From a virus: a DNA stretch of 33,402 bases. Positions 1 through 33,402 of the stretch are shown here, one piece after another. The stretch's first letter is position 1, and every line of letters starts with the position of its first letter. The notes beneath the pieces were generated by a model. It did no database searches. It was not told the origin of the DNA and worked only from the letters and a program-made list of their open reading frames with translations. The DNA is taken from positions 1 through 33,402 of IMG/VR virus record IMGVR_UViG_3300043419_000490; one strand, 5' to 3'. The position numbers were made by a program, and so were the translations under genes.

Positions 1-276
1 TGCGATACTGATGAAATACTCGTAGTCGTTGACCTTATTGATGGTGATTGATGTTCGCAGGAATCCAGTTCGCACAGCTGGTGCTTGTCCTGGCGCGGAT
101 GCTTGATACGTTGTCTTTGTGCCTGGCATTTTGTATCTTCGTCCTGACTTAGGACCAGTCATCAGCGCGATCATGCCGGTGTACGAAGCACTCACCGCAT
201 TCTGGAGAAATACAGCCAGCATGCGAAAACGCTTCTCGGCATCGTCAAACCCGGAGAGGTCGACCTTAACGGTCAC
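1..276 (-). CDS. gp10-like neck/tail-completion protein, 3' end cut by window edge
   Basis: Ninety-two codons are visible before the window ends. I chose the GTG at 276 because it overlaps the TGA of the upstream gene as GTGA, the junction style used throughout this operon. The visible part has a lysine/arginine-rich GRRYKMPG stretch, then ASAPGQAPAVRTGFLRTSI, which matches the usual 'S-PG-P-TG-L-SI' signature of HK97 gp10-type head-tail proteins. Such proteins act in the neck or tail-completion complex joining head and tail. A second, clearly diverged member lies at 31711-32169 in the same position relative to a spike-associated gene. The C-terminal third is missing, so function is assigned from family and position. 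Confidence 0.7.
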   Translation of the reverse strand, partial: MTVKVDLSGFDDAEKRFRMLAVFLQNAVSASYTGMIALMTGPKSGRRYKMPGTKTTYQASAPGQAPAVRTGFLRTSITINKVNDYEYFISIA

Positions 277-629
277 GGAGCCAGAACCTCGATGAGCAGT
301 GGACCGAAGCGTCGCACAGTAGTCGAAACTGTGAGCGAGATTGTCAGACGCACCATCGCAGATGTTGGATAAGCAGCCGGGTTCAGGACCGTCACAATGC
401 CCTGTGTGGCCATCGACTTTGTGAGTGTGACACTTCCTCCACCGAAGCTGTATGCGATGCCTGTGGCGGCGTTCGTAAAAGTCGCTCCGAGAGTGCCTGT
501 CGTGATGTCAATCGGTGAGCCGTTTGAATCCACAAGACGCACCACGTATGTGTGCCAGTCACCAGTCCAGGCTGCGAGCTGCACAACCTGTTCCGGGTCT
601 TCGGTGATATTGATAATGTTCACACTCAT
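273..629 (-). CDS. Small spike-associated protein, BppU-N-like beta domain (118 aa)
   Basis: This is a stand-alone beta-rich domain with VRLVDSNGSPIDITTGTLGA near the middle and RRFGPLLIEVLAP at the end. The pattern 'D-x-NG-x-x-IDIT' followed by a terminal 'FGPL' strand also appears at the C-terminus of the spike encoded just upstream, so the two are probably structural relatives. Similar domains occur in BppU-like baseplate and fibre proteins, where they mediate attachment or oligomerisation. The start overlaps the spike stop as ATGA. A paralogue of 117 residues (32166-32519) shares most of the sequence. Its role as a spike partner or adaptor is inferred from position and shared fold pattern. 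Confidence 0.6.
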   Translation of the reverse strand: MSVNIINITEDPEQVVQLAAWTGDWHTYVVRLVDSNGSPIDITTGTLGATFTNAATGIAYSFGGGSVTLTKSMATQGIVTVLNPAAYPTSAMVRLTISLTVSTTVRRFGPLLIEVLAP

Positions 630-2677
630 ACTGGCCTCACATAGAGTTTCAATGGACCGAACACCTGCGTGTCTGTCGCTCCGGTTGTCCTGGTCACAGT
701 AACAGTGTACGTGCCAGACGTGTTCGTCACCGTAGTCGTGAGACCGAATGACAGACGACCATTGTCCGCATACGTCGCAGTGCCGGCATATGACGCCACG
801 AGTGTCCCCGCTGAGCTGTAGACCTTCGCGGTGACCGTCGCACCAGTGATATCGATGCCAGTGCCATTCGCGTCAGTGACCTGGACATCGATGCTCGTGG
901 CTGTGCCGACGTTGACATCAAGTGGCTGATCTGCACCTAAGCCATCAGCCAGGAGTTGATAAGGTCCGATGTGTACGCTGGTCGCAGCTGACACTGGCGT
1001 CAACAGATCTGCACTGATGTAATCTGTCCCGTTGTGAAGGAGAGCGCCCTTCAGCTCAGTGGCGGCGTCCGTGTCGTTTGCAATTGCATGAACATCAGCA
1101 TCCACTCGGCTGATGCCACCAGACTGATGAAGCGTGACGAGGCCCTCCTTCGAGTCCTGATCTGCACGAAGGACATTCCATCCAAACGTTCCGTGCGTTG
1201 TGTGGTCATTAGTCAAAGCACCCCAGACAGCAGATGCCGTCTGCGCTGATGTCAAGCCACCACTGCTGAGTTTTACCGTCATCACCGCACCGTTAGTACC
1301 AGACGCACCACGTACAACTATAGTCACATCGTCAGCACCAGCAGCCAAAGCAGCATCAGGCAAGTCGAGGCGATAAACTCCCGGCATATTGGTTGCGTCT
1401 ACCTCCGCAAAGCCACCAGCAGTCCACGCCTGAGCGATTGTACGGGCTACTAGAGGGATGCTTACAGATGCAGTGCGTGTGCGGTTGTAGCGGGCTGTGA
1501 GACCGCTTGTGGAGGCTGTAAGACCTGTAGCACCTAGATAGAGTTCGATGCTTTGTGATGTGCTACCGGGTGCGATTGTGATGGTGTTCGGTGCAGGTTG
1601 ATTGATGAAGCCAATCACATTGTTCCGCGCCGCATACGTGTATGCTCCCATACCTAACAGGGATTGATACCACGCTACTCCGTCTGCATCTGTTGATGGT
1701 GCGCCTGTTGCTGTACCTGCTCCAAGTAAGCGAGAACCAAGGTATGGGCCATTTACGGAAGGGGCTGGTAATCCAACAATTGCACTGTATCCATAGTCAA
1801 GCCCAATGGTTCCAGTCCAAAGACTATTAAGACCTTGTGTTACTGAATTTACAGTACCGCTTACAAGATTATAGTTTTCAATCAATGAACCACTTACGTT
1901 AGTAAATAAAGTAAACGAACCGGACGTATTTATACATACTGAGTTATAAATAGTAGTCGGGTGTGTAGTATTGCTTTGGTAGAGTTGAGTTGTAAAACCA
2001 TCTAAAACCGTTAGGTTATAAATGGAAATACCTCCTGCATTTGTATTTGTACCAGCTGACCCATTGAAATTCTGTAAAAATATCTGATAACTAACACAGT
2101 CAGTTATTGAAATATTTAAACTGTAATTACCGGTATGGTTTGCTCCATTTATATCAATAGCGTAATTCCCGTGATTGAAAATACATTTATTGAACGATGC
2201 ATTTTGAGCAACATTAGCAGTGGTTGTAATGATAAACCCGCGACTAACTTTACTTACAAAAACGCACTTTTCAAACGACCAGTTAGTACACGTTGCTAAT
2301 GTAAAAGCATATTGAGAACCACCAGTTCTATAAACGTCAAAATAAATATTTGAGAATGACCAGTAGTTTCGACTTGTGAACGTAAACAAAACGGCATCTG
2401 TTGGGTTTACATTGTCTACAAGATAGTTTGTGATTCTGACAATACCAGCCGCTATACCGCCTATGTTGAGAGTTGCTAAAGGGTCTCCAATGAACTGAAT
2501 TGTATTACCTGCTGTACCAGATACGCCAAGTGTAAACGTTCCACGATAACTACCGGGCGCAAGGTAGACGATGTCACCAGCACCGGCAGAAGATAATGCT
2601 GTAGCCAAGGACGTAGGCGCACCGACAGTACCGGGATAAGCCGCCGACCCTGTTGGACTCACATATGCTGTAGCCAT
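626..2677 (-). CDS. Tail spike with right-handed beta-helix N-terminal half (683 aa)
   Basis: The first ~330 residues look like a parallel beta-helix: short repeats rich in N, S, T, V and I, and an early GDIVYLAPGSYRGTF segment typical of pectate-lyase-like folds. Residues from about 345 begin LGMGAYTYAARNNVIGFINQ and continue with a repetitive beta domain containing GGFAEVDATNMPGVYRLDLP, common in phage fibres. The last ~110 residues form a BppU-like domain ending FGPLKLYVRPV. It likely binds or degrades a surface polysaccharide. The beta-helix half is markedly AT-richer than the rest of the gene, suggesting module exchange. The C-terminal half is repeated at the right edge of the window. 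No catalytic residues were identified with confidence. Confidence 0.7.
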   Translation of the reverse strand: MATAYVSPTGSAAYPGTVGAPTSLATALSSAGAGDIVYLAPGSYRGTFTLGVSGTAGNTIQFIGDPLATLNIGGIAAGIVRITNYLVDNVNPTDAVLFTFTSRNYWSFSNIYFDVYRTGGSQYAFTLATCTNWSFEKCVFVSKVSRGFIITTTANVAQNASFNKCIFNHGNYAIDINGANHTGNYSLNISITDCVSYQIFLQNFNGSAGTNTNAGGISIYNLTVLDGFTTQLYQSNTTHPTTIYNSVCINTSGSFTLFTNVSGSLIENYNLVSGTVNSVTQGLNSLWTGTIGLDYGYSAIVGLPAPSVNGPYLGSRLLGAGTATGAPSTDADGVAWYQSLLGMGAYTYAARNNVIGFINQPAPNTITIAPGSTSQSIELYLGATGLTASTSGLTARYNRTRTASVSIPLVARTIAQAWTAGGFAEVDATNMPGVYRLDLPDAALAAGADDVTIVVRGASGTNGAVMTVKLSSGGLTSAQTASAVWGALTNDHTTHGTFGWNVLRADQDSKEGLVTLHQSGGISRVDADVHAIANDTDAATELKGALLHNGTDYISADLLTPVSAATSVHIGPYQLLADGLGADQPLDVNVGTATSIDVQVTDANGTGIDITGATVTAKVYSSAGTLVASYAGTATYADNGRLSFGLTTTVTNTSGTYTVTVTRTTGATDTQVFGPLKLYVRPV
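1542..1665. repeat. 124-bp exact direct repeat, copy 1 (other copy at 33279-33402)
   Basis: These bases lie within the spike gene and are identical to the last 124 bases of the window; the first mismatch is G versus C just before AGTTCG. Near-identity extends further on the low-coordinate side (to about 1250). The repeat ends exactly at the window end. Confidence 0.9.
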
Positions 2678-2904
2678 TAGTTAGATGCACCCTTCGCAAG
2701 TTCGGCAGCCATATACGGTACGAATTGTAAAACAATCTGATATTGAAACTCAAAGGACTGTTGCGGGAACCACTGGAATACGCTTGTTCCGTTCGGTCCA
2801 AAGTCTCCAAGTTTCACACCATCTAAGGAATAAAACTCACCGTAGACAATCCAGTCTGGAGTCGGTGAGGTTACCTGCTCGATGCGGAGGTTCTGAAAGT
2901 TCAT
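2677..2904 (-). CDS. Hypothetical protein (75 aa)
   Basis: This small protein starts at an ATG overlapping the upstream stop and ends by overlapping the spike start as TAATG, so it is tightly coupled to the spike. It is rich in aromatic residues, with WIVYGEFYSLDGVKLGDFGP and a middle WFPQQSFEFQYQIVLQF. It has no signal peptide or transmembrane segment. I do not recognise the family. Position between holin-like genes and the spike suggests a virion or lysis accessory, but this is inference only. Confidence 0.6.
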   Translation of the reverse strand: MNFQNLRIEQVTSPTPDWIVYGEFYSLDGVKLGDFGPNGTSVFQWFPQQSFEFQYQIVLQFVPYMAAELAKGASN

Positions 2905-3152
2905 TTGCCCACCTTCAAAGCGTTCATGTCAGTACCCTTGAAAGGCATCGTCAAGAACGCCAGCACACTAGACACCGCAGCGGAGACACCAGCCGCTACC
3001 GCCTTGCTCCCGTACAGTGCAAGCACTGCGCCCAGCTCGCTGATGTCGTGTGCTTCAGCGGTTCTGATGCCATCACCGAATACCGAAGTGAAGGCAGCCA
3101 CGAAGGCCACGATCACAACGACCACTAACCGTTTGATACTGATGCTGTTCAT
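2901..3152 (-). CDS. Small membrane protein, holin candidate (83 aa)
   Basis: The ATG at 3152 is preferred to upstream in-frame starts because it overlaps the previous stop as ATGA and the upstream extension is antisense-like low-complexity sequence. The protein has a basic N-terminus, then a strong hydrophobic helix (RLVVVVIVAFVAAFTSV, about residues 8-26), and a second hydrophobic stretch at about 43-67. Two membrane segments, small size and the neighbouring membrane/coiled-coil gene fit a holin-type pore protein. An unusual point is that it lies far from the lysin (22832-23368), inside the head-to-spike block. It could instead be a membrane-associated injection protein. Confidence 0.5.
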   Translation of the reverse strand: MNSISIKRLVVVVIVAFVAAFTSVFGDGIRTAEAHDISELGAVLALYGSKAVAAGVSAAVSSVLAFLTMPFKGTDMNALKVGK

Positions 3153-3376
3153 CTTTGTATGATCGCCTCCAGCGCTGAAACTTTGTTTTCCAACTTGCCT
3201 AGCCGTTGCTCTATGCGGCGCACTTCCTGCTGCTGCCCGTCTAAGGTGTTGATAATGTGTGCCACCTGTGTCTCCATGCGCGTTAACCTGACCTGTATAG
3301 CCACCCATGCGGCACCGATACTAGTAACGGTTATAAAGGCTTGTATGCCAATAGGAACCCACGCTTCTGCCGTCAT
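3149..3376 (-). CDS. Membrane-anchored coiled-coil protein, possible holin partner (75 aa)
   Basis: An N-terminal hydrophobic segment (about residues 6-28) is followed by a heptad-rich coiled coil to the C-terminus (RIEQRLGKLENKVSALEA). This N-in or N-out single-pass plus coiled-coil layout resembles XhlA/haemolysin-type or holin-accessory proteins encoded next to holins. It overlaps the head-closure stop and the next membrane-protein start by 4 bases each. Function is inferred from topology and pairing with the two-helix protein downstream. Confidence 0.5.
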   Translation of the reverse strand: MTAEAWVPIGIQAFITVTSIGAAWVAIQVRLTRMETQVAHIINTLDGQQQEVRRIEQRLGKLENKVSALEAIIQR

Positions 3377-3738
3377 GATGTACGCTCCACCAGCCCAACG
3401 TGCTGCACCAATAATTCTGTCTGTCCAAAGTCTGTCCCTACGACATCGTAATACTTCGAATCATCACCCACCCGGTACACGCGGTCTTGTGGCATCACGT
3501 CAGCCCCTACAGCGACTATCAAAGTCCACTGTGCAGATGATGCTATGCCACCGCCTACGATGCTCTCCGTGTCGTTCTGGTTGGTGAGCCTGGCGTTGTA
3601 CTCGGCAACCTTGCGCCACGTCTCAGTGGCACCGCCCCTGCCATCTTCGGTCAAGGTGAAGCGGTGTATCTCTACCCGGTCTTGGCAGAGGTTGCGTACC
3701 ATGCCTGCTTGAAGCGTTGCGCGTAGAATCGGGCTCAT
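3373..3738 (-). CDS. Head closure / head-tail adaptor protein (121 aa)
   Basis: The sequence has the head-tail adaptor pattern: an N-terminal strand (DRVEIHRFTLTEDGRGGATETW), then VAEYNARLTN and a beta-rich C-terminus with QDRVYRVGDDSKYYDVVGTD. This is the SPP1 gp16 / PF05521-like family that plugs the connector after packaging. Length fits the family. It follows the connector with an ATGA overlap, the standard order in HK97-type genomes. Assignment by motif shape and synteny is fairly strong. Confidence 0.7.
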   Translation of the reverse strand: MSPILRATLQAGMVRNLCQDRVEIHRFTLTEDGRGGATETWRKVAEYNARLTNQNDTESIVGGGIASSAQWTLIVAVGADVMPQDRVYRVGDDSKYYDVVGTDFGQTELLVQHVGLVERTS

Positions 3739-4232
3739 GCGAACACCAGAGGGCGGTATCGCTCTGCCATCGAAAGGCAGTGTGCTTTGAGTTGGGAAAG
3801 CTTCACATCGGAGGTGCCTTCCTTGGCATCGATGTCACTAGCGCAACGGCTAGCCTTTATCATCCACGCTTGCCGGGTTGCGGTGCGAACATCGTATCTT
3901 TCAACGTTGATCGGGCCTTGGTCTACCCACATCAGCGTAGGGTCTCCCGTGCCATCTTCAAGGGTAAAGCCCTTGACTTGGTACGGAGAATAGACCGGAT
4001 AATCGGGTTGTGTCGTGCCTGACGTACCGGCTACCCGGCACTCGTAGACCCTGCCGTTGGGCGTTGTAGGTACTACACGGTCACCTACAGCATAAGCCGT
4101 GCTGGCCGTCCAAGTGCTGAACCGTGAGAAAGAATCAAGGATGCTTCCTATGTCGGTGGTGGACATCTGCGGATAACTTTGGGCATCCACAAAAAGTGAT
4201 ACCTGCGCTATCGCTTCGGCTCGTGTCATCAT
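3735..4232 (-). CDS. Head-tail connector with an inserted CBM-like domain (165 aa)
   Basis: The N-terminus (residues 1-40, MTRAEAIAQVSLFVDAQSYP) and the helical C-terminus (about 110-165, including RQAWMIKASRCASDID and CLSMAERYRPLVF) resemble gp6/gp15-type connectors that ring the portal. Between them, residues ~38-105 form a separate module: WTASTAYAVGDRVV, then GRVYECRVAGTSGTTQPDYP, and DGTGDPTLMWVDQG. That is the pattern of the small carbohydrate-binding module family 5/12-like domains seen in chitinases and phage tail proteins. The gene follows a capsid terminator and has a possible leaderless promoter (4238-4248) 5 bases before its ATG. It ends overlapping head closure. Confidence 0.6.
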   Translation of the reverse strand: MMTRAEAIAQVSLFVDAQSYPQMSTTDIGSILDSFSRFSTWTASTAYAVGDRVVPTTPNGRVYECRVAGTSGTTQPDYPVYSPYQVKGFTLEDGTGDPTLMWVDQGPINVERYDVRTATRQAWMIKASRCASDIDAKEGTSDVKLSQLKAHCLSMAERYRPLVFA

Positions 4233-4237
4233 GCTCC

Positions 4238-4248
4238 ACTATCCCACA
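4238..4248 (-). promoter_or_regulatory. TGTGGGATAGT element, 5 bases before connector ATG
   Basis: On the minus strand TGTGGGATAGT precedes GGAGC and the ATG at 4232. The hexamer GATAGT would act as an extended -10 box (TGG before it), giving a start of transcription at or next to the ATG. It lies directly after the capsid terminator (4257-4284). No clear -35 box is seen. Confidence 0.5.
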
Positions 4249-4256
4249 TATAAAGA

Positions 4257-4284
4257 AAGCCCCCGGCACGTCTGCCGAGGGCTT
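4257..4284 (-). terminator. Rho-independent terminator after the major capsid gene
   Basis: The minus transcript forms a 12-bp imperfect stem (arms AAGCCCTCGGCA and TGCCGGGGGCTT) with loop GACG, followed by a T-rich stretch TTCTTTATAT. The capsid stop is at 4304-4306, 20 bases before it. Confidence 0.8.
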
Positions 4285-4303
4285 GAGATACGAACCGCTA
4301 GGC

Positions 4304-5584
4304 TTATGTAGCTGCGGATGCTCCGACGATAAGCGAACCCGGTACACGGTTGGCTGCTGTTGCATCCACGTTACCGATGTCAAACGCTTTGAATGCGAAT
4401 CGCTCAGTTGCCTTGAATGCAAGCGCATCTTCGACAAAGTAGCGCTGATCCGAAACCTCGATGGTAACGGTTCGGCGGTCACCGAATGCTGTACCCATGC
4501 TCAGGTCACCCAAGAGGACATAAGGCGTGGATGCTGCAAGGGTCTTCTGCATATTCTGGACGAACACGACAGGGTAACCGTAGAGCATAGGCGTAGGGCC
4601 GTACGCATTTGCGATGTCGCTGATGGCGTTTCCACCAAGTGCATCAAGCAAAGGTGCAATCGCGTTGTACCAAATCTCCTTATGCATATACCACTTGGCC
4701 TGTGCGGCGTATGTCGGGAGCTTGGCAACCATACCCTTCAGGTTAGCAAGTGTCGGGCTGTAGGTGATGGTCTGGCCGGTCGTGAAGACCTGCAAGGACG
4801 CGATGTTAGCCTTGGTTGCGTTGCTGCTGTAGATGGCATAAAGGATGCCATCGAGGCCGCTCGTGCTATCGACTGCATTGTTGAAAACAACGCGGTCTTC
4901 TTCCTTCGCAAGAACGTAAGCCATGTCACGGGCAAGCGTTGCACCAAAGTCGATGATGCTATCTTCGGCCAACTCTTTAGAAACCTGAGTAAGGACAGAT
5001 GGCTTCTTTGCAACCAAGTTGACCTGTGCAAAGGTCATATCGGAAGCGGTGATAGCGGTATTCTCACCCGGGTAGTAAACCGTGGTGCTCGCGGTTGCGT
5101 TTGGCACGTTCAAGACATCGCTGGACATCGGGTAGATGCGGCAGTTCTGCCGAGCAATACCGAACTGCTCACGGAGGTAGATAAGCTCAGAGGACAACGG
5201 ATCTGGAACGGTAAAACCACCAGCGGTTGTCGTACCTTCGGACTGTGCTTTGAGGTTGTTCTTGACCCACTCAGCGGCCTTGCGGTTGCCCATGATAGAG
5301 CGTCCCCACTGACCCCAAGCGTAAGCCTTCCAGTTTGCCTCATCACGAGTACCGGAGAATGGATTCTTACCAACGCCGCCGGATTTCCATGGCTGCTCAT
5401 CTGCAACTTCCGTTGCTACTGGATGACCTTGTCCAAGTGCCTTGATTGTCTCGATGCGCTCTTCGATGCCCTTGGCTTCTGCCATCAGGCTCTTGACCTG
5501 TGCAAGGTCACCGTTACCGGAAGCAAGCTCCCGTGCGGTAGCCAAGACAGATTCTTTTTGATTCTGTAGTTGTGTGAGATTCAT
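4304..5584 (-). CDS. Major capsid protein, HK97 fold (426 aa)
   Basis: The N-terminal ~80 residues are helical and charged (TQLQNQKESVLATARELASG, then EAKGIEERIETIKALG), like the delta/scaffolding domain removed by the prohead protease. The mature part has NCRIYPMSSDVLNVPNATAS and AKKPSVLTQVSKELAEDS, followed by AYVLAKEEDRVVFNNAVDS, the usual HK97-family spine-helix region. The C-terminus has the P-domain strand RRTVTIEVSDQRYFVEDALA. The start overlaps the protease stop as ATGA. A terminator-like hairpin (4257-4284) follows, fitting high, self-contained expression. Confidence 0.85.
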   Translation of the reverse strand: MNLTQLQNQKESVLATARELASGNGDLAQVKSLMAEAKGIEERIETIKALGQGHPVATEVADEQPWKSGGVGKNPFSGTRDEANWKAYAWGQWGRSIMGNRKAAEWVKNNLKAQSEGTTTAGGFTVPDPLSSELIYLREQFGIARQNCRIYPMSSDVLNVPNATASTTVYYPGENTAITASDMTFAQVNLVAKKPSVLTQVSKELAEDSIIDFGATLARDMAYVLAKEEDRVVFNNAVDSTSGLDGILYAIYSSNATKANIASLQVFTTGQTITYSPTLANLKGMVAKLPTYAAQAKWYMHKEIWYNAIAPLLDALGGNAISDIANAYGPTPMLYGYPVVFVQNMQKTLAASTPYVLLGDLSMGTAFGDRRTVTIEVSDQRYFVEDALAFKATERFAFKAFDIGNVDATAANRVPGSLIVGASAAT

Positions 5585-6564
5585 AGTTGTGTTAGCAACT
5601 CCAGACGTGCCAGCAGTTCCTGGCGTTCGTCATTGTCATGGGCTTTCGCCTCTACTACGATGACCGGGTTTGCTTCTGGCTGGTCTGCATCCCGCAGAGA
5701 ATCCCAACACTCAGGAGCAAGTCGCTTTGCAGCTGACCGGCTAAGACCGACTGCATCCCGCAGCCGACGTTCAACACCCCGCAAGGATGCGGGTTGTATA
5801 CATTTGGCACCGTGCATGGCGTATAGCTGCTTTGCACGATTCGCAAACTCATTGATGATTGCATCAGCCATTGAAGCATCAGCCACCAAGCCGATACCCT
5901 CGGACATCGCTTCGTAGTAGGCTTCCATGCCTTCATGGATTAGATCCGCTTCAGCCATCTTGAATAGCTCAGCGGCGTACTCTTCCGGGGATTGTTCAGG
6001 CATTGGAGCCATGACCATCTCTTCTTCTTCTTCCATCATAGGCTCCATGCCGTAGTACTCCTTGAGGGTTTTTACACTGTTGCGATACTCGGCAGGTGTC
6101 GGGGTAATGCTTGCCTCAGCGATAGGCCAGCGGGTAATCTCAGCGGCACCACCCATGCTCTTCCGCTCTACCAGATGACCAGCGGCACCGGATGAAAAGC
6201 CCATCTTGCCTTGCTTGCAGAGTTTCGCAATCATGCTGCCGTATTCATCCGCCATGTCTAGTTGAGCCTCATACCAAAGCCCGGTATCGTCCATCTTGAT
6301 GTAGCCTGTACCGATGCTCTTCTTGCCGACAGCGGCATCCATGCCGTGATGGTAGTACACATTCAAAGGGACTCGCTGCCCCTTGGCAACCGGGAAACCG
6401 TAGTCGGTTTGAGGCGTGAAGTAATCGCCCTCAAGGTCGGCGGTCTTATCGTTACCAAAGCGCACAAGGTAGCCCTTGACGTAGCCAAGCCTGTCGCTCT
6501 TGATACCGTCTACGGAAGATGTCAGCAAGTCCATACCCTCAGTATCCCACAGTGCATTTTTCAT
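5581..6564 (-). CDS. Prohead protease, with an acidic C-terminal region (327 aa)
   Basis: This is an HK97/U35-type serine protease that trims the capsid delta domain. It has GYLVRFGNDKTADLEGDYF, a histidine pair in VYYHHGMD (about 72-73), the serine block MGFSSGAAGH (about 121-130) and EASITPTPAE (about 150-159). After ~165 the chain is acidic and helical, with an EEEEE run, and could act as an internal scaffold. Two starts compete: ATG 6564 overlaps the MuF stop as ATGA, while ATG 6534 (MDLLTSSVDG) lies 6 bases after a TGTGGGATACT element. Both may be used. Confidence 0.8.
   Translation of the reverse strand: MKNALWDTEGMDLLTSSVDGIKSDRLGYVKGYLVRFGNDKTADLEGDYFTPQTDYGFPVAKGQRVPLNVYYHHGMDAAVGKKSIGTGYIKMDDTGLWYEAQLDMADEYGSMIAKLCKQGKMGFSSGAAGHLVERKSMGGAAEITRWPIAEASITPTPAEYRNSVKTLKEYYGMEPMMEEEEEMVMAPMPEQSPEEYAAELFKMAEADLIHEGMEAYYEAMSEGIGLVADASMADAIINEFANRAKQLYAMHGAKCIQPASLRGVERRLRDAVGLSRSAAKRLAPECWDSLRDADQPEANPVIVVEAKAHDNDERQELLARLELLTQL
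6540..6551 (-). promoter_or_regulatory. TGTGGGATACTG element, 6 bases before protease ATG 6534
   Basis: The hexamer GATACT (6541-6546) is followed by GAGGGT and then ATG, so a transcript would start at the A of ATG. The bases also encode Leu-Trp-Asp-Thr if the ATG at 6564 is used. It may boost protease and capsid expression. Confidence 0.4.
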
Positions 6565-7547
6565 AGGTACGTTGTTAGATCCGGTTGATAACCCTCTAGG
6601 TCTCTAAGCGGCAATACCCGTGTAGTAGGCCCCCAGTCAGCGTTAGGCACCACGGTAGCCATGTCACTGAGCGGTAGCCCTTCGCTGTAAAGGTTGTAGC
6701 GAGCGGTGCCAAGTATCTGGTGGGCTTCAACCTGCGTAAGCCCCTTCAGAATCTCTTCACCGGTTGCCACCTTGGGGCGGGTATCCGGGATGCTACTATC
6801 CCCGGTTATCTCAGCCCATGAAAGCGTCTCCGGTATCATCACGCACCGGCAGTTCGGATGGCTTGGCATAATGGTGTCGGTGGCGTGAAGGGTGCCGGAG
6901 AGAGCCAAGCAAGCAAGGCATACCCGGCTGTCCTGCGTAGCCTGCCGCCGGTACCCGGTAACCGAACCATTCTCCGTATAGAGTTGCCGCTGGGCTTCCC
7001 TGGCGCTTCGTATCATCTCAGTACGCGCTATCGTCTCGGCACGTTGCCGTCCGATGTCTGCCGCTTTGCGTACCCGCCGTGCTACCGTGCGCGGGCCTTC
7101 ACCTAGGCTGATGCCTTGTACCAAAGCCATCTGCATGGAATCCGTGGTTACTTGGGGGATGGCATCGAATAGGACAGCCAGAGGCGAACCATCGCCTGCG
7201 AACCCGACAAAGGCCTGCAGGGCTTCGTCAGGTAGACTTGTCCAGCTAGTACCAAGGGTAACGCCGGCGGGCTTTTTACCCGCTGCCGCTTCCACAAGGC
7301 GCGGCGTTGCATCATTAGCAAGGATAGCGGCTTGTAGCTGCCCATCGGCTGTAATCACTGCCCCCTCAACGCTGAACTTCTTCAGGTTCTTTCCCAGCTG
7401 CTCAATGTTATCTATGATCCGCTGACGCATCCAGAGTATGGTTTCGCTTGGCGGTTCCCCGTTTGCTTCACGCTCTGCGATACGCCCCTCTAACGCTTCA
7501 AGCTCATCGATGCTGGCTTTGGTAGCGGCTTTGTATGCCCGTTGCAT
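6561..7547 (-). CDS. MuF-like minor head protein (328 aa or longer)
   Basis: The protein has a helical N-terminal half and a C-terminal Mu gpF-type domain with RAETIARTEMIRSAREA, a CxxC in SRVCLACLAL and the hallmark HPNCRC. These minor head proteins attach at the portal and are packaged with, or injected along, the DNA. The ATG at 7547 is the first standard start, but the frame stays open upstream with plausible helix sequence (YRNDLLEREGVAISR, between about 7548 and 7592) up to the end of the portal gene. No ATG, GTG or TTG lies there in frame. A GGAGG sequence sits near 7646. The true start may be non-canonical. Confidence 0.75.
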   Translation of the reverse strand: MQRAYKAATKASIDELEALEGRIAEREANGEPPSETILWMRQRIIDNIEQLGKNLKKFSVEGAVITADGQLQAAILANDATPRLVEAAAGKKPAGVTLGTSWTSLPDEALQAFVGFAGDGSPLAVLFDAIPQVTTDSMQMALVQGISLGEGPRTVARRVRKAADIGRQRAETIARTEMIRSAREAQRQLYTENGSVTGYRRQATQDSRVCLACLALSGTLHATDTIMPSHPNCRCVMIPETLSWAEITGDSSIPDTRPKVATGEEILKGLTQVEAHQILGTARYNLYSEGLPLSDMATVVPNADWGPTTRVLPLRDLEGYQPDLTTYL

Positions 7548-7630
7548 CCGGCTGATGGCTACGCCTTCACGCTCTAAAAGGTCATTACGATACTTCTGAG
7601 ATGCGGCATATATCCTGCCCGTCCCTGTGT

Positions 7631-9367
7631 CTACTCGCTTGAGATTTCCTCCAGCGAATACCCGTAAAAAGGGTGGCTCTTGTACACTACCCCCGGAGTG
7701 CAGACATGGTCACCATCAAGGCTCTTGCCGTCTGGTTGCATAGCGTCCCGCTTGGATGTAGACCAACGGAACCCAGCATCACCGCCCCACAAGTCCCAGG
7801 CTACACGCCCCGGACTTGGGAACCCCTCTTCACCAGCGTTGAAGCCTTCAGCCTGTTTGTCTACTTCATGGCGGCTGAAGAAAGAATACATCCGCAGTAT
7901 GGTGTCTTCGGAAAGTTTCTCACCGTTCACGATTTGGTTAGCCCGCGCCAAGCCTATGCGCGTCCCGCCATCGAACCCTTCAGCCTTCCAGTCAAGCGCC
8001 CGCTGTGCTGCTGTCCGCATCGCTTCAGTTGGGCGGAACTTGACATCGTAAGACCGAACGGCGGCACCATCAAAGCCACCGGTGCTTTGTACCGGGATAG
8101 CCGTTGGGTGTAGTTGCCCTTCATCTTCCGGCACGGCTTCAAGGCCTGCTATGCGCTTTGCTTCAGCCCGATCAATGATGCCAGCCTTGTACAGTTTCTC
8201 GGCTCTTACCGCTTCCGCTTGCATATCGTCAGCAAGCGCCCTGACCGTTTCAAGGTCATACATAACGTAATCACCCTGCTGTGTCTCAGGGTATTCCGGC
8301 AGGAGGTCAGCGGTGATTGCATCCGCCAAGGTACGCAGGAGTGGCACCATGCCATCTTCCCAAGCCGCTTGCTGGGCGCGTTCGTAATTGCTGTAGGTAG
8401 ACCGCTCTAAGCCTGAACCAAGCCCTAAGACCATCGGGTTGATACCAAGGGCTGAACAGATACGCTCCTCCGGTACACGCCGTACAGAGTCCAGAGCAAG
8501 CTCGGAAGGAGTAAGGGATACCCTATCCATCTTGTACGCACCGGTCATTACCACGATGCCACCGGAACCGTCCCCGGTTAGGTCTTCGTGTAGTTGGCGC
8601 TTGACCTGCCGAGCATCATCCATGCTCATGTCTACCGATGTCTCTTTGGCATCAGGCCCGACAATCAATGAAGGCATAGCACCGTTAGCCAAGAGTCCAT
8701 AAGCGGTTGTGGATGCGGTGTTATCGGTTGCAATCTCCCGCAGGACAGCGGTAAGTGGCGCTCTACCAATCCGGATATCGCTTGGGTCACGCCCGTACCG
8801 GATGTGGATGATGTCGGATACCGGGATGTCAAAACTCCTGCCGTCAGTGGTGTAGACGTAATGCGTCAAAGGGTTGACGCCGTTACCTACCGGTCTAACC
8901 ATGTCCTGCGGCAGGAACTGCAAGGCGGTCACCGTGCCACGGGTAGTAGAGCGTATCTTTCTCAGGTAGGTATTGCCGAATAACTTGTAATCTTGAATGA
9001 CCCAGCCCCAGAAAAGGCTACCCATAATCATTGGATCCGGTTGCGCCATGAGCTGTAGAACCGGGTGGTCTTCTACGGGTTCGGCCTGCTGGCTGTCTAC
9101 CGGTCGGTAATAGCGCGGCGTGGCCTGTGGGTAGTTTCTCACGTACCAATCAATAGCACTAGCCACAACACCGTTTAGGCCTAAGTCACCGGCTACACGC
9201 GACCAGTCCTTAGTGCTTCCAGGGAGTGCCCGGCGTAGCAATGTTTGCAGCTGACCAGAGCCGTAACCGGTTAGGTAGATGTCCCTAGACTGGGACAACG
9301 GCAGCGGTAGTGCCTGTGTCGGGTTGGCTGCGGCTTTACGTCCGAGGAAGCGGTCAAAGATACCCAT
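7631..9367 (-). CDS. Portal protein, HK97 family, with a C-terminal extension
   Basis: The N-terminus MGIFDRFLGRK and segments VVASAIDWYVRNYPQATP, GWVIQDYKLFGNTYLRKIR, IHIRYGRDPSD and CSALGINPMVLGLGSGLERS are typical of HK97-type portals, the dodecameric ring through which DNA is packaged. The ATG at 9367 is preferred over an upstream TTG at 9385, which falls inside a terminator. After the portal core, the last ~150 residues carry a separate module (RANQIVNGEKLSEDTILRMY, FFSRHEVDK and PGRVAWDLWGGDAGFRW) that is found appended to phage head proteins. The start lies 6 bases after a TGTGGGATACT element directly downstream of a terminator. Confidence 0.85.
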   Translation of the reverse strand: MGIFDRFLGRKAAANPTQALPLPLSQSRDIYLTGYGSGQLQTLLRRALPGSTKDWSRVAGDLGLNGVVASAIDWYVRNYPQATPRYYRPVDSQQAEPVEDHPVLQLMAQPDPMIMGSLFWGWVIQDYKLFGNTYLRKIRSTTRGTVTALQFLPQDMVRPVGNGVNPLTHYVYTTDGRSFDIPVSDIIHIRYGRDPSDIRIGRAPLTAVLREIATDNTASTTAYGLLANGAMPSLIVGPDAKETSVDMSMDDARQVKRQLHEDLTGDGSGGIVVMTGAYKMDRVSLTPSELALDSVRRVPEERICSALGINPMVLGLGSGLERSTYSNYERAQQAAWEDGMVPLLRTLADAITADLLPEYPETQQGDYVMYDLETVRALADDMQAEAVRAEKLYKAGIIDRAEAKRIAGLEAVPEDEGQLHPTAIPVQSTGGFDGAAVRSYDVKFRPTEAMRTAAQRALDWKAEGFDGGTRIGLARANQIVNGEKLSEDTILRMYSFFSRHEVDKQAEGFNAGEEGFPSPGRVAWDLWGGDAGFRWSTSKRDAMQPDGKSLDGDHVCTPGVVYKSHPFYGYSLEEISSE

Positions 9368-9372
9368 GCTAG

Positions 9373-9384
9373 CAGTATCCCACA
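9373..9384 (-). promoter_or_regulatory. TGTGGGATACTG element, 6 bases before portal ATG
   Basis: GATACT (9374-9379), then GCTAGC, then ATG at 9367: the same geometry as at 6540-6551. It begins at the last T of a terminator T-tract, so a new transcription unit seems to start exactly where the last ends. No -35 match; an extended -10 (TGG) is present. Confidence 0.5.
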
Positions 9385-9410
9385 AAAAGAAAAAGCCCCC
9401 TTGCGGGGGC
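9384..9410 (-). terminator. Terminator between the moron-like gene and the portal gene
   Basis: The minus transcript has GCCCCC, loop GCAA, GGGGGC, then TTTTTCTTTTT. It ends the 9430-9702 transcript just before the portal element. Confidence 0.88.
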
Positions 9411-9429
9411 CTGTGGCGGTTCCTATCGT

Positions 9430-9702
9430 CTAGTCTCTGGTGATGTACTGAGTATCTACATCAAGTCCGAGTGCGTGATACTTAGCGATGATTGCTTTCG
9501 ATTCTTCGTTGAGTCCACCAGCAACGTTGGACTGGAAGCCTACACTGCTTGTGTAGATGTAGCGGCGGTAGCTGTTGCGGCCATACTGAGCATAACCATC
9601 GAATACCGAGTTGATGTCTGCGGCATCGATGCCGGCTTTCTTAAGGTCTGTCTTGCGTGTGCTTGAAACCTTGATAACGTAAAAGTCGAAGTAGTTTTCC
9701 AT
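9430..9702 (-). CDS. Independently transcribed small protein (moron-like, 90 aa)
   Basis: I do not recognise this protein. It starts MENYFDFYVIKVSSTRKTD and is rich in Y, S, A and K, with no membrane segment. What stands out is its control. It sits between the large terminase and portal genes but has its own promoter (9732-9760), a strong GGGAGATA ribosome-binding sequence before the ATG, and its own terminator (9384-9410). That is the layout of a moron, an accessory gene expressed separately from the late operon. The promoter matches those of the rightward early genes, so it is probably expressed early or constitutively. An anti-defence or host-takeover role is possible but unproven. Confidence 0.7.
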   Translation of the reverse strand: MENYFDFYVIKVSSTRKTDLKKAGIDAADINSVFDGYAQYGRNSYRRYIYTSSVGFQSNVAGGLNEESKAIIAKYHALGLDVDTQYITRD

Positions 9703-9731
9703 ATCTCTCTATCTCCCTGCTTGATGTATAG

Positions 9732-9760
9732 AATATACACCGCCCGTGTATATATTGCAA
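9732..9760 (-). promoter_or_regulatory. Promoter of 9430-9702 with overlapping inverted repeat
   Basis: Read on the minus strand: TTGCAA (9755-9760), a 17-base spacer, and TATATT (9732-9737). An inverted repeat with arms ATATACAC and GTGTATAT (9733-9740, 9746-9753) covers the -10 and spacer, a likely operator. It matches the promoter at 20759-20787. Confidence 0.8.
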
Positions 9761-9779
9761 GGGTATAGAAGTATATATT

Positions 9780-10952
9780 TTACACTGCACCCCAAGAACG
9801 CTTAGATCCGCACACCTGCCAAGCATAAGCCAGAGCGTCTACCACGTCATCATGCCGACCAACCGGGAAGGATAACAGCTCATCTTCAAAGTAAGCCGGG
9901 AGCCCTTGGCAATGCATAACCTGAGATTGCTCGTACCGGGCTTCTAGAGGCGCAAAGCGGGTTACTTTGTCACGGTCTGGGCGGATGCCCCGGATAGGTA
10001 GTTTCGTGCGTCTAAGAAGCTCCTGCACGACAGCGGCTTGATACTGCACCTGCTCGATGCCGATCATACTAGGATTCCACTTATCCGCCATGGCTTCGAT
10101 GAACCGCAGGACGCTTGCAAAGTCAGCGCGGGTACGGTTGATGTCTCTAACGTAGATCGTCCCATCGTCTCCCCGGCTCACTACCGCCACGCCGGTGAAG
10201 TCTGCTTCGCTCTTGGTGCTGATGGCAAGGTCAACCCCGATGTAGGTAGGTAGCCCTTCAGGGCAATCACCGTACCGCAACCACTCCCGCTTGATGCGCG
10301 CTCCCGCCGCATCCACGAACTCCGCCAAGTACTCCTGCCTAAAAGCAATCGATGGCAAGGACTCCCCAGCCTTAGCTACTTCCTCCGGGTCAATCCACGG
10401 GTTAGCCGTGGTAGGCATCTGCCAGCTCATCCAGTCGGCATCGGTAGCGGCTTGGTTGTAAAGGGTGCGGAAATAGTTGGAGCCTTTAGGCGTTGACAGG
10501 AAGAACGCATCCCCTTTGAAGTCTGTAAGCGTTGGGCGTATGGCTTCAGTCCAGGCTTGCTCTAGATGCCTTGCCATGGCTGCCTCATCAATGATGACCC
10601 GCTTGTACTTACGACCACGGGCTACGGTGCTAGGGTCGTCTAAAGTCCAGTAGTCGATTGCTGCGCCGGTTATAAGCTCGATGCGCGGCGCTGGGCTTTG
10701 TACTGCTCGCCGTATCACGGGAGCATAGATTCTCTTATGATCGGCGTATGCTTCTTCTAGGAGTCTGTAGGTAGGGGCAAACCAAGCGCAGGGTAAGCCG
10801 TCAATCAGCACCGGGTCAGATAAAAGGTTACCGCCCAGCGTTGTCTTTCCGAAACGTCTACCGCAGGCAAGCACGTTGTACCGCTTGGCTTCCCGCAGAA
10901 TGACCTGCTGGGCTTCATGCGGCCTTGGCAGTACTAGTCGAATGTCAGGCAA
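9780..10952 (-). CDS. terL: Terminase large subunit (390 aa)
   Basis: This is the packaging ATPase and nuclease. Walker A is CGRRFGKTT (about residues 31-39), Walker B is RVIIDEAAM, and the coupling motif FFLSTPKGSNYF follows. The nuclease half shows three acidic positions in the expected order: YIGVDLAIS, MIGIEQVQYQAAVV, and GRHDDVVDALAYAW near the C-terminus. Length is on the short side for TerL but complete. It overlaps the upstream methyltransferase by about 19 bases. The separation of TerS and TerL by a methyltransferase gene is notable. Confidence 0.9.
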   Translation of the reverse strand: MPDIRLVLPRPHEAQQVILREAKRYNVLACGRRFGKTTLGGNLLSDPVLIDGLPCAWFAPTYRLLEEAYADHKRIYAPVIRRAVQSPAPRIELITGAAIDYWTLDDPSTVARGRKYKRVIIDEAAMARHLEQAWTEAIRPTLTDFKGDAFFLSTPKGSNYFRTLYNQAATDADWMSWQMPTTANPWIDPEEVAKAGESLPSIAFRQEYLAEFVDAAGARIKREWLRYGDCPEGLPTYIGVDLAISTKSEADFTGVAVVSRGDDGTIYVRDINRTRADFASVLRFIEAMADKWNPSMIGIEQVQYQAAVVQELLRRTKLPIRGIRPDRDKVTRFAPLEARYEQSQVMHCQGLPAYFEDELLSFPVGRHDDVVDALAYAWQVCGSKRSWGAV

Positions 10953-12073
10953 GGCTGGTACGCTTTCTCAGCTGCAAGGATACGGGCTTTCGCTATCTCG
11001 ATGTAGTCTGCATCCATCTCGCAACCGATAAACCGGAAGCCTTCAAGCACTGCACCGCGCCCGGTGCTACCTGACCCGGTGAAGGGGTCAAGCACGATAC
11101 CGCCGGTGGGTGTAACCATGCGGCACAAGTAGCGCATCAGGTCGGTAGGCTTTACGGTCGGGTGGAAGTTGTGCGCCTTGCTGTCGTTGCGTTGGTATGC
11201 GTTCTCCAGTCGCTTTTCTCTGCCGTCATGGCTGCACTGCTTTGCATCCATCATCTCGCACCCATCGTCCCGGTCATCCTTGCAGGCTTTGGGCGTGTAG
11301 AAGAACCGTGCCGCTTCGCCCATTCCTTGCAGAATCTCCGCGCTTCCATCGTGCAACACGTTAGCAGGCCAGCGGCCTAAGTGTGTTGATTCCTCACATC
11401 CGTTAAATCCGCTAACCGGCGCAAGGCTATTGAAACTTTTACCCGGCACTTTCGCACAGGTTTTTATTTCCTCTTCACCAATCCGGCAACCGTCAATGTT
11501 GATTGCTCCTGTACCCCACTCCTGCACGTTCTGCGCTACCGTGGCTTTGAAGGGCTTACGTGCCATCGTGATAGGCTCCATGGCTGGTTTGAGTGCTGTA
11601 CCCCAGCCCTGCCATTGTTTAGCCGCATCCGTGGCAGGTGCTGGAGGTACATAACCTTTTGTCGGAATAGTCTTACTGATGTTTGCATTGTGACTTGATC
11701 CGGCTACGGTAAAGGCCTTGAATTCTGGTTTGAGAATCCCGGCCTCCCTATCAAATCCCTTACTCACATTGTGAGACTTCGGAAACCCGCTACCGTACAT
11801 CCACGCTAACATATCCCGTATCTCAAACCCGGCATCTTCAATGCGTACCGCCATGCGGTGTTGAGTCCTAGTACCGGCAAACGCCAGCAGGTAACCGCCA
11901 GGCTTGAGTACTCGCAAGCACTCTGCCCATATCTCAGTTGATGGAACGTCATAATCCCAACGCTTGCCCATGAAGGATAAGCCGTACGGCGGATCGGTTA
12001 CGACAGCATCAATCGAGTTATCCGGCATGGTTCGCAGGATGTCAAGACAGTTGCCGTGGTGAAGCTCATGCAC
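10934..12073 (-). CDS. DNA N6-adenine or N4-cytosine methyltransferase (379 aa)
   Basis: Catalytic motif IV is VVTDPPYGLSFMGKRW at about residues 26-41, and the SAM-binding motif I (VLDPFTGSGSTGRGA) comes near the C-terminus, followed by FIGCEMDADYIEIAKARI. The order IV then I places it in the beta-type amino-methyltransferases. MYGSGFPKSHNVSK, frequent in phage enzymes of this kind, lies near residue 93. No restriction partner is present, so it likely protects phage DNA from host restriction or marks DNA for packaging. It lies between the small and large terminase genes with short overlaps on both sides. Target base and site cannot be read from the sequence. Confidence 0.85.
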   Translation of the reverse strand: MHELHHGNCLDILRTMPDNSIDAVVTDPPYGLSFMGKRWDYDVPSTEIWAECLRVLKPGGYLLAFAGTRTQHRMAVRIEDAGFEIRDMLAWMYGSGFPKSHNVSKGFDREAGILKPEFKAFTVAGSSHNANISKTIPTKGYVPPAPATDAAKQWQGWGTALKPAMEPITMARKPFKATVAQNVQEWGTGAINIDGCRIGEEEIKTCAKVPGKSFNSLAPVSGFNGCEESTHLGRWPANVLHDGSAEILQGMGEAARFFYTPKACKDDRDDGCEMMDAKQCSHDGREKRLENAYQRNDSKAHNFHPTVKPTDLMRYLCRMVTPTGGIVLDPFTGSGSTGRGAVLEGFRFIGCEMDADYIEIAKARILAAEKAYQPCLTFD

Positions 12074-12437
12074 CGGGTTTATCCGCGTACTCCACGATCA
12101 CCTTTACCGGGCTACCGTCTGCGCCGGTCTGCTCTACCCTAGATGACCAGTCGGCCTTGTGCTTACGTTCCAGCCACCATGCAGCAGCTTGCCATGTCGT
12201 TTTAGTGGCATCTTGGATGACTGCAAGGTTGCGCAGCTCGGCTTCACCCTCCGCTTTTTCTATAGCGTCCGAAAAAGCCGAATGCTCCCGCAGCCAGTTG
12301 GCTAGTGTGTCTTGTGAAATACCGGCAGCAGCGCAGGAAGCCCTGCGGGTGTTACCACCTCGCAGAGCATTTGTAATCTTCTCAACCGTTGCTGGCGTGT
12401 ACTTTGTTGGTCTACCGTTTGGTTGCGGGCTTGCCAT
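12066..12437 (-). CDS. terS: Terminase small subunit (123 aa)
   Basis: The N-terminus GRPTKYTPATVEKITNAL leads into a helix-turn-helix (ASCAAAGISQDTLANWLRE, about 33-51), then a helical segment with AIEKAEGEAELRNLAVI and WQAAAWWLERKHKADW. This is the pattern of phage terminase small subunits that recognise the packaging site. Start ATG 12437 overlaps the upstream membrane-protein gene by about 26 bases. Position two genes before TerL supports the call. Confidence 0.8.
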   Translation of the reverse strand: MASPQPNGRPTKYTPATVEKITNALRGGNTRRASCAAAGISQDTLANWLREHSAFSDAIEKAEGEAELRNLAVIQDATKTTWQAAAWWLERKHKADWSSRVEQTGADGSPVKVIVEYADKPGA

Positions 12438-12618
12438 CTAGACTCTCCTCTATATTTTCTGTAGCTGCCCACAGCAGGGCATCTCTCATCTGCTGGTCGG
12501 TGATGCCTTGGGCTTTAGCTCTGCGCTTGACATCTTTATACAGCCAGCGTGTATACATCTCCGACCATACCACCACGCATCCAGCCCCCACCAAAGCACC
12601 AACAGCAAAAGGTATCAT
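12412..12618 (-). CDS. Small membrane protein (68 aa)
   Basis: A single N-terminal transmembrane helix (MIPFAVGALVGAGCVVVW, residues 1-18) precedes a basic, helical cytoplasmic tail (YKDVKRRAKAQGITDQQM). It starts by ATG overlapping the previous stop as ATGA. No family is recognised. It could be a membrane-targeted host-interaction factor. It is probably expressed in the same transcript as ThyX and the terminase genes. Confidence 0.55.
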   Translation of the reverse strand: MIPFAVGALVGAGCVVVWSEMYTRWLYKDVKRRAKAQGITDQQMRDALLWAATENIEESLDGKPATKR

Positions 12619-12854
12619 CTTGCAACCTCCCCGGTTCGCGGATCAAGTACAACGATAGCCCAGTCGGTAGCGAACAGGTCACCAGGGGATAGGGTCAGCT
12701 CTTCCATCTGCCGTACGGCTTCACCGATGGTGTGAACTTCAAAAGCATTCCAGAGTTCCGAGTAGCGCAAGAATACTTGCCCTCCCCATTCACTCCGCCA
12801 TACAGCATTACCGCCACCAGCCATCAAGGCTTGTATCACTTCTCCGAATCTCAT
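12615..12854 (-). CDS. Tad2-like (DUF2829-type) protein (79 aa)
   Basis: The protein starts MRFGEVIQALMAGGGNAVWR and carries GDLFATDWAIVVLD near the end. These are the two ends of the DUF2829 fold: 'FgeAlxxLxxGxxvxRxxW' and 'DLxAxDW'. DUF2829 includes Tad2, a Thoeris anti-defence protein that sequesters the TIR-produced cyclic ADP-ribose-type signal. The start overlaps the ThyX stop as ATGA. Two other domains of this type lie in the window (18984-19202 and the C-terminus of 13477-13890). Signal binding is inferred; many DUF2829 proteins are untested. Confidence 0.65.
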   Translation of the reverse strand: MRFGEVIQALMAGGGNAVWRSEWGGQVFLRYSELWNAFEVHTIGEAVRQMEELTLSPGDLFATDWAIVVLDPRTGEVAR

Positions 12855-13480
12855 TTGATTACTCCCATTGTGATCGGCAGGTGTTCAGCCATCAAAGCCT
12901 TGATGCTGTCTGCTATCTCCCTATGCTCTAACTGTGTATCTTCCTGCGTTCTGAGTTGCACGTAGTGAATCCAAGACCGTATGGTGCCGCTCATATACAT
13001 CGTGGTCGGAGTGCAAAGCGGTAGTACCATCCTTGCAGTCTCCGCAGCGATGCCGGCCTTGATTAGTTTGTTGTAAGTCCAGTAGCCACGGGATACCGAC
13101 AACTCAGCGTCTAAGATGACTCCCTGCATCTCGGCATCCAACTCTTCCCGCTGTGGCATCGGTTGTGAGCTTTGCCGGTTAGTTGTACCAGCAAGCCTCA
13201 TAGTCCCCAGTACGGGGAAGTCGTGAACCTCTGCGTACCTTTGGCTAAACTCTTGGAAACTGAAGGAACGATGTCTAAGTATCTGCGGAGCAATAGCACG
13301 GGTGGTTTTGATTTCAACGCACATACTAGCCATTTCAAAGATTGACCAGTGACCGTGCTTGATGCAGTAAGAGAGCAACCGCGATACGTCTGGGTTATCT
13401 TGGTTTGCCGGGTTGCTGACCCTTGCGCAGTATCCGATGACCTTTTCCGCTTCCGGTGTGATCCAGATTAGCTTTGTCAT
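12851..13480 (-). CDS. thyX: Flavin-dependent thymidylate synthase ThyX (209 aa)
   Basis: This enzyme converts dUMP to dTMP using methylene-tetrahydrofolate, FAD and NADPH, supplying dTTP for phage replication. The ThyX signature RHRSFSFQEFSQRY lies at about residues 69-82, and other family segments are visible: KHGHWSIFEMASM, ARMVLPLCTPTTMYMSG and SWIHYVQLRTQEDTQLEHR. Length is normal for ThyX. The gene overlaps both neighbours by 4 bases. Presence of a phage copy suggests dTTP supply is limiting; it does not require that the host use ThyX. Confidence 0.93.
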   Translation of the reverse strand: MTKLIWITPEAEKVIGYCARVSNPANQDNPDVSRLLSYCIKHGHWSIFEMASMCVEIKTTRAIAPQILRHRSFSFQEFSQRYAEVHDFPVLGTMRLAGTTNRQSSQPMPQREELDAEMQGVILDAELSVSRGYWTYNKLIKAGIAAETARMVLPLCTPTTMYMSGTIRSWIHYVQLRTQEDTQLEHREIADSIKALMAEHLPITMGVIK

Positions 13481-13890
13481 CCGTTGTATATCTCCCAGTC
13501 GAACGCCAAGACATCAGCACTACCGAATGACGCCACCCGGCTGTAGTGCCGGTTACCAGCACCATCCAAAAGGTATAGGCATATCTTGCCGTCTACCAAC
13601 TGGAGGAACCACGCGGCAGCGTGTCGGCGTACCGTCATGCCAGCGCGTAGGCGTTCAAGGGCGGAAGGAAAGCCACCGCCAGAAAGTGTCATCCGCTGTG
13701 CTTCGATGCTCTTCAGCTGTTCTTCAGTCCGTTCTTTCAACCAGCGGTTGACGGTGGTGTGTTGGAATCCTACAGCCCTTGCCGCTTCATGGCACTTCAT
13801 GCCTTCAGCGACCAAGGTTTCATACCGATCTAAAAGATGCTGCCGCTTTGCGCGGTTTGCAATCACCGATTCGTTTGGTCTACCCGCCAT
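13477..13890 (-). CDS. HTH protein fused to a Tad2-like domain (137 aa)
   Basis: Residues ~1-60 form a homeodomain-like helix-turn-helix (CHEAARAVGFQHTTVNRWLK) preceded by a GRPNES basic N-terminus, as in small terminase or transposase-type DNA binders. Residues ~74-137 resemble DUF2829/Tad2: PSALERLRAGMTVRRHAAAW at the front and ADVLAFDWEIYNG at the end, with two beta segments between. The pairing of a DNA-binding head with a putative nucleotide-signal-binding domain is unusual. It might be a signal-responsive regulator or a sponge anchored to DNA. Start ATG 13890 overlaps the HNH stop as TAATG. The domain call rests on end motifs only. Confidence 0.6.
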   Translation of the reverse strand: MAGRPNESVIANRAKRQHLLDRYETLVAEGMKCHEAARAVGFQHTTVNRWLKERTEEQLKSIEAQRMTLSGGGFPSALERLRAGMTVRRHAAAWFLQLVDGKICLYLLDGAGNRHYSRVASFGSADVLAFDWEIYNG

Positions 13891-14486
13891 TACTGGTTCC
13901 TGCTTTGATTGTTTTCAGATCGCCACACCTTCAGTGTGATGTGCAACATCTCATGGCACTTTTTACAAAGTGTAATGACATCTTCAAGGTTTTCACATCC
14001 CATGTTTTCATAGTGTCTATGGTGCAGCTGCAAAGTATCGGTACTTTGACATACGGCGCATTTATATTCGTCTCTTGTCAAAGCCTTAGCCCTCAATAAA
14101 TGCCATCGCATAGACTTCATATAGGCTTTATGGTAATCCCAAAATAATCTATTCCGTTTAGAAGATCGAGCATCGTAAGACAACCTAAACTTACGATAGT
14201 TTTCATCGTAGATTTCTTGACGTTTTACTTGGCACTCGTCATTATCAAAAGGTTGCTCTCCGGCTAAGATTTCCAGAGCTTCCACCCGCTTGTATACATG
14301 ACCCATGTTTCGGTAACAGATTGCACATCGTTGCTTGTATCTTGGTCTACCTAACGAATCGTGTAGAAGGCAAATTATAAATCGATTACATTCGCATTCA
14401 GTAAACTCAGGACGTGGATTTAGAATGTCCCACTCTTCCCGATATTCACTAAAAGACTTTGTCTCAACGATTGTTGATAAGTCCAT
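13890..14486 (-). CDS. HNH endonuclease-type protein (198 aa)
   Basis: The C-terminal HNH module is complete: CAVC (143-146), LHHRHYENMG (154-163, catalytic H-H region), LEDVITLCKKCHEMLH (167-182) with two zinc-binding CxxC pairs. An additional CAIC pair near 54-57 and earlier cysteines suggest another zinc site in the N-terminal half. A good ribosome-binding sequence GAGGAGATAA precedes the ATG at 14486. The gene is AT-richer than its neighbours and may be a mobile, homing-like insertion between DUF3310 and ThyX operon genes. It lies away from the terminase, so a packaging role is less likely. Confidence 0.8.
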   Translation of the reverse strand: MDLSTIVETKSFSEYREEWDILNPRPEFTECECNRFIICLLHDSLGRPRYKQRCAICYRNMGHVYKRVEALEILAGEQPFDNDECQVKRQEIYDENYRKFRLSYDARSSKRNRLFWDYHKAYMKSMRWHLLRAKALTRDEYKCAVCQSTDTLQLHHRHYENMGCENLEDVITLCKKCHEMLHITLKVWRSENNQSRNQ

Positions 14487-14706
14487 TTATCTCCTCGGCT
14501 TCCCTGGCTATCCGATCAGCGAAGGCCGTGTCCTTGGTAGCGGCATATGCCATGTACCAGAGTGCCTTGATGCTGTCAGCGTTGGCCGTCCCTTTGTGTG
14601 GGCAACGCTGTAAGTACTTGACAACGTTCCCTGTTGCAAAGTCCAACCCCCAGTCGTCAATGACGCTGAGGGCTTGAATCTTTGTAGTTCGGTAGTGCTG
14701 TTGCAC
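14464..14706 (-). CDS. DUF3310 family protein (80 aa)
   Basis: This short protein matches the DUF3310 pattern: HYRTTKIQALSVIDDWGLDF, then ATGNVVKYLQRCPHKG and SIKALWYMAYAA. These are the 'H-Y', 'GN-x-x-KY' and 'K-x-x-WY' positions typical of that phage family. Members are frequent in phage replication or nucleotide-metabolism blocks but their activity is not settled. Start is a GTG at 14706 overlapping the previous gene's TAG. It ends inside the HNH gene start (about 23 bases overlap). Confidence 0.75.
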   Translation of the reverse strand: MQQHYRTTKIQALSVIDDWGLDFATGNVVKYLQRCPHKGTANADSIKALWYMAYAATKDTAFADRIAREAEEINGLINNR

Positions 14707-15197
14707 TAGTCTTCGCCGAACGGGTCTGTGATGTCATCAGTCACCGGTGCGGCTTTGCGTAGGGGCTTCGGTGGTGCAACCTTGACAGGCTTCACGGTCT
14801 CGACTACGTTGGTAAGCTCGCCGTTCATTTTCTGGCGAGTACCAACAACTACTTGCCATGGCTTGGCTTTCAATGCCGGGAGGTCAAGGTTGCGATATGC
14901 ATCTTGAGTCATACGCCCGACCATGCCATCAAGCAATATAGTTAGTTTCGCTTTGTCGTTGCCATACGTGGTTTTCGTATACTGGACAAACCGGAAGGGT
15001 TGTCCATCGTCATCGCCTACCTCGGTGGTTTCAAATACCCACTTCAGGTTAGGCTCGAGAACGTTTGGATCGTCAAACGATTTGCTTTGTACGGCTTCAA
15101 CATCTACCAATGCGCAGGCGTAAATGCCTGCCTCAGCTGTACTAAACTTTTTGCCACTTCCTTCACTGAAGGTCGTGTGCTGTGCAAAGAATCCCAT
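14706..15197 (-). CDS. SSB-like protein with acidic C-terminal tail (163 aa)
   Basis: I chose ATG 15197 (MGFFAQHTTFSEGSGKKF) because AAGGAG lies 7 bases upstream; longer in-frame starts have no such signal. The chain is beta-rich (YACALVDVEAVQSKSF, EPNLKWVFETTEVGDD, PFRFVQYTKTTYGNDKAK), like phage single-stranded-DNA-binding or DUF2815-type proteins. It ends in a basic stretch (PPKPLRKAAP) followed by the acidic DDITDPFGED, a typical SSB partner-binding tail. It lies just after the helicase/primase genes and has its own promoter at 15312-15339. It likely coats ssDNA during replication. Confidence 0.6.
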   Translation of the reverse strand: MGFFAQHTTFSEGSGKKFSTAEAGIYACALVDVEAVQSKSFDDPNVLEPNLKWVFETTEVGDDDGQPFRFVQYTKTTYGNDKAKLTILLDGMVGRMTQDAYRNLDLPALKAKPWQVVVGTRQKMNGELTNVVETVKPVKVAPPKPLRKAAPVTDDITDPFGED

Positions 15198-15210
15198 TAT
15201 CAAACTCCTT

Positions 15211-15223
15211 GAGCCACTGGCTC
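15211..15223 (-). promoter_or_regulatory. Palindrome beside the SSB-like ribosome-binding site
   Basis: GAGCCA, one base, TGGCTC lies directly upstream of the AAGGAG used by ATG 15197. It could be an operator or a translational control site, for example for autoregulation by the encoded ssDNA/RNA-binding protein. Confidence 0.45.
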
Positions 15224-15311
15224 TTTGATATGTCGGTGATGGAAAGGTCTTTACCGGAACCACTGGGGCCGCCCTTGCGGGCATTTTCACATCCATCACC
15301 AACACACAAAC

Positions 15312-15339
15312 TATATACCCACACAGTGGATATTGTCAA
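15312..15339 (-). promoter_or_regulatory. Promoter for the SSB-like gene
   Basis: On the minus strand TTGACA (15334-15339), 16 bases, TATATA (15312-15317). The spacer begins with ATATCCAC, resembling the spacer of the 22338 promoter. The leader to ATG 15197 is about 105 bases and includes a GCCC-GCAA-GGGC hairpin. Confidence 0.65.
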
Positions 15340-15382
15340 ACACTTATTTATGCCGGTACAAAGTTCCGACCCACTCCTTGTA

Positions 15383-15428
15383 ATGGGCATCAGTATGCCC
15401 GCCTAAGCGGGCGGTACTGATTGCCCAT
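15383..15428. repeat. 46-base inverted repeat (long hairpin)
   Basis: Left arm ATGGGCATCAGTATGCCCGC, loop CTAA, right arm GCGGGCGGTACTGATTGCCC plus AT. Nearly all bases pair, with small mismatches or bulges near the middle of the arms. No T-tract follows on either strand. Confidence 0.8.
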
Positions 15429-15457
15429 AGGGGGTTTTCAAAGGGGGATTTATCCTA

Positions 15458-15495
15458 ACGGTACAAGAGTACAACTCTTAAGCGTACCGTTTTTT
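15458..15495 (+). terminator. Nested hairpin followed by T-tract
   Basis: Outer arms ACGGTAC and GTACCGT, inner arms AAGAG and CTCTT, then TTTTTT on the plus strand. It would stop rightward transcription from entering the helicase gene antisense. On the minus strand there is no T-tract, so it is not a normal end for the helicase transcript. Confidence 0.6.
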
Positions 15496-15507
15496 GTACC
15501 GATAGAT

Positions 15508-16845
15508 TTAGCCCACTTTTACCCAAGGACTCCGAGCAAAGTCAGGGTCAATCTTGCGTATCAAACCGGCATCTTTCATTGATTCCAGGAACGCAAGCGC
15601 CACCTGTTTATTGTTACCAATGACGGCAGCTAGAGCATTCCCGGACATCTTCTCATTTTGATCTAAAGCCGTTAGCACCCGGTCGGTTAGCATCTGCTCC
15701 TTCGTTGCTTCAGCCCCGCCTACGCAGTGCTGTAAGCGCATCCCGCCGTCTTCGTCGGTTACGATTGTGTACGACACTTCCACAAAGTCTTCTTCGCCAA
15801 TGTGGCGCTGCTTAGTTGTCTTCATGGTGTAGATGCCGTCTTTGTTTTCAACGGTTGCCACAAGGTCAGCCTGTGCCGCAATCTCACCTGCTCCACGCAT
15901 AGCCTCATGAGCCACAGGCCCGGCGTGTATGCCCTTCTTGTGATGGTGTAGGGCAATGATGGCAGCGCCGCTTTCATTGATGCCTTTCATCCGATCATAG
16001 AGTTTAGCCATGTCGGTGTTGCTGTTCTCGTCGTAGCCGTGAACGCGCACAAAAGTATCAAGGATAACAATCGAGATGTCATGGTCTTTGACGTACTGCA
16101 CAATGTCTGCCATGTGTTCGGCGTTGTCGAGTTTCACCATTTGCTTTTGCATAATGTGGACGTTCTCACAAGCCCCTGGCGATAGTTTGAAGAATCGCTG
16201 AAAGAATCTACCAACGCCCATTTCTTCATTGATGTAGAGAATGTTGCACTTTGTAACCGGTAGGCAACCCATCCACATCGAGCCTTCGTTACAAGCCCTC
16301 ACAAGGTCAACAGCAATCCAAGACTTACCGCCACCGGGTGGTGCCGTTATAAAATGCATACCACCACGGGTTATAAGATTCTCAACCAACCACTGAGCAT
16401 CATCGGCTTGTGCAGCTAACTCGCAGAATGCTTGCCAGTTTAGAAATTCTAGTTTCCGCTTAGGCTGTACCTTTACCGCCAACTGTTCCCGTAGCATCGC
16501 AGGGGTTAGCGGTTCCCGGTCGGACTCTGGCCAGTCAGACCAAGCCCGCCCGGCTTTGACGGCTACGTCTGACTCATCCATCGGCGGATCACACCACTGT
16601 AGATTCCACGCAAGCGCCGCCGGGTACGCTGAATCGTAATCGATGCCGGTGCTACGGAGGTATCCAATGTAAGCGGTTAGAGCGTTATCCCGCCCACCGT
16701 AAGGCCCGCCACCCTCTGGGTGCCGGGTGTAGAGTTTCGCCATCGTGCCATCACCTGACGGCTCACCCGGTTCCCGTTGCTTCCGCTCCGGCTTAGGGTC
16801 GGGAAAGTCTGGGATGTCCCAGATAGATGTGATTTTAGGATCCAA
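15508..16845 (-). CDS. RecA-fold replicative helicase with PriCT-like N-terminus (about 445 aa)
   Basis: Walker A is TAPPGGGKSWIAVDL and Walker B is ISIVILDTFVRVHG, typical of RepA/DnaB-like hexameric helicases. The N-terminal ~100 residues (GRDNALTAYIGYLRSTG then AWNLQWCDPPMDESDVAVKA) resemble the primase C-terminal 1 domain that follows AEP primases, so the primase and helicase here look like a split PrimPol-helicase. The C-terminus has a winged-helix-like end (GNALAAVIGNNKQVALAFL). A TTG start at 16845 with GGAG seven bases upstream is preferred; a TTG at 16884 is also open. It overlaps the primase end by a few bases. Confidence 0.8.
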   Translation of the reverse strand: MDPKITSIWDIPDFPDPKPERKQREPGEPSGDGTMAKLYTRHPEGGGPYGGRDNALTAYIGYLRSTGIDYDSAYPAALAWNLQWCDPPMDESDVAVKAGRAWSDWPESDREPLTPAMLREQLAVKVQPKRKLEFLNWQAFCELAAQADDAQWLVENLITRGGMHFITAPPGGGKSWIAVDLVRACNEGSMWMGCLPVTKCNILYINEEMGVGRFFQRFFKLSPGACENVHIMQKQMVKLDNAEHMADIVQYVKDHDISIVILDTFVRVHGYDENSNTDMAKLYDRMKGINESGAAIIALHHHKKGIHAGPVAHEAMRGAGEIAAQADLVATVENKDGIYTMKTTKQRHIGEEDFVEVSYTIVTDEDGGMRLQHCVGGAEATKEQMLTDRVLTALDQNEKMSGNALAAVIGNNKQVALAFLESMKDAGLIRKIDPDFARSPWVKVG

Positions 16846-17704
16846 AGTAATACTCCATAATTTCCGGCAGGTCGGCACGGACAATGTCTAATCGATATTC
16901 CCAAGCGGCGTTGCTTTCAAACGCTTGACAGGCTTCCTCAGCTTCAAGGAAGAACACATCCAGTAGGTCGGTTATCCTACCGCTTGCATGGCGGATGCGG
17001 GGTATCGCTCTGCCTAGTTGCCCTTGCTTTGCGGAAGCCAGCAGGGCATCTAACCTGCCATCTTTTAGGTGCCGAACTATCAAGGATTCCTTGTGGGTTG
17101 GACGCATAGCCCCGCCTTTTAGCAAAGTTACCGCCTTGGGGTTATCTGATTCCTTCCAGTTCAAGGTGCCGGGGATACGCATGATGCGATCAACATTGCC
17201 TACCGGGTCGGTTCCTAAGATGATGCTGTTTTGCCAAGAGCGTATCTTTGCCTCGATGGCTGTACGGTCTTTTGTGTTGCGGCAGTTGGCAACCGCTGGG
17301 AGCATCACGTACCCGTGCCATCCGTTACCGGTGTGAATAACGATGTCGCACCCGTCAAGTAAATCTAGACTACTGCCGGGTACTTTTGCATCAAGGTCAA
17401 TCCAGACTGCACCAACCTGCTCGATGCTATCCTTACCGAGCTTACGCCCTGGACCTTCAGGAGCGGCACGGGGACACACTCCAACGTAGACATCGTAGCC
17501 ACGCATGGCAAGGCTCATGATGTGTTGGGTTAGGGCTTGCCCTTCCTCGCCCTTTAGGCAATGTGGCAGCCTGTAGGTGGTTCGGTTAGCGTGGGGCTTG
17601 ACCTTAGATAAAGGTCTAATCTCAATGAAGCCGTCTTGATACGGCTTGAATAGATGCCGGAGAAAGGCGATAGCCTGACCCGCATCCGTGGCAGGGAGTG
17701 CCAT
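16835..17704 (-). CDS. AEP-family primase (289 aa)
   Basis: This is an archaeo-eukaryotic-type primase, synthesising primers for phage replication. Visible motifs are the metal-binding AVWIDLDAK (about 93-101), HTGNGWHGYVML (about 120-131) and DRIMRIPGTLNWK (about 168-180), in the order expected for RepB/PrimPol-type catalytic domains. An N-terminal segment (IEIRPLSKVK) precedes the core. The PriCT part appears in the next gene. Start ATG 17704 follows a structured leader (17715-17796) with only a weak ribosome-binding sequence, which may control translation. Confidence 0.82.
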   Translation of the reverse strand: MALPATDAGQAIAFLRHLFKPYQDGFIEIRPLSKVKPHANRTTYRLPHCLKGEEGQALTQHIMSLAMRGYDVYVGVCPRAAPEGPGRKLGKDSIEQVGAVWIDLDAKVPGSSLDLLDGCDIVIHTGNGWHGYVMLPAVANCRNTKDRTAIEAKIRSWQNSIILGTDPVGNVDRIMRIPGTLNWKESDNPKAVTLLKGGAMRPTHKESLIVRHLKDGRLDALLASAKQGQLGRAIPRIRHASGRITDLLDVFFLEAEEACQAFESNAAWEYRLDIVRADLPEIMEYYFGS

Positions 17705-17714
17705 GATGTACCAA

Positions 17715-17796
17715 CTTTCTGTGTGTTGTTTCCATCCTTGTGTGGAGGCTCCCGGGGATCAGCCGGGAGTTGGCAAAGCCTATTCCACACAGAAAG
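17715..17796 (-). promoter_or_regulatory. Structured leader upstream of the primase gene
   Basis: Between VRR-NUC and primase genes, 11-base arms CTTTCTGTGTG (17715-17725) and CACACAGAAAG (17786-17796) enclose a second hairpin, CTCCCGG (17749-17755) with CCGGGAG (17763-17769). No Shine-Dalgarno close to the primase ATG is evident, so the structure may control translation, or act as an operator or RNA processing site. Confidence 0.5.
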
Positions 17797-17807
17797 GAAC
17801 ATCCACA

Positions 17808-18167
17808 TTATACATCAAAAGCAAACCCGACATGATCCGCTATCGCCTTGGCGGCATCGTGCCAAGAGTACGCAACAATGAAAGTGTAGCCGTGCGGCTG
17901 GAGAGCATCCCTAAAAGATACCTGCCTCGGTGTTAGCCTTCCCTTGCCTGCCTTCATCTCGATGAAAAGACCGGGAGTGGGAACCGGTAGGAAGATGTCC
18001 CAAACACCGGCAAGGACACCCATGGCTTTGAACTTTGCAGCTGTACGCGGGTCACGGTAGCCACCGTTGGGGCAATGGTATATCGTAGCAAGCTCAGGGT
18101 GTTTAGCCGCCATCAAGCGTACCCAAGTAATCAGGGCTATCTGCTCCCGGTCTTCAAGATGCTTCAC
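17808..18167 (-). CDS. VRR-NUC domain nuclease (119 aa)
   Basis: The whole protein is a minimal VRR-NUC fold: EDREQIALITWVRLMA, HCPNGGYRDPRTAAKFKAMG, then AGVWDIFLPVP (catalytic D), GLFIEMKAGKGRLTPRQVSF (ExK plus the Q helix). This family contains Holliday-junction or flap nucleases, and stand-alone phage copies sit in replication blocks. Start is GTG at 18167, overlapping the sigma-factor stop as GTGA. It probably processes branched DNA before packaging or during recombination with the ERF protein. Confidence 0.88.
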   Translation of the reverse strand: MKHLEDREQIALITWVRLMAAKHPELATIYHCPNGGYRDPRTAAKFKAMGVLAGVWDIFLPVPTPGLFIEMKAGKGRLTPRQVSFRDALQPHGYTFIVAYSWHDAAKAIADHVGFAFDV

Positions 18168-19015
18168 GTCAAATCCTCAACTTCGTAGCGCCCCCGGATG
18201 GTTGCTAGGGCTGATTCTATCTGCGCCTCGATGACTGACACGGGTGTCTTGTACCGGCTGGCTATCGTCCGCAGGGTCTCCGGCTTACTGCCATCCAAAC
18301 CAAAGCGCCTTACAAGCAAATAGCGGGAATCGTCATCCAGCGATAGCAAAGCATCGCCAAGCCTATCTGCCCATGTATCAGCGATAAACGCCTCCTCGGG
18401 GCTTGTGGAGGCTCCTAGTACCCTGCAATCCTCATACACCAGACCATCCGTGCCAGCGACCGGGACATTGATACTCACCGGCTGTACTTGCTGGCTGTCC
18501 CTGGCGATGCCTATCATCGTAACCGATAGCCCCGTATAGGTTGAGAGCTCCTCATCGGTTGGAGCCGTGCCGTGCTGATGGAGGTGTTGATCGTGTGCCT
18601 TACGGATTCGCAACCACTTGTATATGGTGTGCTCGGATACCCGTATGGTCTTGCTTTGGGTTGACTGGTAACGCCTGTACTTCTGAATAATCCACTTCAT
18701 GGCGAAAGTGCTGAACCGTAGCCCCCGGCTGGAGTCCCACCGGGTAATGGCGATGATAAGACCCTGAAGGCAGAACGCCACGGCGTCCTCAAAGTCATCT
18801 TGCTTGTGTATCTGCTTGGCCATCTCTTTACATAGGCCGGTGTTACGGTGAACCATTTCAGCCATGCACTCTTTGGGCATGATGCCCGCCGCCCATGCCT
18901 GATGCAGTAAGACCATCTCATCGTGAGACAACAAACGCTCCGGCGCCTTGGATAAAGCCCGGAGCGTCTGCCGTATGCTTGCCTTACTTGGTGGCAAGTG
19001 CAATCCAATCAACAT
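18164..19015 (-). CDS. Sigma-70-family transcription factor (283 aa)
   Basis: The sequence shows the core of a housekeeping-type sigma factor. Region 2 runs from NTGLCKEMAKQIHKQ (about 58-72) through AVAFCLQGLIIAITRWDSSR to GLRFSTFAMKWIIQKYRRYQ (about 98-117). A region 3-like helix pair follows (TAPTDEELSTYTGLSV, about 150-165), and region 4 is LRTIASRYKTPVSVIEAQIE at about 248-267 after RYLLVRRFGLDG. Region 1.1 is absent. Phage sigma factors of this size redirect host RNA polymerase to middle or late promoters. It overlaps the Tad2-like gene by 32 bases and VRR-NUC by 4. A candidate target is TGTGGGATA(C/G)T. Confidence 0.8.
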   Translation of the reverse strand: MLIGLHLPPSKASIRQTLRALSKAPERLLSHDEMVLLHQAWAAGIMPKECMAEMVHRNTGLCKEMAKQIHKQDDFEDAVAFCLQGLIIAITRWDSSRGLRFSTFAMKWIIQKYRRYQSTQSKTIRVSEHTIYKWLRIRKAHDQHLHQHGTAPTDEELSTYTGLSVTMIGIARDSQQVQPVSINVPVAGTDGLVYEDCRVLGASTSPEEAFIADTWADRLGDALLSLDDDSRYLLVRRFGLDGSKPETLRTIASRYKTPVSVIEAQIESALATIRGRYEVEDLT

Positions 19016-19202
19016 TAGATGTCATGCCGTTATAGATGCCATGCCTCCAATCAGTAGCGAATAGATCTACAGTAAAGATGACAAAGTTTGAATCAGATAG
19101 ATCATGAATGTCCTCGATAAAAATATAGTCTGTGCTACTCCATGCAATCCTGGAGATAGCAAAACCATTTTTTAGATGTTCAATTGCAGCCTCAAATGTC
19201 AT
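18984..19202 (-). CDS. Tad2-like (DUF2829-type) protein (72 aa)
   Basis: The ATG at 19202 is chosen because CAGGAG lies 8 bases upstream and translation begins MTFEAAIEHLKNGFAISRIA, the classic front of DUF2829. The end motif TVDLFATDWRHGIYNG and a following DWIALA complete the domain, with a short YIFIEDIHDLSDSN between. Tad2, the best-known member, sequesters the Thoeris signal molecule. It sits between a methyltransferase and a sigma factor, and is moderately AT-rich. Closest in the window to the domain at 12615-12854 by its LFATDW motif. The anti-Thoeris role is inferred. Confidence 0.7.
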   Translation of the reverse strand: MTFEAAIEHLKNGFAISRIAWSSTDYIFIEDIHDLSDSNFVIFTVDLFATDWRHGIYNGMTSNVDWIALATK

Positions 19203-19204
19203 CA

Positions 19205-20167
19205 CTATACTCCTGCAATCCTCTTGCCGATCCATCTCATTACAGGAACGGCCATACTATTACCGATTGCGATATACCGTGAGCTGTCTGGCGTGTTTGA
19301 CATAATGTCTGTATATCCATCTGGGAAACCTTGAAGGCGTTCACACTCGGTAGGTGTAAGTTTACGCACTAAGACATGATGGCGTACCAATGGAGTATGA
19401 CCACCACCTGTTCCGAATCTGGCTATTACCGTTTGACTTGTCTTTGGTTCTTCTTTCAGCCGTGCATCAGTTTGGTTGTGTTGATACATCACAGGTACTA
19501 GGTTGTAACATTCGTCTCCTGATGGACCTCCGGTTCCTTTAGCCCACTTTGAAGATACAGAGCCCGTGATAGATGCATCGGCAATGCCTTGCCCCTTCGT
19601 TCGGCTCGCTTTATGATTCCCTGACAAGCTCTCTGGCTCAAATAGTATTTCTCCGGCACGTCTGCTGTCCCCTGAAGAATGTGCGATAACAAAGACTCTT
19701 CTACGTCTTTGGGGCACTCCAAAGTACTGAGCGTCAAGCACTCGGTAGGCGAACCCATACCCGAGTTGCCCCAACGCCCCGATGAAGGAACCAAAATCCC
19801 GTCCTCCTGAGCTGGACAAAACACCGGGGACGTTTTCCCAGATAACCCATTCTGGGCGGTAGTGGTCAACCATTGCAACGAAAGTGAGGGCAAGGTTTCC
19901 CCTTGGATCGTCAAGCCCTTTGCGGAGTCCGGCAACGCTGAAGGACTGGCAGGGAGTCCCTCCGACAAGAACGTCAACTGCATCTCTTTCAATATCCCAC
20001 TCCCTAAATCTGGTCATGTCACCAAGGTTAGCCACTCCAGGATAGTGATGGGCTAACACCTTGGACGGAAACTTTTCAATCTCTGCAAAGGCAACGGGAG
20101 TCCAACCAAGGGACTCCCATGCAACGCTTGCAGCTTCAATGCCGCTACACACACTCAGGTATCTCAC
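19205..20167 (-). CDS. C5-cytosine DNA methyltransferase (about 320 aa)
   Basis: All main motifs of the C5-cytosine class are present in order: I, VRYLSVCSGIEAASVAW; IV, VLVGGTPCQSFS with the catalytic Cys; VI, WVIWENVPG; VIII, FGVPQRRRRVFVIAHS; and, after a target-recognition region, KLTPTECERLQGFPDGYTD and IGNSMAVPVMRWIG (X). A GTG at 20167 is preferred, overlapping the zinc-ribbon gene stop as GTGA. No cognate restriction gene is seen, so it most likely protects phage DNA. It is the second methyltransferase in the window and of a different chemical class from that at 10934-12073. Confidence 0.9.
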   Translation of the reverse strand: MRYLSVCSGIEAASVAWESLGWTPVAFAEIEKFPSKVLAHHYPGVANLGDMTRFREWDIERDAVDVLVGGTPCQSFSVAGLRKGLDDPRGNLALTFVAMVDHYRPEWVIWENVPGVLSSSGGRDFGSFIGALGQLGYGFAYRVLDAQYFGVPQRRRRVFVIAHSSGDSRRAGEILFEPESLSGNHKASRTKGQGIADASITGSVSSKWAKGTGGPSGDECYNLVPVMYQHNQTDARLKEEPKTSQTVIARFGTGGGHTPLVRHHVLVRKLTPTECERLQGFPDGYTDIMSNTPDSSRYIAIGNSMAVPVMRWIGKRIAGV

Positions 20168-20472
20168 TTGACACCCTGCGCCTTGAGCATCGCTGGTTTT
20201 GTCTCCCACTCGTACCGCATGGCATCACGGGTGGCAGATACCAAAGCAAGGAACAGCATAACTGCAACCGCAGTAACAACACCGGCGCGGATGGAATCCC
20301 GGACCGCCCGCTTGCGTCCAAGGTATGCATCCCGGTTAGCCTCCAGCGCATAGTGCCGCTCCCTGAGCTTCTGGGCTTGCGCTTGCTGGTCTTGCCACTC
20401 GGATACACGGCAAGCCGTACACGTCTTGTCAAAATCGATTACTTCACTACCGCACTCTATGCATCGTCGCAT
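20164..20472 (-). CDS. Zinc-ribbon, single-pass membrane protein (102 aa)
   Basis: An N-terminal zinc ribbon (RRCIECGSEVIDFDKTCTAC: two CxxC pairs, about residues 4-7 and 17-20) is followed by a charged, helical coil (QQAQAQKLRERHYALEANRD) and one transmembrane helix near residues 66-82 (VVTAVAVMLFLALVSAT). The ATG is preceded by GGGAGATAAG, the strong ribosome-binding sequence shared with other early genes here. I do not recognise a specific family. It resembles zinc-ribbon membrane proteins of unknown role; host membrane interaction or superinfection exclusion are possibilities. Confidence 0.6.
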   Translation of the reverse strand: MRRCIECGSEVIDFDKTCTACRVSEWQDQQAQAQKLRERHYALEANRDAYLGRKRAVRDSIRAGVVTAVAVMLFLALVSATRDAMRYEWETKPAMLKAQGVK

Positions 20473-20492
20473 TTTCTTATCTCCCTATCTAC

Positions 20493-20717
20493 CTATTCGC
20501 CCGGTTGCTCTGGTGCTTCCGGTGCCTTGCCCTTACGCAGTGTCCTACGCAGTAACAGCTGCTTGCTCAGTTCCGCAGGATCCATGTCCATCGCTTCAGC
20601 CAGTGCAATCAAAGATGTATCGCTAGGCGCTTTCTTACCGGTCATATAGTCACTGATGCGTGGCTGCTTGAAACCAGTACGCCGAGAAAGCTCGTTTTGT
20701 GTCAATCCTCTAATCAT
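20493..20717 (-). CDS. HTH repressor-like regulator, Xre/Cro type (74 aa)
   Basis: The helix-turn-helix GLTQNELSRRTGFKQPRISD (residues 4-23) with YMTGKKAPSDTSLIALAEAM after it is the standard Xre/Cro fold. It ends in a basic, proline-rich tail. It is transcribed divergently from the rightward early operon and shares a ~100 bp AT-rich control region with it, as expected for a Cro- or CI-like switch. The ATG lies 6 bases after a TATATA box (20724-20729), so the transcript may be leaderless. It probably binds the AT-rich palindromes between 20718 and 20790. Confidence 0.78.
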   Translation of the reverse strand: MIRGLTQNELSRRTGFKQPRISDYMTGKKAPSDTSLIALAEAMDMDPAELSKQLLLRRTLRKGKAPEAPEQPGE

Positions 20718-20723
20718 GTCCCA

Positions 20724-20754
20724 TATATACCATATATATATAATAGCCTGTCAA
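20724..20754 (-). promoter_or_regulatory. Promoter of the HTH repressor gene, possibly leaderless
   Basis: TTGACA at 20749-20754 and TATATA at 20724-20729 on the minus strand with a long 19-base spacer (18 to an alternative TATAT). Six bases separate the -10 from ATG 20717, so the mRNA may start at the start codon, as known for lambda cI. Confidence 0.6.
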
Positions 20755-20758
20755 CACC

Positions 20759-20787
20759 TTGCAATATATATATTGCCGGTGTATATT
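20759..20787 (+). promoter_or_regulatory. Rightward early promoter
   Basis: TTGCAA (20759-20764), 17-base spacer, TATATT (20782-20787), with the core GGTGTATATT shared with the promoters at 9732 and 22338. Start of transcription near 20794. Confidence 0.85.
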
Positions 20788-20820
20788 GTTGATGTACCAA
20801 GTGGTACGGGAGATAAGTAA

Positions 20821-21072
20821 ATGAAGACATCAGCAATCGCAACAGTCAAGTGGGCAATCGAAGAAGGCATGGGCCTTCAGCTCAGCAGTCCTTCAGGCTT
20901 GCACGACATCGACCTTAACGAAGCCATCGACGCAATCAACGAGTGTGAAGACGAAGATATCCGGGTAGAAGACGATGTGGTCATCTTTGGTATGGGCGAT
21001 GTCTGCATCAAGATTGCAGATCCAGATGACTACAACGCGGATGCATCCAACCACGTAACGGGAGATAAGTAA
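20821..21072 (+). CDS. Small acidic early protein, paralogue A (83 aa)
   Basis: First gene of the rightward operon, with GGGAGATAAG before the ATG and promoter at 20759-20787. It is acidic, with DIDLNEAIDAINECEDEDIR in the middle, VVIFGMGDVCIKIADPDD near the end and TGDK at the C-terminus. The next gene repeats this plan, so the two look like an ancient duplication. The family is not recognised. Early promoter and small acidic character suggest a host-takeover or protein-mimic role, which is inference. Confidence 0.65.
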   Translation: MKTSAIATVKWAIEEGMGLQLSSPSGLHDIDLNEAIDAINECEDEDIRVEDDVVIFGMGDVCIKIADPDDYNADASNHVTGDK

Positions 21073-21311
21073 TGACACTTTTCCAACAGGCCTACGAGAT
21101 GGTAGAGATTGCCGATGAACAAGGCAAGACCATCAAGGCTCACGGGCTAAAAGATTGGCACGAGCTCACGTTAGATGAAGCCCAAGACTGGCTCATTTAC
21201 GAGCGTGACAAGAACAGTAAGTTTTTCATTGAAGGCAACCTAATCAAGTTCAATGATTGCACCGTTTGGATCAGCATCACTGACCCAGACACCACGGGAG
21301 ATAAAGAATGA
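21072..21311 (+). CDS. Small acidic early protein, paralogue B (79 aa)
   Basis: Starts in TAATG overlap with paralogue A. It shows the same layout: helical front (AYEMVEIADEQGKTIKA), LTLDEAQDWLIYERD corresponding to LNEAIDAINE, then IEGNLIKFNDCTVWISITDP and a TGDKE end. Its final codons also serve as the ribosome-binding sequence GGGAGATAA of the ERF gene, and the same is true in paralogue A, so the shared TGDK may come from the embedded signal and not from selection on protein. Function unknown. Confidence 0.65.
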   Translation: MTLFQQAYEMVEIADEQGKTIKAHGLKDWHELTLDEAQDWLIYERDKNSKFFIEGNLIKFNDCTVWISITDPDTTGDKE

Positions 21312-21802
21312 CTAGTAGCGAAAACATAGGGGCTATTGCCCCTTCACTCATCAAGGCACAAAGCCGTATGCAAAGCATCAGCAAGGAGGGTACTAACCCT
21401 GCCTTCAAGTCCAAGTATGTCACCTTGGATTCTATCTTGGACGCTCTGCGCCCTATCCTTACGGCGAGCGACCTGATGCTAACCCAAGGCACCACGGAAA
21501 CCCACGTCACAGATGGCAAGGTCACAGCGATTACTGTAGAGAGCCGCATCATTCATGCATCCGGTGAATGGATCAGCACGACAGCAACCATCCCGGTAAC
21601 CAAGCCTGACGCTCACGGCTTAGGCTCTGCGCTGACGTATGGCCGCCGATATAGCGTGTCCGCTCTGCTGGCAATAAGTGCCGATGAGGATGATGATGCA
21701 AACTTAGCGGTAGCGCCTCGTGATGACTACCGTAGAGGCCCACAGGGCAACATCGTTATTGACCAGCCACTGAAGGCTAGACCACTGGGAGGAAATAGAT
21801 AA
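21308..21802 (+). CDS. erf: ERF-family single-strand annealing protein (164 aa)
   Basis: Matches the ERF recombinase family: IAPSLIKAQSRMQSISKEG, AFKSKYVTLDSILDALRPIL, and the hallmark GSALTYGRRYSVSALLAIS followed by DEDDDAN. ERF proteins anneal complementary single strands, allowing recombination or circularisation of phage DNA ends. Length is at the short end of the family because the variable C-terminal domain is reduced. It overlaps paralogue B by 4 bases and the Gam-like gene by TAATG. An SSB-like partner lies on the opposite strand at 14706-15197. Confidence 0.88.
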   Translation: MTSSENIGAIAPSLIKAQSRMQSISKEGTNPAFKSKYVTLDSILDALRPILTASDLMLTQGTTETHVTDGKVTAITVESRIIHASGEWISTTATIPVTKPDAHGLGSALTYGRRYSVSALLAISADEDDDANLAVAPRDDYRRGPQGNIVIDQPLKARPLGGNR

Positions 21803-22341
21803 TGGGATATCACTTAGTAGATGGCGAGCTGTGGGACGAGGAGACCGGCGAGTATGCCGGTCCGATGTCAGGCTGGATAACAGGCAACGAATCACCGGAA
21901 GACCTTGCGCTCCTGGTGATGCGGAAGCGCATGGACATCGAGGCAACCCTACAGGCTGAGAAAGCCAAGATGGATGCGATCGTAGAGAACACCCGCAAGA
22001 TGGTTGCAAAGCATCAGGCCCGGCTTGACTGGCTGGAAGCGCGATACAACGCCCAGCTGCAAGACTACGCACTAAGCCAACTGCCACGCAAAGCCGACGG
22101 CTCCTTGAAGGTCAAGACGTGGACGTGTCCTTATGGCACGGTTTCCTTCCGGACAGTTGCCGAGCGTGTCAAGGTAGTAGAGGAAGAAGAAACCGTAGCA
22201 TGGCTGATGGAGCATAACCCTGAAGCGGTCAAGACAAAGCACACTGTGCTGGTTAGCAAGCTCAGCGACTTTGCCACGATCCACGCGCCAGGGCTTGAGA
22301 TAATCCCGGCTACCGAATCGGTAACGATAAAAACAGTTTGA
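21802..22341 (+). CDS. Gam-like host-nuclease inhibitor / DNA-end-binding protein (179 aa)
   Basis: The helical N-terminal half contains LEARYNAQLQDYALSQ (long antiparallel helices), followed by a beta segment TWTCPYGTVSFRTVAERVKV and WLMEHNPEAVKTKHTVLVSK, which fit the Mu Gam fold that resembles Ku. Gam-like proteins bind DNA ends and block RecBCD-type degradation. The strong GGGAGGAAATAGATA precedes the ATG. Directly after ERF, it likely shields ends while ERF anneals them. It is the last gene before a second early promoter at 22338-22366. Confidence 0.8.
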   Translation: MGYHLVDGELWDEETGEYAGPMSGWITGNESPEDLALLVMRKRMDIEATLQAEKAKMDAIVENTRKMVAKHQARLDWLEARYNAQLQDYALSQLPRKADGSLKVKTWTCPYGTVSFRTVAERVKVVEEEETVAWLMEHNPEAVKTKHTVLVSKLSDFATIHAPGLEIIPATESVTIKTV

Positions 22342-22366
22342 CAACTATCCACATCCGGTGTATATT
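22338..22366 (+). promoter_or_regulatory. Promoter of the orphan gene 22401-22733
   Basis: TTGACA (22338-22343), 17-base spacer, TATATT (22361-22366): a near-consensus sigma-70 promoter overlapping the end of the Gam-like gene. Inverted repeat GGTGTATA (22357-22364) and TATACACC (22378-22385) flanks the start site, fitting an operator. Confidence 0.85.
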
Positions 22367-22400
22367 CCGGGTGTGGTTATACACCACAGGGAGATAATAG

Positions 22401-22733
22401 ATGACAGTAGCAGATGACGTGTACACGATGGAGCGGTTGGAGAACGTGCTACGGCACGGTCACACAACCTTTGAAACAATCGAACTTGACTTTTCCAGCG
22501 CATGGAATGAGGAACTCGGAGCATGGCAATATCAGCGCTCTTTGCGCTGCACTCTTCACGACATCAGCCGGATGGTTTGGTTCACCACCTGCAAGGGCAA
22601 CCTGTTGAACGTGGTCTACAGCAGCGGCGGTGTTGACATCCACATTGATGTTGACCAGTTCACCTTGGGCGCTCCTTCTGACTGGCAGATTCGCCAGTGG
22701 ATCGGCGAGATGGCAAGCCAGTTGATGCCGTAG
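22401..22733 (+). CDS. Orphan early protein with its own promoter (110 aa)
   Basis: I do not recognise this protein. It has an acidic N-terminus (TVADDVYTMERLENVLRHGH), a middle beta-rich part with CTLHDISRMVWFTTCKGNLL, and a basic or neutral end (DWQIRQWIGEMASQ). It has a promoter matching the consensus (22338-22366), GGGAGATAATAG before the ATG and a strong terminator (22799-22828). Like 9430-9702, it forms a separate transcription unit and may be a defence- or host-directed accessory gene. Confidence 0.65.
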   Translation: MTVADDVYTMERLENVLRHGHTTFETIELDFSSAWNEELGAWQYQRSLRCTLHDISRMVWFTTCKGNLLNVVYSSGGVDIHIDVDQFTLGAPSDWQIRQWIGEMASQLMP

Positions 22734-22798
22734 GGTATAATCCTAGCACCCGCAAGGGAAACCAAAAACAACAACTGGATGCTGGAACTGATGAGGAA

Positions 22799-22828
22799 AG
22801 ACCCGATCTAAAAAGTCGGGTCTTTTTT
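22799..22828 (+). terminator. Terminator of the rightward operon
   Basis: Perfect 8-bp stem AGACCCGA/TCGGGTCT with a 9-base loop TCTAAAAAG, then TTTTT. It lies 66 bases after the 22401-22733 stop and only 4 bases from the lysin stop on the other strand. The minus-strand side has just three Ts, so leftward termination is weaker. Confidence 0.9.
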
Positions 22829-22831
22829 CGT

Positions 22832-23368
22832 CTACCAGTCTATGCTTACAAAGCCGCCGTTGCTGCCGAGCTCGCGCCATGCTCTGGCTTTGCGGTAAAC
22901 CCCGTCACCCTCCCGCTCTGGCTTATCTTCGTCTTCCATCTCTGGGCTTGTGTTGCCTTCAACGGTCTTGACTCCCCAAGGGAATACGCCGATTACAATG
23001 CCGATGTGGGCAAGCCTGTTCAAAGGTGCAAACCAGAAGCATATCAAATCACCGATACGCACCTTGGTAGGGTCTGCTTCGGCATCCTTGACCGATAGCC
23101 AGTTCTTTGTACGCCTTGCCCAGTTGCCATGATCGGGACAGTATGCCGAGCGTGGCCAGTCTAGGGGGATGCTTAGGGCTAGGTCATGAGCGGCATTCCT
23201 CAGCCTGTAGACCACAAAGGCAGCACACCAAGGGCTACCGGGTGGGACAGGTGGAACCGTTGACGCTTGATAGACTTCTACTGCCTTGCCCCTGTTGCCT
23301 CCGGTCTCCTGTACACCAACATTATCTAGGGCTTCCTTAGCGGCACGTAATGCAATGGGTCTTGTCAT
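22832..23368 (-). CDS. CHAP-type cell-wall hydrolase (lysin, 178 aa)
   Basis: The fold is CHAP/TIGR02594-like: N-terminal helix AAKEALDNVGVQETGGNRG, catalytic Cys in PPGSPWCAAFVVYRL (about residue 48), His in LAHIGIVIGVF and an Asn/Glu in KTVEGNTSPE. Such amidase or endopeptidase domains cut peptidoglycan peptide bonds. It is single-domain, with no wall-binding domain and no signal peptide, so it needs a holin or other export. It follows the receptor-binding gene after a 96-base gap with a long hairpin and is preceded by both GGGAGATAAG and AAGGAG. Confidence 0.85.
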   Translation of the reverse strand: MTRPIALRAAKEALDNVGVQETGGNRGKAVEVYQASTVPPVPPGSPWCAAFVVYRLRNAAHDLALSIPLDWPRSAYCPDHGNWARRTKNWLSVKDAEADPTKVRIGDLICFWFAPLNRLAHIGIVIGVFPWGVKTVEGNTSPEMEDEDKPEREGDGVYRKARAWRELGSNGGFVSIDW

Positions 23369-23464
23369 GGTGGTATATTCTCCTTGTCGAACTTATCTCC
23401 CGACACCCGCTGGGCAGGCTAACTCCCAAGCTGTTTTCACAAACTGCCCAGCACCCCTTTTCCT
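23369..23464 (-). promoter_or_regulatory. Intergenic hairpin before the lysin gene
   Basis: Nine-base arms GCTGGGCAG (23409-23417) and CTGCCCAGC (23444-23452) enclose a 26-base loop. Downstream on the minus strand come GGGAGATAAG and AAGGAG before ATG 23368. No T-tract, so more likely control of lysin expression or RNA processing than termination. Confidence 0.5.
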
Positions 23465-26398
23465 TTAGGCGAAAGTTTCGCCATCATCCACACTAACCAG
23501 CTGCGTGATACCGCCGCTCGTGTCGTGATAGTAGAGGAACCATCTACCAAGCCGCCAAGCAATCGCCGTCTGGTCGTTTGCTACCCCGCTTGCCACCACT
23601 GCACTAGATGCCGTAATGACGTTACCTTGCGGATCGTAGATGACCCGGTGCAAGTCATTGCCGGTATTCCGGAAGGCTACGATTCTTTTGCCCATTGGGT
23701 TGATACCAACGCTGACATGATTACCTGTTGCGCTCACTACTGTTGCCACGGATACGGTTCCCCCTTCGTTGTCGGTGTAGTACGATGACACCCCGCCGCC
23801 GGATTGATTCTCTACCAAGATGTACAAACGGCCTACTGCGCTTGTCGGATCGTAGGCAATAGCCACACAGTCAACCTCGGTTATCGATGTCGTAACATCC
23901 ACGATGTTGGTGCCGTTAGGCCCATCCGCAAAGTGAAGTACTACGGTATGGCTTTCTACGTTTGCATAGCATAGCCTTTGATTCTTGGCTACATCTACCG
24001 CCATGCAACCACCCGCCGCTGTCAAGCTCCTGAACCAACTACGGAAGCGGTGGCTGGTGTGAAGCGGATCTATACCAATGTTGCCTGTACCGCTGATGGC
24101 ATCGTGGTTGCTTTCACCAAGCCCCCAGGGAGTGCTGGTGTAATAACGCCCCTCAGCATCTAGCGTGGAATCTGTACCACGGTTTGCGCTCGTGGTTGTT
24201 AGTAGCAGGTCAACCGTACCAGTTGCCGCCGGGTCTCCTGCGCTGTCCAAGATGGCACCGTGAGCGATGCCCCGGAGCAACGAGCCACCGGCTAGATATA
24301 GCCCGGCTTCAGTGCCACCGTTGATATCGAACGGGTCGGGTAGGTCAGGAGGAAAGTTCCCATTGATACGATCAAAGAGGGTCTGGGCTGTAATCGTACC
24401 TGCCGGTAGCTGATGCCCGTAAGCAAAGTCTGTGCCGGTTGTAGCGTGTGGCGTGGCAAGGATACCGCCGCCCCTTAGCCAAGTCGAATAGCCCGTAACG
24501 CCGTTGAGGAAACAATCCCGCAATGGTGGTTGAGATACTGAGCAAGTAGCACCAGCCGGGTAGGCTACGCTGTTGGTTGCAGTCCAGCCGGGATGCCGAA
24601 CAATGCTATTATCGGAGGCGTTTATCTGCCCTGCCAGCTCGCTGATGGTTACCGGGTCAACGCTGTACGATGTAACGCCGGTAGCACCGCCAACCGTCTT
24701 CTGCCACCAAACATCGGACTCCTCTTCCGTGCGGCCATCCCTGTCTTGTTGCCAGAATCTCCTACCGTAGTAGTAGGTGGTCGTGTCTACCTCAGCAACG
24801 ATTGCCGGTGTGATGCGCTCAAACTGAGCCGTGAAGGTATCCGGCACATAGGTTGAATCCGTGTTTGTGTACTTGAGCGTGGTTGTACCTATGTCAATAG
24901 ATCCGCTAGATACCCTTAGCCGTTGACATGAAGTGATACCCCAGTAAGCCGTGTCTACGCTTTCGCTTCCAGCGTAGCTGCTTGATGCTGTGTTCTTGCG
25001 CGGGTAGGGATTGTCTTTGTCTTCAGTTGCCGGCAAGGCTCCAAGGCTCCAGACATCAGGGCTGCATAGGTCAAGGGTTACCGTGCTGTATGAGGTCGTA
25101 GGTGCCACAACCTGCCACCTTTTCAGGTTGCCGTGGTAATCGGTCAGTTCGATGTAGCCGCTCTGGTTGGTGCCGCTTTGTGCTTTTATCTGTATGGCAA
25201 GATACCGGTATCCGCTCATCCCTTCATACGGTGCATAAAGCCGGTCGTTACCTGTAAGGCCTACAGAACGGTTGTTTGTTTCTGCTATGCTCCAGCCGTT
25301 GAACCGGAAGCCACGAAAGAGTACGCGGGTATCTGCTGAATAGTCACCGTTAGCAATAAGACCAAGGCTTGAGAGCTGCGCGCTTATCCACTCCGGTACA
25401 TCGTTCAGGCTGGTTGTTAGGGTGTTGCTACCATAAGTTGGGTCGGTTAGAACCGTTGTCGTGCTGTAGTTTACAAAGGTATCCTGACCACCGTATGAGC
25501 CACCTGAGCTTATAACCGTACGGGTGCCGCCGTCATAGCCGGTAACGAAAACATCAAGGTTATCTGGGTATGCACCCTCCCAAGCACGTATCCTGCCGAC
25601 AATGGAAACGGCACGATCCAGACAAGATGACGTGCTGATTGTTCCGGTAGCAGATGTAACTATGCCAAAGCCGTCAGTCTCACCTAAAAGGCTTAGGCTC
25701 CATTCCGTGGCGCTCTGGTTGTGGAAGGTGTGGGCGTGCGTAATGTCATGCACGGTAACGGCATTGACCTTAACCAGCGATACCGCAAAGTCGTGCCGGA
25801 CATCACCAGAGGAAAAGCCGGATGCACTTAGCGTAGCCGTGTAGTTAGCCGTCTGCCTAGATGATGCCGCAGCTGACACCGCAACAGAGCCACCGCCAGC
25901 AGATAGGCTACAAGCCGCTGTAGCGTTCGTGGTGGTGCGTTCATACCAAGTGTAAGAGGTTAGGCTTGGGAACTGCGTTGGTGCGCTGGAAGAGGAAAAG
26001 GCAGCCTCGGCAATATCCCAAAGTTTATCAGTTGATACTGAAGCGCTAAAGGTACCTGCTACTGTTTGGCTAACATCCCGGTATGTAGTGCCGCCCGTTT
26101 CGCTTCCTGATGTCAAAACGACATAAGAAGTATTGCTTGAACCGTGTCCGTTGTTGACCGTGATATTTGCCCTAAGCTCCCAAGTCCAAGCCGAGCCAGG
26201 GGAAGGCGCAACCACGCTGGTAGCGATGGCAAGTGATGCGCTAAACCCTAGATGCCCACCAAAGGTAAAGTTTGTAAAGTGAGTATCGTAATCAGGTTCA
26301 AGCGGTTGAGTAGCAAAAGGATTCCAGATTCTAACCAATACATTCTGGGTATGGCTCATGGTGAGCGTCGATGTTCTAGTGCCGTCTATGTATGGCAT
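23465..26398 (-). CDS. Large tail tip / receptor-binding candidate (977 aa)
   Basis: This is a long beta-rich protein. The N-terminus (residues 1-220) repeats immunoglobulin-like strands, the middle (about 330-580) holds jelly-roll-like segments, for example WSIAETNNRSVGLTGNDRLY and RYLAIQIKAQSGTNQSGYIE. Residues ~800-977 look like a beta-propeller, with an Asp-box, LVSVDDGETF, ending the chain. Position after the tail hub and before the lysin fits a tip or fibre adsorption protein. The sialidase-like propeller suggests carbohydrate binding, but no catalytic set is evident. It starts 2 bases after the hub gene. Confidence 0.7.
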   Translation of the reverse strand: MPYIDGTRTSTLTMSHTQNVLVRIWNPFATQPLEPDYDTHFTNFTFGGHLGFSASLAIATSVVAPSPGSAWTWELRANITVNNGHGSSNTSYVVLTSGSETGGTTYRDVSQTVAGTFSASVSTDKLWDIAEAAFSSSSAPTQFPSLTSYTWYERTTTNATAACSLSAGGGSVAVSAAASSRQTANYTATLSASGFSSGDVRHDFAVSLVKVNAVTVHDITHAHTFHNQSATEWSLSLLGETDGFGIVTSATGTISTSSCLDRAVSIVGRIRAWEGAYPDNLDVFVTGYDGGTRTVISSGGSYGGQDTFVNYSTTTVLTDPTYGSNTLTTSLNDVPEWISAQLSSLGLIANGDYSADTRVLFRGFRFNGWSIAETNNRSVGLTGNDRLYAPYEGMSGYRYLAIQIKAQSGTNQSGYIELTDYHGNLKRWQVVAPTTSYSTVTLDLCSPDVWSLGALPATEDKDNPYPRKNTASSSYAGSESVDTAYWGITSCQRLRVSSGSIDIGTTTLKYTNTDSTYVPDTFTAQFERITPAIVAEVDTTTYYYGRRFWQQDRDGRTEEESDVWWQKTVGGATGVTSYSVDPVTISELAGQINASDNSIVRHPGWTATNSVAYPAGATCSVSQPPLRDCFLNGVTGYSTWLRGGGILATPHATTGTDFAYGHQLPAGTITAQTLFDRINGNFPPDLPDPFDINGGTEAGLYLAGGSLLRGIAHGAILDSAGDPAATGTVDLLLTTTSANRGTDSTLDAEGRYYTSTPWGLGESNHDAISGTGNIGIDPLHTSHRFRSWFRSLTAAGGCMAVDVAKNQRLCYANVESHTVVLHFADGPNGTNIVDVTTSITEVDCVAIAYDPTSAVGRLYILVENQSGGGVSSYYTDNEGGTVSVATVVSATGNHVSVGINPMGKRIVAFRNTGNDLHRVIYDPQGNVITASSAVVASGVANDQTAIAWRLGRWFLYYHDTSGGITQLVSVDDGETFA

Positions 26399-26400
26399 AC

Positions 26401-28635
26401 CTAAGTCCCTGCGCTCACATAGACCGCGCGGTAAGATGCCCGCCGTACATTGAATAACGAACTGGATCCGGGTGTGTTCTCTTGCACGAACTCAATCTGA
26501 GGGATGGCAATAATCCTGTAGTTGCCGAGTACGCTTGTACCGTCTGTGTCCATCAGCTTGATGACATCACCAAGCCAGACGGGACGGTTTGAAACGTTGT
26601 AAACCAAGAATGTAGCGTCAAACTCGATGATGGTGCGCCCAGTAGTCAAGCGTGTATAGAGCATCAAGCAGGCTGCCGTCACTGCATCTAAGGTGTTCAG
26701 CGCAGGGTCACGATACTGGTAGCATACCGGTCTGCCGCGCCAACTCCTTGGTCTTGATGCCGGTGCGGTGTTAGCAATCTCAGCCGCTGCATTTATCTGC
26801 GTGTAAGGGATAAAGATTCCCGTGTTAGGGTCTTGACCGATGACTGTAACCTGTGTACATTCCGGTTCTTCGTTGTATGAGTTGAGGCTACGAATCACCC
26901 TTTGTGGGCGTAGCTCTTCAGCCACTCCCGCCGTGGTTGCGTTGGCTATGCTCTGGTAGAGCGTCATCGTAGATGCCGTGCTAGCCGCGTTCACATTGAG
27001 CCACTGGTAGAAATAACCCGATGCGGTCGGCATCCACCCAGTTATCCAAGTGGCGTAATATTCTTGCTTGATTTTGTCTAGATACGATTTGACATTATCG
27101 CCGTAGTCAGGTGCAAGGCTGTACTGCCCCTTGGAAATGTTCGTCGTGTACGGCAGTTCTTGATCGGGGAAGTCACCACCAAAGTAAGGGGAAACCGCAT
27201 CATCGTAGCCAGCGATTTTCATGAGGTCAAGAATCGCATTGCCAGCCGTAATGCCATCATACGGATAGGATTCAACAATCCAAGCCAGTTCAAAGTCACC
27301 GCTACGATCCGTTCCGGTGTAGACATAAGTTGCCCAGTTGGCTGTTGTGTCACGGTCTAGAAACTGAATCTTAGGAGGTTGAAGCGTACCGCGGAATATG
27401 TCTTGATAAGTTGGTGTCGGTGTAGCGTTATCACCAAGAGCAATCCTTACCGGTCGGTCGGATGTCACGTTAGGTTTTTGCACACCGGCATCTATCAATG
27501 ACTTTGCGATAGCGCCAATGGTACAGGTGGCTTTGCCGTCTTCATCAACCGCCAGGCTAAGACTCTGGATGTACTGCGTAACGTCTACCGTGCCATCGTA
27601 GGTAGCACCAACAGCGGCATCATAAAGCATCTCAACCGTGTAAAGACCAAAGGTGCCGGTACCGGGGCCTGTTAGGGCAACCTTTGCCCGTACATCTTTG
27701 ATGACACCGTTAGGCGTGTATGCTGTGCCGTCTGCTTTGACCACTGAGCCAGTGTAAGTATTAGCACCTACACCAATAGCGTCACCGGCAAAAGTGCCAC
27801 TAAATACAGCACCGGTTGGAGGCGGGTATCTTAGACTCTTGATTTGAGATAGCACATAACCGCTGGTTTCAAAGGCACACTTAGCAAGCTGCACCGTGGC
27901 TTGACCAGATGGCACCAACCAAGAGAACGTTGCGGCCGGGACGATGACATTGTTTAGAGCTGGGCTTAGGTCTTCAAAAACATGGCTAAAGTGTGTCCCG
28001 TTTGATGTTGCTACAATCAGCTCACGCCGTCTAGCGGGAATCATCATAATAGAGATGAAATCAGAGCGGCTTGATTTACTTGCAGTGGTGCCTACCGCAG
28101 GAGCGATGTTAGCGTCTCCCCGGTCATAACTTCCAACCAGTACCCCAGACTTATACACTTGAGCGGAACCGTTAGCGGCAAACCATACCTCGACGCTTCC
28201 AGCGCTACCAACACCCCAGCCAGCCTTTAGAATGATGCTCTTGTCGGTGTCCTTGAGTCCAGGAACGTACAGGCTAAGGTAAGCCGGTTGATTGTTACTC
28301 CATGCCGTTGTAAGCGTTGCCCGTTCAGTAACATCCAAGGATTGTAGGTAGTAATCACCCGATGCCCTAATCTGCATCTGCTTCCACTTGGCGGCAGTGG
28401 TTAGTGTGTAGTCAGTCTTTTGAAACCGCGCATACGATCCGCTGTAGGTTGTAGACCATGCAGGCGTAACCGGTAGCGGGGCAAGCATCATCGTTAGTGT
28501 GGCAGGGTCTTGCCAGATGTTGTTAGAGTTTGTTAGGTCAACCTTGGTACCGTCCAGTGGAGCCATCAAACGACCGAACTGCGGGCGCGGCTCAACTACA
28601 TCAAACTCGACCTTCAGCGGATGGATGTTAGCCAT
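26401..28635 (-). CDS. Tail hub / baseplate protein with LamG-like N-terminal domain (744 aa)
   Basis: Following the tape measure in the normal Dit/Tal position. The N-terminal ~260 residues resemble a concanavalin/LamG-like sandwich (SGSYARFQKTDYTLTTAAKW, VEVWFAANGSAQVYKSGVLV). From about 320 a hub-like region begins, with VDVTQYIQSLSLAVDEDGKA and RIALGDNATPTPTYQDIFRG, followed by GNAILDLMKIAGYDD. The C-terminal segment ends NYRIIAIPQIEFVQENTPG. The plan fits a Tal/gp27-like hub bearing a sugar-binding module. It starts overlapping the tape measure stop as TAATG. Confidence 0.7.
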   Translation of the reverse strand: MANIHPLKVEFDVVEPRPQFGRLMAPLDGTKVDLTNSNNIWQDPATLTMMLAPLPVTPAWSTTYSGSYARFQKTDYTLTTAAKWKQMQIRASGDYYLQSLDVTERATLTTAWSNNQPAYLSLYVPGLKDTDKSIILKAGWGVGSAGSVEVWFAANGSAQVYKSGVLVGSYDRGDANIAPAVGTTASKSSRSDFISIMMIPARRRELIVATSNGTHFSHVFEDLSPALNNVIVPAATFSWLVPSGQATVQLAKCAFETSGYVLSQIKSLRYPPPTGAVFSGTFAGDAIGVGANTYTGSVVKADGTAYTPNGVIKDVRAKVALTGPGTGTFGLYTVEMLYDAAVGATYDGTVDVTQYIQSLSLAVDEDGKATCTIGAIAKSLIDAGVQKPNVTSDRPVRIALGDNATPTPTYQDIFRGTLQPPKIQFLDRDTTANWATYVYTGTDRSGDFELAWIVESYPYDGITAGNAILDLMKIAGYDDAVSPYFGGDFPDQELPYTTNISKGQYSLAPDYGDNVKSYLDKIKQEYYATWITGWMPTASGYFYQWLNVNAASTASTMTLYQSIANATTAGVAEELRPQRVIRSLNSYNEEPECTQVTVIGQDPNTGIFIPYTQINAAAEIANTAPASRPRSWRGRPVCYQYRDPALNTLDAVTAACLMLYTRLTTGRTIIEFDATFLVYNVSNRPVWLGDVIKLMDTDGTSVLGNYRIIAIPQIEFVQENTPGSSSLFNVRRASYRAVYVSAGT

Positions 28636-30224
28636 TAGAAACGCCCCATTATTCCGGGTTGCCCGTTGCGCCGTCCCTCATCCCGGATGAGTCTACGCAT
28701 CGCTCTTTCCAAGTCTGTACCCGCTGGAATCAAGCCGTTACCAAACCTACCGTAGGAAGCGTTCACGGCTCCAACCTCGGCACCTGTTAGGCCTATCGCG
28801 CCCATCGCCCCACCGCCTAAAGTTTCACGCCGTAGGTTCAAGGCTTCAGCTGTGTCTTTGGTGTTAGTTGCAATGCGTAGTAGTAAATCGTCAGTTTCAC
28901 CTGCTGTGGCTTTGGCTGTGTCAGCGATGTTACCGACCGGACCCCTTGGCTTAACTGCTTCCGTGGCCGTCTTTGGCAAGTTGGTATCTTTCATCTTGCC
29001 AACAATGTCACCTACGAACTTTTGAGTATCCGTAAAGACTTTCCCAAAGTCTACGCCTTGCATCAAATCAGTAGGCGCACCGATACCATATTCTCGATCT
29101 AAAGCAGCTTGACGCTTTGCAAATTCTTCTTGCGTAATGCGTCCGAATAACTTTTGAATATCAAGATTCTGTGATGCGTTGTAATAGCCAAGCATTCCGC
29201 CCGGTTTATTTTCAGCCATGTACTTTTGAATGTTGGCAAAGATGTTCTGAAACAACCTGCCTATATTCTCAAACGTAGACTGAAGAATAGTCGGTACCGA
29301 TGCAATAAAAGCCGCAACGGTAGCAAGTAACTTATCAAGCCCGGATTGCATATCACCACTAGAAAACGCCTTAGCCATGCCGGTCATCGGTAGCATGAAG
29401 CGGTCTACTAGCATATCAAGCGCACCACTACTGGTTATCTTGTCGATGAAAGTAGAAGCGTACTCAATGAACGGCGTAAGGATAGTAATCAACTTACCGC
29501 CGATTATACGCAAAGCACCCTCCCACTTGTCGGTTAGGGTTGCTAGTTTCGTTTCAGTTGTACCCGCCATCTTGTCCATGATGGCTGAGTACTTGGTATC
29601 GATGATGCGATTCAATGCATCAAAGGTTTCTCTGGCGCTTGACACCAAAGAGCCACCAGCATCAAACTTGATGCCTTCAGCTGCAAACATTGATTTGGAT
29701 AAACCAAAGGCTGATAGCTGCTCGATGTCCGGGAAGTTACCACCAGCTAGCCGACCGAAAAGGTTTACAAGGCTTTTCAGGTTTTCGTCGCTGGCTCCGA
29801 ACGCCGCTCCTAAGTTGGCAAGCCGTGGCAGGATCGCTTCCGTCTTTAGTCCGAACGCTTCCAGTTGGGTTGCCGCTGTAGCCAACTGGTCAAAGGTGAA
29901 CGGTGAAGGCTCTGCAACCTTACGAACGGTGTCAAGTACTTCTGCGGCACGTTTACCGCTACCAGTAATAGCGGTAAGCCGTGCGCTCAGTGATTCAAAA
30001 GCAACAGCAGAATCAAATGCTGACTTGCCGAGTAAGCCAAGACCAACAGCACCAGCAGCAGTAACTGCCGCTAGTCCAGTTCCGACACCCGCTGTAATGG
30101 CACTACCGGCAGACTTAGCACTGGTTGCTATTTGATTTAGCCCCGTCTTGGTTTTGTCAAGGGACGCTTGCAATTGCCCTTGCCCAGTAACGCCAAGCTT
30201 GACCACGAGTTCTGCGATTGTCAT
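28635..30224 (-). CDS. Tape measure protein (529 aa)
   Basis: A mostly helical protein with an Ala/Gly-rich hydrophobic N-terminal segment (AGSAITAGVGTGLAAVTAAG), then LEAFGLKTEAILPRLANLGA, SLVNLFGRLAGGNFPDIEQL and KWEGALRIIGGKLITILTPF, all typical of siphovirus tape measure proteins. Tape measures set tail length at about 0.15 nm per residue, so a tail near 80 nm is expected, an estimate from the family rule. Start ATG 30224 overlaps the frameshifted chaperone stop as ATGA. A shorter-than-usual length fits the compact genome. Confidence 0.88.
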   Translation of the reverse strand: MTIAELVVKLGVTGQGQLQASLDKTKTGLNQIATSAKSAGSAITAGVGTGLAAVTAAGAVGLGLLGKSAFDSAVAFESLSARLTAITGSGKRAAEVLDTVRKVAEPSPFTFDQLATAATQLEAFGLKTEAILPRLANLGAAFGASDENLKSLVNLFGRLAGGNFPDIEQLSAFGLSKSMFAAEGIKFDAGGSLVSSARETFDALNRIIDTKYSAIMDKMAGTTETKLATLTDKWEGALRIIGGKLITILTPFIEYASTFIDKITSSGALDMLVDRFMLPMTGMAKAFSSGDMQSGLDKLLATVAAFIASVPTILQSTFENIGRLFQNIFANIQKYMAENKPGGMLGYYNASQNLDIQKLFGRITQEEFAKRQAALDREYGIGAPTDLMQGVDFGKVFTDTQKFVGDIVGKMKDTNLPKTATEAVKPRGPVGNIADTAKATAGETDDLLLRIATNTKDTAEALNLRRETLGGGAMGAIGLTGAEVGAVNASYGRFGNGLIPAGTDLERAMRRLIRDEGRRNGQPGIMGRF

Positions 30225-30768
30225 AGTATGCCCCGCATGGCTTTAGCCATATTAACCTCTTGCTTTTCGAGGTCTTGACCAATCACCGCAACCTCGCATA
30301 TCTGATCAATCGTCAAATCCACCTCTGATGGGTGGCGGTGCAGGAACTTGATGCAGTAATACGCAACAATCGCTCCCGCACCGGTTAGTCGTTTTTTGCT
30401 TCTTCAACCTTAGCAACGACATCGGTAATCAGAAACTTATCTACAAACTGCTCGTAGATATGAAAGAACGCAAACCGGTTAGAACGGCTAAGGTCAGCAA
30501 GCGCACGGATAGGAGCAACATCGCCGGGGTCATCCATATCTGCCACGTAACACTTAGCAATGATGGACAGGTTGACCAGTAGCCCCTGTGTCATTTCAGG
30601 GTAGGAAATCTGCAACGCTTTGAGCGCTGTACCATCCGGGAAGATGTCTGCCGCCTTGGGTTGACGGAAGCGGACAACCGCTCCCTCACCAGCCCACTCG
30701 CTCAAGTCAACATCTAGAATCCCGTGATTGGCTTCTGGCTCAACCGCCTTGATGGCCTTGATACCCAT
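30221..30768 (-). CDS. Tail assembly chaperone, -1 frameshift product (gpGT-like, about 182 aa)
   Basis: After slipping at A AAA AAC (30391-30397) ribosomes would continue in the -1 frame with RLTGAGAIVAYYCIKFLHRH and IDQICEVAVIGQDLEKQEVN, ending at a TGA that overlaps the tape measure ATG (ATGA). The extension has no other start or ribosome-binding sequence, so it is only reachable by frameshifting. This matches lambda gpG/gpGT, where the minor longer product binds tape measure and major tail protein. The extra domain is 56 residues. Efficiency cannot be read from the sequence. Confidence 0.8.
30385..30768 (-). CDS. Tail assembly chaperone, 0-frame product (gpG-like, 127 aa)
   Basis: Lying between the major tail and tape measure genes, this is the standard location of gpG-type chaperones that hold the tape measure in a form ready for tail assembly. 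The ATG at 30768 (TAATG with the major tail stop) is preferred over a TTG at 30783. It is helical with KAADIFPDGTALKALQISYP and SRSNRFAFFHIYEQFVDKFL, ending VEEAKND. Two codons before its stop lies the heptamer A AAA AAC, which allows a -1 shift into a 56-residue extension (see the separate entry). Confidence 0.82.
   Translation of the reverse strand: MGIKAIKAVEPEANHGILDVDLSEWAGEGAVVRFRQPKAADIFPDGTALKALQISYPEMTQGLLVNLSIIAKCYVADMDDPGDVAPIRALADLSRSNRFAFFHIYEQFVDKFLITDVVAKVEEAKND
30391..30397 (-). promoter_or_regulatory. -1 ribosomal frameshift heptamer A AAA AAC
   Basis: On the minus strand the 0-frame reads GCA AAA AAC GAC TAA, so the heptamer A AAA AAC is in the exact X XXY YYZ register. The stop codon follows after one sense codon. 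The -1 frame then stays open to the tape measure start. Position within a gpG-like gene is the classic context. No obvious downstream pseudoknot was worked out. Confidence 0.85.
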
Positions 30769-31220
30769 TATGCGGATGTCCAAGCGGTAGCAACACCGTT
30801 AGCACCAAGCATGATTGTCGCTGTCTCGGATACCGCTTCACCAGCTGCAATGCTGATACCGGTAGCGGTTACAACACCTACAAAAGTCTTTGCGGAAAGA
30901 GCGCCTGGAGTAACTACGATCTGGCAGTAATAGCCTTCTTTATTGAAGAAGACCGGGGAACCGTCAGCCTGTTGTGTACCGTCTACCAGCAACTCAATCT
31001 CAACCGAGCCGCTTGCTTTGGTAACCTGCATCTTCTTCGTAGTGTCGCAAAGTGCCGACACATCAGCGGTATCTACACTTGTAGATGTACGCACCGACTT
31101 GGCCAAACAGGTGTACGTGTTAGCGGTAAATGCTGAAGGCGCACCATCTTGAAAACCACCAAAGGCAATAGTTACGGTACAGTTTTCACCGACCAAACCG
31201 AACGATTTTGTAAAAGGCAT
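30768..31220 (-). CDS. Major tail protein (150 aa)
   Basis: Beta-rich tail-tube subunit: VGENCTVTIAFGGFQDGAPS, then SVRTSTSVDTADVSALCDTT, KASGSVEIELLVDGTQQADG and a C-terminal GISIAAGEAVSETATIMLGA. Position between tail terminator and chaperone is the normal siphovirus order. AGGAG lies 8 bases before the ATG. At 150 residues it is a short tube protein without an extra Ig domain. It is among the better-translated genes judging from its ribosome-binding signal. Confidence 0.78.
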   Translation of the reverse strand: MPFTKSFGLVGENCTVTIAFGGFQDGAPSAFTANTYTCLAKSVRTSTSVDTADVSALCDTTKKMQVTKASGSVEIELLVDGTQQADGSPVFFNKEGYYCQIVVTPGALSAKTFVGVVTATGISIAAGEAVSETATIMLGANGVATAWTSA

Positions 31221-31231
31221 TGTGTCTACTC

Positions 31232-31711
31232 CTACTGCTGGGTCAAGCAGCGATAGACCGCTGTCACCCCGTAATCCGTCCTGCCACCATCAGATAGTAC
31301 AAAGGTTTGATCCGTTGAAGTCCTGCGGACATAGAGCCGTGGGGTCGTGGTTGTCACCGTCTGATTATCCAAAAGTGTATCGATGCGATTCATTATGGTT
31401 TGTATTCTCGCCATACTCATCGCTCCGCTTTCAGTATCCCACACAGTTATCCGGTAGTTAGGGTAAGTAAAAACACGAGCGCCGCACATGGTGTCTTCGT
31501 CTTCACCGCTGGCACCAGCTCTGCTAAACACAACGTAGGGCACCTGCACCGGTCGGCGTGATACCGGATCAGTCTGTGGCGCTACGGTGTTATAGATGCC
31601 CATCTGATAGCCATCAGGCTTATTGTCAACGGCAAGTAAACCCAAGAGCGTAGTATCGCCGCTCAGGGTCTCATATATCCATTGCTCAATCACTGCCGGT
31701 TCAAATGCCAT
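31232..31711 (-). CDS. Tail terminator protein (159 aa)
   Basis: The chain IEQWIYETLSGDTTLLGLLA, VPYVVFSRAGASGEDEDTMC, YRITVWDTESGAMSMARIQT and IDTLLDNQTVTT fits the tail-terminator/DUF3168-like family, which caps the tube at the neck end. Position between the gp10-like neck protein and the major tail protein agrees. The start overlaps the gp10-like stop as TAATG. It contains, in coding frame, a chance copy of the TGTGGGATACTG element that encodes Trp-Asp-Thr. Confidence 0.75.
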   Translation of the reverse strand: MAFEPAVIEQWIYETLSGDTTLLGLLAVDNKPDGYQMGIYNTVAPQTDPVSRRPVQVPYVVFSRAGASGEDEDTMCGARVFTYPNYRITVWDTESGAMSMARIQTIMNRIDTLLDNQTVTTTTPRLYVRRTSTDQTFVLSDGGRTDYGVTAVYRCLTQQ

Positions 31712-32169
31712 TACTTACCTTTCAAAACCAGACTGAGTGCTTTGATAAATGCTGGCTTGACCTTCATTAGAGCCGGTTCCATGAATGGCCTTGCAGGTAC
31801 TGTATTACCGCCCTTCGATGTCCATCCAAGTTCTAGGGCAACCGCGTACTTGGCATCTGCTGTAGCATTAGCACCCTTTTTACCAGCGGTGATTTCAGCT
31901 TTAGTCTTGCCTATCATCCTATGACCGATGCTATTTGCGAGATTACCTGTGTCGGTGTTTGGTGGAGTGCCGGGTGGACTTGAGTACGTTTTTATATCTT
32001 TATTCAAGCCACTGACACGCTCTTTGTATTTACCAGACGATGTCAATATAGAGTCTTTAGCGTTGCCTTCTACTTGTGCCGCCATCGTGCCAACTACCAC
32101 AGTAATCTTGCCTAGATTCGCCTTGTAGCGGTCTAGGGACGTAGTCTTGAGGGATACTGTTACACTCAT
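31711..32169 (-). CDS. gp10-like neck/tail-completion protein, complete copy (152 aa)
   Basis: The protein has a helical front (LDRYKANLGKITVVVGTMAA), SSGKYKERV, then YSSPPGTPPNTDTGNLANSI, the gp10-family signature, and KYAVALELGWTSKGG with RPFMEPALMKVKPAFIKAL at the end, which is a common family C-terminus. It would sit at the neck between head closure and tail terminator. It is only distantly similar to the partial gene at 1-276, though both follow a spike-associated protein, so the two cassettes differ in age or origin. Confidence 0.75.
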   Translation of the reverse strand: MSVTVSLKTTSLDRYKANLGKITVVVGTMAAQVEGNAKDSILTSSGKYKERVSGLNKDIKTYSSPPGTPPNTDTGNLANSIGHRMIGKTKAEITAGKKGANATADAKYAVALELGWTSKGGNTVPARPFMEPALMKVKPAFIKALSLVLKGK

Positions 32170-32519
32170 GGTGCCAGCACCTGAATCTGTAAAGGCCCAA
32201 AGCGCCGTACCGTGGTGCTAACCGTGAAGGATATCGTTAGCCTGATGTCTGCCGCTGTACCGTAAGCCGCAGGGTTGAGAACGCTCAGAATGCCTTGTGC
32301 GCTGTACTGCTTTGTCAAGGTAACGGATCCAGATGGAAAGGTATAAGCCGCCCCCGTAGCAATGTTGGTGAAGGTAGCACCAAGTGTACCGGTCGTGATG
32401 TCTACCGGGCTTCCCAGTTCGTCCACCAAGCGGACAACGTAGGAGTGCCAGTCTCCGACCCATGCGGAGACTTGCACGACCTGCTGAGGGTCTTCAGTCA
32501 AATCATAAATCAATGCCAT
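32166..32519 (-). CDS. Small spike-associated protein, second copy (117 aa)
   Basis: A paralogue of the protein at 273-629, sharing TEDPQQVV/TEDPEQVV near the start, TTGTLGATFTN in the middle and VSTTVRRFGPL at the end, with many differences between. It has the same BppU-N-like pattern, VRLVDELGSPVDITTGTLGA. It overlaps both its spike (TAATG) and gp10-like neighbour (ATGA). Presumed to help join or fold the spike. Confidence 0.62.
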   Translation of the reverse strand: MALIYDLTEDPQQVVQVSAWVGDWHSYVVRLVDELGSPVDITTGTLGATFTNIATGAAYTFPSGSVTLTKQYSAQGILSVLNPAAYGTAADIRLTISFTVSTTVRRFGPLQIQVLAP

Positions 32520-33402
32520 TAGATATCCCTCACATAGATACGCAGTGGTCCAAATATCTGCGTATCGCTTGCACCCGTTGTGCGTGTAATCGTTGCAGTG
32601 TAAGTGCCTGGAGTGTTGGTAACCGTTGTGTCAATGGTGAAGGTAGCACGTCCATCAGCTGCGTAGGTTGCCGTACAGGAGTAAGTGTCAACCAGCGTTG
32701 CACCGCTGTTGTAGACCTTAGCCGTAACCGTTGCACTCGTGATGTCGATTCCTGCGCCGTTGTTGTCTACACACTGGATATCGATGCCGTGCTGTGCGCC
32801 CTTCTGAATATCAAGCGGATCCGATGCCCCTAAGCCATCCGCCCTAACTTCAAACGGCCCCATGCGTACCAGAGCGGCAGAGGTAACCGGGGTCACAAGT
32901 TCGGCATTGACATACTGCCCGAAAGTACCGGCTGTCGTATGGCTTGTCCTTGCCTCATCCCACACCGCCGCCGCCGTCTGTGCTTCCGTCAAGCCACCAC
33001 TGCTCAGTTTGACCGTCATTACCGCACCGTTAGTACCGCTTGCACCACGCACCACGATAGTCACATCATCAGCACCAGCAGCCAGTGCGGCATCCGGGAG
33101 GTCTAAGCGATACACGCCCGGCATGTTGGTTGCGTCAACCTCGGCAAAGCCACCAGATGTCCACGCTTGTGCGATGGTACGGGCTACTAGAGAAATGCTT
33201 ACAGATGCAGTGCGTGTGCGGTTGTATCGGGCTGTGAGACCGCTTGTGGAGGCTGTTAGACCTGTAGCACCGAGATACAGTTCGATGCTTTGTGATGTGC
33301 TACCGGGTGCGATTGTGATGGTGTTCGGTGCAGGTTGATTGATGAAGCCAATCACATTGTTCCGCGCCGCATACGTGTATGCTCCCATACCTAACAGGGA
33401 TT
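32519..33402 (-). CDS. Tail spike C-terminal part, 5' end beyond window edge
   Basis: Open to the right edge: residues SLLG continue upstream of MGAYTYAARNNVIGFINQ, so the Met at 33388 is internal. Its sequence closely follows the C-terminal half of the spike at 626-2677 through the GGFAEVDATNMPGVYRLDLP region, with nucleotide identity falling from complete in the last 124 bases to moderate in the final BppU-like domain (ending FGPLRIYVRDI). The N-terminal receptor-binding part is outside the window. Likely a second spike or an allele of the first. Confidence 0.7.
   Translation of the reverse strand, partial: SLLGMGAYTYAARNNVIGFINQPAPNTITIAPGSTSQSIELYLGATGLTASTSGLTARYNRTRTASVSISLVARTIAQAWTSGGFAEVDATNMPGVYRLDLPDAALAAGADDVTIVVRGASGTNGAVMTVKLSSGGLTEAQTAAAVWDEARTSHTTAGTFGQYVNAELVTPVTSAALVRMGPFEVRADGLGASDPLDIQKGAQHGIDIQCVDNNGAGIDITSATVTAKVYNSGATLVDTYSCTATYAADGRATFTIDTTVTNTPGTYTATITRTTGASDTQIFGPLRIYVRDI
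33279..33402. repeat. 124-bp exact direct repeat, copy 2, ends at the window edge
   Basis: Identical to 1542-1665, in the truncated second spike. Ending a contig exactly at the end of a long exact repeat is typical of a break in assembly or of wrap-around on a circular molecule. Confidence 0.9.

Follow-up and report, generated by a model that had tools for sequence, protein, structure and literature searches.

A short invariant motif and a phage-encoded sigma factor suggest a compact, leaderless late-promoter system in a family of uncultivated phages

Results

Our analyses of a 33,402-nt stretch of viral DNA (the window) and of its relatives in IMG/VR suggest that these phages probably possess a regulon of -10-only, leaderless late promoters, in which an 11-bp motif, TGTGGGATA[C/G]T, would be read by a sigma factor of the phage itself. 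The motif is found four times in the window, always on the minus strand. Three of the copies stand 5-6 nt before the ATGs at 4232, 6534 and 9367, exactly as an initial annotation made from the letters of this DNA had reported: candidate late promoter A (TGTGGGATAGT, 4238-4248, minus strand) lies 5 nt from the ATG at 4232 of the gene that follows the capsid gene, candidate B (TGTGGGATACT, 6541-6551, minus strand) lies 6 nt from the protease ATG at 6534, and candidate C (TGTGGGATACT, 9374-9384, minus strand) lies 6 nt from the portal ATG at 9367. The fourth exact copy, candidate D (TGTGGGATACT, 31433-31443, minus strand), which had been overlooked, lies within a tail-completion ORF, ahead of the major tail gene (31220). 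Shuffling the window 300 times by dinucleotides gave a mean of 0.03 and a maximum of one exact copy of TGTGGGATA[CG]T per shuffle, against the four observed.

The base sequence of the motif argues strongly for an extended -10 element. When its last T is set at -7, the motif reads T-17 G-16 T-15 G-14 G-13 G-12 A-11 T-10 A-9 [C/G]-8 T-7, and a spacer of 6 nt makes the A of the ATG position +1. Extended -10 promoters follow the rule T-17R-16T-15G-14 and do not need a -35 element (PMC7403470); the arrangement seen here, TGTG followed by one base and a hexamer with A-11 and T-7 (TGTG-G-GATA[C/G]T), is present in 234 distinct copies across relatives in IMG/VR. An extended -10 promoter is further characterized by a transcription start 6-8 nt downstream of its hexamer. 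Neither a conserved -35 nor any other upstream position conserved in common was found among sites A, B and C, and a generic promoter scan recovered none of the four sites because it requires a -35. At A, B and C, the spacing puts the predicted +1 on the A of the ATG or one base away from it, which agrees with the earlier prediction that transcription starts at the start codon.

The same annotation had stated that these genes have no good Shine-Dalgarno, a claim that holds in the sense that none is usable at A, B or C but that calls for some qualification: the anti-Shine-Dalgarno score reaches -4.0 kcal/mol at the portal gene, and the purine runs GAGGG and GGAG adjoin the ATGs of the protease gene and of the gene at 4232, respectively, a distance too short for them to act. 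We hold with moderate confidence that the mRNAs made from A, B and C would be leaderless, and we infer that the genes driven by the motif are late. The divergent early genes display anti-Shine-Dalgarno scores of -7.4 to -10.2 kcal/mol at normal spacing. On the plus strand, the early genes at 20821-22401 have almost the same Shine-Dalgarno context, GGGAGATAA, immediately ahead of their start codons.

As previously noted, two of the copies adjoin terminators, the hairpins lying directly upstream of the copies at 4238 and 9374. The first (4257-4284, minus strand, 12 pairs) is a terminator-like hairpin situated after the major capsid gene and upstream of A; the second (9393-9412, minus strand, 8 pairs) resembles an intrinsic terminator with its T tract and directly precedes C. 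Among relatives, the hairpin before C is found in most but not all, and the portal motif is preceded either by a terminator or by the last part of the terminase gene. Since this motif follows the terminase gene directly in several relatives, terminators upstream of the motif are common, not essential. Altogether, spacing, strand, terminators and the absence of another conserved upstream element fit the proposal of a compact late-promoter system, in which the terms late and leaderless describe the predicted behavior of these genes.

More than 600 close relatives of the portal protein exist in IMG/VR. We ran the search for the motif in relatives that had been put forward as a check. It met with no exception: each of the 234 distinct copies conforms to TGTGGGATA[C/G]T, and the motif is kept in 57/57 distinct sequences at C, 67/67 at B, 46/46 at A and 64/64 at D (one further B anchor proved to be a false match elsewhere in the genome). 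Only position 10 (-8) varies, between C and G, the other ten positions being invariant; the 57 distinct copies at site C are identical. The spacer between motif and ATG measures 5-6 nt at A, B and C in relatives, including the portal site of every relative examined. All 20 related contigs carry the motif, the reversed control pattern gave no matches in related contigs, and even divergent members, whose portal and capsid proteins are 68-73% and about 59% identical, respectively, still bear exact copies. In complete relatives, four copies occur on one strand, the late strand, at spacings of about 2.8, 2.3 and 4.6 kb.

A scan of viral contigs for TGTGGGATACTN{5,6}ATG returned about 63 loci belonging to relatives, together with 47 unrelated single matches, which is the chance level in so large a collection. 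Searches of phage records with the portal, terminase, capsid and sigma sequences brought up distant matches only. Among annotated phages whose portals are distant, two have overlapping terminase and portal genes, and a third shows no motif in the 181 bases just upstream of and over the portal start. The literature search yielded no report of the motif, the papers containing the 11-mer being unrelated among the matches listed. We are dealing with an uncultivated family of small phages that forms a widespread lineage.

The portal gene (7631-9367, minus strand; PHROG 2662/12 portal) begins with MGIFDRF, conserved in relatives. The prohead protease gene (Peptidase_S78, 5581-6534, minus strand; Pfam PF04586, 9.1e-8) has a conserved ATGGAC start, and the protease frame does not stay coding upstream of site B in relatives; its true start is most likely 6534, not the longer ORF start at 6564. 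The gene downstream of A (3735-4232, minus strand) shows weak CBM5/12-like and head-decoration matches.

The proposed reader of promoters A-D, on which the initial annotation was silent, is encoded at 18164-18997 on the minus strand. Its product matches Pfam Sigma70_r2 (PF04542) with 29.4 bits, above the curated cut-off of 24, the Pfam r3 and r4 models taken alone staying below their cut-offs; it also matches PHROG 351, RNA polymerase sigma factor (E 1.1e-32), and sigma factors of the PDB (1.9e-19), with a phmmer alignment over 77-255. The predicted fold, whose confidence is only moderate (mean pLDDT 68.7), aligns over 275 columns (E 1.3e-10) with the sigma chains of initiation complexes. The phmmer alignment and the fold match cover sigma domains 3 and 4, and the predicted protein is in our reading a full sigma-70-family factor; the best annotated phage sigma matches are only about 25-31% identical. 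Of the ten assembled relatives, nine have the gene, and the contig of the tenth does not include this locus. In the sequences examined, translation appears to start at a TTG or GTG eight codons before a conserved RQTLR, with no conserved ATG, and the start usually overlaps or abuts the upstream stop codon; the listed ORF start is 19015, and the window gene probably starts at TTG 18997.

The family contains two sigma types, I and II, that are 44% identical to each other. Over 35 sigma sequences, invariant residues make up 52% of regions 2.3-3.0 against 18% of region 4.2 and about 27% of the whole protein. The two types thus share their -10-reading surface, a pattern to be expected if the -10 region alone were what both read alike. 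In E. coli sigma-70, T440 contacts position -12. The residue aligned with T440 is Arg in all 35 sequences and Q437 is kept, while position -12 of the motif is always G, against the consensus; it is tempting to propose that this Arg reads the G. Furthermore, the only variable base of the motif follows the sigma type: in counts made manually on two lists of contigs, the -8 base at A and B is G in 12 cases and C in one among type I contigs, and G in none and C in 35 among type II contigs (Fisher p about 2e-10). The sigma type and the head genes may share ancestry, in which case the covariation would not reflect independent evolution. A 62-kb contig (G006, loci L105 and L343) holds two genomes of this family in tandem, one per sigma type, and could be a concatemer, a co-assembly or a chimera; each half follows the rule linking -8 base and sigma type.

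One fair question is whether the motif is an extended -10 promoter of the host housekeeping sigma, the phage sigma doing something else. A -35 is dispensable in extended -10 promoters with TGTG (PMC7403470), the host sigma could likewise make use of TGTG together with GATACT, and the HTH gene of the phage uses TGGTATATA-N6-ATG, a similar layout of host type. This last promoter (20718-20754, minus strand) is composed of TTGACA at 20749-20754 and TATATA at 20724-20729, 6 nt from the ATG at 20717, and the TATATA-N6-ATG of this repressor-like gene is kept in nine of ten relatives. The initial annotation had pointed out that the repressor gene has the same -10-to-ATG spacing; the spacing is indeed shared, but the promoter is of a different class because it has T at -12 and an upstream TTGACA. 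This T argues against the host sigma as the reader of the motif, since all 234 copies carry G at -12, where the consensus has T, and C or G at -8, where it has A. The -8 base moreover tracks the type of the phage sigma. So frozen a motif away from the consensus suggests a dedicated reader, and we regard reading by the host sigma as rather unlikely. That the phage sigma is this reader is a proposal in which we place moderate confidence; its domain 4 leaves room for a -35 contact or an activator.

Site D offers a natural control, lying inside a coding gene. The tail-completion-like ORF (31232-31711, minus strand; weak Pfam Tail_completion_gp17 match) reads V-W-D-T at this place. The codons of V90 (GTG) and D92 (GAT) are identical in all 64 distinct sequences, in which most conserved residues around the site use several codons. 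Residue 93 is encoded by ACT in 60 sequences and by AGT in four, a change from T to S that is the same C/G alternation as that of the motif at A and B. The predicted +1 does not fall on a start codon, and a separate Shine-Dalgarno precedes the next gene (31220). As the motif is frozen, neighbouring synonymous sites vary and +1 is not a start codon, the codon comparison indicates that selection at D acts on DNA and not on translation initiation; with no start codon at +1 of D, leaderless starts are not obligatory for the motif.

Site D likewise led us to reject the view of the motif as an RNA-level translation element, either ribosome-binding or enhancer, in a longer mRNA. The fixed 5-6 nt to the ATG at three sites and the GGGA contained in the motif would suit such an element, yet D is equally invariant without a start codon at that distance and, at C, the motif directly follows the T tract of the terminator, which makes this view very improbable. 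Equally improbable is a role as a different kind of DNA site, for instance for binding an activator, for packaging or for recognition by a nuclease: the presence in each genome of four fixed copies on the same strand would be consistent with it, but the fixed distance to start codons, the position after terminators at operon heads and the -17 to -7 footprint of a sigma factor speak against it. Chance repetition or coding coincidence, to which the V-W-D-T of D and a possible coding extension over the window's site B might lend themselves, is practically untenable in view of the shuffles (0.03 versus 4), the conservation in all relatives, the frozen synonymous positions at D and the intergenic location of B in relatives, and the comparative data refute it, a coding explanation being rejected for B and D in particular.

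Discussion

The reading that we favour, a phage sigma reading the motif, leads to the following scenario. The sigma would be made from an early leftward operon that starts at the host-type promoter; running from the HTH regulator, this operon would comprise the genes for sigma, replication and terminase; in the window, it would end at the terminator before promoter C. RNA polymerase carrying the phage sigma would then read the 11-bp extended -10 without a -35, C serving the portal and head assembly, B the protease and capsid, A head completion and D the tail module. At A, B and C, transcription would begin on the A of the ATG or one base away and give rise to leaderless mRNAs; at D, it would begin inside a gene and the following gene would use a normal ribosome-binding site. 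One may go further and imagine a late switch in which this private sigma, reading 11 bp with G-12 recognized through Arg, moves the head genes from Shine-Dalgarno to leaderless initiation, possibly with 70S translation under conditions that favour the virus; such a scenario is speculative and somewhat doubtful.

The putative regulon would work like that of T4 gp55, to which it is not related in detail. T4 late transcription relies on gp55 and an 8-bp TATA-box -10 element without conserved -35 at about fifty promoters; it has no sigma-4 equivalent and depends on the sliding clamp gp45 and the coactivator gp33 (PMC2988020). Both systems would associate a phage sigma-family protein with a short, tightly conserved -10 element, no -35 and late genes (inferred in our case). 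Unlike T4, the motif is TGTGGGATA[C/G]T and not an 8-bp TATA box, it has four copies, three of which would start transcription on an ATG, and the sigma matches domains 2-4, domain 4 in the fold comparison. The middle and late promoters of the Thermus phage P23-45 are of the extended -10 type and use the host sigma together with the inhibitor gp39 (PMC7403470). They share with ours T-17R-16T-15G-14, the dispensable -35 and the control of later phage genes, but here the proposed reader is a phage sigma and the hexamer GATA[C/G]T is invariant and non-consensus. In Deinococcus-Thermus, a -10 motif adjoining ORFs produces leaderless mRNA host-wide with the host polymerase (PMC12340547); there as here, a -10 element immediately before the start codon would replace the ribosome-binding site, whereas our case would be a four-site phage regulon in a phage whose early genes have strong Shine-Dalgarno sequences. 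Cyanophage and other phage sigma factors belong to the same protein family by profile (PHROG 351).

The motif and the sigma factor would provide a complete, testable promoter-reader pair for a widespread phage lineage of which no cultured close relative was found in phage records. The promoter would be very small, 11 bp and a 6-bp spacer with neither leader nor ribosome-binding site, and shows almost no sequence variation. It may represent a clean case for studying how a sigma factor changes its specificity at -12 and whether late phage translation is leaderless by design, and it would make a compact orthogonal expression module. The comparison with relatives also corrects start codons, that of the protease to 6534 and that of sigma probably to TTG 18997.

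Some observations concern the genome as a whole. The ends of the window (1-1665 and 31738-33402) overlap, 1219-1665 and 32956-33402 being 90% identical and the adjoining part about 66%; the genome is therefore probably circularly permuted, with a size of about 31.7 kb, and the record probably either represents such a permutation, with its closure in a tail-fibre region that is variable, or combines sequence from two strains. Read as a circle, it places site D 4.5 kb downstream of site A, as compared with 4.5-4.7 kb in relatives. A scan of genome contigs with the portal, aimed at assigning a host, gave matches that consisted of a shared C-terminal domain only and revealed no prophage. Portal residues from about 445 to 551 form this separate domain, which contigs of SAR86, Sphingobacteriales and Planctomycetota carry with about 60% identity, and DNA related to the same stretch lies under capsid genes of Roseobacter phages. 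Between the terminase and portal genes, a small gene (9430-9702) is absent from nine of the ten assembled relatives and 100% identical in the tenth, which suggests a recent exchange.

Follow-up and report, generated by a model that had tools for sequence, protein, structure and literature searches.

The late sigma factor gp55 of bacteriophage T4 acts at late promoters without a -35 element; the T4 late promoter reads TATAAATA and works with a clamp-loaded coactivator. For most sigma factors of metagenomic phages, to our knowledge, no promoters are known. Among the described phage factors, phiEco32 gp36 steers the host core polymerase to middle and late promoters made of one conserved element without a -35, with transcription starting 6-8 bp downstream (PMC8948821), while gp47 of phage 7-11 is a late sigma factor proven in vitro, with few promoters located before late genes (PMC8948821). 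Concerning bacteria, the -10 hexamer of leaderless genes in Actinobacteria, Deinococcus-Thermus and Acidobacteria begins some 12 bp upstream of the start codon (PMC3160421).

The DNA presented here (the window) is a stretch of 33,402 nucleotides, positions 1 to 33,402 of the IMG/VR virus record IMGVR_UViG_3300043419_000490, and a gene on its minus strand probably specifies a late sigma factor of the phage, a sigma-70-family protein that would read a regulon of four promoters. As expected of such a factor, the late motif is the phage's own, occurs in few copies and is distinct from the host-type promoters. The lack of a -35 is shared with the late promoters of T4 gp55; the pattern TATAAATA-N(4-30)-ATG was absent from the one lineage C and the one lineage D record searched (lineages are defined below). 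Functionally, the late sigma factor of the window would fall with phiEco32 gp36 (single element) and not with 7-11 gp47 (bipartite). Both it and gp36 are phage sigma factors with single-element promoters lacking a -35, the dependence on sigma being a prediction here, but the phiEco32 element is tAATGTAtA (PMC8948821) and ours is TGTGGGATACT. Compared by description, gp36 is devoid of region 4 homology, whereas the window protein appears to have a region 4 fold with altered recognition residues. Phage 7-11 also has few promoters preceding late genes, but they are bipartite, GTAAtg-(16)-aCTA with an upstream element, which the elements of the window lack (PMC8948821). RpoD, SigA, SigB and RpoS share with the window protein an apparent region 2-4 architecture, the residues F427, T429, W434, Q437 and R441 and the predicted fold; it differs from them in having no room for region 1.1, in an identity of just 24-30%, in a score far under the RpoD cut-off and in changes at region 2.2, position 440, positions 453-459 and region 4.2. 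Finally, bacterial leaderless genes have the same distance from -10 hexamer to start codon as the phage elements, but in the phages an invariant TGTG precedes the hexamer GATA(C/G)T, whose likely reader is the phage sigma factor.

The minus-strand ORF encodes a sigma-70-family protein. It matches Pfam Sigma70_r2 (PF04542) with 29.4 bits (cut-off 24), the NCBIfam sigma70 superfamily model TIGR02937 with 50.9 bits (cut-off 42.9), phrog_351 'RNA polymerase sigma factor' (E-value = 1e-32) and the PDB entries of SigB and SigA (E-values = 1e-19 to 1e-17). Regions 2, 3 and 4 had been described as recognisable from the sequence; this holds for region 2 at the Pfam level, while region 3 (18.4 bits, cut-off 25.3) and region 4 (13.2 bits, cut-off 24.1) fall below the cut-offs, yet are spanned by the NCBIfam, PDB and predicted-structure alignments. 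The structure predicted from an input alignment of 22 rows (mean pLDDT 73) matches sigmaS and sigma70 (Z about 14); the overall rmsd is large because domains move, and region 2 alone gives 1.6-2.2 A over 88-96 residues. The protein, said earlier to resemble a primary sigma, is not itself one: NCBIfam RpoD-type models match with an E-value of about 1e-26 but far under their equivalog cut-offs (90.8 bits for TIGR02393 against a cut-off of 354), and the best cellular match shows about 28-30% identity. In contrast, the claim of a sigma factor in a genome of this size is borne out, the genomes of this family being ~32 kb; the annotated complete phages among the best sigma matches have genomes of 100 kb or more.

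The preliminary description placed the gene at 18164-19015, the longer reading of the frame from ATG 19015. The frame is indeed open on the minus strand, but ATG 19015 is absent at the matching spot in relatives 87-97% identical. Homologous frames of the relatives open at TTG (GTG in L101 and L109) and in several of them an in-frame stop immediately precedes this start; therefore the gene is most likely located at 18164-18997 (minus strand), with TTG 18997 as the probable start and a product of 277 aa. The gene upstream (18984-19235) varies among relatives, and its final codons (IALATK, stop) overlap the sigma start. From this variation, the 5' end of the sigma gene appears to be a mosaic or recombination boundary.

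Relatives were gathered by portal-, sigma- and element-guided scans of IMG/VR, leading to >200 loci, the majority of them related. Their sigma factors form four lineages, with identities to that of the window of 87-97% (A, the lineage of the window), 42-46% (B), 39-41% (C) and 22% (D). In the phylogeny against host and phage sigma factors, lineages A-C formed one group relative to the sampled cellular and other phage sigmas (support 100/99), and lineages A-D were also grouped (support 99/96), a grouping to be taken with care, as D sits on a long branch (2.83). No cellular sister of the phage clade was resolved in the sampled tree, and the stem of the clade is long. The family reads as a phage-only clade of four lineages. 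Capture from a host, which had been suggested on the basis of similarity to primary sigma, finds no backing in this long stem, in the sampling without a cellular sister or in the low identity of the best cellular match; there is no sign of a recent host capture, and an ancient cellular origin is possible. A pattern-based scan of genome contigs for sigma relatives found none. Relatives of the terminase (TerL) in cellular genomes reach only 38-51% identity and come from Acidobacteriota (Terriglobia, Pyrinomonadaceae) and Fimbriimonadaceae MAGs; the four loci with those TerL relatives contained neither a sigma match nor the element. The 201 genomes searched from the phylum of Fimbriimonadaceae gave only weaker sigma matches (best E-value = 1e-35), and these were rejected as relatives, the eight best resembling ordinary cellular sigmas in the tree. 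Lineage C keeps the sigma gene, while homologues of Hjc, primase, helicase and SSB were not detected in it, a pattern in favor of the late-sigma reading. On its late strand the lysin gene is immediately followed by the sigma gene (L298:2772-4100), unlike in A and B, and sigma may also be transcribed late there. Two sigma genes, one of lineage A and one of lineage B, are found in a double-length contig (L023, L146; IMGVR_UViG_3300042429_000522, 62434 bases), which represents chimeric or joined genomes, and a frameshift breaks a lineage B sigma gene in one contig (L157:195-1045), by error or real decay.

The window harbors four exact copies of the element, all on the minus strand; allowing up to one mismatch gives 5 matches against 1.04 expected. 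Element 1 (TGTGGGATACT, 9374-9384) lies 6 nt before the ATG of the portal gene, the first of the late operon (7631-9367, minus strand; phrog_2662, E-value = 2e-51), and is invariant in 79 of 79 distinct portal contexts. Element 2 (TGTGGGATACT, 6541-6551) is established 6 nt before the ATG of the head maturation protease gene (5581-6534, minus strand; phrog_80, a weak match with E-value = 0.0018) and recurs in all 68 recognisable protease contexts; the probable start ATG 6534 is conserved with it, and the major capsid protein gene follows downstream (4304-5584, minus strand; phrog_10, E-value = 1e-42). The starts of the portal and protease genes were corrected to 9367 and 6534 from the element positions and the relatives. 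Element 3 (TGTGGGATAGT, 4238-4248) precedes by 5 nt (6 nt in most relatives) the ATG of a head-completion or connector-like gene (3735-4232, minus strand), so named for its conservation and its place after the capsid gene; 48 of 49 head-completion contexts carry the element, the lone exception having it behind an alternative start. Element 4 (TGTGGGATACT, 31433-31443) is located inside a tail-completion-like gene (31232-31711, minus strand), 212 nt upstream of a major-tail-protein-like gene with its own GGAG Shine-Dalgarno (30768-31220, minus strand), both functions being assigned from position.

Near-complete records of lineages A-C, 10 in number, each contain TGTGGGATA(C/G)T exactly four times, with every copy on the late strand; the reversed pattern used as control gave 0 in the same records, and records of 22-27 kb have three copies. 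Among relatives the element is invariant but for the -8 base, whereas its 6-nt spacer and the sequence upstream of it are variable. It persists even in lineage C, with 62% GC, structural proteins 50-78% identical and other terminators; one portal copy of that lineage has A at -8 (TGTGGGATAAT), a base otherwise rare outside lineage D. Among the records selected by portal, all those extending to the sigma locus hold both the sigma gene and the elements. We read TGTGGGATA(C/G)T as a putative extended -10 (TGTG from -17, G at -13, GATA(C/G)T from -12), and no conserved -35 was found upstream of it in the aligned contexts of the relatives. That the sigma factor would be the reader of these elements, as the preliminary description proposed, is favored by their co-occurrence, by the four copies in all 10 A-C records and by the joint shift of sites in lineage D described next.

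Element 4 was considered a chance match, having no start codon at the usual distance, a view overturned by its recurrence and codon conservation in relatives. In the records read, the gene that contains it precedes the major-tail-like gene, and its codons GTG TGG GAT ACT (V-W-D-T) are unchanged in 17 distinct genes, while neighbouring synonymous sites vary. Codon invariance is seen in only 7 of the 86 degenerate codons with an invariant amino acid, the V, D and T codons of the element being three of the 7 (hypergeometric p = 3.4e-4, a guide rather than a strict test, as the genes are related). In these alignments, the conservation of element 4 extends to its synonymous sites. Lineage D (L307, L355 and L356, with a contig of 32 kb) has the most divergent sigma factor; there, all four sites read TGGGATAAT, positions -17/-16 are unconserved in three of the four, and at the in-gene site WDT has become WDN along with the element. 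A trans-acting reader evolving with its sites would best explain this joint shift; as the phages of lineages A-D are related, sigma and elements could also be co-inherited by descent without one reading the other.

It is possible that the elements are extended -10 promoters of the host primary sigma, and that the phage protein acts otherwise, for instance by competing with host sigma or at host promoters. Indeed, TGTGGGATACT conforms to TRTGnTATAAT, the pattern of host promoters that work without a -35; the host primary sigma could use a GATACT hexamer preceded by TGTG; and the phage protein has a degenerate core-binding motif (see below). Nevertheless, the invariant G at -12 and the rarity of A at -8 outside lineage D form a consistent departure from the host consensus, and the four elements shift together exactly where the sigma factor diverges most. 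Moreover, these phages keep a promoter of the host type, TTGACA-18-TATA(T/G)T, upstream of the SSB-like gene (15310-15339, minus strand, TATAGT in the window), conserved in the listed relatives with a changed base in a few. Further host-type promoters were located at 20759-20787 (plus strand, TTGCAA-17-TATATT, rightward early genes), 22338-22366 (plus strand, TTGACA-17-TATATT) and 9732-9760 (minus strand, TTGCAA-17-TATATT, before a small ORF at 9430-9702). Their overall counts show no excess over shuffled sequence, so the argument is conservation, which was assessed at the SSB promoter alone. The genes that follow host-type promoters have GGAG-type leaders, and the leftward early and middle genes, with sigma among them and the terminase gene as the last, precede the late operon that begins at the portal gene. 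We consider use of the elements by host sigma unlikely and favor the phage sigma factor as their reader.

The distance between element and ATG is almost always 6 nt at the portal, protease and head-completion genes (in the window 6, 6 and 5 nt), which fits the -10 to +1 distance and lets the hexamer begin about 12 bp upstream of the start codon. If +1 is placed seven nt downstream of the end of the hexamer, the mRNA would open with the A of the ATG; the three mRNAs would accordingly be leaderless, with +1 at that A or at most one base away. The same fixed spacing of 5-6 nt in three of the four copies could suggest that the 11-mer is a translation-initiation signal or another RNA-level element of leader-bearing late mRNAs. 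This is very improbable, since the fourth copy is in-gene with conserved synonymous sites and has no start codon at that distance, which makes a translation signal unlikely, and since intrinsic terminators lie directly upstream of element 1 (9393-9412, minus strand) and element 3 (4257-4284, minus strand), so that transcription would need to restart there.

Concerning the protein, E. coli RpoD numbers equal the residue in the 277-aa protein plus 332, a conversion valid over regions 2.2-3.0. A housekeeping-like region 2.3-2.4 had been described, which is correct for F427, T429, Y/F430, A431, W434, Q437 and R441, all kept, but not for W433K, R436I, T440R, P453S, V454E and E458Y. The promoter-melting residues (F427, T429, Y/F430, A431, W434) are thus present in the window lineage except for W433, replaced by K. 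Residue E458, related to the extended -10, is lost, and the -35 recognition residues R584, E585, R588 and Q589 of region 4.2 are replaced by V, S, E and A. Across lineages A-D, 26 of 252 columns are invariant, including R423, F427, T429, A431, R440, R441, Y442, I450, R451 and E454. Residues T440 and Q437 of sigma70 face the -12 base pair, and substitutions there alter -12 specificity in E. coli (PMC2613000). Position 440 is Arg in all four phage lineages (T440 in E. coli) and their -12 base is invariably G; we propose that this residue, Arg108 of the window protein, which lies on the side of the helix facing the -12 base pair, may read this G, the match being a correlation. Three Synechococcus phage sigmas likewise carry R440 and Y442, and TGGGATANT-N(5-7)-ATG was not found in the genomes of those three phages, so G at -12 does not follow from R440 alone.

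Region 2.2 is the main core-binding motif of the sigma-70 family. Its DLIQEGN became DAVAFCL in the window, DACQYCV in lineage B and DAVAAAL in lineage C, while lineage D retains E407. Loss of core-binding residues, named in the preliminary description as evidence against a functional sigma factor, is therefore partly observed: L404A, Q406A, E407F, G408C and N409L changed, while D403, G411 and L412 are unchanged. The core-binding reading leans on established knowledge. Docking on the core with such a degenerate motif appears as the main weakness of the late-sigma case. The loss of Q406, E407 and N409 would also suit a degenerate, core-independent DNA-binding protein of the sigma family repressing late genes via the four elements, but the invariance of D403, G411, F427, T429 and A431 in A-D and of W434 in A-C is hard to explain for a mere binder of duplex DNA, and we regard this reading as very improbable.

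If the phage sigma factor is the reader, host sigma would transcribe the early genes from -35/-10 promoters, and the phage sigma, expressed from the early leftward operon, would bind the host core RNA polymerase and direct the holoenzyme to TGTGGGATA(C/G)T. There the extended -10 (-17 TGTG, -12 G) would suffice without a -35, with Arg108 presumably contacting the -12 G. The four late promoters would serve portal, protease and capsid, head completion and tail; the transcripts of the portal, protease and head-completion genes would be translated without a leader, starting at the A of the ATG, while the major tail protein would be translated from a leadered mRNA made at promoter 4, inside the tail gene. 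A more ambitious version is plausible and is put forward tentatively: a phage-only sigma clade that re-tuned -12 recognition (Arg 440 and G at -12), dropped -35 recognition and altered its core-docking surface, that controls exactly four late promoters (three leaderless, one in-gene) and that co-diverged with them across at least four lineages. Many phages of about 32 kb that are known without cultivation would thereby display a sigma factor together with its complete predicted regulon. The sigma lineages with their matching promoter shift offer a natural series, and a whole late-gene switch would become legible from sequence and open to testing, the prediction being that the phage turns on its virion genes via leaderless mRNAs. 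The region 2.4 residues that determine the -12 base, and the way in which a sigma factor docks on core polymerase when its region 2.2 motif is degenerate, are likewise testable questions.

Some minor features of these genomes are also reported. A match to TGGGATATT at 19981-19999 lies inside a DNA methyltransferase gene, and an Rfam search of the window gave no RNA family. Between the terminase and portal genes, the segment 9393-9760 carries the small ORF 9430-9702, with its own host-type promoter and then a terminator; the ORF is absent in relatives whose terminase end abuts element 1, like a moron-type cassette. The tail-like genes at the record ends (626-2677 and 32519-33402) share 86% identity over 300 nt, and a protein-level likeness also links the small genes 273-629 and 32166-32519, these pairs being either paralogues or an assembly of variants. 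Finally, the large terminase gene of some relatives carries nine inserted nucleotides, GGC TGA GTA, including an in-frame TGA, within its Walker A motif, CG-TGA-VGRRFGKT (L101:8799-9977, L097:7617-8795, L063:4088-5266, L306:5653-6831; also L135, L138, L150, L170, L230 and L098); the gene is otherwise intact, and recoding or some other trick is conceivable.
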